DNA of 56,886 nt from the NCBI GenBank assembly GCA_903836465.1, contig CAILRB010000024.1:1-56886 (forward strand). Reading direction: 5' to 3'. Within the stretch, counting starts at the first letter, position 1; the number at the start of each line of letters is the position of its first letter. The notes below the pieces were generated by a model that ran no database searches, had not been told where the DNA came from, and worked only from the letters and a program-made list of their open reading frames with translations. Of this stretch, positions 1 to 56,886 are shown one piece after another. Both the position numbers and the translations under genes were made by a program. This stretch comes from an uncultured Chlorobiaceae bacterium (GTDB lineage Bacteria; Bacteroidota; Chlorobiia; Chlorobiales; Chlorobiaceae).

Positions 1-1
1 G

Positions 2-157
2 ATGCACAATTCAGTAATTTCCTTTTGGAAAATCCCGGTAAGCTCAAAAACACCATCGCAGGGTCATCGACCAGCAGGGGTTGATCTTGAAGGGGTTGTC
101 AAATTTTCAAAAAACAGGGGTTTTCTGTCAGGCACTAAGTATGGCCTACCAGAATGA
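2..157 (+). other. Left-edge open frame upstream of the toxin gene (uncertain)
   Basis: A 51-codon frame opens at the first bases of the window and stops at 155-157, overlapping the ATG of the following ParE-like gene by 4 bases (ATGA). That position is where an antitoxin is expected. However, the peptide is short, has no ribbon-helix-helix or Phd-like pattern that I recognise, and may be the tail of a gene that begins outside the window. Two near-identical caggggtt words (around 73 and 114) also lie here. I do not assign a function. Confidence 0.2.
125..137 (+). repeat. 13-bp inverted repeat, left arm of the ParE-methyltransferase cassette
   Basis: The 13 bases ctgtcaggcacta occur here. Their exact reverse complement occurs at 1497-1509, where it begins with the TAG stop codon of the methyltransferase. 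The two arms enclose the ParE-like toxin gene and the methyltransferase gene. They could be the ends of a small mobile cassette or paired regulatory sites. Read directly from sequence; function is inferred. Confidence 0.7.
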
Positions 158-432
158 AAGTCTACTGGACAGTTACAGCCGAGGGACATTTGGATGCTAT
201 CCACGACCATATTGCGCTGGATTCGCCGGTATATGCTATGGTTGATCACCTGACCCAAAAATCCCGACAGATCGCTGATTTCCCATTGTCGGGCCAAAGG
301 GTTCCTGAATATGAGAATGATCAGATTCGTGAAGTCATAGAAGGCCCTTACCGCATTATTTATCATATTAAATCAGAACAGATTGACGTTGTTGCTGTGA
401 TCCACGGCGCAATGAATCTCCTTCACTCATGA
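154..432 (+). CDS. Type II toxin-antitoxin toxin, RelE/ParE superfamily
   Basis: This 92-residue protein has the ParE pattern: an N-terminal W-T-x-T-A-x-x-H-L-x-x-I helix start, a central stretch reading P-L-S-G-x-x-V-P-E-Y, and the C-terminal core I-R-E-V-I-E-G-P-Y-R-I-I-Y followed by a V-I-H-G strand. ParE toxins poison DNA gyrase; RelE relatives cut mRNA on the ribosome; the fold alone does not decide which applies. Length is normal for the family. No convincing antitoxin is visible upstream, though only 153 bases are available. The stop overlaps the start of the methyltransferase gene (ATGA), so the two are translationally coupled, which is an unusual partner for a ParE. Confidence 0.85.
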   Translation: MKVYWTVTAEGHLDAIHDHIALDSPVYAMVDHLTQKSRQIADFPLSGQRVPEYENDQIREVIEGPYRIIYHIKSEQIDVVAVIHGAMNLLHS

Positions 433-1499
433 GAAAAAACACCCGCTCAATGCAGAGCACACCTCTTTACCATACAACCAAAGGAGAAGCGTATGTCGGT
501 AATTCTCTTGAACTTCTCGCTGAGTTGCCAGACAATTGCATTGATTTGGTTATGACATCGCCACCTTTTGCACTTCGGCGCCAAAAGAGTTACGGCAATG
601 TTGAGGAAACAGAGTACGTCCAGTGGATTAAGCCATTCGGCCAGGAGGTTTTCCGGGTTCTCAAGGAGAGCGGAAGTTTTGTTCTTGATTTGGGCGGCGC
701 ATATCGTTCCGGTGTTCCGTCACGTTCCCTGTACAACTTCCGGGTACTCCTGGCCTTCTGCGATGAGATCGGATTTCAACTGGCGGAGGACTTTTATTGG
801 TTCAATCCGGCAAAGTTGCCTTCACCCATTGAATGGGTCAACAAACGAAAGCTTCGTGCAAAAGATTCCGTCAACACGGTATGGTGGTTTAGTAAAACCG
901 ACTTTCCGAAAGCCGATGTCAGGAAGGTACTGACTCCCTATTCCGATCGTATGAAAAAATTGATTGATGACCCGGAGAGTTTCTATACACCCAAAAAACG
1001 CCCATCAGGCCATGACATCAGTGACGCGTTTGGCAAGGATAACGGTGGCGCAATTCCTTCCAACCTTCTCTCTATACCGAATACCGATAGCAACTCAAGC
1101 TATCTGCGGATATGCAAGGAGCTCGGCATTGAACGCCATCCGGCAAGATTCCCTTCAGAACTCCCTGCGTTTTTTATCAAGATGCTGACCGACGAGGACG
1201 ATGTTGTGCTCGACATTTTTGGAGGTTCAAACACCACCGGATTCACCGCAGAAGCCCTCAGGCGAAAGTGGATAACCTTTGAGATCAATCATGATTATCT
1301 CTCTTCATCCGCCTTCAGGTTCCTTGATGGACAAAGCTCTGCAACCATGAAAAACGTTTTAGATGAATTGAAGAAGAGTGATGCAAATTACTTTATGAAC
1401 AAGACCACTTGCGCACTCAATCCGAGTAACAAAGCAAAGTCGAAAGCTGAATCAAAGGCTCAAGGAGAATTATTCGTTTTCGGGGCTGCCGCTCTATAG
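429..1499 (+). CDS. PvuII-type N4-cytosine DNA methyltransferase (beta class)
   Basis: A 356-residue S-adenosylmethionine-dependent DNA methyltransferase. Catalytic motif IV is S-P-P-F at residues 44-47, as in N4-cytosine enzymes. The SAM-binding motif D-I-F-G-G-S-N-T-T-G comes later, at about 262-271, so the motif order is beta class. From memory it tracks M.PvuII along most of its length (for example the F-Y-W-F-N-P, W-V-N-K-R-K, P-Y-S-D-R-M-K-K-L and R-P-S-G-H-D-I blocks), suggesting CAGCTG-like specificity; this needs an alignment. The tail after about residue 310 is Ala/Lys-rich and unlike the rest. No PvuII-type endonuclease gene follows: the next gene is vapC on the other strand. It is therefore an orphan methyltransferase, coupled to a toxin gene and bounded by an inverted repeat. 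Confidence 0.9.
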   Translation: MRKNTRSMQSTPLYHTTKGEAYVGNSLELLAELPDNCIDLVMTSPPFALRRQKSYGNVEETEYVQWIKPFGQEVFRVLKESGSFVLDLGGAYRSGVPSRSLYNFRVLLAFCDEIGFQLAEDFYWFNPAKLPSPIEWVNKRKLRAKDSVNTVWWFSKTDFPKADVRKVLTPYSDRMKKLIDDPESFYTPKKRPSGHDISDAFGKDNGGAIPSNLLSIPNTDSNSSYLRICKELGIERHPARFPSELPAFFIKMLTDEDDVVLDIFGGSNTTGFTAEALRRKWITFEINHDYLSSSAFRFLDGQSSATMKNVLDELKKSDANYFMNKTTCALNPSNKAKSKAESKAQGELFVFGAAAL

Positions 1500-1509
1500 T
1501 GCCTGACAG
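1497..1509 (-). repeat. 13-bp inverted repeat, right arm
   Basis: Exact reverse complement of 125-137, starting within the methyltransferase stop codon. It closes the toxin-methyltransferase cassette. Confidence 0.7.
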
Positions 1510-1556
1510 GAATATTCTGCAACTCCCATATTTAGAACAGATAAAGCCTCTTCGAG

Positions 1557-1985
1557 CTATATTGGTCGATAATCAGCCAACAATTTGATATTGCCAATAT
1601 CTTTCGCTTTCCGAAAATACTGTTCATCAGCCATTATCAGCAACGCGCCCAAATGTAAAGCAACGGCATGATAAAGAGTGTCGAAAAGATGGTGGTTAAG
1701 GCGGATCGACAGAGAACATGCAATATTCCATAATGGCTGGATTTTAGTCACAGAAACCATGCCTAATTCCTGCAAATCTGCAATGTCATCGGTAATGGTG
1801 TCCGGCTTCAGGCGAACACCGAGTGCTGCGATTTCGGCTAACCAATGGCAAGGCTGCAGGACAGCTATTGTGCCTGCCCGTAAAGCATAGAGCAGCGCCA
1901 AAGCTTCCGCAACGTTTTGTTCGTCGGGATTTTCGGGAATCAGCCATTTGATAATCACACTCGAGTCCAATACAAACTGGTTCAT
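1557..1985 (-). CDS. vapC: VapC-type PIN-domain toxin (ribonuclease)
   Basis: A 142-residue PIN-domain protein. The acidic metal-binding residues fall where expected: Asp7 in the opening F-V-L-D-S-S-V strand, Glu51, Asp102 in L-F-D-T-L-Y-H-A-V-A, and Asp120 in I-M-A-D-E-Q-Y-F. PIN toxins of VapBC systems cut RNA, often tRNA or rRNA, with Mg2+ or Mn2+. The gene starts inside the end of the antitoxin gene (4-base ATGA overlap), the usual VapBC layout. The system appears intact and is transcribed toward the methyltransferase gene, so the two cassettes converge. Confidence 0.88.
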   Translation of the reverse strand: MNQFVLDSSVIIKWLIPENPDEQNVAEALALLYALRAGTIAVLQPCHWLAEIAALGVRLKPDTITDDIADLQELGMVSVTKIQPLWNIACSLSIRLNHHLFDTLYHAVALHLGALLIMADEQYFRKAKDIGNIKLLADYRPI

Positions 1986-2212
1986 GGCCGTCCCGCTAAG
2001 CGAGCTGCCTGAATTTCCTCTGCACTGACCGGTTTTGTTGTAGCCCGCCGAGCTAAAAGCCTGTCGACGGCCTTGGCACGGCGATGCACGGTTTCCTGTT
2101 CAAGGGCTTCTTGCAAGAGTCGAGCAAGCATTTCTTCGATTGTTTGGCCGACAAAGATACTCTCACAACGTTTTTTCAAATCGTCGGGTATGTCGATTGT
2201 CAGGATTGCCAT
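1982..2212 (-). CDS. vapB: VapB/FitA-like antitoxin
   Basis: A 76-residue protein beginning with a short beta strand (A-I-L-T-I-D-I-P) followed by two helices, the ribbon-helix-helix DNA-binding arrangement of FitA/VapB antitoxins. An Arg/Lys-rich middle and a small flexible C-terminus would wrap the toxin. The start is supported by an AGGGAG element about 10 bases upstream on the minus strand. It precedes vapC with a 4-base overlap and would repress its own promoter in the 2213-2480 gap. No frameshift or truncation is visible. Confidence 0.8.
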   Translation of the reverse strand: MAILTIDIPDDLKKRCESIFVGQTIEEMLARLLQEALEQETVHRRAKAVDRLLARRATTKPVSAEEIQAARLAGRP

Positions 2213-2483
2213 TTCAGGCTGACTCCCTAATGAGTTGTTAGTGACAAAAGTCTTATAGCACTATTTCCTTTATGCCTTTTCTTACCTCCCGAAAAGTACA
2301 AAATTATTCTTGCACTCAAGCTCAAATTCCATCAAAGTCGTTTTCATGAATCGCTCACCATTTATCGGCTACTGCGGTTTGGCAAAACCGACTTTTTGAA
2401 AGCCAACGCCAGGCAGTTTCACACTATTTGAAATTTGCGTATTATTCATCAGGATCACCAAGCCATGAATCCCGGATAATACC

Positions 2484-2702
2484 ATGAAAATTGTGACACT
2501 GAAAATTGATGAGAGCGTTGACGAACAATTCAGCTTGTTCCTTGCGCACTTCTCATCGAGCGAGATACAGATACTCGAGCAATCTGAGTATATGATCGAC
2601 GATGCATATCTCAGAAGTATCAACGGCATGGTTCAAAGCCTTCATGATGCTAAAAGAGAGCCTCTGGAAAAAGGGGTGACACTCGATAGACTGGAGTGGT
2701 GA
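2484..2702 (+). CDS. Small antitoxin-like protein paired with a DUF2442 gene
   Basis: A 72-residue acidic protein. It opens with a regular strand (M-K-I-V-T-L-K-I-D-E), continues with a helix ending S-S-S-E-I-Q-I-L-E-Q, then an acidic Y-M-I-D-D-A-Y-L segment, and ends G-V-T-L-D-R-L-E-W. This pattern is familiar from small conserved proteins of cyanobacteria and Chlorobi sitting in toxin-antitoxin-like pairs, but I cannot name the family. An ATG overlaps its stop (tgATG at 2702) and opens a 26-codon frame, possibly the stump of a lost second gene. The DUF2442 gene begins 39 bases downstream. Confidence 0.6.
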   Translation: MKIVTLKIDESVDEQFSLFLAHFSSSEIQILEQSEYMIDDAYLRSINGMVQSLHDAKREPLEKGVTLDRLEW

Positions 2703-2741
2703 TGTACATCGAAGCCCTTTACCCGATAACGAAGCAGCACC

Positions 2742-3011
2742 ATGACAGACACAACGCATGGCATCAGCACTTTCCGCGTTGATGTGACAAATATTTCTCA
2801 TTATGGCTTTTGGATTCTCGTCGGGGATGAAGAGCTGTTTTTGCCCTACACTGAGTTTCCCTGGTTCAAAGAGGCTCCCGTTGGCAAAATCTGCAAGGTA
2901 GAACTTCATCACCCGGAGCATTTGTATTGGCCATCATTGGATATTGACCTTTCCATTGAGTCAATTCGTAACCCTGATGCTTTTCCGCTTGTCAACCAAG
3001 TAAATCCTTGA
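2742..3011 (+). CDS. DUF2442 domain protein
   Basis: An 89-residue protein with the DUF2442 signature: I-S-H-Y-G-F-W-I-L-V, then E-L-F-L-P-Y-T-E-F-P-W-F, then a core ending H-L-Y-W-P-S-L-D-I-D-L and a final helix with S-I-R-N-P-D-A-F-P-L. DUF2442 proteins are short, of unknown biochemical role, and commonly adjoin small toxin/antitoxin-like genes, as here. The preceding 72-residue gene is on the same strand and close enough for one transcript. It looks full length. Expressed proteins of this kind may bind DNA or act as antitoxins, but that is not established. Confidence 0.75.
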   Translation: MTDTTHGISTFRVDVTNISHYGFWILVGDEELFLPYTEFPWFKEAPVGKICKVELHHPEHLYWPSLDIDLSIESIRNPDAFPLVNQVNP

Positions 3012-3012
3012 A

Positions 3013-3449
3013 CTATAGTGCATCTATCTCGTTACAAACAATGATAATATGGTCGAGCCCATAAAGCAGGGCTGACTCATCAATGCTCATCCATTGAAAT
3101 AATTGAAGAAGAAGTGAATAATGCTGGCGAGCGTACGTTGTATCCTTAATGGAATTCCCTGGTAAAACAAATCGGCTCATGATGGGCAATACGGTTACGC
3201 AAATCGTTGATGAGCCCTAAGTGGTTAAAAACAAATGTATGGTTATACTGAATGGCTGGCGAACTGTTTGGTTTGGCGGGGAATATTTTTAAAAGCGTTT
3301 GCCCACCAGAATAAAACTGCGGTTGAGCGAAAAGATAACGCCAAAAACCAAAGTCCATTTCTGCCAGAAGCTTTGCATGTGTGTAATACGGAGATAATTG
3401 TCCTGCTATCCTGTTTATTATTGTTTTGGTGTGTCGACAGTTGGTGTTG
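3013..3449 (-). pseudogene. Abi-family (abortive infection-like) gene remnant
   Basis: On the minus strand one frame reads I-N-R-I-A-G-Q-L-S-P-Y-Y, then L-L-A-E-M-D-F-G-F-W-R-Y-L-F-A, then L-R-N-R-I-A-H-H-E-P-I-C-F. These are hallmarks of Abi-like (Abi_D/F, Abi_2) proteins, including the conserved RNRxxHHE core. That frame stops at about 3146, but the next frame continues with a plausible tail (I-K-D-T-T-Y-A-R-Q-H-Y ... to a stop at 3013-3015), so a one-base shift lies near 3150. At the other end a TGA at 3450-3452 closes the frame and the expected N-terminal third is missing. The gene is therefore 5'-truncated and frameshifted. Function can only be stated for the intact family (phage exclusion). 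Confidence 0.7.
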
Positions 3450-3684
3450 TCAAACTTCTCGACTCCGCTGATTTGATTGAACCCCTTCCTTTTTCCTCCT
3501 GGCTCGAAGTTATACTTTGACTTGTTGAAAATCCCCTAACCCCGAAAGCTCAACAGTGTTTTCAACAAGGCTGGGAACTCATTGCGCCCGGAAACCATTT
3601 CCATACCAGCCACGCCAATTGCATCAAATGCTTTTATTATGTACACTACTACGGTCTTTCCAGAACAACGAACAAGCATAATCC
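3450..3684. other. Gap between the Abi remnant and cydD
   Basis: About 235 bases with no gene I can support. A 55-codon frame without a start codon (3521-3688, plus strand) ends across the cydD ATG; its peptide contains a C-x-x-C but matches nothing I recognise. The cydD promoter must lie here. I see no clear sigma-70 boxes. Confidence 0.4.
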
Positions 3685-5424
3685 ATGAATATTGACCGGC
3701 GCCTTTTTCAGTTGCTTAAAGAAGAACGAACGCCGTTTATCGTTTCGATTTTATCGGGAATTCTTGCTGCGACAATGCTGGTTGCACAGGCTTACTACCT
3801 CAGTCAGGTAATCGACAGCGCCTTTATAAAAAAAAGCGGCATGGAGAAACTCTTCCTGCCACTCTGTCTCTTTGCGCTTTTCAGCACCCTGCGCATGGCC
3901 TTCAACTGGTTCTCGCATACTGAAGCGAACCGTGGCACGCTGATCATTCGCAAGAAAGTGTTCACCCGGCTCACCAGCACGGTCGGCGCACTCGGGCCGA
4001 TCTATGCCAAATCGGTACAGAGCGGACGGCTCAGCACCACTCTCCTGAAGGGAGTTGAAGCGCTCGACGCCTATTACAGCCAGTATATTCCCCAGATCTT
4101 TTTTGCCCTCTTCACACCGCTTCTTATTGCTGGCACCATCATGCCCGGCGACCCGATCTCCGGCGGCATCCTGCTTGGTACTGCGCCTTTTATTCCCCTC
4201 TTCATGATCCTGATCGGGAAATCGGCCAGTGCCATGACTGAAAAGCAGTGGAAAACCATGAGCCGGATGAGCGGCTTCTTCCTCGATGTGCTGCAAGGAC
4301 TGCCGACCCTGAAACTCTTTGCGCAGAGCAAACGGCAGCACTTCGCAATTGAGAAGTCGGGCGAAAGCTTCCGCCACGCCACCATGCGCGTCCTGAAAGT
4401 AGCCTTTCTTTCTTCACTGACCCTTGAACTGGTGGGCACCATCGGCATGGCCATTATTGCCGTCAGCATCGGTCTCCGACTTATGAGCGGAAAACTCACC
4501 TTTCAGCACGCTCTTTTTGTGCTGATACTGACCCCGGATTTCTACCTCCCCCTGCGTCAGCTTGGCACAAAATTTCATGCTGGAATGGAGGGGGTCAGCG
4601 CTTCAAAAGAGATCTTTGCTATCCTCGATCAAAGCACCCCTGTTTCTCTACAAAAACCTGCCTTTGCCGTGCAGCAGATCGCCGGCAAGATGCCCATTCT
4701 TTTCAGTAATGTGAGCTACACCTATCCAGGAGGCTCGCAACCAGCACTTGAGGGCATTAACGTTACCATTCCTGCGGGTAAAACGACCGCCATCATCGGC
4801 CCGAGCGGTGCGGGAAAGAGTACCCTGATCAACCTGATCCTCCGCTTTCTGGTGCCCGGCGAAGGAAGCATCACCGTCGACGACGATCCGATTCATGACA
4901 TACCGCTTGAGGATTGGCACAAACAGATTTCCTGGGTTCCGCAGCACCCCTATCTTTTCAACACCACCTTACGGGAGAATATCCGCCTCGCAAAACCAGA
5001 GGCTTCAGCAGAGGAGATGGAGATCGCACTGAACAGGACCGGCCTCACCAGCTTTATCAAGACGCTGCCCGCCGGACTTGAGACCATGATCGGCGAAGAG
5101 GGAGCGCGACTGAGCGGCGGAGAGGCGCAACGGGTAGCGCTTGCTCGCGCGTTTCTGAAAAATGCTCCGCTCCTGGTGCTCGACGAGCCAACCTCGCATA
5201 CTGATCCTGAACTGGAAGCCGCTCTGCGCGGATCAATCCAGGAGCTGATGAGAGGAAGAACCACGGTCATCATTGCCCATCGACTTGAGACCATACGCTC
5301 ATCTGAACAGATCATCGTCGTCAGCGGGGGAAAAGTCACCCAATGTGGCACCCACGAGGAGCTGATTGCCAATGGTGGCTTTTACCACGACAGCCTGCTT
5401 CTGCAACAGGAGAGTCCATCATGA
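3685..5424 (+). CDS. cydD: Thiol reductant ABC exporter subunit CydD
   Basis: A 579-residue half-transporter: six-helix membrane domain (residues 1 to about 320) followed by an ATPase domain. Walker A G-P-S-G-A-G-K-S is at about 372-379, the signature L-S-G-G-E-A-Q-R at about 476, Walker B L-L-V-L-D-E-P-T at about 496, and the switch histidine at about 532 in I-I-A-H-R-L-E. With CydC it forms an inner-membrane heterodimer needed for cytochrome bd assembly, exporting glutathione/cysteine and linked to haem. Its stop overlaps the cydC start (ATGA), indicating coupled translation. In many bacteria cydAB adjoin cydDC; here they do not, so the oxidase genes must lie elsewhere or be absent. Confidence 0.9.
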   Translation: MNIDRRLFQLLKEERTPFIVSILSGILAATMLVAQAYYLSQVIDSAFIKKSGMEKLFLPLCLFALFSTLRMAFNWFSHTEANRGTLIIRKKVFTRLTSTVGALGPIYAKSVQSGRLSTTLLKGVEALDAYYSQYIPQIFFALFTPLLIAGTIMPGDPISGGILLGTAPFIPLFMILIGKSASAMTEKQWKTMSRMSGFFLDVLQGLPTLKLFAQSKRQHFAIEKSGESFRHATMRVLKVAFLSSLTLELVGTIGMAIIAVSIGLRLMSGKLTFQHALFVLILTPDFYLPLRQLGTKFHAGMEGVSASKEIFAILDQSTPVSLQKPAFAVQQIAGKMPILFSNVSYTYPGGSQPALEGINVTIPAGKTTAIIGPSGAGKSTLINLILRFLVPGEGSITVDDDPIHDIPLEDWHKQISWVPQHPYLFNTTLRENIRLAKPEASAEEMEIALNRTGLTSFIKTLPAGLETMIGEEGARLSGGEAQRVALARAFLKNAPLLVLDEPTSHTDPELEAALRGSIQELMRGRTTVIIAHRLETIRSSEQIIVVSGGKVTQCGTHEELIANGGFYHDSLLLQQESPS

Positions 5425-7142
5425 AAACCTTTATTCGCCTCATTGCACTGGTCAAACCATACTTCTGGTGGATGGCCCTTGCCGCACTCATCGGCTTTGC
5501 CACCACTGGCAGCGGCATCGGGCTGCTGATGACCTCCGCCTACATCATTGCCAAGGCGGCCCTGCAGCCTCCGACAGGAAGCCTGCAATTCGGTATTATA
5601 GGAGTACAGCTCTTCAGCCTTGGTCGAGGAGTCTTCCGATACGCCGAACGGCTCATCTCCCACAACATCACCTTCAGGATTCTTGCGAAATTGCGCCTCT
5701 GGTTTTACGATGCCATTGAGCCCCTTGCACCGGCTCGACTCATGCACTTCAAAAGTGGTGACCTGCTGCAACGGGTTGTGGACGATATCCAGAGCCTCGA
5801 AAACATCTACACCAGGGTGCTTGGGCCACAGCTCACTGCACTGCTTGTGGCTGCTATGATGTGGTTTCTTCTCGGCGTCTACTCCCCGCAGGCGGCGATG
5901 CTCATCCTCTTTTCCCATAGCCTTGCTGGCATCGGCGTACCACTCCTCACCAAAAAGTTAAGTCGAGGTGTCTCGGTCGGTATTATGAAACACAAAGCAG
6001 AGCAGCAGGTGCTTGCGCTGGACCTCTTTCAGGGCATCGGGGAGCTGCAACTCTATGGAAAGCTAACGGCACACCTCACCGCCATGCAGAACGCTGAAGC
6101 TGGCAAGCTACAACTCGAGAGAAAAAACGCCATCATCGAAGGGTTGCACGAATCGCTCACCGGGCTCCTCATGAACGGCGCACTCATCGCTATTCTCTGG
6201 GCGCTTATTCCCTCTCTTGCCACCGGCGCGGTTAACGGGATTTCACTCACTGTCATCACCCTTGCCGTTATGGCCTCCTTCGAGCCTTTTCTCCCCCTGC
6301 CATCAACCCTCAAGCACCTCGAAGCCGACCAGCACGCAGGAGAGCGCCTCTTTGAAATCCTCGAAGCCAAGCCGGAAACTGTCGCCCCGGCCACTCCGCT
6401 ACCCTTTCCGGCAGAACATACCATCAAGGCAGAATCGCTCAGCTTCACCTACCCCGGCAGTGCCACAAAAGCACTCGACCAGCTTACTTTTACCGTTCTT
6501 CCGGGAGAGCACATTGCCATCGTCGGGCCGAGCGGAGCAGGGAAATCGACAATCACCTCGCTCTTCATGCGCTTCTGGAACAGCAGCGAAGGGAGTATCA
6601 CCATCGGAGGCCAGAACATCACCCTCTTTGACCCCGAAGAGCTGCGGCGCAACATTGCCCTCGTCTCACAAAAAACCTACCTCTTCGCCGAAACTATCCG
6701 TGAAAACCTTACCCTTGCTGCACCTGAGGCCACTGACGACGATCTTAAAAAAGCCCTCACCGCCGCCGGTCTTGGCTACTTCATCACAAAACTTGACAAA
6801 TGGTGCGGCCAGCACGGCATGAAACTCAGCGGAGGAGAAAGACAGCGCATCGCCATCGCCAGAATTCTGCTGCAGAAGGCTCCAATCATGATTCTCGACG
6901 AAGCAACCGCCAATCTCGACGGCGTTACGGAGAGAGAGGTGACAGAGACCTTGAACGCCATCAGTGCCGGAAAGACGCTGATAACGATTACCCACCGACT
7001 AAAGGCGATGGAGCAGTATGACCGTATTCTTGTGCTTGAGAAGGGAAAGATTGTGGCGAAGGGTGTGCACGGAGAATTAATGAGCAAGGATGGGCTTTAT
7101 CGCAGAATGTGGGAGTTGCAGCATGTCGTGGAGGTTAGATAA
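5421..7142 (+). CDS. cydC: Thiol reductant ABC exporter subunit CydC
   Basis: A 573-residue partner of CydD. I chose the ATG at 5421 because it overlaps the cydD stop and gives a normal N-terminus (M-K-T-F-I-R-L-I-A-L-V-K-P-Y); the open frame runs further upstream inside cydD only by chance. Membrane domain to about residue 320, then ATPase domain with Walker A G-P-S-G-A-G-K-S at about 369, signature L-S-G-G-E-R-Q-R at about 469, Walker B I-M-I-L-D-E-A-T and switch I-T-H-R-L. Both half-transporters have complete catalytic motifs. The operon ends here; about 140 bases separate it from a converging gene. Confidence 0.9.
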   Translation: MKTFIRLIALVKPYFWWMALAALIGFATTGSGIGLLMTSAYIIAKAALQPPTGSLQFGIIGVQLFSLGRGVFRYAERLISHNITFRILAKLRLWFYDAIEPLAPARLMHFKSGDLLQRVVDDIQSLENIYTRVLGPQLTALLVAAMMWFLLGVYSPQAAMLILFSHSLAGIGVPLLTKKLSRGVSVGIMKHKAEQQVLALDLFQGIGELQLYGKLTAHLTAMQNAEAGKLQLERKNAIIEGLHESLTGLLMNGALIAILWALIPSLATGAVNGISLTVITLAVMASFEPFLPLPSTLKHLEADQHAGERLFEILEAKPETVAPATPLPFPAEHTIKAESLSFTYPGSATKALDQLTFTVLPGEHIAIVGPSGAGKSTITSLFMRFWNSSEGSITIGGQNITLFDPEELRRNIALVSQKTYLFAETIRENLTLAAPEATDDDLKKALTAAGLGYFITKLDKWCGQHGMKLSGGERQRIAIARILLQKAPIMILDEATANLDGVTEREVTETLNAISAGKTLITITHRLKAMEQYDRILVLEKGKIVAKGVHGELMSKDGLYRRMWELQHVVEVR

Positions 7143-7279
7143 AACCAACCTATCAGCAATACGAGTAATTTCGATATCTTACGTTCGGTAAGCTAACTCC
7201 AGATCAAATGTATGCACAGTTACCAAAGAATAACATTTTTTTACAAATATTTCGATCAATGTACCGCCGAATAATGCGG

Positions 7280-7855
7280 TTAGCGGGATTGTAATTTTTT
7301 CCCAACAGAAAATGCCTTAGCCAGCAGTGGCCCGATGCCGTAGTAACCTCTTTGAGCGGTGTCGAAAATAAGTGGCTTGATTTTCATGATGTCGAGACGG
7401 CCATCTTCACCGAAGAGATCGGTATCAGCCTTGACATTCATAATTTCACCAATAAACTGCGTATGCAGACCAATCTCAATGACGTGAAGCAGAGTGCACT
7501 CCAATACTACAGGAAATTCGGCCGCATAAGGGGCATCGATCAGTTCACTTTTGACAGGAGTCAGTCCCGTGACGGCAAACTTGTCAACGTCACGCCCTGA
7601 TACAATTCCTATGTAATCTGCCTCCGCTATCTTTTCTTCAGAGGCGATCCCGACTGTGAAGGCTTTCCGTTCAACAATGCAATCATAGGTGTAGGTTGCT
7701 TTGCGCAGCGACACAGCAACACAAGGTGGTTGTGAACAGCAGATCCCACCCCAGGCAACGCTCATAAGATTTGGTTTGCCAGTATGATCATAAGTTCCAA
7801 CCATCAAGACTGGTGTTGGAAATAACAGTGTTTTTGCTCCGACTGATTTTTTCAT
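7280..7855 (-). CDS. Flavin reductase-like, FMN-binding split-barrel protein
   Basis: About 191 residues from the ATG at 7855 (an in-frame ATG at 7885 would add 10; neither has a good Shine-Dalgarno). The start [16 protein letters not shown] is typical of the family. The segment [15 protein letters not shown] and the later A-F-T-V-G-I-A-S are characteristic of flavoredoxin/DIM6-NTAB flavin reductases, which bind FMN and pass electrons from NAD(P)H or other donors to partner oxygenases or acceptors. It is the last same-strand gene of the large minus-strand cluster, after a gap of about 230 bases, so membership in that operon is uncertain. Confidence 0.8.
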
Positions 7856-8085
7856 AATCGTGTCTGCCGTAGAGTTCACACCCATTAATGTAAATATTTA
7901 TTAAGTAGCTCAAGTCAGCAACTATCGACGGGAGGTTTTACAACAAGTTCACTACTCTGATCGTCAACAGATTAAGCAACATCGCCTAATGAGAACATCA
8001 GGACACAAAGAAAGATAAACTCTGAGGGAACTACTGCGGGAAATTGAAACACTCAGCAAAATAATTATATCTGGAAAGTTTTGTT

Positions 8086-8868
8086 TTATAATACTCGTTG
8101 AGTGGCAAGATAATCCTTAATACGAGCGAGCTGATCCACAAAAGCTTCAGGTGTTACAGTGATGATTCCTGCATAAGGGTGATCCAGCGCAACAATCAAA
8201 AGAAGTACCAGAGTGATTATTCCTGCAAGTGATGCAACCATAAAAGACTGTGCCCATAAATTCTCCATACCAAAGAGAAAACTGAAACCAATGGTAATTA
8301 TAGCACCGACAATCATCACACTCCACATAAAGTCAGGAATACCTTCTTTGGCTGCCTGAATTCTATGATTTCGTGCATTATAAAAGTTATTAAGCCTGCT
8401 GATAATTTCCTGATACCATATTTTTTGATATTCATTTGCAGGTTTGATTTCTGTTACCAAAGTAAAAATACGTCTGATCGATTTCACCGCATGTTCACTT
8501 GCTTGTTCTTTAGCCATCAATGCCCACTCTTCATTGATCACGATATTGGTATAGTTTACTATTTCCTTCGAGACCAATGATTTCTGTGGTTCATCAAAGG
8601 CTTGCATATCCCGCAGAACCGATGCCATACACTGAACCTCTTCCTGAACTCTGCTATCGGCGTCACGAAACATCTCCCACTCCACAATTACAACAAAAGC
8701 AAGTAAAACAGCATAAATAACTCCAACTACCGCATAAATAAATCCGGCAACATCATTATGCTTAGCCATCAATGAATGCCCATACACTTTTCTAATAATC
8801 ACAAGGCATAACACCGAAACAGCCATTACTAACCCAGTTACACTGACAAGAAACAATACATCCGTCAT
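8086..8868 (-). CDS. Bestrophin-like DUF4239 membrane protein
   Basis: A 260-residue inner-membrane protein with four hydrophobic segments: about 4-25 and 42-62 near the N-terminus, and about 180-202 and 208-230 near the C-terminus. They enclose a helical cytosolic middle. The V-I-V-E-W-E-M-F segment after helix 2 and the L-D-H-P-Y-A-G after helix 4 match DUF4239, a family related to bestrophin anion channels. Transport activity is unproven. It starts 30 bases after the stop of the AGE-STAS gene, so it probably belongs to the same transcript and may be the membrane component of the cluster. Confidence 0.75.
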   Translation of the reverse strand: MTDVLFLVSVTGLVMAVSVLCLVIIRKVYGHSLMAKHNDVAGFIYAVVGVIYAVLLAFVVIVEWEMFRDADSRVQEEVQCMASVLRDMQAFDEPQKSLVSKEIVNYTNIVINEEWALMAKEQASEHAVKSIRRIFTLVTEIKPANEYQKIWYQEIISRLNNFYNARNHRIQAAKEGIPDFMWSVMIVGAIITIGFSFLFGMENLWAQSFMVASLAGIITLVLLLIVALDHPYAGIITVTPEAFVDQLARIKDYLATQRVL

Positions 8869-8898
8869 AATTGTGGAGTGGGAAATAGTTAACTAATA

Positions 8899-11067
8899 CT
8901 ACATTTTTGTCTTATCGTACGCATCAAGCAACACAACCTCCTCAGAAAGCTCTTCACGATCAAAGAACACCTTAACCCCTTCATTTGCTCCACAGATATA
9001 GAGGTCACAATCAATACTCATTTTCTGCTTCTCGAATATTATTGTGCGTACTGCTTCTTCAACGAGGGACTGCAGTGCTGTCATATCAAAAGCTACTTTA
9101 GCCGGGTTTTTAGAGGCAATCTCTACAAGTTTTTTTCTGAATGAGTGAATTGCTACATGATCCAGATCACCTACCAGTGTCAATTTGGTAACGTCACCAT
9201 CCTGATCAACAGTCATTGTGAAATGTTCTACACTGCCAACCGGTACAAGGCGAACCTGAACTTTGACACGATTTTGTGTGTCTGGAAGCTTGACCGTAAG
9301 ATTTTCAGCATCAAAATCCAGATACTCCTTTCCATCAATCCATGCTTTTTCAATCTTGCAACATCCTGCTGGCAGAATATCAGGGGCAACACGAAGAATG
9401 TTGTCCTTGAAACCATGAGAGTAAGGTTTAAAAAAGAGGTCAAGGTGCTGTTTGGTAATCAGCAAGTTCTGGTAGACAGTAGCAAGATAGGCAAGTTCAA
9501 ACGAGTGATAACCGCTCATGCTGTGACTGCCCTTGAGCCTCTCAGTACCCAGCAAATATGGAATACCAGATGACAGTACGTTAAAATAAATACCGCCGCT
9601 ATCCTGATCAAGGAACCATGCGCTGTAAAATGCGCTTGACTCTCTGGCATGCTGGAGATACTCTTTTTTACCGGTTGTGCCAAAAAGAATAAGATAGGCA
9701 AGTATTCCCTGTTCCTGCTGCCACCATGCTTTACGGTCATGCCATGCATAGCGGTGGAATTTCTGGCCTTCTTCAAGAGTTCTTTCAACAACATCGTACC
9801 AGCCGCCACGTTGCCGGTCACAGCCATGTTCAGGCATAAGAACTGCGATCTTGTGGGCAAATTCCATGTAAGCGTCACTTTTTTCTTGCTCAAGACCTTC
9901 AACACTGTTGATACGTGCCAAATTCCAGGCAATTTTCAGATTATGACCAACAACACCCCTGTTCTGCTGCCAGCCATGGGTGGAATCATGTTCCCAATTA
10001 GCATGGAATTTTTCCTGTACAAAAGCGCTATGCTCATAGTCAGGGAAATGCTCTGTGATAGTATCGGCCGTGTTGACAAGCATCTTTTTAAAACGCTCGT
10101 CACCTGTGGCAAGATAGGCATTAATCAGGTACGCCGGCGCATGGTCACCGACACTGTTCCAGTTCTTGCGTCCACGATTGCCCACAAGAGATTCTGCGTT
10201 TGGATCGAAGGTCACTGGATCAATATGTGAGAAATAACCCCCAAGTTGCCGATCATAAAAGTACTTATCAAAAAGATTAAGCGTCATATCAATATCGCTT
10301 GCAATCTCGGGGTCGCCGGTTACACGGTATGTCTGTGTCGGGCCGGCAAGCGCATAAATCTGCTCATAAGCCGGGATGGCATCATAGTCATCACCGAATT
10401 CTGAAGCAAAAATCTTCCGCTCATGTTTTCCTTTGACATCAATACCATGGTACCAGTAGGTGATGTTTTCACTGGTATCCTTGCAGCGCATGTGCTCACG
10501 TAAATAGACCGTACCTTTTTCTGCGCCTTCAAGATATCGATCATCGCCAGTCAAAAGGTAAGCTGTTGCAAAACCATAGACAAGACGCGACATGGTATCA
10601 GTTTCCTGACGGAAATTACCAGTTTGTTCTCCCTCAAGTGAAAGGTTGGTTTTGTATTTACGGTAGTCAACATCACCATCAGGAAACTGGGCTTTAAGAT
10701 AAAAGTCACCGAGTTGACGAATCTGCTTGATCCACCAGTCCTGTTTTTCAAAACGAAACTCTTGTTCATCCTTCCCGAGAAATACTAAATGCTTGGCTTC
10801 AAACTTGACTTCATCTTCAGGAAAGAAGACTCCGTAAACATAGAGAAATCTGCCAGGGGCAAGCATATCCTTTATCTGGCCTGTACAGTCAATAAACGCC
10901 TCACCGAGATTTCTTACTAATTCAGCATAAATATTCGCACCGAGTTTGACTTCGAAAGTTCTTCCATCTGAAGTATCAAGACTGAAGGTTTGTTTATCCC
11001 AGTCATAATGGGTCACATACCCCTGAATGGTATCAGAAAAAGTAAACCCCAATTTGTTTTTTTCCAT
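8899..11067 (-). CDS. AGE-type (alpha/alpha)6-barrel protein with C-terminal STAS domain
   Basis: A 722-residue three-part protein. Residues 1 to about 105 form a beta-rich N-terminal domain. Residues about 110-560 form an N-acylglucosamine 2-epimerase-like barrel with the family's histidine signatures G-H-N-L-K-I-A-W (374-381) and K-A-W-W-Q-Q-E (446-452), plus His515 and His521. Residues about 614-722 form a STAS domain as in anti-sigma-factor antagonists. The STAS segment that normally carries the phosphorylated serine (D-S-S-G-L) reads D-M-T-A-L-Q-S-L-V-E-E, so classical phospho-switching is unlikely. AGE enzymes epimerise or isomerise sugars; this substrate is unknown. It follows glgX by 3 bases, with a GAGG ribosome site, suggesting action on glucan breakdown products. 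The domain fusion is unusual. Confidence 0.8.
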   Translation of the reverse strand: MEKNKLGFTFSDTIQGYVTHYDWDKQTFSLDTSDGRTFEVKLGANIYAELVRNLGEAFIDCTGQIKDMLAPGRFLYVYGVFFPEDEVKFEAKHLVFLGKDEQEFRFEKQDWWIKQIRQLGDFYLKAQFPDGDVDYRKYKTNLSLEGEQTGNFRQETDTMSRLVYGFATAYLLTGDDRYLEGAEKGTVYLREHMRCKDTSENITYWYHGIDVKGKHERKIFASEFGDDYDAIPAYEQIYALAGPTQTYRVTGDPEIASDIDMTLNLFDKYFYDRQLGGYFSHIDPVTFDPNAESLVGNRGRKNWNSVGDHAPAYLINAYLATGDERFKKMLVNTADTITEHFPDYEHSAFVQEKFHANWEHDSTHGWQQNRGVVGHNLKIAWNLARINSVEGLEQEKSDAYMEFAHKIAVLMPEHGCDRQRGGWYDVVERTLEEGQKFHRYAWHDRKAWWQQEQGILAYLILFGTTGKKEYLQHARESSAFYSAWFLDQDSGGIYFNVLSSGIPYLLGTERLKGSHSMSGYHSFELAYLATVYQNLLITKQHLDLFFKPYSHGFKDNILRVAPDILPAGCCKIEKAWIDGKEYLDFDAENLTVKLPDTQNRVKVQVRLVPVGSVEHFTMTVDQDGDVTKLTLVGDLDHVAIHSFRKKLVEIASKNPAKVAFDMTALQSLVEEAVRTIIFEKQKMSIDCDLYICGANEGVKVFFDREELSEEVVLLDAYDKTKM

Positions 11068-11070
11068 GTT

Positions 11071-13167
11071 TTACCTCGCTTTTGAGATTAAAATTACAGA
11101 AGAGTGAGCTTTGACATTGTAACTCTTTTCAACTACTGACTTTGCCTTTTTCATTTCGACGATATCCTGCGGAGAGGGCAAAGATGTATCCGCAAAACGC
11201 AACCATAGATAACCGTCAATTTGCGGAATTTCAAAATCAAGGTTGTCCATACTCATGTTGAGCATAACATGTAAATCTGGCTCCGTCTCAACAAAAGAGG
11301 CAATAGTAAATGAAAGCACCCTGCACTGAGGATCATTCCACCCTGGAGCAAGTAACTCGCAACCATGCCATTCAATATCTCGCATCCCCTTCTTGTTGAA
11401 TTGTGAACCATTATAAAATGTGTCACGCCTCAACGACAAAAGCGATCTGCGAAGATTAATTACCCCACTGAAATAACGAACTAAATCGCTGTTCTTTTCA
11501 GTCAATTGCCAGTCAAACCAGTTGAGTTTATTGTCCTGACAATAGGTATTGTTATTGCCCTGTTGTGTACGTCCGAATTCATCCCCTCCAAGGATCATGG
11601 GAACACCCTGGGAAAGCATCAGAATTGTTATAAAGTTTTTAACATCCCGCTTTCTGAATTCGTTGATTGCCGGGTCATCGCTAGAACCTTCAACACCATG
11701 GTTCCAACTGGAATTATCGTCATTACCATCACGGTTATCCTCGCCATTTGCGAAGTTATGCTTAATATTGTACGACACAAGATCCATCAAGGTGAATCCA
11801 TCGTGGCAGGTAACAAAGTTAATGGAATTCATCGGTGTGTGCCGATTATGCGAATAGATGTCGCTTGAACCTGAAAGCTTGGCTGCTACTGCTCCAGCGA
11901 GTCCCCCATCTCCTTTAACAAAATTACGTATGGTGTCGCGATAACGTCCGTTCCACTCGGCCCATCGATAACCGGGGAAAGAGCCAATCTGATAAACCCC
12001 TGCCGCATCCCAGGCCTCGGCAATAAGTTTTGTATCGGCAAAGGTATCCATAAGCTCAAGATTCCATATAACAGGAGCATGTTCGAGTGGACGACCATCT
12101 TCACCCCTGCTCAATACTGAGCCTTCATCGAAGCGAAAACCGTCAACATGCATTACATCAACCCAAAACGCAAGGCAGTCGGTAATAAACTTTTCAACAA
12201 TTGGATGATTACAGTTAACGGTGTTTCCACACCCGGTATAATCCATGTAAAACTTTTTGTCACCAGGAACAAGATGATAATAAATGGCATTATCTATAGC
12301 CTTGAAACAAAGTACCGGCCCCTGATGGTTACCTTCGTCAGTGTGATTAAACACAACATCAAGGATAACTTCGATGCCTGCTTTATGCAAAGCCTTAACC
12401 ATATCACGGAATTCATTGAGATGGTCTCCCTCATGAGGCTTGCAGCAGTACCTCGCCACAGGAGCAAAAAAGCCTACCGTGCTATACCCCCAGTAGTTCG
12501 TAAGCTCCGTTCCATCGGGCATTGTTTTGAGTACCTGCTTCGTATCAAACTCAAAAACCGGAAGAAGTTCAACTGCTGTCACTCCAAGTTTTTTGAGATA
12601 AGGGATCTTCTCAATCATTCCACGAAATGTCCCGGCATGTTTGACTCCGCTTGAATCATCTTTGGTAAATCCCCGAAGATGCACTTCATAGATAATAGTA
12701 TCATCCATTGGAGTTTTCAGACACTGATCTCCCTCCCAGTCATACTTGTTTTCGTCAATGACCACGCTCCGCATTGATGATGTGACATTATCATCATCAT
12801 TGCAAGCATCTCCCCGGTTATAAAGTTCGTCGGTATTACCACGGGCATAAGGGTCAATCACAACCTTGTTCCGGTTGAACAAATGCCCCTGTGCAGGATC
12901 AAAAACTCCATCAATTCTATAGGCATAATGTGTTCCCGCCCCTATACCCCTAACATAAGCATGCCAGAAATGGAAGGTACGATTAACTTTAGGGTCAAGT
13001 TTAATCGTCATGGATGGATGGAAGTCGTCGTGCTTGTCGAAAAGGCACAACTCAACTCCTGTGGCATTTTCTGTGAAAATTGAGAAATTTACTCCGTTTG
13101 CGTCGGGTGTAGCTCCAAGTGGATGGGCTATACCTTTTTCGACAGAGATAGCTACTTTTTTCGCCAT
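11071..13167 (-). CDS. glgX: GlgX-type glycogen debranching enzyme (GH13)
   Basis: A 698-residue alpha-glucan hydrolase. An N-terminal CBM48-like domain (about 10-130) precedes a GH13 barrel. Catalytic residues are present: nucleophile Asp347 in V-D-G-F-R-F-D, acid/base Glu384 in L-I-A-E-A-W, and transition-state Asp456 in T-C-H-D-G-F-T; region I is D-V-V-F-N-H at 270-275. GlgX/isoamylase-type enzymes cut alpha-1,6 branches. The length fits. The gene starts 3 bases after the VOC gene and ends 3 bases before the AGE-STAS gene, so it sits inside a tight operon rather than in a glycogen operon, which is odd for this enzyme. Confidence 0.88.
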   Translation of the reverse strand: MAKKVAISVEKGIAHPLGATPDANGVNFSIFTENATGVELCLFDKHDDFHPSMTIKLDPKVNRTFHFWHAYVRGIGAGTHYAYRIDGVFDPAQGHLFNRNKVVIDPYARGNTDELYNRGDACNDDDNVTSSMRSVVIDENKYDWEGDQCLKTPMDDTIIYEVHLRGFTKDDSSGVKHAGTFRGMIEKIPYLKKLGVTAVELLPVFEFDTKQVLKTMPDGTELTNYWGYSTVGFFAPVARYCCKPHEGDHLNEFRDMVKALHKAGIEVILDVVFNHTDEGNHQGPVLCFKAIDNAIYYHLVPGDKKFYMDYTGCGNTVNCNHPIVEKFITDCLAFWVDVMHVDGFRFDEGSVLSRGEDGRPLEHAPVIWNLELMDTFADTKLIAEAWDAAGVYQIGSFPGYRWAEWNGRYRDTIRNFVKGDGGLAGAVAAKLSGSSDIYSHNRHTPMNSINFVTCHDGFTLMDLVSYNIKHNFANGEDNRDGNDDNSSWNHGVEGSSDDPAINEFRKRDVKNFITILMLSQGVPMILGGDEFGRTQQGNNNTYCQDNKLNWFDWQLTEKNSDLVRYFSGVINLRRSLLSLRRDTFYNGSQFNKKGMRDIEWHGCELLAPGWNDPQCRVLSFTIASFVETEPDLHVMLNMSMDNLDFEIPQIDGYLWLRFADTSLPSPQDIVEMKKAKSVVEKSYNVKAHSSVILISKAR

Positions 13168-13170
13168 GGT

Positions 13171-13584
13171 TTATACTCCGGTTAAATCATCTTGGTAACC
13201 CTGACTGACTTCGATGATATTTGCGTCTGGATCTTTTATCCATACGGTTTTCCAATTTGGAATAAAACTACTGAAATCAAGAGGCCCGAGTGATATTTCA
13301 AGTTCATTATTGAATTGCGCGATAAACTCATCAACACTCTCTACCTGAAAGGCAATGTGTCGCCAACCGGGATAATTTTGGCCATCTTTATCTGCTTGGG
13401 GGATTGGCCTTTCCGCTTCAGACTTGAATAACTCGAGATAAAAATCACCGCATTTTATAAACACAATCGCGTTGTCATCGCCTAAAGGAATGTTTCTTGC
13501 TCTTGTAAACCCAAAGTATTTGCTGTAAAATTTCTCTGATTTCTCAAGATCCGTGCAAGAAACTGCTACATGAACAAATTTCAT
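13171..13584 (-). CDS. VOC-family (glyoxalase I-like) protein
   Basis: A 137-residue protein made of two beta-alpha-beta-beta-beta units, the vicinal oxygen chelate fold. Likely metal ligands are His5 (F-V-H-V-A-V), Glu51 (L-E-L-F), His76 (R-H-I-A-F) and Glu125 (I-I-E-V). The P-D-A-N-I-I-E-V ending is typical of glyoxalase/bleomycin-resistance/dioxygenase proteins. Members isomerise hemithioacetals, open rings or bind toxins; the exact activity cannot be read from sequence. Given three DJ-1 proteins and a metallo-hydrolase nearby, a glyoxalase-like role is plausible but inferred. It is spaced 3 bases from glgX. Confidence 0.82.
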   Translation of the reverse strand: MKFVHVAVSCTDLEKSEKFYSKYFGFTRARNIPLGDDNAIVFIKCGDFYLELFKSEAERPIPQADKDGQNYPGWRHIAFQVESVDEFIAQFNNELEISLGPLDFSSFIPNWKTVWIKDPDANIIEVSQGYQDDLTGV

Positions 13585-13604
13585 GATGAATCACTTTATA
13601 ATTA

Positions 13605-14168
13605 TTAAGGTATCAAATCAATAATCTGCCGGGCGAAAAGGTGGCAATGTCCACCGGTACGTGCAGTTACAAGATCACCATCAACGACAACATCCTGGTC
13701 AACAAAATCGGCTCCGTAAGCCTTGGCATCACCATAAAGATTGTTGTGACAAACCAGTTTACGACCAGCAATCACCTCTCTTACAGGAGCCAGAAGCCAT
13801 AACCCGTGACAGATCACTCCCTTGATAATCTGCTTGTTTGCAAAGGCACGTTTCATGAACGTCGATGCTGGCGGTATCTTGGCAAGATCTTCGGTATAAC
13901 GGAGTCTGTCGGAAACCATTCCTGCGGGGACAATAATCGCAGAATATGTAGCAAGTTCCTCATCGCTGATACCCTCAAATGAACCGGATACATCAAGTGG
14001 GAGATGATATTCATGACCTTTAAAAGTCAAGGAGGGTTGACCCCAGAGCCTTGTAAGTAGTTGCAGGTCAGCTCCCTCTTCAAGAAACCTCCGTTGATAA
14101 TAGAAGATTTCTGGTTCATAGAAATCGCTTTCCATGAGAATTGCGATTTTTTTACCGCTAAGTTTCAT
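13605..14168 (-). CDS. DJ-1/PfpI-family protein (short type)
   Basis: A 187-residue single-domain DJ-1/PfpI protein. I chose the ATG at 14168, which has a GGAAAAG element upstream, over 14210. The opening K-K-I-A-I-L-M-E-S-D-F-Y-E-P-E holds the conserved acidic residue. The nucleophile elbow is G-V-I-C-H-G-L-W with Cys120-His121, the arrangement of PfpI/YhbO/YajL-type enzymes (glyoxalase III, deglycase or protease activities have been claimed for relatives). The late A-R-T-G-G-H-C-H-L-F-A-R differs slightly from the common pattern. It is the third DJ-1 paralogue of the cluster and the only one of PfpI length, so it is probably not redundant with the other two. Confidence 0.85.
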   Translation of the reverse strand: MKLSGKKIAILMESDFYEPEIFYYQRRFLEEGADLQLLTRLWGQPSLTFKGHEYHLPLDVSGSFEGISDEELATYSAIIVPAGMVSDRLRYTEDLAKIPPASTFMKRAFANKQIIKGVICHGLWLLAPVREVIAGRKLVCHNNLYGDAKAYGADFVDQDVVVDGDLVTARTGGHCHLFARQIIDLIP

Positions 14169-14223
14169 GAGTTCTTTTCCTTTATAAGAATTGTTAGAAA
14201 AGACTGGCAAATGCTTACATCAT

Positions 14224-15945
14224 TTACTGCCCGCAGCGAACACCGACCAGGTGCGGATGTGTATCCCCTTCAAGGATCAGATCAATCAAGAACGGCTTAT
14301 CGTCGGCAAGCATTCTGGTAATTGCTGCCGGAATATCTTCAACCGCTTCCACCCTCACCGCATCAACGCCCATAGACTGTGCAATCAGATCAAATCTTGT
14401 TTCAGGAAAAGACAAATCAAATGGCACCGGCATCTCCCGATTATTGATTGCCTGCTCTTTCCAGTACTCCTTGATATTCAACTGCAGCAATCGATAGGCG
14501 CCATTACTGCAAACGATAAACTTTGCACCAATCTTGTGCCTTGTTGCTGAGGAGAGAGCCTGAATGGTATACATTGATCCACCGTCACCTGAAAAACCGA
14601 TAACGACTTTGTCAGGGTTGGCAAGTTTCACCCCTATAGCACCGGGGAAACCCACACCGAGAGATCCGCCACGAGTGGCGAAATAGGAACCAATTTTCCG
14701 GGGGGGAAAATATCTGGTCAAAGCGGGGCTATTGGTAAGCGCTTCATCAAAAATAATCGCATCTTCGGGAAGTTTTGGGGCCAGCTCTTCCATGAACCTC
14801 GACATGAACATCGGCAGAATATCGCGGTTCGCAGCATCCTTTTCAACCTGAATTGAAAGTTTTTTTCTGTTCTCCTCCTGAATTTCATCTGTCCTTTTTT
14901 TCGCAGCCTCTCTGTCTCCGTCGGTCATGACCTGCTCAAGCTTGTCGGCTAATGCGTTCAGTGTCAATTTAGGATCAGCTACAGCGCTGTAATCTACCCG
15001 ATGATTCTTGGCAATCTCATAAGCATTGAGATCAATATGAATAACTCGTGCATCAGGGTCATACACGTTACCCAATTCGGGGAACACCTCAGGTAACATA
15101 TAGGTCCCAACAATCAGCATCACATCAGCTTTGCGTGTTATCGGCAAACTCGCCGATCCAAACATGTGGCCTGTAGTTCCACAATAGAGTGGATGCATCG
15201 TATCCATATTAAAATCGCCAACATCAACGCCATAAACCTCTGCTCCAAGCAACTCCGCGACGCGAGTCAGCTCATTTTCAGCATGGGAGTATGCAACCCC
15301 GTCACCCATAAAAATAACGGGTTTGGAACCACCGAGAAGCTCTTTGGCAAAAAGGCTTATTGTCTCATCACCAGGAAGCACTGCTGTACCGGGAATATGT
15401 GTCGGAAAAACCTCTTCGTCATTAATCTCACTGAGAATATCAAGAGGCAAACAGACATACACCGGTCCCATAGGCGGGGTTGTTGCAATTTTTATTGCAC
15501 GACGAAGAGTTCGCAAAATGGAATTCTTGTCATAGACAACTGTAGAGTATTTAGTTACCGGTTCCATGATCGCGGTAAGATCCGCAGCCATCTGCGCATC
15601 CATATTGAGATACTTGACACCGGCATCTCCGCCAATACACACCAAAGGGGCATGCCCCCGTTTTGCCTGGTAAAGGGCGCCAACAGCATTACCAATACCA
15701 GGACTACTATGCAGTTGTACCAGTGCCGGTTTTTTGGTCGCTCGCGCATATCCATCAGCCATCATTACCGCAACAGACTCCTGTAAAGAGAGAATGTAAC
15801 GGAGTTGAGGATAATCTGCGAGCGCATCCAGAAAACCTTGCTCTACTGTGCCGGGATTACCGAACATATAGGTAAAACCATCAGCAATAAACTGCTCAAG
15901 TATTTTTTGATTTCCAGTTTTACCAGCCATATCTTTTGAGTCCAT
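14224..15945 (-). CDS. ThDP-dependent decarboxylase/carboligase, benzoylformate decarboxylase-like
   Basis: A 573-residue thiamine-diphosphate enzyme with the three-domain POX/PDC layout. The catalytic glutamate is Glu56 in S-L-Q-E-S-V-A-V-M-M-A-D-G-Y-A. The cofactor and Mg2+ motif is G-D-G-G at 453-456, with Asn481 closing it. The N-terminal G-N-P-G-T-V-E-Q-G and H-S-S-P-G-I-G-N-A (from His79) look closer to benzoylformate decarboxylase and relatives than to acetolactate synthase; no regulatory subunit is adjacent. It would decarboxylate a 2-oxo acid or join aldehydes. The start overlaps the preceding DJ-1 gene by 26 bases; an ATG at 15930 is an alternative. The substrate is unknown. Confidence 0.85.
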   Translation of the reverse strand: MDSKDMAGKTGNQKILEQFIADGFTYMFGNPGTVEQGFLDALADYPQLRYILSLQESVAVMMADGYARATKKPALVQLHSSPGIGNAVGALYQAKRGHAPLVCIGGDAGVKYLNMDAQMAADLTAIMEPVTKYSTVVYDKNSILRTLRRAIKIATTPPMGPVYVCLPLDILSEINDEEVFPTHIPGTAVLPGDETISLFAKELLGGSKPVIFMGDGVAYSHAENELTRVAELLGAEVYGVDVGDFNMDTMHPLYCGTTGHMFGSASLPITRKADVMLIVGTYMLPEVFPELGNVYDPDARVIHIDLNAYEIAKNHRVDYSAVADPKLTLNALADKLEQVMTDGDREAAKKRTDEIQEENRKKLSIQVEKDAANRDILPMFMSRFMEELAPKLPEDAIIFDEALTNSPALTRYFPPRKIGSYFATRGGSLGVGFPGAIGVKLANPDKVVIGFSGDGGSMYTIQALSSATRHKIGAKFIVCSNGAYRLLQLNIKEYWKEQAINNREMPVPFDLSFPETRFDLIAQSMGVDAVRVEAVEDIPAAITRMLADDKPFLIDLILEGDTHPHLVGVRCGQ

Positions 15946-16750
15946 TGATTAATACATCGACAAATTTATCACCCATTTCATAAGAGCACTGCAGTGATCG
16001 TGCTGTTATAAACGGATAATCAACTACTACTGAGGTCTCCTTTCCAAAATTACCATGATACTGACCTTTAGGACCGACTGCATCGGTGAGGATATACTCC
16101 AGAACATAAGGAGGAGGCCCGATATTAAAATCGGTATGAAGGAAACCGGTTCCATCATGATAATCATATTCAATGCAATGCCCGGTAACGTGCTTGCCTT
16201 TTATGATGCTCTTCCTTTCGTTGAAATCTCTGGCAAAAACAAGAGCAGCAACACCGTAACAAATCGCAGCAACTGGCTGATTCTTTCTGTAAAATCCTAA
16301 TATCAGCTCATGAAGACTCTGATTGTTCACCAAATCAACAATAGGTCCGCTTCCACCAACAACAAACAAAGCATCATACTCACTGGTAAGAAACTCGACG
16401 GACTCTTTTACCTTGGTATAATATTGTTCGAGATTTCTGAGAAAATTAGTTGCTGAATAGTAGGGTCTTTCTGGAATGTAGGATTTAAGCGAGAGTGGAG
16501 TTGAGGTACGATTTTTTGCAATAAAGGCTTTCACATCATCCTCGTGCTGCTTTGTTGTGACACAGACACCAAGCGGTGGATCAACATAAGTTGAATCAAA
16601 GCTTGGTGGAAGAGCATCTGCAGGTTTACCGTTGGGAGTCATAAAATCAACAGTATAACCAGCAGCTTCAAGTTTATTCAGCGGTCCAACCAATTCAATT
16701 CCCCAGTATCCATATTCTGAGAGAATCGCCAGAACTTTTTTCTTGCTCAT
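15920..16750 (-). CDS. DJ-1/PfpI-family type 1 amidotransferase-like protein (long type)
   Basis: A 276-residue protein of the DJ-1 superfamily, Hsp31-like in size. The opening K-K-V-L-A-I-L-S-E-Y-G-Y-W-G-I-E-L carries conserved Glu19. The nucleophile elbow is A-A-I-C-Y-G-V-A-A-L with Cys164, preceded by V-V-G-G-S-G-P at about 131. Long insertions (about 60-115 and after 185) distinguish it from the PfpI-length paralogue at 13605-14168. Hsp31-type relatives are glyoxalase III-like hydratases or chaperones. It lies 62 bases after an NTF2-like gene and overlaps the ThDP enzyme gene. It resembles the protein at 20284-21039 more than the short one. Confidence 0.83.
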   Translation of the reverse strand: MSKKKVLAILSEYGYWGIELVGPLNKLEAAGYTVDFMTPNGKPADALPPSFDSTYVDPPLGVCVTTKQHEDDVKAFIAKNRTSTPLSLKSYIPERPYYSATNFLRNLEQYYTKVKESVEFLTSEYDALFVVGGSGPIVDLVNNQSLHELILGFYRKNQPVAAICYGVAALVFARDFNERKSIIKGKHVTGHCIEYDYHDGTGFLHTDFNIGPPPYVLEYILTDAVGPKGQYHGNFGKETSVVVDYPFITARSLQCSYEMGDKFVDVLINGLKRYGW

Positions 16751-16812
16751 GAAATATACATTTAGAAATTATTGATAATTATATCCATGTTCTTAAAAGA
16801 ATCAGACTACCA

Positions 16813-17205
16813 TCAAGCAAGGGAACCATCAGGATATTGCACCATACCCGCAAAATGTATGGCAATTTTACCGTCACGAAGCACCCAGCTATCAGCAAAG
16901 CGCATATTGGCAACCCCGTCTGCTGTTGTCATCGTGATCTGTTCTGTAATCATGAGCGTTTGGGGTGCTTCGGTCTCAGACCAAAATATAATTTCGGTTT
17001 CAAGACCCTGGATACCAAGAATACCCTGCATGTGCTCCCGCAACTGCTCCCGCCCTTTATAAATAATGGGCTTTTTCATAAAGCTGCTGATAAGCATAGC
17101 GTCATCGGTATACTGATCAAGCAACGCCTCAATATTCTTGTCTAAGATAAAATTAATATGAGCTTTATACATCTGGCCCATTGGGGTATCCGGAACATTT
17201 TTCAT
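16813..17205 (-). CDS. NTF2/SnoaL-like protein
   Basis: A 130-residue cone-fold protein: long N-terminal helices (K-A-H-I-N-F-I-L-D-K-N-I-E-A-L-L-D-Q-Y-T-D-D-A), a Y-K-G-R-E-Q-L-R-E-H turn, then curved beta strands ending D-S-W-V-L-R-D-G-K-I-A-I-H-F-A-G-M. This is the DUF4440/SnoaL pattern, used by cyclases, isomerases, dehydratases and non-catalytic ligand binders. It carries no signal peptide, so it is probably cytosolic. It is one of three such genes in the cluster. Its similarity to the protein at 21071-21415 (the same D-D-A and H-Y/F-x-G-M elements) suggests an old duplication. Confidence 0.75.
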   Translation of the reverse strand: MKNVPDTPMGQMYKAHINFILDKNIEALLDQYTDDAMLISSFMKKPIIYKGREQLREHMQGILGIQGLETEIIFWSETEAPQTLMITEQITMTTADGVANMRFADSWVLRDGKIAIHFAGMVQYPDGSLA

Positions 17206-17298
17206 GTTTGCCCTTTGTTATTGGTTAAATGTGCGCAACTCTCAGCTAATGACCTATTGACAGAAAAAGTATCCTTGCGAATACTCTCTGACTGATAG

Positions 17299-17736
17299 TT
17301 ACAATTTTGCTGAGCCTTCCTGATAATTCAATGCGTTAACAACATACTTTGTAATGACGGCATCACCTGATTTAGGTGAACGTTTTACAACCCATGATTG
17401 ATCGGCGTCAAGAATGATTCTTTCGCTTTTTGCAGACGGAGGATTCCAGACACTTGCCTGCCATTCAACAACAAGGTTAACTTCCGCAGTTTCACCCTGG
17501 AGATTTATGTTCACCTCCTTAAGCCGGTGCACCTCGTCAAAAAAGATTCGAATAACTCTCTCATACCACCCTTCAAACGCAACCAAGCCCTGCAACGTTG
17601 CCTCTGGAAACGTCATTTCCAGATTCTCTTCTGACAGTAATGGTATGAAATCGAGGAGGGGGGCATGAACATCAAGTTTTCTGTACCATATTTTGGCAAG
17701 ATCTGATACTTCTGATTCAGTTAAAGGTTTTGTCAT
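17299..17736 (-). CDS. NTF2/SnoaL-like protein
   Basis: A 145-residue protein starting at the ATG at 17736, which has GGAG 7 bases upstream; the in-frame TTG at 17748 is less likely. The pattern is a helix (A-K-I-W-Y-R-K-L-D-V-H-A-P), a strand pair around E-M-T-F-P-E, a G-W-Y-E-R-V segment, and long strands such as A-E-V-N-L-V-V-E-W-Q-A. These indicate the SnoaL-like cone fold. No catalytic residues can be assigned. The three NTF2-like proteins of the cluster differ enough to bind different ligands. The gene is separated from the upstream porin gene by a strong stem-loop. Confidence 0.7.
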   Translation of the reverse strand: MTKPLTESEVSDLAKIWYRKLDVHAPLLDFIPLLSEENLEMTFPEATLQGLVAFEGWYERVIRIFFDEVHRLKEVNINLQGETAEVNLVVEWQASVWNPPSAKSERIILDADQSWVVKRSPKSGDAVITKYVVNALNYQEGSAKL

Positions 17737-17801
17737 AGCGTACTCCAAAGATTGTTTTTTATTATTAATCTTATTCTCTCTTATGACACTTTTCCGAAGC
17801 T

Positions 17802-17829
17802 TGACAACAGGGAGTTACCCCTGTTGTCA
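17802..17829 (-). terminator. Stem-loop inside the operon (attenuator or processing site)
   Basis: An 11-bp perfect stem, tgacaacaggg pairing with ccctgttgtca around a 6-base loop, lies between the porin gene (stop 17871) and the next gene (start 17736). On the minus strand no U-run follows, so it is not a classical terminator. It may attenuate read-through or protect the upstream porin mRNA. Confidence 0.6.
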
Positions 17830-17870
17830 TTTCCTTGTTTAAGCTCAGCTACATTTATCCAACGATTTTA

Positions 17871-19352
17871 TCAGAGATGGTACAACATAGTAAACTGAAG
17901 CATAGTTGAGTTTTTGTCGCCTAAACCAAATACACGGTCGATCCCTCCCTGGGCAGGTTTGGCATTCCCATAAATCAGCATATAATCTACTTTCTGGGTA
18001 GGAGAATAACCAAGAATCAAATCCCATTCAGAAGCAAATTTACTACTAGATACCGGCAGATTAGTGAACAGTTGTGCAGTACTCGGCTCATTAAACTGAT
18101 AATTGTAATAGAAGATCTTCATCCAGCTTCCCTTTACCGGCGGAATCAAGGTTAGATTCACAAAATGTGTGTCAAGATTAGTTAAACGGGTCTCGTATGT
18201 TCCAACCACAATTCCCTGATACCAGTATCCAAACCCACGTTCAGTAGAACCATTGTACAGGTAATCCCAGCCTTCATTTTTATTTGTTGTACTCGCCTTG
18301 TCACCTGAAAATGAAGAATATCGGTAACCAAGTGTCGGGTACCAAGGCAAGCTTGGCATAAAGTATTTTGCCTCTGCAAACCAAGCAACCGCATCTCTAT
18401 TGATATAACTATTGTTATTCTTCTGGAAATCAACTTCTCCAGCAAGTTCGAGGTTCTGAAGAGTTGAAACAGGATTTCCGCGACCATGTATTCCTGTAAC
18501 ACTCAATCCATCACGCTCATGATTATTTGAACTGGCCACTTTAAAGTATGATACCCCTACCTTACCAAGCTTTTTATCAACCAATTCAAAATTGCCACCT
18601 ACAATGTTATCTTTGTAGATATCTTCGATGGGGTTCTCATCCTTGATATAGGTATTGGATTGCAGGTAAAACAGCTCCAACTGATAGGGAAGTGATTTAA
18701 GACGTACAATCGCCGAATTATTCCATGCCGTCCTTGGATCCAGCCAATAAATACCTTTATGAGGACTGGCTTCATCATTTCCATCGGTTAAAACCATACC
18801 ATCGCCAAGCTGAAAGTTCTGCTTGCCAACACTGATATCCAATCCATCCTGGTCGAGAAAAGAGATATTATTCCCGGACTTCCAACCCAGAAATGCCTTA
18901 TCCAAGTTAAGATATGACATGTTTTCACCGATAACATACGGAGGGTTGCTACCTAACGAATAATGTTCACCGTTCGTCAAACCCCAACTATCGCCATCCC
19001 CTCTAGTTATAGAGCCAACAGCACGTAATCCCCCATATATAGTGCCTGAATCTGAGGTTTTCCATAATAAATTAGCACTTGGAGCAAAATAACCTTCTGA
19101 CCTCGCAATATCTGTTGCACCGTAGGAAGGGGGAAATGTATTTACGCCTAACTGTCCCAAGCCAAAATGAGTATTGTTTATCGACATACTCGAAAATCCA
19201 GCCGTTAATCCATAATCAATCTTGGGATTGTCATTACCGGCTAAAACTGCATCGGGATACACTGCACTAATAAAAAAGCCTGCAGCAACAACTGCACAGC
19301 ATGATTGCAAACTTTTTATAACATTCTTTTTACTAAGCTTACTATGCTTCAT
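17871..19352 (-). CDS. Outer-membrane porin-like beta-barrel (alginate-export-like)
   Basis: A 493-residue secreted protein. I chose the ATG at 19352 for its excellent GGGGGAGG ribosome site. A signal peptide of about 34 residues ends V-L-A before G-N-D-N. The remainder alternates polar and aromatic residues in long strands separated by Asn/Gly-rich loops and ends in H-L after an aromatic strand, as expected of a 16-18-stranded outer-membrane channel. The closest family I can suggest is the alginate-export (AlgE-like) barrels; this is tentative. It would admit or release the compound handled by the operon. It is followed by a stem-loop that could raise its expression relative to downstream genes. 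Confidence 0.7.
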   Translation of the reverse strand: MKHSKLSKKNVIKSLQSCCAVVAAGFFISAVYPDAVLAGNDNPKIDYGLTAGFSSMSINNTHFGLGQLGVNTFPPSYGATDIARSEGYFAPSANLLWKTSDSGTIYGGLRAVGSITRGDGDSWGLTNGEHYSLGSNPPYVIGENMSYLNLDKAFLGWKSGNNISFLDQDGLDISVGKQNFQLGDGMVLTDGNDEASPHKGIYWLDPRTAWNNSAIVRLKSLPYQLELFYLQSNTYIKDENPIEDIYKDNIVGGNFELVDKKLGKVGVSYFKVASSNNHERDGLSVTGIHGRGNPVSTLQNLELAGEVDFQKNNNSYINRDAVAWFAEAKYFMPSLPWYPTLGYRYSSFSGDKASTTNKNEGWDYLYNGSTERGFGYWYQGIVVGTYETRLTNLDTHFVNLTLIPPVKGSWMKIFYYNYQFNEPSTAQLFTNLPVSSSKFASEWDLILGYSPTQKVDYMLIYGNAKPAQGGIDRVFGLGDKNSTMLQFTMLYHL

Positions 19353-19390
19353 TTGAATCCTCCCCCAATTATAATAGTCGATTTTTAAAA

Positions 19391-20215
19391 TCACTTCATT
19401 TGAAAAAGAAAATAGGCAGACATTTCAAGCATGGATCTGAGCCCGTAGTCAGGGAATGCCGCTACAACATTTTGTACAAAATTTTCGCCGGTTGAAGACG
19501 ACAGGATACTCTTCACCTTTTTGAGATTGGCTATATTTTCCTTAATGATGGATATTTCACCAGGAAAGCCATGGCCAGGAAGAACAACTTCGTATTCCCC
19601 ACTTTCATATTGCTTCAGCGCGGCAATCCATCCATCAAAGCAGAGGGTTCCATCCATCGATCTCTGTCCAACAAAAAGATGCACCTTGTTGTAGAGTAAG
19701 TCCTGTGCGATAAAGGTTTTTTCTTCCGGCAGATCGAGCGCCAGCATAAAAACATCCTCTGCTGCAACTATTTTAAAGAGCCTGAAGAGAACTCCATCAA
19801 TAGTTACCTCGCTCTCAGTAATAGCTTTGTTTGGCAAAAAGAGCGTATCGGTAACCAGATCGCCATGATTATTTCTGTGAAAATCCATGGCGATTTGAGC
19901 AAACATTTTTATCTCTTCTATGGTCTCCGGAAACGCATACACATCAACATCCTGAAAATACTCAATACCAAACCAGTGATCAGGGTGGGAATGTGTCACA
20001 AAAACACGATCAATCGGTTTTCCAAGGCTTTTCGCATATTCCCGCAGCTCACTTGCATAGGGCCTCATCAACATTGCATCAATAATCACCAGCTTATTCG
20101 CCGTTTCAATAATCTGGGCATTGACTCTTTCACCATCATCAGGGCTTGCGCAACAGTGTATCTGCACCTTATTCCTTTTGATGGTCGTGATCACTAAATT
20201 TTTTACCGGATTCAT
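19391..20215 (-). CDS. Metallo-beta-lactamase-fold hydrolase
   Basis: A 274-residue protein with the metal-binding T-H-S-H-P-D-H-W motif (His75, His77, Asp79, His80) and a late L-P-G-H-G-F-P-G strand-loop that supplies another ligand. The Asp in A-Q-D-L-L-Y likely bridges the two metals. The fold covers glyoxalase II, lactonases, sulfatases and RNases; the compact size and lack of a signal peptide suggest a cytosolic small-molecule esterase or thioesterase. With a VOC protein and DJ-1 proteins in the same operon, a glyoxalase II-like step is conceivable but not shown. It is spaced 68 bases after a DJ-1 gene and 38 before the porin start. Confidence 0.82.
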   Translation of the reverse strand: MNPVKNLVITTIKRNKVQIHCCASPDDGERVNAQIIETANKLVIIDAMLMRPYASELREYAKSLGKPIDRVFVTHSHPDHWFGIEYFQDVDVYAFPETIEEIKMFAQIAMDFHRNNHGDLVTDTLFLPNKAITESEVTIDGVLFRLFKIVAAEDVFMLALDLPEEKTFIAQDLLYNKVHLFVGQRSMDGTLCFDGWIAALKQYESGEYEVVLPGHGFPGEISIIKENIANLKKVKSILSSSTGENFVQNVVAAFPDYGLRSMLEMSAYFLFQMK

Positions 20216-20283
20216 CGCCTTATAATTATGGTGTCTTGCAAAAATTGCCTTACTGTCATAAAAAGAAATAGTACCACCCCAAC

Positions 20284-21039
20284 TTATTTTTCTGACAGAA
20301 CCTCTACCAATTTATCCCCAAATGCGATACTGGACTCTACTGACTGAGCTGAAACAAACGGGAAATCAAAATGAGCCACCGGATTTTTCCTGTTTGCTGT
20401 TGGTACTGCAATCACGCGTCCTGTATCTCCAACCGCATCTTCAACAATAACCTGAAGAGGAAACGCAAAACCTGGGGTCACAAGATCGGTCCCCGGATTT
20501 GCAGGAGTGGCATTATAGAGAGGATAAGGGAGATCATCGGTAAAGTCCCACTCTTTTGGGTGAGCAACAATAGTTTTCCCATTTATAATACTCTTGCCAT
20601 CTTCCTTTTTGCGAGCCCATACAAAAGCGCCTACGGCGTAGCATAACGCTCCCAAAATTTTCCCCTGAGCATAAAAGGCCTCAAGCAGGCGGTGCACCCT
20701 GGCATTTCCAACGAGATCCAGCGGAGAACCAGGACCGCCGACAATGACCATGGCATCATAATCGTCAGCCTTTGCATCCGCAATTTTTATAGGGTTATCC
20801 CATTCACCGGTCTTCAGTATCTCCAGAATTCTGTCCACAACTTCTGCCGGGTTGACGTTATATTGCTGAACAGGATCAACAAAACTCTTGTCGACACTCA
20901 ACTGTAACGGCAGCGGTGTGATCCCTCTCTGGGTCGCAAGAGTCAGTTTAAAACCCGCCTTGTTCATGGCATCCCATGGCGCCTGAAGTTCTTCGCCCCA
21001 TAATCCAAGATTTGATGCAAGTACCAATACTTTTTTCAT
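20284..21039 (-). CDS. DJ-1/PfpI-family protein (Hsp31-like)
   Basis: A 251-residue protein. The start K-K-V-L-V-L-A-S-N-L-G-L-W-G-E-E-L contains Glu17, and the nucleophile elbow is G-A-L-C-Y-A-V-G-A-F with Cys133, preceded by I-V-G-G-P-G-S-P. The H-P-K-E-W-D-F and D-F-P-F-V-S-A-Q-S segments are shared in pattern with the 276-residue paralogue (C-I-E-Y-D-Y; D-Y-P-F-I-T-A-R-S), marking the two as a divergent pair. Relatives act as glyoxalase III, hydratases or chaperones. It lies 31 bases after an NTF2-like gene, repeating the NTF2-then-DJ-1 order seen at 16.0-17.2 kb. Confidence 0.83.
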   Translation of the reverse strand: MKKVLVLASNLGLWGEELQAPWDAMNKAGFKLTLATQRGITPLPLQLSVDKSFVDPVQQYNVNPAEVVDRILEILKTGEWDNPIKIADAKADDYDAMVIVGGPGSPLDLVGNARVHRLLEAFYAQGKILGALCYAVGAFVWARKKEDGKSIINGKTIVAHPKEWDFTDDLPYPLYNATPANPGTDLVTPGFAFPLQVIVEDAVGDTGRVIAVPTANRKNPVAHFDFPFVSAQSVESSIAFGDKLVEVLSEK

Positions 21040-21070
21040 GATTCTTCTTATTAACGTTAATAATGATTAA

Positions 21071-21415
21071 TTACATCATGCCGGAATAATGGCGAAATAT
21101 CTTGCCATCTTTCATATACAGCGCATCCCAGACCCTTAATTCACCACTTGTGGTATTTATCCTGGCCTGAAGACAGATAGAGTCTTCAGAAATGAGCACT
21201 TTTTCAAGGGCAACAAAGCCCCGGTAAATATTTTTGAGGTACATGCCAAATTGTTCTTTCAAGGACTCTTTGCCGGCAATAAGTTGCCCTTCCTCACCCA
21301 GCATGAGAAACATTATTGCATCATCATGGTAATCATTCTCCACCAATGCTCCTGCATCACCGTCTGCAAGGAGTCTTATGTGATTGTCAAGAAATTTCTT
21401 GAAGTCCATAATCAT
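21071..21415 (-). CDS. NTF2/SnoaL-like protein
   Basis: A 114-residue NTF2-fold protein: N-terminal helices (F-L-D-N-H-I-R-L-L-A-D-G-D-A-G-A-L-V), a D-Y-H-D-D-A strand, the I-A-G-K-E-S-L-K-E-Q-F turn, and a terminal W-D-A-L-Y-M-K-D-G-K-I-F-R-H-Y-S-G-M. Similar to the 130-residue protein at 16813-17205 in order and in the H-Y/F-x-G-M end. A ligand-binding or isomerase-like role is possible. The start could also be the second Met (MDFKKF), two codons in. It follows the first outer-membrane gene of the operon by 49 bases. Confidence 0.72.
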   Translation of the reverse strand: MIMDFKKFLDNHIRLLADGDAGALVENDYHDDAIMFLMLGEEGQLIAGKESLKEQFGMYLKNIYRGFVALEKVLISEDSICLQARINTTSGELRVWDALYMKDGKIFRHYSGMM

Positions 21416-21464
21416 TTATTCATGAAATGTGAAAATAGTACTACCTGTCTCTTGTCCCCAGTAA

Positions 21465-22247
21465 TTAGAAATTATATGATCCACCGACATAGAGTCCGGT
21501 AAATTTGACAATCGCCTGACTCCCATCAACAACCACCTTATTCACTGCCCTAATATTCTGATAACCACCAATTACACTGATATCCTTACTAAGAAGCACT
21601 TCAGCTCCAATCATATAATTCACCAAATACCTCCCTGCCATTAAAGGACCAGGGACAAAGCCGGGAATACCATCTATCATATATCCATGTACTACAACAT
21701 CAGGAACATACCCATACTTATAGGTAAGCATCAACCTGTCATGCAGTTTATACGATCCTTTTACGCCAAACTCAAGGCCATCATACCAATTCGGTGCCGA
21801 GATTGTTGGGCTGGCCCACATCCTAAAATATCCAAGCGTAGGCGTTACCTTACCAAAAGTCCCTCCTTCAAGAACAGTATATCCAGCACAAAGATCAAGT
21901 ACTTCAGAAGTTTCATGGGTAAGGGGATTAAAGGTTGGTGAGGAGGAAGTCTCATCAACTCCGCCAACAATAGTATTCGATGTTCCAGTAAGGTAATTTA
22001 TTGAAAGTAAATATTTTCCGTAATTTACCTCCCCCTGAACCCCATAGTATCCTTTGCCTTTATTTTCATGATCTTTTGGAAGCTGAAAATTCGCTTGCAA
22101 ATACCCAGGCGCACTGAGATGTGTTGTGTGAGGTGAATAAATAATAGACAAACTCCCCTTGACATCCTCGGCTTGCACCATAGAAGTTGTCACAAGTGAG
22201 GTGAATAATGTGCCCGCAAGAACGATGCACGTTTTTTTGATCCCCAT
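21465..22247 (-). CDS. Outer-membrane beta-barrel protein
   Basis: A 260-residue protein with a Sec signal peptide (M-G-I-K-K-T followed by a hydrophobic core, cleavage after V-Q-A). The mature part is a series of amphipathic strands with Gly/Tyr/Asn turns and ends Y-N-F; a terminal aromatic residue is the usual signal for barrel insertion. The number of strands suggests about 10-12. It is the first gene of the long minus-strand cluster, so the operon is bracketed at its start and middle by outer-membrane channels. No specific family can be assigned; uptake of a hydrophobic small molecule is one possibility. Confidence 0.65.
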   Translation of the reverse strand: MGIKKTCIVLAGTLFTSLVTTSMVQAEDVKGSLSIIYSPHTTHLSAPGYLQANFQLPKDHENKGKGYYGVQGEVNYGKYLLSINYLTGTSNTIVGGVDETSSSPTFNPLTHETSEVLDLCAGYTVLEGGTFGKVTPTLGYFRMWASPTISAPNWYDGLEFGVKGSYKLHDRLMLTYKYGYVPDVVVHGYMIDGIPGFVPGPLMAGRYLVNYMIGAEVLLSKDISVIGGYQNIRAVNKVVVDGSQAIVKFTGLYVGGSYNF

Positions 22248-22459
22248 AGCTCTTAATCTCCTTTTTATTGATGATTGAATTTGTCAGTTAAAGATAAAAT
22301 CATCCACTTAACAAATATAAGATTTTAACAACAAAATCAACAATTAAATACTTAATCCAAATAACCAAAAGAAAACATAACTGATTATTCTATAGAATAC
22401 TAAAAAATAAAGCCTGCATTTATACGCCCCCACTATTCAATTGGATATCAGCAGAAATC
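22248..22459. promoter_or_regulatory. AT-rich leader expected to hold the promoter of the long operon
   Basis: A strongly AT-rich gap of 212 bases upstream of the first operon gene, downstream of the metal-exporter gene on the same strand. No terminator with a clear stem and U-run is visible, so read-through from the exporter cannot be excluded. I cannot name -35/-10 boxes with confidence. Confidence 0.35.
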
Positions 22460-23428
22460 TCATGGTAGCGCATTCCTGCATGCTTCACCGGGATATTCTA
22501 TTTCTACCGTTGAGTGGTACAGACCATATCGATCGACCAGGGTTCTGATAAGCTCTTTGAGTTGCATGTAGTCTTCGGCATCAAGCAAGGAATCCACTTC
22601 AAGGTGAGCCGTGAAGACGTTATGCACCCCGTCAAGGGACCAGATATGGGCGTGATGAACGGCATGAATATGTTCCAGACCCTCAATTTCACGTGTAACG
22701 GTATCAAGATCAAACTTATCAGGTACCGCTTGCAAAAAAACCGGCAACATTGCTTTCAGATTTTTTACAACACCGGATAAAATATAAAGCGTAATTATGA
22801 TGGCAAGGAGAGGGTCAAGTACAGGGACGTCCCAGAAATAGAGCACAACGGCAACAACAAGTACAGCGACCCATCCAAGCACGTCTTCAAGCAAGTGCAG
22901 CGCTACTACTTTAGCATTCATGCCGCTCTCTTTCGAGAGCTTTGCCATGGCAAAACCGTTGACCATCACTCCGACAACAGCAAGAAGAATCATTCCGCCG
23001 GCATTAGGGTGATGAGGCTCAAGAATACGGGGTATAGCATTGGCAAGCACGAAGAGCGAACTGGTCAGCAGTACCGCCGTGCTGATGAGCGCACCCAAAA
23101 GAGAAAATCGTTTGTAACCATAAGAGTATCGCGCACTGCTCTCTCCACCGGATTTGCTCTCGAAATACCATGCCTGGGCAAGTGCAAAAGAATCACCAAG
23201 ATCATGGACCGCATCAGCAAGAATAGCCGTACTGCCAGTTAAAAGTCCTCCGGCGATTTCAACAAGGGTAAACCCTGCATTAAGGAAAAACGCAGTTTTG
23301 ATGTTGCCGGAGACATGGTGATGGTGATGACCGGCATTATCATGGTGATGCTGGTTATGACTCGCATTATCATGGTGATGACTGGCATCATGATGGTGCG
23401 AACTTTCTCCTGGTATTGTGCCACTCAT
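22460..23428 (-). CDS. Cation diffusion facilitator (CzcD/ZitB-like), His-rich
   Basis: A 322-residue metal/proton antiporter of the CDF family. Six transmembrane helices run from about residue 45 to 235. The metal site is visible as A-D-A-V-H-D-L-G-D in helix 2 and L-H-L-L-E-D-V-L-G in helix 5 (the H-x-x-x-D pair typical of zinc exporters). A C-terminal cytosolic ferredoxin-like domain follows, with V-H-H-A-H-I-W-S-L. The N-terminal 40 residues are mostly His with Asp/Asn, encoded by short degenerate tandem repeats, and would bind or buffer Zn, Co or Ni in the cytosol. Length is normal. Confidence 0.88.
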   Translation of the reverse strand: MSGTIPGESSHHHDASHHHDNASHNQHHHDNAGHHHHHVSGNIKTAFFLNAGFTLVEIAGGLLTGSTAILADAVHDLGDSFALAQAWYFESKSGGESSARYSYGYKRFSLLGALISTAVLLTSSLFVLANAIPRILEPHHPNAGGMILLAVVGVMVNGFAMAKLSKESGMNAKVVALHLLEDVLGWVAVLVVAVVLYFWDVPVLDPLLAIIITLYILSGVVKNLKAMLPVFLQAVPDKFDLDTVTREIEGLEHIHAVHHAHIWSLDGVHNVFTAHLEVDSLLDAEDYMQLKELIRTLVDRYGLYHSTVEIEYPGEACRNALP

Positions 23429-23474
23429 AAATTCATTGGCTTATAAAATACTATTCAGACCGATATGCCGAAAG

Positions 23475-23525
23475 TGCCGGATGCATTTTGCTGTAGCAAT
23501 GTTCAGAAACATCAAGCATCCGGCA
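23475..23525. repeat. Inverted repeat 3' of the ion-channel gene
   Basis: tgccggatgc (23475-23484) is the perfect complement of gcatccggca (23516-23525) with a 31-base loop. It lies between the channel gene's stop and the exporter's start. It may act as a weak terminator or a protein-binding site; no U-run follows on the minus strand. Confidence 0.45.
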
Positions 23526-23567
23526 GCATTACAGAGGAAACAGCAAATCCACGTAACCAACTAACTA

Positions 23568-24677
23568 TCAGGAATATATAATTTGTAGCATTAACCCGAC
23601 AAAAACTACAACAAATAATAATATCTGAACTTTAAAACTAACTCTGTCAATTTTGATCATCTTCTGAATACTTTCAGGAGATTCTCTATCCATATAAACA
23701 TTAACCCATATTATCTGAAGCAATGTTACAACAATACATAAATATGCAAGAAGGTATATTTTGTCCATTAAAACCAGTGATGGACATTCAGGAATAGCGT
23801 CCATTGCTGATTTCTGGAGAAAAACGAGAGTTAATAAAGCCGTCGCAGGCATCGTCGTTCTTACCTCAATATACGTTGGTTTTAATATCAGGGAAAACCA
23901 GTTTGTCATCAGAACAATAAGCAACGGAATAAAAAGTTTTAAGAGAAAAACATTGACTTCGCGATCAACATGGAACGCAAATTTCAAAACAGAATATTTT
24001 GAAGCTTTGGTTACACCGGTTTCACCAAAATCAGTCCCATAATCATGAATATAACTCTTTGAAGTCAAACCATTTACTTTCCACCCCGGAACTATTAACC
24101 CAACATCATAACCTGAAGATATTGTATCAGGAACATAAAATATCTTGTCATAAGTGTCTGAAGAGTTTTCCACATATAACGATAATTCTTGCTTGTCAAG
24201 AGGATAATATTTTAAGTCAAACGGCTGGAAAAAAACACCATCAATACGAATGACCTGATACTTTTCACCATTACTTAATATTTCAGGCTCTTTCATGATA
24301 ACCTTTTTTACCAAGCCCCAATCTTCAACACCATTGACAAAATCAAGAGATTCGACAGGATCAAAATCACCTTTCCATCTCAGCCATAGATATGCAGTCA
24401 TATGATAGGTATTCGATCTCACATCCATATTATAGATATTGATACCATACATTCCGACAGTTACCAGTTTTGCTCCTTCAACGGGCTTATCGGTTGCTAT
24501 GAGAGTTCCCTGCGTATTTTTTATAATTGAAGTGGGTATAACTCTTGAGTGGCTCTTTTGTGCCGAAGCGATGTTCACTCCACATATAATTATTAATAAC
24601 AGAATCATAAAAACCGTTCTGATTGTCTGCAACAGCTCCTTTGTCATTATTATCTGTTTTTCAAAACGCAGTAACAT
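23568..24677 (-). CDS. Prokaryotic pentameric ligand-gated ion channel (Cys-loop receptor family)
   Basis: A 369-residue protein beginning at an ATG with GGAAGG 5 bases upstream. A signal peptide (about residues 12-40, cleaved after A-S-A) precedes a beta-sandwich ligand-binding domain containing the family's loop P-F-D-L-K-Y-Y-P-L-D-K-Q at 152-163. The two cysteines of animal receptors are absent, as usual in bacteria. Four membrane helices follow: M1 about 242-264 with the conserved proline (L-F-I-P-L-L), M2 about 270-290 lining the pore, M3 about 302-326 after the short I-P-E-C-P link, and M4 about 346-368. There is no large M3-M4 cytoplasmic domain. GLIC and ELIC are known relatives; ligand and ion selectivity here are unknown. 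It is monocistronic or heads the exporter gene. Confidence 0.88.
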   Translation of the reverse strand: MLLRFEKQIIMTKELLQTIRTVFMILLLIIICGVNIASAQKSHSRVIPTSIIKNTQGTLIATDKPVEGAKLVTVGMYGINIYNMDVRSNTYHMTAYLWLRWKGDFDPVESLDFVNGVEDWGLVKKVIMKEPEILSNGEKYQVIRIDGVFFQPFDLKYYPLDKQELSLYVENSSDTYDKIFYVPDTISSGYDVGLIVPGWKVNGLTSKSYIHDYGTDFGETGVTKASKYSVLKFAFHVDREVNVFLLKLFIPLLIVLMTNWFSLILKPTYIEVRTTMPATALLTLVFLQKSAMDAIPECPSLVLMDKIYLLAYLCIVVTLLQIIWVNVYMDRESPESIQKMIKIDRVSFKVQILLFVVVFVGLMLQIIYS

Positions 24678-25090
24678 TTATGCCTTCCTTTTAATAATTT
24701 TATAGTAACGCAAAATAATTTTAAAATAATAACAAAATGGTATCAAGAAAAATTCAGTACTCTTTACTTTTCTACAATATACTTACCTAAAATATAGCGC
24801 TTCATTAAATATTTTTTAAAGTAAAATTTATTTATTGCATCTCACCTGAATAAATATAGATCTCAAATTAATGTTATACTGTTTTCGTGTATACACTTCA
24901 TCACGCACAAAAAATCATCTATAAAAAAAATAAAACGTTTATTTGTAATAAGATAGAAGAAAACACCCCCATTATGCAACAAATATCTCCCAAAAGCCCT
25001 CAATTGTCATGATGGGATAATAACAACTCCATCAATATTTAAATTTAATGTATTTTCCTATTAATTAGCAATAATAATGAACGATACATC
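24678..25090. other. AT-rich intergenic region between divergent genes
   Basis: About 410 bases of very AT-rich DNA between the ion-channel gene (minus) and the PAP2 gene (plus), which must hold promoters for both. A 10-bp palindrome gtgtatacac sits at 24887-24896. I see no ORF, RNA gene or repeat that I can support here. Confidence 0.5.
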
Positions 25091-25714
25091 ATGAGCAGAA
25101 CTCTTCAGCAGGGAATGGCATTGATAACAATAACCTGCCTCTGCATTCTCAGCTACGCCTTTGTAGACATTCAGACTGCGTTATGGTTCCACTCTCTCGG
25201 AAAAAACCGGGTTTATGAACTTTTCGAGAAGATAACGCTTTTTGGCGACTCACTCTCCTACCTCGTCGGAGGGTTGTTGCTTTTTGTTGTTTTCAGGAAA
25301 AAAAAATCATCCATAGCCTATTCGGGGCTTTTTCTCTTCTCATCGGTAGCGGCATCAGGATTAACCGCAGACCTTATCAAATATATTGGAGGCAGAGCAC
25401 GACCCACACTGTATTTCAGTGATCATCTTTTCGGCTTTGATTTTTTCCATTGGGAATACGCATGGACATCCTTCCCCTCTGGCCATTCAGCCACGGCTTT
25501 CAGTGTCGCTATGCTGCTTTCCATGCTTTACCCCCGCTTGCGATTTGCCGTTTTTTTTGCCGCTCTATTGATCGCCTTCAGTCGTATTTTTCTCTCCCAG
25601 CATTACATCAGCGATGTCATCGCCGGTTCATTTCTGGGAATTGTGTCTACGGCTCTCCTTTATAACCACGTTTTTAAATCGAAATTAGATGCTTCTGAAT
25701 CAAACAAAATCTGA
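25091..25714 (+). CDS. PAP2-family membrane phosphatase
   Basis: A 207-residue integral-membrane phosphatase. The three PAP2 motifs are present in order: K-Y-I-G-G-R-A-R-P at about 97-105, F-P-S-G-H-S-A-T-A at about 132-140, and S-R-I-F-L-S-Q-H-Y-I-S-D-V at about 165-177, separated by membrane helices. Such enzymes remove phosphate from undecaprenyl pyrophosphate, phosphatidic acid or lipid A. The gene overlaps the following GT39 gene by 26 bases, so it probably recycles or trims the polyprenyl carrier used by this glycan module. It heads the plus-strand operon of four genes. Confidence 0.87.
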   Translation: MSRTLQQGMALITITCLCILSYAFVDIQTALWFHSLGKNRVYELFEKITLFGDSLSYLVGGLLLFVVFRKKKSSIAYSGLFLFSSVAASGLTADLIKYIGGRARPTLYFSDHLFGFDFFHWEYAWTSFPSGHSATAFSVAMLLSMLYPRLRFAVFFAALLIAFSRIFLSQHYISDVIAGSFLGIVSTALLYNHVFKSKLDASESNKI

Positions 25715-27236
25715 ACCCGCGCGGCTTCCGGCAGCATTGGCAATTCTGATTCTTGTCAGTTTTTTTGCTGCTCTGGGAACTGCACCTCTCTTTGATGTCG
25801 ATGAAGGTGCTTTCAGCGAGGCAACACGCGAGATGATCATCAGTAAAAATTATCTGACCACCTATCTGAACGGTGCTCCCCGATTCGATAAACCGATACT
25901 GATTTACTGGCTGCAATTCACCGCAGTCAAGCTTTTCGGACTAAACGAGTTTGCCTTCAGGCTACCTTCGGCGCTTGCCGGAACTGCCTGGGCAACTTCG
26001 ATTTTTCTTTTTGTTCGCAAAGAGTCCAGCGACCGTCAGGCCTTTTTTGCTGCGGCAATGATGGTGCTGTCACTGCAGGTGATCGTTATTGCAAAAGCGG
26101 CCATAGCTGATGGGGTTTTGAACTGCTTTCTTGCCATCACCATGTTTGCACTACTCCACCATTATAAGAGCGGTTCAAAGCAGGCGCTGCATCTTGCCTT
26201 TGCCGCAACAGGGTTTGGTATGCTCACCAAAGGCCCCATAGCAATCCTTATTCCGTTTGCAGTCACTTTTTTGTTCTCCCTGCAGGAGGGAACATTGAAA
26301 AAATGGCTCAGAATGGTTTTCTCTCTTTCAGGAATAATCCTTTTTCTGGCTATTGCCCTTCCCTGGTATCTGCTTGAATACCGTGACCAGGGCATGGATT
26401 TTGTCAATGGTTTTTTCTTTAAACATAATATCAGCCGCTTCAATTCTTCGTTTGAGGGGCACTCGGGTTCCCTGTTCTATTACCTTCCTGTCATTATTAT
26501 TGGCATGATGCCTTTTACCGGTCTTTTCTTTACGGTTCTGTTCAAAGCAAAATCCCTGCTTTCAGACAGCACGAACCGTTTTCTTTTTATCTGGTTTGCT
26601 TTTGTCTTTCTCTTTTTTTCTTTTTCCGGCACAAAACTTCCTCACTACATCATCTACGGCTATACCCCGCTTTTTATTCTTATGGCCAGGGCACTGCCGT
26701 TAAGCAGTCATCCCTGGCGTTTTGTGCTTTGGCCATTGCTCATGCTTGCCGGGCTTGCCTGTCTTCCCCTTTTCGTGGATAGAGCTTTGCTCGACATTAA
26801 TGATGGCTATATTAAGGCACTTCTTGCCGGTGCAACAGAACTCATGGGAGCGACTTATCTGTTCGTGGTTATAACCGCCATTATCGCAGTCACTGCAATA
26901 CAATTTATACCTCACCTGCCCGCTGCTGGCAAACTGATTGCCTCAGGGGTTGTCTTTTCTCTTCTTATCAATTTTTACCTTATGCCCCTTGCAGGAAAAC
27001 TCCTTCAGGAACCGGTAAAGGAAGCCGCTCTTCTTGCTAAAAAAGAGGGTTATAAAATCGTCATGTGGGAAAGCTATAACCCCTCTTTTTTAGTATATTC
27101 GGAGTCTTTTGTTGAAAGAAGAAGCCCTGAACCGGGAGAGGTTGTTCTGACAACGGTCAAACAGCTCGATAAACTTGACCATCCAACCGTACTCTACAGC
27201 AAATACGGCGTTGTGATGGCAAAACTAAGGAAATGA
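25689..27236 (+). CDS. GT39/ArnT-like glycosyltransferase
   Basis: A 515-residue multispanning protein. The first periplasmic loop carries L-F-D-V-D-E-G-A-F-S-E-A-T-R-E-M, the D-E catalytic pattern of dolichyl/undecaprenyl-phosphate-sugar transferases (protein mannosyltransferase and ArnT families). About 11-12 hydrophobic segments follow and a short soluble C-terminus ends the protein. It would move a sugar from a polyprenyl-phosphate donor to lipid A, another glycolipid or protein at the periplasmic face. The downstream GT2 gene, 10 bases on, very likely makes that donor. The acceptor cannot be inferred. Confidence 0.85.
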   Translation: MLLNQTKSEPARLPAALAILILVSFFAALGTAPLFDVDEGAFSEATREMIISKNYLTTYLNGAPRFDKPILIYWLQFTAVKLFGLNEFAFRLPSALAGTAWATSIFLFVRKESSDRQAFFAAAMMVLSLQVIVIAKAAIADGVLNCFLAITMFALLHHYKSGSKQALHLAFAATGFGMLTKGPIAILIPFAVTFLFSLQEGTLKKWLRMVFSLSGIILFLAIALPWYLLEYRDQGMDFVNGFFFKHNISRFNSSFEGHSGSLFYYLPVIIIGMMPFTGLFFTVLFKAKSLLSDSTNRFLFIWFAFVFLFFSFSGTKLPHYIIYGYTPLFILMARALPLSSHPWRFVLWPLLMLAGLACLPLFVDRALLDINDGYIKALLAGATELMGATYLFVVITAIIAVTAIQFIPHLPAAGKLIASGVVFSLLINFYLMPLAGKLLQEPVKEAALLAKKEGYKIVMWESYNPSFLVYSESFVERRSPEPGEVVLTTVKQLDKLDHPTVLYSKYGVVMAKLRK

Positions 27237-27246
27237 ATACACTATC

Positions 27247-28179
27247 ATGAAGCTTTCGGTCGTCATACCGGTCATGAATGAAGCTGAGAACATCAAACCC
27301 CTCTTTGCTGCTCTCGCCCTCTCGCTTGCTTCAGTTGAGCATGAGATTGTTCTGGTTGACGACGGCTCTACCGACGGTACTGTTGCTGAAATCAAAAAAT
27401 ACGCACCCGATAATGCACATCTCGTTGTGCTGAACAAGAATTACGGCCAGACAACCGCAATGGCCGCTGGTATCGATCATGCGCGTGGCGAGCTGATAGC
27501 TACGATGGACGGTGATCTGCAGAATGATCCCTCGGATATTCCGATGATGATGCAATACCTTTATGACAACGATCTGGATGTTGTTGCAGGCCGGAGGGCT
27601 GGACGGCAGGACGGGATGATTCTGAGGAAAATTCCCAGCAAGATAGCCAATGCGATGATCAGAAACATGACGAATGTGCATATCCGTGACTATGGATGTA
27701 CCTTGAAGGTCTTCAAAAAAGATGTGGCAAAAAATCTTGGCCTCTATGGGGAGCTGCACCGCTTTATACCTGTACTTGTGCAACTGTACGGTGCGAAAAT
27801 GGAAGAGGTTGATGTCCGGCATCACCCGAGAAAGTTCGGCACATCGAAATATGGCATCGGCCGTACCTTTAAAGTGCTGAGTGACCTGCTTTTTATGGTT
27901 TTCTTCCAGAAATACAGCCAAAAACCGATGCATCTTTTCGGTACACTTGGTTTTCTCTCCCTTTTTATTGGCATGGCTCTGAATTTTTACCTGCTTGCCC
28001 TCAAAATTCTTGGCGAGAGAATCGGAGGACGCCCCTTGCTTTCTCTGGGAATTATCATGACCTTTATCGGGATTCAGTTGATCACGACCGGGTTCATTGC
28101 TGAATTCATCATGCGCACCTATTACGAGTCACAGAACAAGAAACCTTATATCATCAAGAAGATTGTCGGGAAAGAGTAA
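27247..28179 (+). CDS. GT2 polyprenyl-phosphate glycosyltransferase (DPM1/ArnC-like)
   Basis: A 310-residue enzyme. The N-terminal GT-A domain shows S-V-V-I-P-V-M-N-E, L-V-D-D-G-S-T-D-G and the metal-binding D-G-D in A-T-M-D-G-D-L-Q-N-D-P. Two C-terminal membrane helices (about 230-255 and 262-290) match the ArnC/GtrB architecture. It transfers a sugar from a nucleotide to undecaprenyl phosphate on the inner face of the membrane, giving the donor for the GT39 enzyme encoded just upstream. The next gene appears to start before this one stops. Confidence 0.88.
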   Translation: MKLSVVIPVMNEAENIKPLFAALALSLASVEHEIVLVDDGSTDGTVAEIKKYAPDNAHLVVLNKNYGQTTAMAAGIDHARGELIATMDGDLQNDPSDIPMMMQYLYDNDLDVVAGRRAGRQDGMILRKIPSKIANAMIRNMTNVHIRDYGCTLKVFKKDVAKNLGLYGELHRFIPVLVQLYGAKMEEVDVRHHPRKFGTSKYGIGRTFKVLSDLLFMVFFQKYSQKPMHLFGTLGFLSLFIGMALNFYLLALKILGERIGGRPLLSLGIIMTFIGIQLITTGFIAEFIMRTYYESQNKKPYIIKKIVGKE

Positions 28180-29086
28180 ATTCAACCTGAAAAAGCTGCT
28201 CAAACCTCTGCTCCAGCTTCTTGTCACTGCTCTGGCCCTTTATCTGGTACTGAGAAAAACTGATGTTGCCAAACTTTTCGGTATCATCAGAAGCGCCAAC
28301 CCCTGGTATCTGCTTCTCTCACTCCTGTTTTTCAATATCTCCAAGCTTTTTAATGCGGTGCGCCTGAATCGTTTTTTCAAGGCGATCGGCATTGAGCTTT
28401 CCGCCCTGTACAACCTGAAGCTTTACTATCTCGGCATGTTCTATAATCTTTTTCTTCCGGGAGGTATTGGCGGTGACGGCTACAAAATCTACGTCCTGCA
28501 GAAAAACCACGGCATGAAGATGATCAATGTCTTTCACGCAGTTTTGTGGGATCGGATTTGCGGCATTTTTGCCCTTGTGTTTCTCTCTGTCATACTGCTG
28601 CTGCCCAGCACTTTTGCCTTGAAACTCCCCCAACTGGTTCCTTATGGATGGCTCTTGCTCTCCGCACTCTACCCCCTTGCTTTGCTTCTGAACAAACTTT
28701 TCTACAAACAGTTCATCGGCGTCTTTACCATCACAGCTCTCGAATCGCTGCTGGTACAGATAGCCCAGGTCATATCGGCATTTTTCATCCTCCAGGCCAT
28801 TTCGCTGCATGCCAACCATATCGACTATCTGGCAATATTCCTCATGTCAACGGTGGCCACCATTCTGCCAATAACCATCGGAGGAGCTGGCGCCAGAGAG
28901 GTAACCTTTTATTATTTTCTTAACTCCATACAACTTGACACCAATGCAGGAGTTGCCCTGTCGCTCATCTTTTTCGGGATTTCGGCTCTGTCATCACTTG
29001 CTGGAGTGCTTACAAAAATACACCACGAAAAAAGTGTGACAGAAAATGAAGCTCCCCGCCGCAAGCAGCGGGGTATCAAGTTATAG
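28163..29086 (+). CDS. Lysylphosphatidylglycerol synthase TM-region/AglD-like membrane protein
   Basis: An integral-membrane protein of about 307 residues with some eight helices. It has the family's F-L-P-G-G-I-G-G-D-G-Y-K segment near 90-101, the late T-I-G-G-A-G-A-R-E near 235-243, and V-L-W-D-R-I-C-G. This is the DUF/UPF0104 family (MprF-like flippase region, archaeal AglD). The start is uncertain: no ATG fits after the GT2 stop, and a TTG at 28163 gives a 17-base overlap. The last codons (A-P-R-R-K-Q-R-G-I-K-L) come from an inserted palindromic repeat, so the native C-terminus was probably different. Its likely role is lipid or glycolipid translocation in the module. Confidence 0.8.
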   Translation: MSGKSKFNLKKLLKPLLQLLVTALALYLVLRKTDVAKLFGIIRSANPWYLLLSLLFFNISKLFNAVRLNRFFKAIGIELSALYNLKLYYLGMFYNLFLPGGIGGDGYKIYVLQKNHGMKMINVFHAVLWDRICGIFALVFLSVILLLPSTFALKLPQLVPYGWLLLSALYPLALLLNKLFYKQFIGVFTITALESLLVQIAQVISAFFILQAISLHANHIDYLAIFLMSTVATILPITIGGAGAREVTFYYFLNSIQLDTNAGVALSLIFFGISALSSLAGVLTKIHHEKSVTENEAPRRKQRGIKL

Positions 29087-29118
29087 AAAAAGCTTAAGAA
29101 ACTTCACCGCAAGCGGTG
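29054..29118. repeat. REP-like palindromic repeats (two hairpins)
   Basis: Two short hairpins with the shared core ccgcaagcgg or close to it: ccccgc...gcgggg at 29054-29073 with loop cgcaagca, and caccgcaagcggtg at 29105-29118. The first is inside the end of the preceding gene and supplies its last codons. They look like dispersed repeats, not a terminator, since no U-run follows. Confidence 0.6.
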
Positions 29119-29248
29119 GGGAATACAACCCTGAGAGATTTACCATTGTAATTTTTTGCGGTAAATATATTAGAATTTCTGTATTATAAACCGACAAGGG
29201 TTTCGTCATAATAACATTCGGTTTTTTCCAATAAAATACAATGTATTC

Positions 29249-29872
29249 ATGAAAAAACATCTCTCTCTTGTTGGAGCGCTTCTGACTACAGGAATGCTTA
29301 CCACGCCAGTTTATGCCGCTACTCATTATTATGTCAGCGGTAATGTTGGAGTTTCCTCTTTTAACAACATAAAAATCAAAACTGCATCCACAGGTGTTCT
29401 GGAAGGTACTGCAGCAACTACCCCAGGGATCGACCTAATGGGTGCTGCAGGAAGAAGTTTTGGTAATTTCAGACTTGAGGGCGAAGTAGGCTACCAGCGA
29501 AACAACTCTGATACCTACACCTTTTCACGAGGAGTTTTCCCCTTGACCGGGCATTTTTCGGTGACGTCATATATGATCAATAGTTACTATGATATCAAGG
29601 CTGGCGCAATTACTCCTTATCTGTCCGCTGGCCTCGGCCTTGCCCGAGTCTCCCTCAATAAAGTTCCGGATCCTCCCGTAATCCTCAACGAAACCCAATC
29701 CGCACTTGGGTATCAGTTTGGAGTCGGCATTGCCGTTCCAGTGACCAAAACTATCGACATAGATGCACGATATCGCTATTCCGGCACCAGCACAGTTACC
29801 CTTAATGGTAGTCCTGCAAAGCTGGACATATCAGGAAGTGGCATTCTGGTAGGTGTGAGAGTCGGACTATAA
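29249..29872 (+). CDS. Small outer-membrane beta-barrel protein (OmpA/opacity-like)
   Basis: A 207-residue secreted protein. A signal peptide of about 24 residues ends V-Y-A before A-T-H-Y-Y-V-S-G-N-V-G-V-S. The mature part has eight-strand spacing (R-L-E-G-E-V-G-Y-Q-R, I-T-P-Y-L-S-A-G-L-G-L-A, I-D-I-D-A-R-Y-R-Y) and ends V-G-V-R-V-G-L. This is the opacity/OmpW-like outer-membrane fold. Role unknown; such proteins are often structural or adhesive. It stands alone between the repeats and a terminator shared with recJ. Confidence 0.78.
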   Translation: MKKHLSLVGALLTTGMLTTPVYAATHYYVSGNVGVSSFNNIKIKTASTGVLEGTAATTPGIDLMGAAGRSFGNFRLEGEVGYQRNNSDTYTFSRGVFPLTGHFSVTSYMINSYYDIKAGAITPYLSAGLGLARVSLNKVPDPPVILNETQSALGYQFGVGIAVPVTKTIDIDARYRYSGTSTVTLNGSPAKLDISGSGILVGVRVGL

Positions 29873-29893
29873 AGTCATTCAACCAATAAAAAA

Positions 29894-29923
29894 GCCGTCT
29901 CATCACTAACAACTTGAGGCGGC
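29894..29923 (+). terminator. Rho-independent terminator after the outer-membrane gene
   Basis: gccgtctca pairs with tgaggcggc (one G-U) around a 12-base loop, followed by aagttttt. It overlaps the last codons of the converging recJ gene. Confidence 0.7.
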
Positions 29924-31633
29924 CAAGTTTTTACGCAGTTCAAGGTCTTTCAGCTTCATCTGCCACTGTTCCCTGTTATTCCATATCCTTTTTTCAACTG
30001 AATAGACCATGGTAAATACTGGACGAGCAACCGACAGAAGCTCAGCGTGGATATCGGGACGATCAAACCCGATAACATCAAAGGTTCTTCCATTTTTATC
30101 CCTGACAGAAAACTTTACATGCCTTTCTTTGAGCAGTTTTGGCTGACCGAACAACACAAGATCTTCTGATAAAAATAGCGGCTCCCGATTACCATACCCA
30201 AAAGGTGCAAACTGCTCAACGACATTAATAAATTTAGCCGTGATATCCTCAAGGGCAAGTTTTGAATCAACCACAAGCTCCTTCTGACGTTGTGTCATTG
30301 AAAGAAGATCTGTACAGACTTCGTCGAATTTTTTGCGGAATCCTGCAAAGTTCTCCGGGCGAAGAGTGAGGCCTGCTGCCTGGTGATGACCACCGAATTG
30401 ATCGAGATATTCGCTGCACTGCTGCAATACCGCATGGATATCAAGCCCTTCAACACTCCGCACTGAACCCCTGACAAGCCCATTCATACCACCGAGAATA
30501 ACCGTCGGCAGATAATGTTTTTCAATCATTTTTGAAGCAACGATACCAAGAACTCCGAGATGCCATGACTCATCGAAAAGCACAATCGAAGAACACCAGG
30601 AGGCAAAATGATTTTCAAGCATCTTTTCTGCTTTCACCATAATATCTGCGTCGAGTTCCCTTCGCTGCACATTGATACGATCAAGCTCCTCAGCATGGCA
30701 TAGAGCGTCGATGGAGGAATCTGAAAGCAGCCAGTCAACAGCAAGGTGTGCTGAGTGCATTCTGCCCGCAGCATTGATACGAGGCGCAATGCCAAAAGCG
30801 ATATGAAACATGCTGAATTCTGCCGGGAGAACCTTCATAAGGGAAAACATCGCCTTGATATTGGCTCTGGGTTTGGTTCGCATTCGCTGAATACCCTCAC
30901 GAACCAGTGCTCGATTTTCTCCCTCAAGAGAGACCATATCGGCTGCTGTGGCAATAGCGACAAAATCAAGATATTGCTGCCAGCTCTCCGGTTCGGCATT
31001 GAGATGCTCACCTATTGCCTGAATAAACTTGAACGCCACACCGCATCCGCATAACTCCCTGAATGGATAGGCAGAGCCCGGAACCTTTGGATTTAAAATA
31101 GCATAGGCAGGCGGCAGCTCATCAGACTCATGATGATCACAAACAATCACATCAATACCATGTTCCGAGCACCGGGTTATCGCTTCACTCTCTTTTATAC
31201 CACAATCAACGGTAATGACAAGATCGACGTTCCGCTCAACAGCCGAATCGATGCCTTCCGTTGATATGCCATAGCCCTCCGCAAAACGATCATTGATGTA
31301 ATAAGAGACCTCACCGCCCAGCTTTTTCAGAAAAAGCAGCAGCATTGCTGTGCCTGTGGTGCCGTCAACATCATAATCGCCATACAGCATTATTTTCTGA
31401 TGCTCCCTGATGGCATGCAATACCCGTTCAACGGCTTGCATCATATCCTGAAGAAGAAAGGGGGATGGCAGATGGTTGATTGTCGAACGAAAATAATCCT
31501 TTGCTTCATCAAAAGATGAGATGCCCCGGTTGCACAAGGCTCTCCCAACAGGCATACTGACATTGATTGCCTCCGAAAGAGCAAGAACAACTTGTTCATC
31601 AGGCGAGGGAAACTTCCAGCGGAATCGTTTCAT
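29906..31633 (-). CDS. recJ: Single-stranded-DNA exonuclease RecJ
   Basis: A 575-residue nuclease, started at the ATG at 31633 (M-K-R-F-R-W); the longer frame upstream is unlike RecJ. The catalytic motifs are clear: Y-G-D-Y-D-V-D-G-T-T-G, V-D-C-G-I-K and V-C-D-H-H-E-S (the DHH motif), then A-T-A-A-D-M-V and the DHHA1 part with F-G-G-H-H-Q-A-A-G-L-T. A C-terminal OB-like domain follows. RecJ degrades 5' single strands in mismatch repair and recombination. It is somewhat shorter than many homologues. Its 3' end overlaps the terminator of the converging gene. Confidence 0.9.
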   Translation of the reverse strand: MKRFRWKFPSPDEQVVLALSEAINVSMPVGRALCNRGISSFDEAKDYFRSTINHLPSPFLLQDMMQAVERVLHAIREHQKIMLYGDYDVDGTTGTAMLLLFLKKLGGEVSYYINDRFAEGYGISTEGIDSAVERNVDLVITVDCGIKESEAITRCSEHGIDVIVCDHHESDELPPAYAILNPKVPGSAYPFRELCGCGVAFKFIQAIGEHLNAEPESWQQYLDFVAIATAADMVSLEGENRALVREGIQRMRTKPRANIKAMFSLMKVLPAEFSMFHIAFGIAPRINAAGRMHSAHLAVDWLLSDSSIDALCHAEELDRINVQRRELDADIMVKAEKMLENHFASWCSSIVLFDESWHLGVLGIVASKMIEKHYLPTVILGGMNGLVRGSVRSVEGLDIHAVLQQCSEYLDQFGGHHQAAGLTLRPENFAGFRKKFDEVCTDLLSMTQRQKELVVDSKLALEDITAKFINVVEQFAPFGYGNREPLFLSEDLVLFGQPKLLKERHVKFSVRDKNGRTFDVIGFDRPDIHAELLSVARPVFTMVYSVEKRIWNNREQWQMKLKDLELRKNLAASSC

Positions 31634-31820
31634 GAAAATATGACGGGTAATGAAAATTGTCAATGTAGGGAACACAAAACCATTTTGTGACAAAAAATAA
31701 TTTAACACCTGTCAGCAGTTCGCCGATTGTAAAAGATAGACTGAATATTTCTTACATTATCCAACATTTACACTGAACCCATCAAGTCAATCAACACATT
31801 AACCATCGGGAACACAGAAC

Positions 31821-32822
31821 ATGAGCAATTTGATTACCATTGAACGCCACATCCTTGAACAGCAAAGATTTTTCCCGGAAGCACATGGCGAGCTTACCGA
31901 CCTTCTTAACGACGTTGCCTTTGCCGCAAAGCTGGTCAGGAGAGAGGTTGTCCGTGCAGGCCTGGTCGACATTCTCGGTTTTACAGGAAGCACCAATGTT
32001 CAGGGTGAAGAGGTCAAAAAACTTGATCTGTTTGCCAATGAAAAAATCATCAACGCTATCGGCCAGCACGGCCGGTTTGCTATTATGGGCTCAGAAGAAA
32101 ACGAGGGTATCATTATTCCACCGAAAAACGAGACCGGCAACTATGCACTCCTCTTTGATCCCCTCGATGGCTCCTCAAATATCGATGTGAATGTCAGCGT
32201 CGGCACCATTTTCTCGATCTACAAACTCAAGGGCGACGATCCCGGCGAGGCAAGCCTCAGCGACTGCCTGCAGCACGGTTACGAGCAGGTCGCTGCCGGT
32301 TATGTCATCTACGGTTCCTCAGTAGTCATGGTTTATACCACCGGCCACGGTGTACACGGCTTCACCTACGACCCGACCATTGGAGAGTTCCTTCTTTCAC
32401 ATGAGAATATCGTCACCCCGAAAAGCGGTAAATATTACTCGATCAACGAAGGCTCTTACGCTCAGTTCAACGAGGGTACCAAGAAATATCTCGACTATAT
32501 CAAAGAGGAAGACCCCGCAACAAACCGTCCTTACAGCACCCGTTACATTGGATCGCTTGTAGCCGATTTCCACCGCAATCTTCTGACTGGCGGTGTCTTT
32601 GTTTATCCGCCGACCACAAAACACGCCACAGGAAAGCTCCGGCTTATGTATGAAGCCAATCCTCTTGCCTTTATCTGTGAACAGGCTGGTGGCCGTGCAA
32701 CAAACGGCAGAGATCGTATCCTTGATATTCAGCCGCTTTCGCTCCATCAGCGGACACCGCTGTATATCGGCAGCGTCGATGATGTTATCGTTGCTGAAGA
32801 GTTTGAGCAGGGATTAAGGTAA
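31821..32822 (+). CDS. fbp: Fructose-1,6-bisphosphatase, class I
   Basis: A 333-residue enzyme hydrolysing fructose 1,6-bisphosphate to fructose 6-phosphate. The metal/substrate motif [13 protein letters not shown] is at about 112-124, after M-G-S-E-E-N-E-G. The later [13 protein letters not shown] segment binds the sugar phosphate and metal. In an autotroph this is the gluconeogenic step from fixed carbon toward sugars and glycogen. Full length. It is monocistronic, followed by a 28-base palindrome. Confidence 0.93.
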
Positions 32823-32850
32823 AAGAAGATTTTTTAAAGCCCCCGCACAT

Positions 32851-32878
32851 GTAGGGATTTGCCATGGCAAATCCCTAC
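32851..32878. repeat. 28-bp perfect palindrome downstream of fbp
   Basis: gtagggatttgcca and its exact complement tggcaaatccctac abut without a loop. It lies between converging fbp and the YmdB-type gene. The sequence resembles dispersed palindromic repeats rather than a classical terminator (no U-run on either side), though it could fold in RNA and stop both transcripts. Confidence 0.65.
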
Positions 32879-32903
32879 GAGGGTTGGTATTAATTATTGT
32901 CCG

Positions 32904-33737
32904 TTATCCCTGCACTACTCCGCGATCAAACTGCGGGTAAAAAATCCTCTCGATTCCAATCGTTTTTCCGCTTGACGCATCAAGCGACAAGAGCACCCCG
33001 GAGAAATGAACATCATCCTCGGCACATTCATATTTGTGTGGTGTCTGATAGAGCATCCTGTCTGTTGCTGATTTGATCTGCATGCCAATAACTGACTGGT
33101 GAGGCCCGGTCATGCCTGCGTCAGTGCAGTAGCCAGTCCCCTTCGGTAGAATGCGCTCATCCGCTGTCGGTACATGGGTGTGTGTACCGATAACCGCAGA
33201 TACCCTGCCGTCAAGGTACCATCCAAGCGCTATCTTCTCAGCCGTTGCCTCAGCATGAATGTCGACAAAAATATGTCGCACCTTCTCTTTTCCCTGCTCT
33301 TTAATCTGCTTGATCACCCAGTCTGCCGTCCGGAAAGGACAGTCGATTGAGTACATGAAGGTTCGGCCCTGAAGGTTAACGACAGCAATGTCGCCCATTC
33401 CGTTTGGCAGTTTGTAGATTCCATACCCCTTGCCGTAGGTCCCCTTGGGATAATTCAGCGGACGCAAGACCTGTGGATGCGTTTTCAGGGTATCAAAAAA
33501 ATTGAAATTGCTCCAGGTATGATTTCCACCGGTCACCACATTAACCCCTGCCTCAAGAAGCTGGTTCAGCGCCTCAAGACTCAACCCCTTGCCATGATGG
33601 GCATTTTCTCCGTTACAGATGACAAAATCAACATGATACTTGCTGATAAAACTTTTCAGCATCCGTTCCACCATCTGCAGACCCGGAGTACCGACAACAT
33701 CGCCGATGAACATGACGTTCAGGGTTTTCTGTGCCAT
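32904..33737 (-). CDS. YmdB-type metallophosphoesterase (TIGR00282)
   Basis: A 277-residue calcineurin-like phosphoesterase. Metal-binding residues fall in F-I-G-D-V-V-G-T-P-G, N-G-E-N-A-H-H-G-K-G, T-G-G-N-H-T-W, V-D-I-H-A-E-A-T-A-E-K and V-I-G-T-H-T-H-V-P-T-A-D, the full set of the family. Bacillus YmdB hydrolyses 2',3'-cyclic nucleotides and affects biofilm and RNA turnover; the role here is inferred from family. Monocistronic. It starts at a normal ATG at 33737. Confidence 0.88.
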   Translation of the reverse strand: MAQKTLNVMFIGDVVGTPGLQMVERMLKSFISKYHVDFVICNGENAHHGKGLSLEALNQLLEAGVNVVTGGNHTWSNFNFFDTLKTHPQVLRPLNYPKGTYGKGYGIYKLPNGMGDIAVVNLQGRTFMYSIDCPFRTADWVIKQIKEQGKEKVRHIFVDIHAEATAEKIALGWYLDGRVSAVIGTHTHVPTADERILPKGTGYCTDAGMTGPHQSVIGMQIKSATDRMLYQTPHKYECAEDDVHFSGVLLSLDASSGKTIGIERIFYPQFDRGVVQG

Positions 33738-33921
33738 ACCATTTCCTTAACGTATTGTGTTACTTGAAACTGACAGTCGGGAAGTTACACATTGCGACGC
33801 ACAATGAACAATCTTATTTACCCGGCCGCATAGCAGCTTGAACCATCTTTTTTTTGATGCATAAATTATCATTAGATTAATTCGATAGACTCCTCAAAAA
33901 CATCATCTGATCGGAGAAACT

Positions 33922-35271
33922 ATGACCACAGCTCTTGGTAAACTTGATACCTTTATTCAACACTGGACAGGACGCACAGGAGATTATATTATCACTCCAG
34001 AGGCTCTTGTCTGCAATAACATGGATGAAGAATCTGGTCGTGGCGGGTATTACCAGTGCAGGGCAAGCACTTCAGAGAGTCAGGTGATGATGTTACGGGG
34101 ATACCTCAGAGCATATCAGACGACAAAAGAGATCCACTACCTGACCTTTGCCCGCACTCTTGCGGATGCACTGGTCAAATATTTCTTTTTCGGTACTCTT
34201 CCTGCAGCAGCATCTCATTGGCGATCTCACTGGATTGTCAATGGTGGCGCGGCATTCAACTCGAAAGAGAAGGGTCATGAATCGGAACATATTGCTTATG
34301 GTGAGGCTTATGAATGCTGGCCAACATGGCGAAAGTTGCGACCAAATGAATTTGCAACGGCTGGGGATTCAATGCACTGGTTTATAGAAACATTTGATCT
34401 CTTTTCCCGTCTCGAAACCGGTGAGCTGAAAACAAAATGGCTGAATGCAAAAAATTCTATGTTCAGGGAATTTCAACTGATCAATGCTCCACAGAAAAAA
34501 ATTGTCTACAAGGGAGCTATACCATTTGAATACAGCAACAAAGGACCGAATCTCTCGGTTTTGGCCACCCCGATTTTTCGCGGGCCCTATTATGCCGGAT
34601 ACCAGAATCCTCTGCCCTGGCATTACATGAAAGATTATAGCGCAGCAGCAAACATGCTGCAATTTCTGATTGACGCTCAAGCGGCATACACCAAAAGCAC
34701 TGGAATCACGGGACCGTTTGCTCCAGTATACCATTATGACGACTCTTTTTTAGGCAAGGCCGTCAAAAACAGCTTTACTTGGGAAGGGCCCGATCCAAAT
34801 ACCTTCTGGGGCGGATTCCAGTATCGGCCATTTGCAGCAGTTGCCGATTTCTGGCAACAGTGTATGAACTCAAAAATAAGCACCCCGGCTGTTACCAGTG
34901 CCTCAAAGGTAAGCACCACCTTTCTTGGGTGGCTTGATGGCTGGTTGAAAGCGCATCCATCCGACAGCTATGTCCCAACAGAATTCAGGGAAAAGAGCGC
35001 TCCTGCGGCCCCTGCAGCCAATGGCAACGGTGACAAGGATCCTCATATGATAGGCCTCGCCCTTAAGGGTGCGGTCTTGTGCAAAAAGGCTGGAGCAAAT
35101 CCGGAGATGGTCGCCCGTGTCATTACTCGACTCCTTGCAATGCTGACAAGCCACCAGATTGCCTCGGGTGAAATGGCAGGGTCATTCACGCATGACCCCT
35201 ACAGCCATATCTTCAATGGGTTCTGGGCAGGAGAGATCATGGATGCCCTTGGCACCCACGCAATCGGATAG
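33922..35271 (+). CDS. Uncharacterised 449-residue protein, probably helical barrel
   Basis: I do not recognise the family. No signal peptide and no membrane segments are visible. It is rich in Trp, Tyr, His and Phe, with helix-forming repeats such as M-L-R-G-Y-L-R-A-Y-Q-T-T-K-E-I-H-Y-L-T-F-A-R-T-L-A-D-A-L, and aromatic-rich loops (H-W-R-S-H-W, F-R-G-P-Y-Y-A-G-Y, T-F-W-G-G-F). These features resemble (alpha/alpha)6-barrel sugar enzymes such as AGE or glycoside hydrolases, but I see no catalytic motif. A low-complexity A-P-A-A-P-A-A-N-G-N-G-D linker sits near residue 365. It stands alone between two terminator-like elements. Confidence 0.6.
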   Translation: MTTALGKLDTFIQHWTGRTGDYIITPEALVCNNMDEESGRGGYYQCRASTSESQVMMLRGYLRAYQTTKEIHYLTFARTLADALVKYFFFGTLPAAASHWRSHWIVNGGAAFNSKEKGHESEHIAYGEAYECWPTWRKLRPNEFATAGDSMHWFIETFDLFSRLETGELKTKWLNAKNSMFREFQLINAPQKKIVYKGAIPFEYSNKGPNLSVLATPIFRGPYYAGYQNPLPWHYMKDYSAAANMLQFLIDAQAAYTKSTGITGPFAPVYHYDDSFLGKAVKNSFTWEGPDPNTFWGGFQYRPFAAVADFWQQCMNSKISTPAVTSASKVSTTFLGWLDGWLKAHPSDSYVPTEFREKSAPAAPAANGNGDKDPHMIGLALKGAVLCKKAGANPEMVARVITRLLAMLTSHQIASGEMAGSFTHDPYSHIFNGFWAGEIMDALGTHAIG

Positions 35272-35347
35272 CACAACCAATATGCCACCCCAAGCGGGGC
35301 TGGTTTTCAGCACGTTCAGTGGATAATCAAGAGAGATCCAAGAGAAA

Positions 35348-35381
35348 CACAAAAGCCTGGAGCACTATCCAGGCTTTTGTG
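35348..35381. terminator. Bidirectional terminator between the 449-residue gene and icd
   Basis: cacaaaagcctgga pairs with tccaggcttttgtg around a 6-base loop, with A-runs on the left arm and T-runs on the right, so it can end transcripts from either side. It lies between converging genes. Confidence 0.85.
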
Positions 35382-35403
35382 AAATCGAATAAACATATAT
35401 CCT

Positions 35404-37822
<2,419 letters not shown>

Positions 37823-37904
37823 GTTCTGCATAGAGCTGTTCAGCTTTATCGACGAACAACAGGCAGAGAGCAGACGACAGTGTTGCCCTCCAGGAAAAAC
37901 AAAC

Positions 37905-38783
37905 TCAGGAAGGCATAAATTCATCAAGACCAACCCGCTCTGCAAGCTCACTATCGTTGAGCACCTCATGGGCGAGCTTGATCATGGGAATAGTAGCGCC
38001 CATTGAACTATAACCACCGTCATGGAAAAGGTTCTGCATGGTGACCTTGCGAGAGAGGTCACTGAGAATAGTCATGGTATATTCAGCACACTCTTCAGCC
38101 GAAGCATTTCCAAGAGGAGACATGAGATCGCTGTATTCGAACATTTTCTCAAACCCCGGAATACCGCTTCCAGCTTTGGTATAGGTTGGGCTTTGTGATA
38201 TGGTATTGATACGGATAGCTTGCCTGGCAAGCCGGGGTCCATAACTGCGGACAATGGATTCAAGCAGTGACTTTGCATCTCCCATATCAGAGTAGGTCCA
38301 ATAATTTCTCTGTGAGGCAATATACGATAAAGCAAGAATGCTTCCTCCTGGATTGATCGCCTCATTCTTCAACGCATAAGAGACAAGTCTGTGAAGCGAC
38401 AATGCAGAAACATCGAGAGTTTTTATAAACCATTCGTAGTTGAGATCTTCATAAGGCAACTGTTTGCGGATATTCTGTGACATTCCGATGGAATGAACTA
38501 TAAAATCAACTGACCCGATTTTTTCCTTCAGCTCTTTGAAACAATTATCGACATCCTCATTTTTGGATGCATCGCAAACAATCATCGGAGCGTTACCGCA
38601 CAGGACCGAAAGTTCTTCGATATTACCGAAACGCAACGCGGCCGCAACATTAGAGATGGCAATCTCTGCGCCTTCCCTGTAGGCATGAAGCGCTATCTGC
38701 CAGCCGATACTGCTTTCATCAAGCGGGCCGAACACGATTCCCTTTTTCCCTTTCAACAAACCATAGTGCGCTTTCTCGGACAT
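37905..38783 (-). CDS. fabI: Enoyl-ACP reductase (FabI type)
   Basis: A 292-residue short-chain dehydrogenase of the FabI group. The cofactor-binding start reads G-L-L-K-G-K-K-G-I-V-F-G-P-L-D-E-S-S-I-G-W. The catalytic Tyr and Lys appear in Y-S-D-M-G-D-A-K with the FabI spacing of seven, and F-I-V-H-S-I-G-M precedes them. It reduces enoyl-ACP in the last step of fatty-acid elongation. Compared with E. coli FabI the active-site neighbourhood is diverged (S-D-M-G-D-A-K for N-V-M-G-L-A-K) and it carries a longer C-terminus. Probably the main enoyl reductase, since no other is visible here, but a specialised role is possible. It follows the ArsA-like gene by about 140 bases. Confidence 0.83.
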   Translation of the reverse strand: MSEKAHYGLLKGKKGIVFGPLDESSIGWQIALHAYREGAEIAISNVAAALRFGNIEELSVLCGNAPMIVCDASKNEDVDNCFKELKEKIGSVDFIVHSIGMSQNIRKQLPYEDLNYEWFIKTLDVSALSLHRLVSYALKNEAINPGGSILALSYIASQRNYWTYSDMGDAKSLLESIVRSYGPRLARQAIRINTISQSPTYTKAGSGIPGFEKMFEYSDLMSPLGNASAEECAEYTMTILSDLSRKVTMQNLFHDGGYSSMGATIPMIKLAHEVLNDSELAERVGLDEFMPS

Positions 38784-38922
38784 GATATAAGCTGATTCTT
38801 TAACAAAGATTGGGGTAAATTCCCGTTAACTCGACACTTTAAACACTGAAGATACAAGATTCCCTTGAAAACCTAAACTCTTTCCCCTTGTTTTTTCTTT
38901 TTGGATGCGTTATAGACGTACT

Positions 38923-40224
38923 TTATATCTTCAGTCGTCTCATGGAACGGAGCTTGTCGAGCATATTTTTATTAACACTCAACTCCAACTCCTCCTTTTC
39001 GACAGGGATCTCCCTGAACACCACTCGCAGAAGATTATCCTCACAGAGATACTTTTCCATTTCAAGACTGTACAACGCTCTTGGAAGTGTTATGATCCTC
39101 TGGGCTCTGTCAACAGTAACGACAATATCAGTACCCATACGGTCAACGATCACCTCTTCAGCATCCTGGAGAAAAGGTATTTTGATGCAGAGAACTTCAC
39201 GATGGTCTTCCGATACAGCATTTTTCTTGCTTTCAATCCAGAAATTCTTTCCGGAATAAAAAATCTTGTCCGGTTCCTGCTCACCAAAGACCAGTTTACT
39301 TATCTCATGGAGCGCATCGGTACCTATCGGCTCTGTTCGCTGCAATTGACAGCGGAATACCGGGGTAGGATAAAAGGATTGATCGATTTCCAGCAGATAT
39401 TTGCTGTGCAGGTCTGCCCAGAATTCAAAATATTCACCAACAGTTTTTGAGGTGGGAAGAATCTTGTTGATCACAATACCATCAACATTGATCCCGTAAA
39501 GATGCACAAAAGTGTATGCTCGCTTTGTTTCAAGAATGGAAAGCTTCTCAGGGTTCAAGACCAGTCGGAAGGTAACCTCGGGACTGAGAATGAACTTGTT
39601 GATATCTTCCATCTGCTTGAGAAGCACATTAATCTCGTTAAAGAACTCATCATCGGGAATAGATTTTCCATTCAACGGACGAGCCAGCGAAGACATGCTC
39701 TTGTAGAGTTTGAAAAACTGCTTGCCCATATTGCCGCCGATAATGATTTCCGGATAGGCGAGCAGACGAAGCGTGTTGCCAGTGGGGGAGGTATCAAGCA
39801 CAACCGCATCCCATTTACCTGACTGCGCCTCATCAAGAAGGCGGCTTAAGGCAAAAATCTCGTCGAGGCCGGGCTGTGTGGTCAGCTCGGAAGCCATGCC
39901 GCTTTCAATCCCTTTGTTCTTATATGAGGTAGAAACAAACTTCTGAAAGCCTGACATGTTCTTTTTCAGCTCGTAAATCGTGTCAACTTCAAGACCATAC
40001 AAATTCCCTTCGATCTTCTGTGGATCGTTGCGGCTTATCCGGGTATTAAAAACATCCGAAAGGGAATGAGCCGGATCAGAGGACATGATCAGCACTTTCT
40101 TGTTCTGCCGTGCAAGAGCGACCGCCGTGGATGATGAAATGGTGGTTTTTCCTGTTCCCCCTTTTCCCGAATAAATGATAACTCTGGTTTGCGCCTGTCC
40201 TTCCGTTAAGTCCCTCGACAACAT
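38923..40224 (-). CDS. ArsA-family ATPase with C-terminal Hsp20-like domain
   Basis: A 433-residue P-loop ATPase of the ArsA/Get3 class. The deviant Walker A S-G-K-G-G-T-G-K-T-T is at 19-28. The switch I/ADP region S-S-D-P-A-H-S-L-S-D-V-F and the L-D-T-S-P-T-G-N-T-L-R-L-L switch II element follow. The C-terminal about 100 residues (C-I-K-I-P-F, V-T-V-D-R, L-P-R-A-L) match the Hsp20-like domain found on some photosynthetic-bacterial ArsA proteins. There is no ArsB or ArsR neighbour and only one ATPase half, so arsenite export is unlikely; Get3-like handling of membrane proteins is a better guess. It lies upstream of fabI on the same strand. Confidence 0.82.
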   Translation of the reverse strand: MLSRDLTEGQAQTRVIIYSGKGGTGKTTISSSTAVALARQNKKVLIMSSDPAHSLSDVFNTRISRNDPQKIEGNLYGLEVDTIYELKKNMSGFQKFVSTSYKNKGIESGMASELTTQPGLDEIFALSRLLDEAQSGKWDAVVLDTSPTGNTLRLLAYPEIIIGGNMGKQFFKLYKSMSSLARPLNGKSIPDDEFFNEINVLLKQMEDINKFILSPEVTFRLVLNPEKLSILETKRAYTFVHLYGINVDGIVINKILPTSKTVGEYFEFWADLHSKYLLEIDQSFYPTPVFRCQLQRTEPIGTDALHEISKLVFGEQEPDKIFYSGKNFWIESKKNAVSEDHREVLCIKIPFLQDAEEVIVDRMGTDIVVTVDRAQRIITLPRALYSLEMEKYLCEDNLLRVVFREIPVEKEELELSVNKNMLDKLRSMRRLKI

Positions 40225-40319
40225 AAATAGATCCCCCTGTTAAAGCTCAATAATCCAAAAGGTGCCCCCTCTTCGGGAGGAAAAAAACATAATCTTTTAA
40301 GGTATCATTTTTCCCCTGC

Positions 40320-40904
40320 TTAGAGAAAAACAATCTTTTTCTGCAATGCCTGATCCAGTTGTTCCATATACTCCTCATGAGCAATTTCAACAGCACCCAA
40401 TTTCCTGAGATGGGGATTCATTATTTGCGCATCAAGGAGCAGATACCCTTTCTCCTTCAGATGGAACACCAGACGATCAAACGCTATACGGGATGCACAG
40501 GAACGACGAAAAAACATGGATTCACCAAAAAAAGCACCGCCCATAGCCATACCATACAAACCTCCAGCCAGCTCACCCTGATACCAGCTTTCAACACTAT
40601 GGACAAGACCAAGCTGGTGAAGCGCGCTATATGCCTCGATAATCTCTGAGGAAATCCATGTTTCATGATCACTTTTTCTTGGAGCTGCACATCCTCTGAT
40701 CACACCGTAAAAATCCTGGTCAAACGTCACCATAAACTCATTTTTTCTGATCAGGCGGAGCACCTCGTGCGAAGGGCTGTAGGTATCAAGAGGCACCACT
40801 GCCCTTTTATGTGGCTGACACCAGAAAATTTTTCCATCAAGAGGATCAGACATCGGGAAAAAGCCCTGACGGTAAGCCCTGAGTAACTCTTCAATACGGA
40901 TCAT
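40320..40904 (-). CDS. aat: Leucyl/phenylalanyl-tRNA-protein transferase
   Basis: A 194-residue GNAT-fold enzyme that adds Leu or Phe to the N-terminus of proteins starting with Arg or Lys, marking them for ClpAP degradation. Family signatures are visible: A-Y-R-Q-G-F-F-P-M-S-D, I-F-W-C-Q-P-H-K-R-A-V-V-P-L, T-W-I-S-S-E-I-I-E-A-Y, and the S-V-E-S-W-Y-Q-G-E-L-A-G-G-L-Y-G segment followed by G-E-S-M-F. Full length for a short-form Aat. It probably shares a transcript with the nitroreductase gene upstream (24-base gap). Confidence 0.92.
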   Translation of the reverse strand: MIRIEELLRAYRQGFFPMSDPLDGKIFWCQPHKRAVVPLDTYSPSHEVLRLIRKNEFMVTFDQDFYGVIRGCAAPRKSDHETWISSEIIEAYSALHQLGLVHSVESWYQGELAGGLYGMAMGGAFFGESMFFRRSCASRIAFDRLVFHLKEKGYLLLDAQIMNPHLRKLGAVEIAHEEYMEQLDQALQKKIVFL

Positions 40905-40928
40905 ATCTCCCGAAGCACACGATGCCGG

Positions 40929-41507
40929 TTAATGAAACTTCAGAAGAATGTCTTCAACAACTCTTTTCGGCACATGATGAATGCCGTTCGCATCCCTGAA
41001 GTAACGAACAGAATCATTATTTCCCATCTGGTCAATGACAACCGTTTCGACAGGTTTTCCGATTGCAATAACCATCAGAGGTGAAAATGAGTCAGGGATA
41101 TTCAGTACTTCACGGATTTTTTTTCTCTGAAAAGCACCGATAATACATCCGCCGAGACCCAGCGCAGTTGCGCCAAGAAGAATGGTCTGAGCAGCAATAC
41201 CACTGTCACAGGCAAAATCTTTGGTTATTGCAGAATCACCAAGCATGACGATAAAAGCTGGCGGACGTTCTCCTTCAACAGGACCTGGCCAGTCAGCCAG
41301 ATAACCAGCCCAGGAAAGACAAGAAAAAAGAACCGCAACAGTTGCGGGCTCACAAACCGCAATATATTTCAGTGGCTGAAGATTTCTGGCCGACGGAACA
41401 TAACAGGCCAGCTCAACAAGCTCCCGAACAGTATCTTCGGTAACCGGATAGTTACCGTCAAATCTCCGGTAACTCCGTGAGGTCATGACAAGTTCTCTGA
41501 AACGCAT
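40929..41507 (-). CDS. Nitroreductase-family FMN oxidoreductase
   Basis: A 192-residue protein, started at the ATG at 41507 (M-R-F-R-E-L-V-M-T-S-R-S-Y-R-R-F), which fits the family; the longer frame upstream is an extension. FMN-contact elements are R-S-Y-R-R-F at the N-terminus, P-S-A-R-N-L-Q-P-L-K-Y, and A-L-G-L-G-G-C-I-I-G-A-F near 120-131. It lacks long insertions. Substrate unknown (quinones, nitro compounds or flavins in relatives). It overlaps the open reading extent of the adjacent glycosyltransferase only outside its chosen start; the true gap is 13 bases. Confidence 0.85.
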   Translation of the reverse strand: MRFRELVMTSRSYRRFDGNYPVTEDTVRELVELACYVPSARNLQPLKYIAVCEPATVAVLFSCLSWAGYLADWPGPVEGERPPAFIVMLGDSAITKDFACDSGIAAQTILLGATALGLGGCIIGAFQRKKIREVLNIPDSFSPLMVIAIGKPVETVVIDQMGNNDSVRYFRDANGIHHVPKRVVEDILLKFH

Positions 41508-41520
41508 TACTGAATAAAGG

Positions 41521-42552
41521 TTAAGATTTTTCCGCCCATGCCGCCTCGGTGTATTTCGGCAGCTCATCCCATTGACCGCTGCCTATCCATTCAGTAATGT
41601 AATTCACCGTTCTGGCATAACACAACGGCTCGCGGCAGGGCTGCTGAAGCCAGTCAGCCAAAATAGATCCATCAAGACTATTCATTGCCATACCATACCC
41701 AAGCTCCACCATGCCAAGTGCGTTCGATTGTTGCTCAATCTGGCCGTCAAGCGGTCTGAGCAACAGCTTCTTTCCAAGATGCAGTGCCTCACCAGGAAGC
41801 TCAAATCCCGCATTGCACACCACACCGTTGCTCTCCATAAGATCAATGAGAAATCCTTCACGGGAATAAGCCCTGAAATGCAGATGCCCCACATCACGAT
41901 TGTCCTGCACCTTTCCATAAATAAAAAATTCATAGCCGTCAAACGGAGTAAAAAAGAGTACAATATCCTCTTCTTCCTCAAAAGGGAGATAAACAAGGAC
42001 TTTTTCTTTGACCACCGTCACTGCTTTACGGGCATAAAGTGTCTCAGGAATAACCGGAGGAAAGATCGGCTGATTAAAGTGGCTCCAGTGAAGCCCGGCA
42101 TTATAGCGGGCAGGGGCAAAATTCAGCAGAGTGTATTTTTCAAAAAAATTTCCTTTGGCAAAGGGAATATCATATCTGAATGCATACTGATGTCCAAAGC
42201 CAACTGAGGGAATATTTTTTAACCGTGCGGCGATCGAAGTAATGGGATCAAAATCAGTAATAATCAGCTCCGTACCTGTAGTATCAAGCATGATAACATC
42301 AGACATCAGGCGAACAAGGTCAAGCTGAAACATCGTATCGATATAATTCAACTTTCCTTTATAGGTTGCCAGTGTCATACCTTTCATTACCCGGTAAGGC
42401 TCAAATATTTCTATCTCCTTCAGCTCTTCCTCCTTTCTTCCGCTGATGATAACCTCAACATCATGACCGACCTCTTTAAGCTTTCGAACAAGCTCGCGAC
42501 TGCGGCTGATATGACCGTTTCCCGTACCTTGAACTCCGAAAAGGATTTTCAT
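41521..42552 (-). CDS. Glycosyltransferase-like protein (MJ1255/VC2487 family)
   Basis: A 343-residue GT-B-like protein. The N-terminal G-V-Q-G-T-G-N-G-H-I-S-R-S-R-E-L and V-I-I-S-G-R strand pattern, and the late G-V-V-C-N-A-G-F-E-L-P-G-E-A-L-H-L-G-K-K-L-L-L-R-P acceptor/donor loop, mark the MJ1255/VC2487 family of putative glycosyltransferases related to UDP-glycosyltransferases. Activity is not established. It sits 1 base after the helicase gene, likely co-transcribed, though the pairing looks incidental. Confidence 0.78.
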   Translation of the reverse strand: MKILFGVQGTGNGHISRSRELVRKLKEVGHDVEVIISGRKEEELKEIEIFEPYRVMKGMTLATYKGKLNYIDTMFQLDLVRLMSDVIMLDTTGTELIITDFDPITSIAARLKNIPSVGFGHQYAFRYDIPFAKGNFFEKYTLLNFAPARYNAGLHWSHFNQPIFPPVIPETLYARKAVTVVKEKVLVYLPFEEEEDIVLFFTPFDGYEFFIYGKVQDNRDVGHLHFRAYSREGFLIDLMESNGVVCNAGFELPGEALHLGKKLLLRPLDGQIEQQSNALGMVELGYGMAMNSLDGSILADWLQQPCREPLCYARTVNYITEWIGSGQWDELPKYTEAAWAEKS

Positions 42553-42553
42553 A

Positions 42554-44842
42554 CTACTGAATTTTCAGATTGGCATACTGCACCATCAGCGTCTTCTCCC
42601 CTGCATTTCGAAACGTTATCCGGACTTTCTGCTTGGCCCCGCTTCCCTGAACATCAAGCACTACTCCGGGGCCGAAAAGAGCATGATGCACCATCACCCC
42701 TTCGCGAAGCGGAGGGCGCGAAGGCTTTGGCTGACCTCCTAGAGCTGTTCCTCCAGCAACAGGCGCAGTTGCTCTCTGCTGATAACCTCTTGACATTGAT
42801 GACAAACCGGAAACGGGTCTCTCCTTCGCAATTCGGTCGGAAAGTAAACTCCCCCCCTCTGTCTGCACTATGGATGAGTCGATTTCACTGATAAACATTG
42901 ATGGAAGAGACTGATGCAACTGACCATACTGGTAACGACTCTGCGCCCAGGACAGAAAGATCTTCTCCTGCGCCCTGGTCATTGCTACATAAAAAAGCCT
43001 GCGTTCCTCCTCAAGCTCTTCGGGCTCATAACAGTGCAGGGGAAAGAGTCTCTCTTCAAGACCGGTAATAAAGACCACAGGAAACTCAAGGCCTTTGGCC
43101 GCATGCACGGTCATGAGTGAGACATAATTATCAGAATCCTGTGTCTCTTCATAGTCAGAAGCAAGAGAGATATTTTCCAGAAAATCACCAAGCAAACCAG
43201 CATCAGGGTTGTGGTCAGAAAAATCCCTTGCCATCGAGAGCAACTCCTGAAGGTTTTCATGACGCGCCAGCGATTCAGGAGTATTTTCTGCCTGCAAAAG
43301 AAATAGAATAGAGGTCAGATTGAACAACTCCGTCAGAACTTCGTACACCGTACCGTTGACGGCCAGCCCCTTGAGCGCTTCAATGACGCTGCTGAATGAG
43401 GTGAGAGCATTGACCAAACGTGCCTGGAAGCCTCCCTCATCAGCCAGTCTGATTGCATCGTAAAGGCTTATCTGACGCTCTTCAGCAAACTCCCGAAGCT
43501 TGCTGATACTGACATCGCCAATTTTTCGGGGCGGAAAATTGATAATTCTCAAGAGCGACTCGCTGTCTCGCTCATTGAGTATAAAACGGAGGTAGGCAAC
43601 AGCGTCCTTGATCTCCTTACGCTTGTAAAACGAAACACTTCCGAACAATCGATAGGGGATTTTGTTCTGGCGCATGATATCCTCAATCACTCTGGACTGG
43701 GCATTGGTGCGGTAAAAAACAGCGAAGCTTCTGTACTCATAGCCTTGCTTCTTGCGAAGGGTGCGTATCTGCTCTCCAACCCTTTCAGCTTCGTTTCGCT
43801 CATTATATGCCTCGATAAGCGTCAGTGGCTCACCTTCGTCCCGATGAGAAACCAGCTCTTTTTTAATCTGCCGAAGATTGCGGCCAATGACGCTGTTTGC
43901 AGCCTTGAGAATAGTACCGGTACTCCGATAGTTCTCAACAAGCTTGAACGTCAAGGCCTCATTATAGTCATCCTGAAAATTCAGAATATTAGAGATATCA
44001 GCGCCGCGCCAGGAATAGATTGATTGCGCATCATCGCCAACAACAAAAATGTTGCGATGCCCGGCGCCAAGCATTTTAGCCACGAGGTACTGAGCCCGGT
44101 TGGTATCCTGATACTCGTCGATCATGATGTAACGAAAAGATTCCTGCAACTCTCTGAGCACTTCAGGGTGCGCATTGAAAAGCTCAAGCGGCTTGATAAG
44201 CAGGTCATCAAAATCAAGGGCGTTGTTCTCCTTCAGTTTTCTGGTATACAACTCATAAACCTGTGATGCCTTCTGCTGATTATAATCACTGGCATTTCGA
44301 TGAAACTCGGCAGGAAGAATAAAGCTGTTTTTTGCCCTGCTGATCATCCCCTGCACTGTATTAATCGGCACCGATTCAACAGAGATATTAAGTTCCGTCA
44401 TTGATTGCCGGATCAGACTTTTACTGTCATCTGAATCAAAAATTGAAAAATTCCGGTTGTAACCGATCAGGTCGATAGAGTTGCGGAGCAGTCGAGCAAA
44501 AATAGAGTGAAACGTCCCTATCCACAGACCTCGTGAACTACCCTGATGAAGCAGGGTGTCAACGCGGTGGCGCATCTCACCAGCAGCCTTGTTGGTAAAG
44601 GTGAGTGCAAGAATATTCCGGGGAGAAACTCCCTCATTATTGATAAGATATGCAATACGATAGGTTATCACCCTTGTCTTGCCGGAACCTGCCCCAGCCA
44701 GCACCATAACAGGACCGGATGTGGCGACTACGGCACTACGCTGAACATCATTGAGATCGTTTAAAAAATCGGTCAATACTACCTGGCACCTGTTTACGGT
44801 TAGAACGCATCCCTGCTCTTTCGTCTCAATCAGGTTGCGCAA
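42554..44842 (-). CDS. UvrD/PcrA-type superfamily 1 DNA helicase
   Basis: A 762-residue helicase. Motif I is V-L-A-G-A-G-S-G-K-T-R-V at about residues 47-58, motif II is I-D-E-Y-Q-D-T-N, motif III is V-V-G-D-D-A-Q-S-I-Y-S-W-R-G, and the motif V region is S-L-M-T-V-H-A-A-K-G-L-E-F. The C-terminus carries a small basic domain typical of PcrA. It unwinds DNA in repair and plasmid replication. The first about 22 residues look non-homologous; the TTG at 44776 (before T-D-F-L-N-D-L-N) is a plausible true start. Transcription is away from the GH13 gene. Confidence 0.9.
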   Translation of the reverse strand: MRNLIETKEQGCVLTVNRCQVVLTDFLNDLNDVQRSAVVATSGPVMVLAGAGSGKTRVITYRIAYLINNEGVSPRNILALTFTNKAAGEMRHRVDTLLHQGSSRGLWIGTFHSIFARLLRNSIDLIGYNRNFSIFDSDDSKSLIRQSMTELNISVESVPINTVQGMISRAKNSFILPAEFHRNASDYNQQKASQVYELYTRKLKENNALDFDDLLIKPLELFNAHPEVLRELQESFRYIMIDEYQDTNRAQYLVAKMLGAGHRNIFVVGDDAQSIYSWRGADISNILNFQDDYNEALTFKLVENYRSTGTILKAANSVIGRNLRQIKKELVSHRDEGEPLTLIEAYNERNEAERVGEQIRTLRKKQGYEYRSFAVFYRTNAQSRVIEDIMRQNKIPYRLFGSVSFYKRKEIKDAVAYLRFILNERDSESLLRIINFPPRKIGDVSISKLREFAEERQISLYDAIRLADEGGFQARLVNALTSFSSVIEALKGLAVNGTVYEVLTELFNLTSILFLLQAENTPESLARHENLQELLSMARDFSDHNPDAGLLGDFLENISLASDYEETQDSDNYVSLMTVHAAKGLEFPVVFITGLEERLFPLHCYEPEELEEERRLFYVAMTRAQEKIFLSWAQSRYQYGQLHQSLPSMFISEIDSSIVQTEGGSLLSDRIAKERPVSGLSSMSRGYQQRATAPVAGGTALGGQPKPSRPPLREGVMVHHALFGPGVVLDVQGSGAKQKVRITFRNAGEKTLMVQYANLKIQ

Positions 44843-45020
44843 AAAACTTCTGTTGAATTTCGTATAACTTTACCCTTTTTACAAATTACAGGAAAACAAA
44901 TCATCTTCCAGTAAGTCTTCAAGTTAATTAATGAGCGACATGCTCATTTTTGACTCCCGGAGTTATTATATTTAAACATTAATTTTTCCCGCAAATACAC
45001 AAATAAAGAATCATAATCCC

Positions 45021-46490
45021 ATGTTTCCTCTTGTTTACGAAATCAATACCAGGATCTGGCTACAAAAACTGAGCATAGAGCATAACCGTGCCGTAACCCT
45101 CGGCAACATTCCTGATGAAGAGTTTGCCTTTTTTTCAAGCTGTGGTTTTGATATTGTATGGCTAATGGGGGTATGGAAACCAAGTCAGTACAGCAAGGCA
45201 ATTGCAACTGCACACAGGGGGCTTCGGGGAGCCTTCCTGCAACACGTGACAACAGTCACACCAGAGGATATAGCATCATCACCCTATTCCATCCCTTCCT
45301 ATACCGTCAATGAAACTCTTGGAGGGGAGACCGAGCTGCTTACCTTTCGTGAGAAACTACATGCATGCGGCATTAAACTCATGCTCGACTTTGTTCCAAA
45401 CCATCTTGCTCTCGACAATGCATTCCTGCCTGAGCACCTGGAATATTTTATCCCGATATGCCGTGAAGAACAGTGCCAGGATCCCGATGCCGGGTTTGAA
45501 TATATGAAAGGAACATATTTGGCTTATGGCAAAGACCCTTACTTTGAACCATGGACGGACACGTTGCAACTCAACTACGCCCGGAAGGAAACACACAAGA
45601 TGATGACAGAGAACCTGTTCAAGATAAGTTCTCTCTGTGATGCCGTCAGGTGCGATGTCGCCATGCTGGTTCTGAAAAGCGTTTTCAACACCACATGGAG
45701 CACCCTGGCCGGTGTCATGGAGGAGGAGTTCTGGTGCAATGCAATTACCGCAGTAAAACTCCGTCATCCCAACTTTCTTTTCCTGGCCGAATCGTATTGG
45801 AACAAGGAGTGGGAGCTTCAGCAACAGGGATTTGACTATACCTACGACAAACCATTTTATGACTATCTCAGCAATGCACCCGGCAACCTTGAAAAACTGT
45901 CAGGACACCTGCTTGGCAATTGGGAATACCAGAAACATCTCTGCAGGTTTCTTGAAAACCATGATGAGCCCAGAGCTGCTGAAAAAATTGGTCTAAACAA
46001 CAAGGCTGCAGCTCTGGTGCTACTTACCTCTCCAGGGATGCATCTTATCCATCAAGATCAAATGGAAGGCTTCAGAAAACAAATTCCCGTACAACTTCTC
46101 CGGCAGGCAAATGAAGCCAGTGATGAAAACCTTGCTGAGTTCTACAAAAAACTTTTTTTACTTCAAGAGCGAGACGTGTTTCAGGAAGGAAGGATCGAAT
46201 GGCTCAACCTGAATGCACCATACAAGTCGCATTGTCTTGGATTTCATCGTTATACAGCAAAGGAGAGCGCTTATGTTCTGGCTAATTTCAGCGGAAACGG
46301 CATTCCTCTGGAATTCAGTCACCCCTCCCTTGAAAATGGCGCCCTCAAGAAGCTTACCGTACTCAGCACACAAAACAAAAACAAAACGAGCGTTCATTAT
46401 GTTGAAAAGGTAATGAAAATAAATCTTGCTCCTCATGAAGCAATAGTCATAAACTGCATGGCGACTGTAGCAGTGTATAAAAATGAGTAA
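45021..46490 (+). CDS. GH13 alpha-amylase-family enzyme
   Basis: A 489-residue barrel enzyme. GH13 residues are present: region I D-F-V-P-N-H at 123-128, nucleophile Asp212 in D-A-V-R-C-D, acid/base Glu257 in L-A-E-S-Y-W, and Asp315 in E-N-H-D-E-P-R. The usual long domain B is reduced. No signal peptide, so it acts in the cytosol on glycogen, maltodextrin or a related glucan, or transfers glucosyl units. Exact specificity cannot be read off. It is separate from the glgX-like gene of the long cluster, which is on the other strand 32 kb away. Confidence 0.82.
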   Translation: MFPLVYEINTRIWLQKLSIEHNRAVTLGNIPDEEFAFFSSCGFDIVWLMGVWKPSQYSKAIATAHRGLRGAFLQHVTTVTPEDIASSPYSIPSYTVNETLGGETELLTFREKLHACGIKLMLDFVPNHLALDNAFLPEHLEYFIPICREEQCQDPDAGFEYMKGTYLAYGKDPYFEPWTDTLQLNYARKETHKMMTENLFKISSLCDAVRCDVAMLVLKSVFNTTWSTLAGVMEEEFWCNAITAVKLRHPNFLFLAESYWNKEWELQQQGFDYTYDKPFYDYLSNAPGNLEKLSGHLLGNWEYQKHLCRFLENHDEPRAAEKIGLNNKAAALVLLTSPGMHLIHQDQMEGFRKQIPVQLLRQANEASDENLAEFYKKLFLLQERDVFQEGRIEWLNLNAPYKSHCLGFHRYTAKESAYVLANFSGNGIPLEFSHPSLENGALKKLTVLSTQNKNKTSVHYVEKVMKINLAPHEAIVINCMATVAVYKNE

Positions 46491-46547
46491 AGGAACAACC
46501 TTATCACGGTTCTATCCTGTTTAAGAGCAATATTGACCTTTTATAGT

Positions 46548-47000
46548 ATGCAAATCAAGACGCACACCATCACGGTACGAACCACAAAGCCTGTTGAAAT
46601 TATCGACATTACTGCAGAAATAAGGGCTGCCCTCTCCTCAACCAGACTGGAACGAGGGCAGATCACCGTGATAAGCCGTCACACAACCGCCTTTATCAAT
46701 ATCAATGAAAAAGAGGAGCGTCTTCTTGAAGATATGGAGACCTTTCTCAAGCGACTTGTTCCCAAAGATGGCAACTACCAGCACAACCTCAATCCGATTG
46801 ATGGCCGACACAATGCACACTCCCACCTGCTCGGACTCTTTATGAACAGTTCAGAAACGATTCCTTTTTCGGAAGGGAAAATGCTGCTGGGGCAGTGGCA
46901 GTCAGTTTTTTTTGTGGAACTTGACGGACCACGTGACGAAAGGAGTATCATCCTTCATATTTCAGGAATAGAGACAGCGGTTGAGGCAAGGAACCAGTAA
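46548..47000 (+). CDS. YjbQ-family protein (secondary thiamine-phosphate synthase-like)
   Basis: A 150-residue UPF0047 protein. I chose the ATG at 46548 over an in-frame TTG at 46533. The signature H-T-T-A-F-I-N-I-N-E is followed by a cluster of conserved histidines (Y-Q-H-N, H-N-A-H-S-H) and G-Q-W-Q-S-V-F-F-V-E-L-D-G-P. E. coli YjbQ has weak thiamine-phosphate synthase activity; its main role is unknown. It is just upstream of dxs, whose product is used in thiamine and isoprenoid synthesis, so a link to thiamine is reasonable but unproven. Confidence 0.85.
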   Translation: MQIKTHTITVRTTKPVEIIDITAEIRAALSSTRLERGQITVISRHTTAFININEKEERLLEDMETFLKRLVPKDGNYQHNLNPIDGRHNAHSHLLGLFMNSSETIPFSEGKMLLGQWQSVFFVELDGPRDERSIILHISGIETAVEARNQ

Positions 47001-47055
47001 GGCTCAAACATGGTTTACGTTATAGTAGAAAGTAACCTGTAGCCATGGAAGTATT

Positions 47056-48990
47056 ATGCCCGATTCGATTTCGATTCCTGTAACACAGCACTCTTCACTC
47101 ACTCTTTCGGCAATCCATTCACCAGATGATCTCAAAAAGCTCACTCTTGCTGAGCTTCAGAGAGTGGCGGATGAATGCCGTACTGAAGTCATTGATCTTG
47201 TTTCGGTCAATGGCGGCCATTTTGCCTCAAGCCTTGGCGTCGTCGAGCTGACCGTGGCGCTGCATCATGTCTACAACACTCCCCACGACAAAATTATCTG
47301 GGATGTCGGGCACCAGGCATACGTCCATAAAATCCTGACGGGAAGAAAAGAGCAGATGCAGACCAACCGGCATTACAACGGACTTGCCGGATTTCCCAAG
47401 AGATCAGAGAGCCCTCATGACGCTTTTGGAGTTGGCCATGCATCGACCTCCATTTCCGCTGCAGCAGGAATTGCCGCTGGTGCAAAGCTGGCCGGAAGCA
47501 ATGAGAAGGTTATCGCCGTTATTGGTGACGGAAGCATGACCGGAGGTATGGCATTTGAGGCGATGAACCACCTCGGCGATCTAAAAAATGATGTTCTTGT
47601 CATCCTGAACGACAACCAGATGGCCATCTCGCCAAGTACCGGCGGACTCAGAACCCATCTGATCAACATCACCCTCAGCAAGAGCTACAACAAGGCGCGC
47701 TCCCTTCTCTGGAAATCGATCTCTCTGGTCAACAATGACCTTGGCGAGAAGGCAAAAAAGGCCATACGCAAGCTTGAGGATGGATTCAAGGCTGCATTAA
47801 CACCAGGCGCATTTTTTGAGGCTCTTGGCCTGAGATATTTTGGGCCGATTGATGGTCACAACATGGAGCAACTCGTTAAAGCGCTCAAGGAGATGCAGGC
47901 GCTTCCCCACCCCAAGCTGCTGCATGTTATCACCACAAAGGGCAAAGGATTCAAGCCTGCTGAAGAGAACCAGAGCAAATGGCACGCACACAACGGGGGC
48001 TTTGATACCACAACCGGTAAAAACCTGAAAGCTGCAGACAGCTCCCTACCGCCAAAATACCAGGAGGTCTTTGGAGAGGCGCTGGTCGAACTTGCCCTGA
48101 AAGATACCCGGATTACCGCCATTACAGCCGCCATGCCAAGTGGCACGTCACTCGACCTCTTCCAGAACGCTTTTCCAAACCGTTTTTATGATGTCGGTAT
48201 TGCTGAACCTCATGCTGTCACCTTTGCCGCAGGACTTGCGACACAGGGGTACAAGCCGGTCTTTGGGGTTTATTCCACCTTTCTCCAGCGTGCGTTTGAC
48301 CAATTGATTCATGATGTGGCGCTGCAGAACCTGCACGTTGTCTTTGCCATTGACCGGGCAGGCCTTGTAGGCGAGGACGGCCCCACCCATCACGGAGCAT
48401 TTGACCTCTCCTGGCTTCATGCTGTTCCAGGACTTGTCATTATGGCACCAGCGGATGAACAGGAGTTGCGCGATATGCTCTACACCGCGCTCTATGATAT
48501 AAAAGGCCCGGTAGCCATCCGATACCCCAGGGGTAATGGCACCGGTATCCCCCTGCGGAAAAACTTCACCTCTCTTCCCATCGGAAAAGCGGAGATTCTT
48601 CGTCAAGGAGAAGGGTTGGCTCTGCTCAGTATTGGAAACATGACAGGAAAGGCACTGGAAGTGGCTGGCTTGCTGGAAAAAGAGGGCATTGACGCCACCG
48701 TGGTCAATATGAGATTCCTTAAACCTCTCGACACCGAAGTCATTGAAACACTGGCATCACGCTCTACCCATTTTGCGGTGATTGAGGAAAACAGCGTCAT
48801 CGGTGGACTGGGCAGCGCGGTAATCGACCACCTCAATGCAATAGAGCTGAGCCGTCCCGTCCTGAAAGTTGGTCTTCCGGATGCATTTGTGACCCATGGA
48901 CATATTGATGATCTTTACCGGAGCATCGGTTTGGATACCCCGACAATGGCTGCGCGAATAGAGCGGTTTTACAAAGAGGGCCAGAGATGA
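47056..48990 (+). CDS. dxs: 1-Deoxy-D-xylulose-5-phosphate synthase
   Basis: A 644-residue ThDP enzyme joining pyruvate and glyceraldehyde 3-phosphate, the entry step of the MEP isoprenoid route (carotenoids, bacteriochlorophyll tails, quinones). ThDP motif: G-D-G-S-M-T-G-G-M at about 155-163 and N-D-N-Q-M-A-I-S. Catalytic His/Glu elements: D-V-G-H-Q-A-Y-V-H and D-V-G-I-A-E-P-H-A-V-T. The transketolase C-domain follows. The 3' end overlaps the converging pgpA gene by 22 bases. Confidence 0.95.
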   Translation: MPDSISIPVTQHSSLTLSAIHSPDDLKKLTLAELQRVADECRTEVIDLVSVNGGHFASSLGVVELTVALHHVYNTPHDKIIWDVGHQAYVHKILTGRKEQMQTNRHYNGLAGFPKRSESPHDAFGVGHASTSISAAAGIAAGAKLAGSNEKVIAVIGDGSMTGGMAFEAMNHLGDLKNDVLVILNDNQMAISPSTGGLRTHLINITLSKSYNKARSLLWKSISLVNNDLGEKAKKAIRKLEDGFKAALTPGAFFEALGLRYFGPIDGHNMEQLVKALKEMQALPHPKLLHVITTKGKGFKPAEENQSKWHAHNGGFDTTTGKNLKAADSSLPPKYQEVFGEALVELALKDTRITAITAAMPSGTSLDLFQNAFPNRFYDVGIAEPHAVTFAAGLATQGYKPVFGVYSTFLQRAFDQLIHDVALQNLHVVFAIDRAGLVGEDGPTHHGAFDLSWLHAVPGLVIMAPADEQELRDMLYTALYDIKGPVAIRYPRGNGTGIPLRKNFTSLPIGKAEILRQGEGLALLSIGNMTGKALEVAGLLEKEGIDATVVNMRFLKPLDTEVIETLASRSTHFAVIEENSVIGGLGSAVIDHLNAIELSRPVLKVGLPDAFVTHGHIDDLYRSIGLDTPTMAARIERFYKEGQR

Positions 48991-49445
48991 AAAAGCGCAA
49001 GCAACGCAAGCACTGCCCGGACTGAAAGATTGGCAAATAACCCCGCAAGCAGATCGTCAGCCATGATTCCCCAACCGCCGGGGAATCGCTGGGCGGCATC
49101 GACCGGCCCCGGTTTCGCTATGTCGAAATAACGGAAAAAAGCCAGCGAGAGCAAGGCGGGCAACCAGCCATCAGGCAGAAAAGCCAGCGCCAGCCACTGA
49201 CCAGCAAGCTCATCTATCGTCACAATTGAGGGATCATTCCCGAACTCCTCCTCCATCAGCGTTCCTGACCAGACACCAACAACAGTGCAAAGCGCAACAA
49301 GGGAGAGCAAAAGCGGCGGGGAATGCAGTATCGGAATGAAATAATAACAGAGAACGGCCACGATACTCGTCACCGTTCCGGGAGCTACAGGAAAAAAACC
49401 AATTCCGAAACAGGTTGAGAGAATTTTTGCTGCCAGCTTCTTCAT
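48969..49445 (-). CDS. pgpA: Phosphatidylglycerophosphatase A
   Basis: A 158-residue membrane enzyme. The N-terminal G-I-G-F-F-P-V-A-P-G-T-V-T-S and the F-R-Y-F-D-I-A-K-P-G-P-V block followed by G-G-W-G-I-M-A-D-D-L-L-A-G are diagnostic of PgpA, with the D-D residues as the catalytic site. It removes phosphate from phosphatidylglycerol phosphate to give phosphatidylglycerol. It is 4 bases after pgsA, whose product it uses: a clear functional pair. Its end overlaps dxs on the other strand. Confidence 0.9.
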   Translation of the reverse strand: MKKLAAKILSTCFGIGFFPVAPGTVTSIVAVLCYYFIPILHSPPLLLSLVALCTVVGVWSGTLMEEEFGNDPSIVTIDELAGQWLALAFLPDGWLPALLSLAFFRYFDIAKPGPVDAAQRFPGGWGIMADDLLAGLFANLSVRAVLALLALFHLWPSL

Positions 49446-49449
49446 GCTC

Positions 49450-50061
49450 TCAGCGCCCCTGAAGAGGCTTCTGAAAGTAAATGCTCCAGTTGCTGACCAG
49501 ATAGGAGATACCGGTATAGACTGTAAAAACTGTCACAACGAGCATGATAAAGTCGAGATAACCGGAAGCCAGAAAACGGCTGATCGTGAGCGACAAACCT
49601 TTGCCGAAAAAAGCTGCCTCCTTCATCAGAATGAGCGCCATGATCAGATAGACAAAGAGATTCTGCACCAGGGTTTTATACTTCGCCTCGGTGCTTGTCA
49701 CAACCGGCCTGTTTTTATATTCAGCATAAATCCGCAGTGATGTCACCACAACATCCCTGACGACAACAAGAATCACCATCCAGAGCACCAGATAACCCAT
49801 CCAGACATAAAGCAGAAACGCTGCTGTAATAAGCAATTTATCGGCAAGCGGATCCAAAAAAGCGCCAAGACGAGTCTCAACACCATATTTCCGGGCATGA
49901 TAACCATCATAAAGATCCGTCAGGGAGGCCACCGTAAAAACAATGACGCCAAACAGTTTGAGCCAAGGATCTACCTGCAGCAAAAGCGCGACAAAAACCG
50001 GCACAAGCAGAATCCGCAAAGCGGTCAACTGGTTTGGTATGGTCAGATACTCGTCTTTCAA
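49450..50061 (-). CDS. pgsA: CDP-diacylglycerol-glycerol-3-phosphate 3-phosphatidyltransferase
   Basis: A 203-residue membrane enzyme making phosphatidylglycerol phosphate. The CDP-alcohol phosphotransferase motif is complete: D-L-Y-D-G-Y-H-A-R-K-Y-G-V-E-T-R-L-G-A-F plus L-D-P-L-A-D-K, giving the D-x2-D-G-x2-A-R-x8-G-x3-D-x3-D pattern. Several helices follow. Start at a clean ATG after P-N-Q-L-T-A-L-R is recognised. It is the first gene of the pgsA-pgpA pair. Confidence 0.92.
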   Translation of the reverse strand: MKDEYLTIPNQLTALRILLVPVFVALLLQVDPWLKLFGVIVFTVASLTDLYDGYHARKYGVETRLGAFLDPLADKLLITAAFLLYVWMGYLVLWMVILVVVRDVVVTSLRIYAEYKNRPVVTSTEAKYKTLVQNLFVYLIMALILMKEAAFFGKGLSLTISRFLASGYLDFIMLVVTVFTVYTGISYLVSNWSIYFQKPLQGR

Positions 50062-50179
50062 TGCCTGCTGGATTTATAACATTATCTACGTCAATAGCGG
50101 GAATACCCCTTATCGCACAAGATACAGTATTGCAACCTGTTTTTCAATGGCTCTGCACGACCAGCAAAAATAATGGTTG

Positions 50180-52561
50180 TTACTCCAGCTCCACAAAGGT
50201 CACCCCATCACCACCTTCACCCCATTCGCCAAGCCGAAAGCTCTTGACCGTCGGATGCTGCTGCAAACACTCCGCTGTTCTTTTACGGAGTGACCCGGTC
50301 CCCTTGCCATGCAGAATCATTGCTGCATAGATGCGGTTCAGGCGCATGGTGTCAAGAAATCGCTCGATTTTCAGCGTTGCCTCATCAGCGGTCAACCCCC
50401 GCACATCAATTTTGGTTGACTCAATCCCTGTCGTCATGGCCGACCAGGAGCTTTTCTGCTGACGCGCTTCAGGCTGTCGCGAACTCTTTTTTGCCTGCGT
50501 TTTCGATGTTTTTTCAAGATTTTTCAGCGCCGTGGTCAACCTGAAATTGCCGCACAGCACCACCACACTCTCACCATGAATACTCTCAACCTCACCGGAG
50601 GTATTGGTATCGAGAATACTGACAAGGTCGCCCGGACGGATAGTACGATCAACTTTGGCCGCTGCTTCAGCTCTGGCTCGCAGCAGCGATGCACTCTTTT
50701 CGGTCTGCTGTATTTTGATACCAAGTTTTTTCCGTGCCTCATGCACCTTTTTATCGTCGGTCGGAGCCGCTTTAACCTCCTGAAGAATCTCGCGAATCTC
50801 CTGTCGGGCATGCTCCAGCTCCCTCTGTAGCTCCCGCGATGCTCCAAGCTTGTGCGCCCGGCGCTTCTGTTCAAAAGCCGTCTCCGCCTGCTGCAAAGAG
50901 AGCGACCTTTTCTCACTCTCCGCCCTCTCCACTTCAAGCTGCTGCTTCACGATGCGGTTCTCCTCAAAAAGGCGGCTCAGGTCATCCAGCATCCGGTCAA
51001 GCCCGATGCGCTCATGTTGCATAAAGGACGATGCACGCTCCACCATTTTCCCCGGAAAGCCCATCCGCTTCATCATGGCAAAGGCAAAACTGTTGCCTGG
51101 CAGCCCCTTGACAAACCTGAAGGTGGGCTGAAGCTCCGCCCGATCAAACTCCATCGCGCCGTTCACCACACCCGCCCGTTCATGGGCATAAGCCTTCAAC
51201 TCGCCAAGGTGGGTGGTGACAATAGTCTTGGTGGAGCGACTGAGCAGCTCCTCAATCACCGCACGGGCAATGGCTCCCCCCTCCTCCACATCGGTACCAG
51301 CACAGAGTTCGTCAATCAGCACCAGATCGCGACTGCCTGCGCCATCAAGGATTGTCTTTATAGCGCCAAGATGGGAGCTGAAGGTGGAGAGGTCATTCTC
51401 AATCGACTGGTCATCGCCAATCTCAATAAAAATATCTCGGAAAATGGGGAACACCGAACTTTCGCTGCAGGGAAGCAAATAGCCGTGAACCAGCATACAG
51501 CAAAGCAGCCCGGCGCTCTTCATCGCCACCGACTTTCCGCCAGCGTTGGGACCCGAGATCACCAGAACCCGCTCCTCCTCATCCAGAATCAGCTCAAGAG
51601 GCTGCACCTCCTTTTGACGATGCGAAATCAGCAACCAGGGATGGTACCCTTTCACAATACGAAGCGCCCGCCCTTCCGTAATGGAGGGCAGAACCGCATA
51701 AGTTTCAACCGCAAACCGCGCCCGTCCATAGAGGGCATCAAAAGCCGCCAGCAGAGCTTCATTGTGCTGGATGTTGTGGCGCTCCTGCCGAATCTCCTCC
51801 GTCATCGCCTTCAGAATCCGCTCAATCTCCCGCCGCTCGCTGATCTCAAGATCCTGAATCCGGTTACTGATCTCCAGCGTTTCAGCAGGCTCAATAAAGA
51901 CAGTCTGTCCCGAGCCGGAGTAATCCTGGATATACCCGGCAATCTTGTACTTGTACTCCACCTTCAGCCCAAGCGTGAGACGTCCATTCTTGACCACCAC
52001 CCTCTCCTCCATCAGCCAGCCACTCTCCTGGGATCGACGAAGCAGTCGCTCCATTCTCCGGCGAATCAGTTCACGACTGCTCAGCAACTCCCCTCGAATC
52101 ATCAGGAGCGCATCACTCGCCGTATCGCGCACCCTCCCCTGCTCATCAATAATCCGGCGAATCCCCGCCTGAAGTGCGCTCTCAAGCCAGAGCTGCAGAG
52201 TAAAGTCATTGAGCAGCGGATAGACCTCGCGGTTAAGCGTCATAAACTTCCGCAACTGCACCGATGAAAAGAGGAGATGATAGATATCCTGCAACTCCTC
52301 CGTCTCCAGATAGCTGCCCAGCAGCTCCAGCTTTTTCAGCAGTGGACGAGTGTCGGGCAGATAGGAGAAGGGAAGCGCCATCCCCTCCTGAAGCAGATTG
52401 CGCAACTCAAGCAGCCGCTCAAGCTCCGCAACAAGCGCCTGCCGATCTCTTTGCGGGACGGCTGCAAGAAGCTGGTCGCGCCCCATCGCCGAGAGGCAGA
52501 GCCGGGCGGCGTAGTTGGCGACTTTGTCGAATTCGAGCTTTTTGAGGGTGGTGGGGTTCAT
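50180..52561 (-). CDS. mutS2: Endonuclease MutS2
   Basis: A 793-residue ATPase. The MutS-type Walker A G-P-N-A-G-G-K-S-V-A-M-K-S is near residue 337, followed by L-I-D-E-L-C-A-G-T-D and T-T-H-L-G-E-L. A coiled-coil (about 505-625) links it to the C-terminal Smr nuclease domain (D-V-R-G-L-T-A-D-E-A, H-G-K-G-T-G-S-L-R). It lacks the mismatch-recognition N-domain of MutS. MutS2 resolves recombination intermediates or rescues collided ribosomes. A long antisense open frame overlaps it but is not a gene. Confidence 0.93.
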   Translation of the reverse strand: MNPTTLKKLEFDKVANYAARLCLSAMGRDQLLAAVPQRDRQALVAELERLLELRNLLQEGMALPFSYLPDTRPLLKKLELLGSYLETEELQDIYHLLFSSVQLRKFMTLNREVYPLLNDFTLQLWLESALQAGIRRIIDEQGRVRDTASDALLMIRGELLSSRELIRRRMERLLRRSQESGWLMEERVVVKNGRLTLGLKVEYKYKIAGYIQDYSGSGQTVFIEPAETLEISNRIQDLEISERREIERILKAMTEEIRQERHNIQHNEALLAAFDALYGRARFAVETYAVLPSITEGRALRIVKGYHPWLLISHRQKEVQPLELILDEEERVLVISGPNAGGKSVAMKSAGLLCCMLVHGYLLPCSESSVFPIFRDIFIEIGDDQSIENDLSTFSSHLGAIKTILDGAGSRDLVLIDELCAGTDVEEGGAIARAVIEELLSRSTKTIVTTHLGELKAYAHERAGVVNGAMEFDRAELQPTFRFVKGLPGNSFAFAMMKRMGFPGKMVERASSFMQHERIGLDRMLDDLSRLFEENRIVKQQLEVERAESEKRSLSLQQAETAFEQKRRAHKLGASRELQRELEHARQEIREILQEVKAAPTDDKKVHEARKKLGIKIQQTEKSASLLRARAEAAAKVDRTIRPGDLVSILDTNTSGEVESIHGESVVVLCGNFRLTTALKNLEKTSKTQAKKSSRQPEARQQKSSWSAMTTGIESTKIDVRGLTADEATLKIERFLDTMRLNRIYAAMILHGKGTGSLRKRTAECLQQHPTVKSFRLGEWGEGGDGVTFVELE

Positions 52562-52696
52562 GGGGGGATCAGTGATGAACGAATGCTGGCTGTTTTCTGA
52601 ATATAGGGAACTGAGGGGAATAACAGTTCATGGAGCATCTACAAGCAATACTCTGAGGTAATAAGCGCTGATTCTTTCTGAAAACCATAATATTGT

Positions 52697-52712
52697 CTAT
52701 TATCATGATAAT
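52697..52712. promoter_or_regulatory. Palindromic operator upstream of hipBA
   Basis: tattatcatgataata is a perfect 16-bp palindrome ending 20 bases before the hipB ATG. HipB-type antitoxins repress their own operon through palindromic sites, so this is the likely operator. Confidence 0.6.
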
Positions 52713-52732
52713 AAACTTCAAGAGATACTATT

Positions 52733-53065
52733 ATGGCTTCAGAGACAAGCACATTTTCATCAGATAAATGGGAGCTTCTCGTCGGCGACCAGTTCCGGGC
52801 CCTGCGAATCAGGGCTGATCTGGAGCAGACCGAACTTGCCGCTCTGGCCTCCATCAGTGTTGGTGCACTGAAAAATCTTGAAGGGGGCAAGGGTTCATCA
52901 CTCAAAACAATTATCAAGGTTGCGAGAGTTCTTGGTCGAACTGACTGGCTGAACGCCCTGGCACCAAAGGTTTCGGTAAGCCCCATGCAACTGCTGAAAG
53001 GGCAACGGAAGGATACAGTCCGAACAAAGGTATCGCGCTCACGCAAACCTAAAACGGAGCTATAG
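52733..53065 (+). CDS. hipB: HipB-like XRE antitoxin
   Basis: A 110-residue DNA-binding protein. The helix-turn-helix lies at about 18-70: F-R-A-L-R-I-R-A-D-L-E-Q-T-E-L-A-A-L-A-S followed by I-S-V-G-A-L-K-N-L-E-G-G-K-G, typical XRE. The C-terminal tail (P-M-Q-L-L-K-G-Q-R-K and basic end) is specific to this pair. It binds HipA and the operator to hold the operon off. It ends 3 bases before hipA. A decayed copy of its 3' end lies at 55861-56040. Confidence 0.85.
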   Translation: MASETSTFSSDKWELLVGDQFRALRIRADLEQTELAALASISVGALKNLEGGKGSSLKTIIKVARVLGRTDWLNALAPKVSVSPMQLLKGQRKDTVRTKVSRSRKPKTEL

Positions 53066-53068
53066 CCG

Positions 53069-54349
53069 ATGTACCACCCTGTTAACCTCATCGAAGTCCG
53101 CGCCTGGAACAAAACGGTTGGTGCCATTTCGCTTGATTCCGGCACTGGCTTCTACGTTTTTGAATATGCCCCCTCCTGGCAGGTCGGGGGTATTGAGCTG
53201 GCACCGCTGACCATGCCGGTACAAGAGAGCGTGCATATTTTCCCTCTGCTTCCAGAACCCACATTCCGGCGACTCCCGGCTATGCTTGCCGATGCCATCC
53301 CTGACGATTTTGGCAATGCCCTGATTGACGCTTATTTGGCAAAAGCCGGTGTACCAAAAGCCGCCATTACCCCGCTCGACCGACTGGCATACATGGGCAA
53401 ACGCGGCATGGGCGCACTCGAATTCAGGCCAATACGTGGCCCGCGCCATACCAAAACAACCGCCGTTGAAATCTCAAAACTGGTCATCAGCTCCAGGGAG
53501 GCGCTGGCAGGCACCATTGATGATAACCGGGAGACGCAAGCGGCCATCATGAACCTCATTCAGGTTGGAACCTCGGCAGGCGGAGCACGAGCCAAGGCGG
53601 TCATTGCATGGAATCCCGACACCAAAGAGATTCGTTCAGGGCAACTGCCCGCAGATCCCGGTTTTGAGCACTGGCTGCTCAAGCTTGATGGTGTTGGGGA
53701 GGGTCACGATCTCAGTACGGGAAAAGGGTATGGGCGCATTGAATACGCTTACTACCTGATGGCCCGTGCAGCCGGAATATCCATCTCGGAGTCCCGCTTA
53801 CTCGAAGAGAATGGCCGCGCCCATTTTATGACCCGCCGGTTTGACCGGGTAGATGGCACTAAACTGCACCTCCAGACACTCTGCGCCATGCAGCACCTCG
53901 ACTACCGGCAGCGGGCCACCCACGACTACAGCCAGTATTTTCAGAGCATCAAAGCGCTCAATCTGCCGTTGCACGAATTGGCAGAGGCCTATCGCCGCAT
54001 GGTCTTTAACGTCCTTGCAGGAAATTGCGATGACCATACAAAAAACCACTCTTTTCTGATGGACCAAACCGGAGAGTGGCATCTCGCACCAGCGTACGAC
54101 TTGACCCACTCCTTCAACCCCAACGGAGAGTGGACATATCAGCACCTGATGTCGGTCAATGGTAAATTCCGCAACATTAACCGCAGCGATTTGTATGCCG
54201 TAGGCGATCGCTTTCTGGTGCCCGACTACAAGGGAATTATCAGTCGCGTAAGTGCCGCGATCAAGCGCTGGCCTGAGTTTGCCGATGCAGCAGGGTTGGC
54301 GGCAAGAGATACGGAGCAGATTCAGGGCGACTTCGGGATAGAAGGGTGA
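53069..54349 (+). CDS. hipA: HipA-family Ser/Thr kinase toxin
   Basis: A 426-residue kinase toxin. An N-terminal HipA-N1 domain begins L-I-E-V-R-A-W-N-K-T-V-G-A-I. The kinase part has T-S-A-G-G-A-R-A-K-A-V-I-A-W (ATP-binding loop), F-E-H-W-L-L-K-L-D, and the catalytic loop N-C-D-D-H-T-K-N-H at about 319-327 followed by L-A-P-A-Y-D-L-T-H. Catalytic Asp and Asn are intact. E. coli HipA phosphorylates glutamyl-tRNA synthetase and promotes persistence; the target here is unknown. Length and motifs indicate an active protein. Confidence 0.9.
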   Translation: MYHPVNLIEVRAWNKTVGAISLDSGTGFYVFEYAPSWQVGGIELAPLTMPVQESVHIFPLLPEPTFRRLPAMLADAIPDDFGNALIDAYLAKAGVPKAAITPLDRLAYMGKRGMGALEFRPIRGPRHTKTTAVEISKLVISSREALAGTIDDNRETQAAIMNLIQVGTSAGGARAKAVIAWNPDTKEIRSGQLPADPGFEHWLLKLDGVGEGHDLSTGKGYGRIEYAYYLMARAAGISISESRLLEENGRAHFMTRRFDRVDGTKLHLQTLCAMQHLDYRQRATHDYSQYFQSIKALNLPLHELAEAYRRMVFNVLAGNCDDHTKNHSFLMDQTGEWHLAPAYDLTHSFNPNGEWTYQHLMSVNGKFRNINRSDLYAVGDRFLVPDYKGIISRVSAAIKRWPEFADAAGLAARDTEQIQGDFGIEG

Positions 54350-54481
54350 ATGTCTTGACGGCATCTGCTTTTTTGAAATGCACCAAGCACCCAAGGCAAG
54401 AAAAATGGTCAACACAACCGGCAACTCTTCCGGGAGTGTTATCATTTTAATATCTGAAGTTTGGTACCTTTGCACCACCCA

Positions 54482-55039
54482 TTAATCCGATACTTCAGAC
54501 TTGTAACTATTGATCATCTCAACGATTTTATGAGCTGCCTGAACTGGCTCCAGACCCGATATGTCAACCTGGAGGTCTGCCCGCTTGTAACTTTTTCCAA
54601 AGTAAGTGATATCACCCTTTATCTTTCTCAGATACAATTTTTTCTCTTTGAGAGACAATTCTTTCTCGACCGGACGGGAGTCAATGTCGTAGAAGCTGAT
54701 CCTCTCTACAATATTTTCCGGCTTATCAATAACGGCGACCTTGATTCCACTGTTATTCTTCAATGCCTTCAGGTATCCTCCCATCAAACCACTTGGCGGT
54801 AATGCTATAACACTCGCCATGCTCTCAGGGCGATTCAGTAAATGAGTCAGAGCTTTTGCTGCCTCGATCCGATACCCGTGCATATTGAAAAATTTACCCT
54901 GCAGGCGTTCGATGCTGGTTTGAAAAAAGGCTTCAACTTCCACATCGAGATCAAAAAACTTTACGCCAAGCAATTCGGCAATTATTGGGCCGATGGTTGA
55001 TTTGCCGACACAACCCACCCCTGTTAAAAATATTCGCAT
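54482..55039 (-). CDS. Shikimate kinase-like P-loop protein
   Basis: A 185-residue nucleotide kinase-like protein. The P-loop G-V-G-C-V-G-K-S-T is at 7-15 and F-D-L-D at 29-32 matches the shikimate-binding aspartates; Arg57 in Y-R-I-E-A is also conserved. However, the G-G-G element of true shikimate kinases is replaced by A-L-P-P-S-G, and the lid differs. It is therefore probably not the housekeeping AroK but a divergent paralogue phosphorylating another small molecule. A tract of ten G residues lies 3 bases before its start codon in place of a ribosome-binding site. Confidence 0.7.
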   Translation of the reverse strand: MRIFLTGVGCVGKSTIGPIIAELLGVKFFDLDVEVEAFFQTSIERLQGKFFNMHGYRIEAAKALTHLLNRPESMASVIALPPSGLMGGYLKALKNNSGIKVAVIDKPENIVERISFYDIDSRPVEKELSLKEKKLYLRKIKGDITYFGKSYKRADLQVDISGLEPVQAAHKIVEMINSYKSEVSD

Positions 55040-55042
55040 CAG

Positions 55043-55052
55043 CCCCCCCCCC
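55043..55052 (-). promoter_or_regulatory. Poly-G tract (G10) at the ribosome-binding position
   Basis: Ten consecutive G on the minus strand (C on plus), 3 bases before the ATG at 55039. Such homopolymers change length by slippage, which could switch translation or transcription of the kinase-like gene. Confidence 0.55.
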
Positions 55053-55096
55053 GCACTATTGTTGATACTGGTAATTTTTCACCAACCAAAGGTATT

Positions 55097-55741
55097 TCAA
55101 CGTGCCCCCTCTTCAGATAACCCCAACACGACATCTTTCAGCGCGGCATACTCATCAACATACAAATTCTTGCGTCGTTTCCAGACTTGGCTGCGGTTCT
55201 TGCCGTGCTCCACCGCAACGGCCTCGTTGTTTTGATTCCGCATCATGTCAAACAGCAAGCTGGCATCTTCGCTTTTCCAACCGCGAGTCAGAGCAAACAT
55301 GACTTCAAGAAGTTGGCTCAACTGCGAAGCCAAGCGTCGATCAGGAAGTTCAATACGGAAGCGAGACCGTCCCCGGCGCTTGTCCGATAATTCCTCGCGA
55401 GCTGCAGCAAGGCCCGGCCCAAGCATACCGTAAGCGAGTTGAGGGTTTAGCGGTGTCGTAATCTCTCCGTAGTGGACAACGTATCGAAGTTGGGAGCCAA
55501 AATCCCCTCTCAGCCGAACCTCTTCCAACCAAACCAGAACCTTGACGGCATCATGCAAGGTTTTCACTACACCCTGAAACTCGTCGTCAAGCGTGATTGT
55601 CAGAGGCGACAATATCCCCTCAGAGAAGAGCGTGTTCGCCGTGTTTACAAGCCTCTCAAATTCTCCCATGAGTTGCTGAGGCTGAGGCTCTCTGCTCCGA
55701 CTTGCGATAACATCAGCCATGACCACAAAATAGTTGGGCAT
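55097..55741 (-). CDS. SatD-family protein
   Basis: A 214-residue protein, started at the second Met (M-P-N-Y-F-V-V-M-A-D-V-I-A-S-R). The block V-V-M-A-D-V-I-A-S-R, the L-D-D-E-F-Q-G segment, and a C-terminal helix-turn-helix-like region (G-K-N-R-S-Q-V-W-K-R-R-K-N-L) match SatD-family proteins, small proteins of acid-adaptation operons with unknown activity. A poly-A/T-rich region with inverted repeats lies upstream. Its relation to the kinase-like gene downstream, on the same strand with 57 bases between, suggests co-expression. Confidence 0.72.
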   Translation of the reverse strand: MPNYFVVMADVIASRSREPQPQQLMGEFERLVNTANTLFSEGILSPLTITLDDEFQGVVKTLHDAVKVLVWLEEVRLRGDFGSQLRYVVHYGEITTPLNPQLAYGMLGPGLAAAREELSDKRRGRSRFRIELPDRRLASQLSQLLEVMFALTRGWKSEDASLLFDMMRNQNNEAVAVEHGKNRSQVWKRRKNLYVDEYAALKDVVLGLSEEGAR

Positions 55742-55776
55742 GTACACCTCATAGCACTAATTTAAAAAAGCATATT

Positions 55777-55830
55777 TTAGTATCATAATTACTGACACTA
55801 ATATACTCGTTTAATCTTAAATGATACTAA
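55777..55830. promoter_or_regulatory. Inverted repeat upstream of the SatD-like gene
   Basis: ttagtatcat (55777-55786) and its exact complement atgatactaa (55821-55830) are separated by 34 bases, with further actaat words between. A probable repressor-binding region for the SatD-like gene. Confidence 0.5.
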
Positions 55831-55860
55831 TTTACAAAAATGTCAACGACCTGTATGTAA

Positions 55861-56133
55861 CAATCATCAAAGTTTCAAGAGTTCTCCGGTCGGACCGACT
55901 GGCTGAACGCATTGGCACCAAAGATTTCGGTAAGCCCATGCAACTGCTGAAAGGGCAACGAAAGGATGCCGTACTCAAAAAGATGTCTCGCTCCTGCAAA
56001 AAAAGTTATTGCCAATGTACAGCACCGTTAACCTCATCGAAGTACAAGTCTGAAAGAAAGCAAGATTTGTAACTGGTGTGGCAGATATACTTGATGATGG
56101 CTTCCAGTTACACCGTTAGACATTGAAACTTCC
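55861..56133 (+). pseudogene. Decayed second copy of the hipB/hipA junction
   Basis: This stretch matches 52908-53096 with long identical runs. One reading frame gives I-I-K-V-S-R-V-L and then, after compensating frame changes, P-M-Q-L-L-K-G-Q-R-K, and next a start M-Y-S-T-V-N-L-I-E-V, the beginning of a HipA. The HipA frame hits a stop where HipA has Trp. One C is missing relative to the intact copy (agccc for agcccc). It is therefore a fragment of a second hipBA system, inactivated, with its upstream and downstream parts gone. Its repeat pairing with the intact copy could allow recombination. Confidence 0.75.
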
Positions 56134-56464
56134 ACTCCACAACCAGAGCGTCAATGTTGTTCTTGATGAGGACTCTACTGTCAATACCGCATAACACAAT
56201 TTATCTGCGTCGTTTTGCTTTTAAGGAAGCAAGGTATTTAAAAAAAATGAGTTGAGTTTTTTACCCCTCTTAAATGACTTTGCTTTTAAGGAAAAACTCT
56301 ATGCCCAAAATGGAGTATAGCTTCGATACCTGGTGGAAGTTTGTGTGGGATCCGCAAGCTTTATTTTTCCAGCATCTATTGATGCAGCAATGATTTGTGA
56401 TATATTCGGGCTTTTGTTTTCAGGTCTTGATTTTTCATGGGCTTTCTTTTCCTTTACATCGTCC
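56134..56464. other. Gap after the hipBA remnant
   Basis: About 330 bases without a gene I can support. A short word, tttgcttttaagga, occurs twice (about 56213 and 56279), flanking a T-rich stretch. No other feature is evident. Confidence 0.4.
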
Positions 56465-56520
56465 GTATAACACAAAGTTCAGGTGCGCCGTAGAGCGTCA
56501 ACTGCAACTGATGGTTAGGC
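56465..56520 (+). other. attC-like site (integron cassette recombination site, possible)
   Basis: The 56 bases begin gtataac and end gttaggc, the R''- and R'-like boxes of integron attC sites. Inside, gttcag and ctgcaact face each other as L''- and L'-like boxes with one unpaired base, around a short variable centre. The layout resembles attC, but the R'' box is only a partial complement of R'. No integrase is seen in the window. Confidence 0.35.
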
Positions 56521-56538
56521 TTTAAGTTTGCGATTACC

Positions 56539-56748
56539 TTATGGAAAATACCTATAAATTTCCTTTCTGTGCAGAATACGATATATGATTATTTCGTCTT
56601 CTCTTTTTTCATATCCCAATCTGTATTCTCCGAAGCTGATTCTGAAAAAGTCACCCTTTTTCTTTTCTCCTTTTAACTTCACTGGTGTCCGGTTGTTGAA
56701 AAAGTTAACGCCACTTAACGCTTTATAAAATAATGAGTTAAAAGACAT
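56539..56748 (-). pseudogene. RelE-type toxin, apparently 5'-truncated
   Basis: A 69-residue frame whose second half is a clear RelE C-terminus: K-L-K-G, F-F-R-I-S-F-G-E-Y-R-L-G-Y-E, then I-I-I-Y-R-I-L-H-R-K-E-I-Y-R-Y-F-P. The usual first 25-30 residues (a helical N-terminal part) are missing; the frame upstream is closed by a TGA and an IS4-type transposase gene begins 72 bases away on the other strand. Probably cut by that insertion or by decay. No antitoxin is visible within the window. The attC-like site lies just downstream. Confidence 0.6.
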
Positions 56749-56820
56749 TTCTTGCCGTAATCGATTTGAAAAAGCCTGTTATCTTTCATCATTTCATAAC
56801 TCTTCAAAAAGGAATGATTG

Positions 56821-56886
56821 ATGAACACAGGAAAAACAGTTTTTGCTCAGCTTCAGGAACATTTACCTCTTCATCAATTTCGTCGC
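56821..56886 (+). mobile_element. IS4-type transposase gene, 5' end (runs off the window)
   Basis: The first 22 codons (M-N-T-G-K-T-V-F-A-Q-L-Q-E-H-L-P-L-H-Q-F-R-R) match from memory the N-terminal DUF4372 domain of IS4-family transposases. An AAAGGAATG ribosome-site-like element lies upstream. The insertion sequence's left end should be between 56749 and 56820; I cannot define its terminal repeat because the right end is outside the window. Confidence 0.7.

Follow-up and report, generated by a model that had tools for sequence, protein, structure and literature searches.

The window, the whole 56,886-nucleotide stretch of DNA analysed here, carries on its minus strand an open reading frame in which an AGE-type barrel is joined to a C-terminal STAS domain of the STAS2 type described below. 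The gene, its domains, the residues of interest and the neighbouring genes are as follows.

8899..11067, minus strand: AGE-STAS fusion gene (open reading frame, 722 amino acids)
10780..11031, minus strand: N-terminal OB-fold-like β domain, residues 13-96 (AF2, Foldseek)
9448..10740, minus strand: AGE-type (α/α)6 barrel, residues ~110-540 (Pfam PF07221, Foldseek)
10144..10146, minus strand: D308, at the first catalytic His of cellobiose epimerases, with H309 adjacent (profile alignment)
9934..9945, minus strand: H375-N-L-K378, the GHxxE motif with Glu changed to Lys (profile alignment)
9505..9507, minus strand: H521, at the last catalytic His (profile alignment)
9241..9447, minus strand: β-rich segment between barrel and STAS, residues 541-609 (AF2 model)
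8902..9222, minus strand: STAS domain, residues 616-722, STAS2/Slr1859-like (Pfam PF01740, STAS2 HMM)
9058..9060, minus strand: E670, at the phospho-acceptor Ser position (SpoIIAA alignment, fused/split comparison)
9022..9036, minus strand: F678-x-K-Q-K682, candidate AGE-contact surface (kept in fused STAS and STAS2, not in STAS1)
11071..13167, minus strand: GlgX glycogen debranching enzyme, the most constant neighbour (TIGR02100, E 1e-221, over cut-off)
13171..13584, minus strand: VOC/glyoxalase-like gene, recurrent neighbour (Pfam, neighbourhood comparison)
13605..14210, minus strand: DJ-1/PfpI-like gene, recurrent neighbour (Pfam, neighbourhood comparison)
14224..15945, minus strand: thiamine-pyrophosphate enzyme of the acetolactate-synthase type, recurrent neighbour (Pfam, neighbourhood comparison)
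8086..8868, minus strand: bestrophin-like (DUF4239) protein, occasional neighbour (Pfam, neighbourhood comparison)

The plus strand of 8899-11067 is interrupted by stops. The architecture given in the initial annotation, an AGE-type barrel followed by STAS in one frame, was recovered with Pfam above the curated cut-offs: GlcNAc_2-epim (PF07221) matched residues 141-495 (E 9.9e-18) and STAS (PF01740) residues 619-711 (E 2.5e-8), the latter being the hit whose absence that annotation had named as fatal to its proposal. A whole-protein AF2 model from 58 homologues (pLDDT 84, pTM 0.81), the structure prediction it had called for, was compared using Foldseek and placed the barrel with glucose and cellobiose 2-epimerases, with TM-scores up to ~0.8 by target length. 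The N-terminal domain, for which the Pfam search gave no match, was also modelled separately (residues 1-110, pLDDT 86) and gave weak Foldseek hits (E ~1e-3) to OB folds, namely the LysRS anticodon domain, RPA, IF1 and OBody. A short linker (~residues 610-615) lies ahead of the STAS domain. Since the fusion recurs in independent Chlorobiaceae assemblies (94-98% identity) and in other phyla (55-74%), it is neither an assembly chimera nor a chance joining.

By barrel fold and by profile the protein belongs to the AGE superfamily (glucose 2-epimerase 8h1k, the cellobiose 2-epimerases and the SQ isomerase YihS), with which it shares the (α/α)6 barrel and two catalytic histidines; it differs from the epimerases of that superfamily in its additional OB-like and STAS domains and in its active site. 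The catalytic histidines of RaCE are His184, His243 and His374 (PMC13281645). A remote sequence-profile alignment with solved epimerases indicated that two of the three are kept, as H375 and H521, whereas D308 stands at the first, GHNLK replaces GHxxE, and Q453 replaces the Glu of the QAE motif. The "signature histidines" announced earlier are thus present at two positions and missing at the first, alongside K378 in place of the GHxxE Glu, and "sugar epimerase" stands as a fold assignment but not as an enzyme identity, the catalytic residues being replaced. D308, H375, K378, Q453 and H521 are invariant in 58/58 relatives, and the epimerase equivalog NF052547 scored 21.5 bits against a cut-off of 600. 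Epimerase activity is doubtful because only two of the three catalytic histidines are retained. Judged from its sequence, the active site appears conserved yet non-canonical, and we do not call the protein an epimerase. RefSeq names the fused copy of Gemmobacter only 'AGE family epimerase/isomerase', a label that gives no hint of the STAS domain and probably claims too much about catalysis.

We scanned bacterial and archaeal genomes, obtained at least 580 related stretches and retained the best 80 loci, which have hosts among Chlorobiaceae, cyanobacteria, Proteobacteria, Paenibacillus, Actinomycetota, Chloroflexi, Planctomycetes and others; these loci were chosen by closeness to a fused query, so that their fused-to-split ratio is not a frequency. 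The survey of its spread, also proposed at the outset, revealed a recurrent fusion, found at no fewer than 77 loci in many phyla. Five further loci (L062 and L151-L154) encode a more divergent yet recognisable C-terminal STAS, and some distant relatives (L085, L155, L156) have the AGE barrel without STAS. The cyanobacterial genome G061 holds both forms, fused and split (L148 and L075). Within the window's genus the full gene is present in 4 of 37 genomes, with one fragment besides; its nearest relatives beyond the genus are two MAGs and Thiodiazotropha, and homologues also occur on plasmids, a pattern that makes horizontal transfer likely. Our search of the open-access literature found no paper on a STAS-AGE fusion.

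Comparison of the neighbourhoods separated two arrangements. The fused form is usually GlgX then AGE-STAS, with GlgX adjoining all but four of ~78 fused loci. In the split form the order is AGE, STAS1, GlgX and STAS2, followed by genes for an RsbW-like kinase and a SpoIIE-like phosphatase, whose relative order varies. Of the 27 distinct split loci, 25 have an RsbW gene, the two without one reaching contig ends, and 20 have a PP2C gene, while no kinase or phosphatase gene was seen at any of the 77 fused loci over the ~6 kb examined on each side (less at contig ends). Locus L158, a repeat of L076, is outside the 27 split loci and inside the STAS1 (28) and STAS2 (27) totals used below. On annotated RefSeq plasmids, covered by an incomplete gene table, the genes of Streptomyces, Runella and Deinococcus follow the split order, and Gemmobacter has the fused form without kinase or phosphatase. 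The phosphatase of the Runella operon is not annotated as such; among the genes of the incomplete table, the Deinococcus operon shows no kinase and the Nostoc NIES-3756 plasmid has AGE, STAS and GlgX without the remaining genes.

Several side observations concern the wider surroundings. In many cyanobacterial fused loci (the cyanobacterial ones of L019-L054, L060, L067 and L149), the genes that come next downstream encode a fusion of a response regulator with a thioredoxin-reductase-like flavoprotein and, separately, a cyclic-nucleotide-binding histidine kinase, in the place of the split form's kinase/phosphatase pair. On plasmids of Nostoc, Streptomyces and Deinococcus (L159, L160, L162), a MinD/ParA family gene follows the split operon, which is of the icfG type described next. 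In the window, positions 13171-21039 hold a minus-strand run of genes (VOC, DJ-1, the thiamine-pyrophosphate enzyme, two ThiJ-like, a SnoaL-like and a metallo-beta-lactamase fold), homologues of several of which recur near the module in other phyla; GC is ~0.41-0.46 over this run, compared with 0.50-0.55 at 4001-8000.

By gene order and published annotation, the split arrangement corresponds to the icfG operon of Synechocystis PCC 6803 (slr1855-1861). This operon has been tied to growth on low carbon and glucose since the 1990s. It encodes the AGE protein Slr1855, the STAS protein Slr1856, GlgX (Slr1857), a further STAS protein (Slr1859), the phosphatase IcfG (Slr1860) and the kinase Slr1861 (PMC12329169, PMC8670252). 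The window locus has in common with the operon (slr1852-slr1862) an AGE-like gene matching AGE-annotated Slr1855, GlgX, and a STAS2-type STAS, Slr1859 by position; it differs in that STAS2 is fused to the AGE-like protein, that STAS1, the RsbW-like kinase (Slr1861) and the SpoIIE phosphatase (IcfG) are absent from the locus, and that Glu occupies the acceptor Ser position. According to PMC12329169, Slr1861 phosphorylates Slr1856 and Slr1859, and IcfG dephosphorylates Slr1856 only; the paper describes the sigma-factor targets of both STAS proteins as unknown. Slr1859 is the poorer kinase substrate in PMC11619594, where carbon-limited medium with glucose brings out a growth defect in the slr1859 deletion but not in the slr1856 deletion.

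To classify the fused domain, HMMs of STAS1 and STAS2 were built and scored on all 77 fused STAS domains. Every one of them was closer to STAS2 (70.8 vs 18.8 bits for the window), and we therefore rejected an origin from STAS1, the STAS gene adjacent to AGE in split loci. In a STAS tree resting on few columns, the fused domains fall on one side of a branch with SH-aLRT 99, with STAS2 placed between these domains and STAS1. The motif D-M-T-A-L-Q-S-L-V-E-E, quoted in the initial annotation for a "degenerate" STAS, is present as D661-E671, and the term is apt: in the alignment with SpoIIAA, V669-E670-E671-A672 occupies the place of D-S-S-G, and Glu670 takes the position of the phosphorylated Ser, Ser58 of SpoIIAA. 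The domain shares the STAS fold with SpoIIAA/RsbV, aligning across its whole length, but is not free-standing, has E670 where an anti-sigma factor antagonist has its phospho-acceptor Ser/Thr, and shows no conservation of the kinase-facing residues; the antagonist profile TIGR00377 scored 33.9 bits, below its cut-off of 53.45.

The acceptor Ser is present in all split STAS proteins (STAS1 28/28, STAS2 27/27; 55/55 together) and in all solo STAS proteins of the annotated plasmids. Among the fused domains, 39 of 77 have Ser or Thr and the remainder Ala, Pro, Glu, Lys, Asp, Arg or Asn (Fisher p 4e-7 against STAS2, the rows being related), a trait that changed at least 12 times on the AGE tree. Phosphomimicry by Glu670 was rejected as a general rule, since Ala, Pro, Lys or Arg occupies this position in other fused lineages. 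The kinase-facing positions 671-673, 701, 705 and 706 likewise lose conservation in the fused domains, and G633, R674, F678 and K682 remain at 92-100%. A conserved F678-x-K-Q-K682 beside a decayed kinase face would be expected if STAS2 and the fused STAS touch the enzyme in the same way, with a kinase to be met as well by the free form alone.

No SpoIIE phosphatase was found in the window's own genome, where a single free-standing RsbW-like protein is encoded away from the locus, along with two more proteins that have STAS domains; a complete phosphorylation cycle on the window STAS is therefore unlikely. On another contig of this genome (L157), a stand-alone STAS with Ser in the acceptor region (1418-2005, minus strand) lies ~16 kb from an RsbW-like ATPase (18011-18418, plus strand). 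RsbW-like kinases were also found at distant sites in most fused genomes tested, and control in trans is therefore possible. The genomes of L061 and L010 keep the acceptor Ser with no strong RsbW seen; an RsbW elsewhere as the reason for acceptor retention is thus not supported.

We consider it somewhat probable, from these comparisons of genes and alignments, that the protein is a fused icfG-type module, in which the partner-switching subunit STAS2 has become a permanent, non-switched part of an AGE-like enzyme. The earlier suggestion of "regulation of the enzyme" pointed in the right direction, the STAS being the fused form of STAS2 of an icfG-type partner-switching operon. In the split form, the genes of the AGE-like enzyme (Slr1855 type) and GlgX stand together with those of two STAS proteins, the RsbW-like kinase and the SpoIIE-like phosphatase, and STAS2 would bind the AGE-like enzyme in a contact under phosphorylation control. 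In the fused form, STAS2 (Slr1859 type) sits covalently on the barrel, and STAS1, kinase and phosphatase are missing from the locus; here STAS2 would be docked for good and would have ceased to switch, and its phospho-site would drift as a consequence (Glu in the window and Ala, Pro, Lys, Arg or Asp in other fused proteins). An inhibitor that could never leave would shut the enzyme down, so we read STAS2 as a subunit that activates, stabilises or docks, with docking probably toward GlgX. The barrel may act on a glycogen-derived sugar or oligosaccharide, the substrate class to which the constant GlgX partner points.

This proposal of a docked STAS2 draws on the clean division of RsbW (25/27) and PP2C (20) genes in split loci from none in 77 fused ones, on the STAS2 type of all fused domains and the F-x-K-Q-K motif common to these two groups only, on the acceptor Ser that is universal in STAS1 and STAS2 and reduced to Ser/Thr in 39/77 fused domains, on the lack of a SpoIIE phosphatase in the window's genome, and on what is published on Slr1859 (a poorer substrate, not dephosphorylated by IcfG, with a growth defect on deletion). 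Against it, the split loci form one clade in the AGE tree, so that architecture and kinase presence count as a single evolutionary event; RsbW-like kinases elsewhere would allow control in trans, and some fused proteins keep Ser/Thr. Slr1859 may also work through a sigma factor, because Slr1861 has a demonstrated sigma-factor target, SigC.

The same data bear on other roles for the STAS domain. It could be a structural relic that stabilises the protein or its dimer but takes no part in regulation or docking; the unconserved kinase-facing motif SSAGL and T701/T705-G706 loop of the fused proteins and the STAS-free barrels of L085, L155 and L156 would fit, yet STAS is kept in all fused lineages across phyla with G633, R674, F678 and K682 nearly invariant, and we regard this role as unlikely. 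A domain that is still a phospho-switch, with RsbW-like kinases from other parts of the genome acting on it, would account for the Ser or Thr in 39 fused proteins and for the RsbW-like ATPases of the window's and most other fused genomes tested, but it is quite improbable given that the acceptor is missing from half of the fused proteins, among them that of the window, that the window's genome has no SpoIIE phosphatase, and that L061 and L010 pair Ser with no strong RsbW. Recruitment to the bestrophin-like neighbour or a similar membrane protein, raised in the initial annotation, had in its favour a DUF4239 gene directly downstream in the window and in some relatives; with this gene near only ~11 of ~78 fused loci it is not supported as a general role, and a docking adaptor of this kind is very improbable.

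The order of events bears on the docked-subunit proposal as well. In AGE trees rooted with distant outgroups on very long root branches, the split clade falls inside the fused rows, which would suit an ancestral fused form from which the partner-switching operon arose by fission, STAS duplication and recruitment of a kinase and a phosphatase. We view this possibility with some doubt: besides the long root branches, the AU test does not reject monophyly of the fused form (p 0.32), and STAS2 lies between STAS1 and the fused STAS in the STAS tree.

On the favoured reading of STAS2 as a docked subunit, the fusion, its STAS2 type and the loss of the phospho-site where the kinase is gone lead to the prediction that Slr1859 binds Slr1855. 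The fusion points to a possible target of Slr1859, which, like Slr1856, is an icfG-operon phosphoprotein whose target is described as unknown (PMC12329169). We tentatively propose that Slr1859 may act directly on the carbohydrate-active enzyme Slr1855, and not only on a sigma factor, and that in many lineages this regulated complex became fixed, or originated, as one protein that does not switch. If true, this would extend partner switching from transcription to the direct control of a carbohydrate enzyme.
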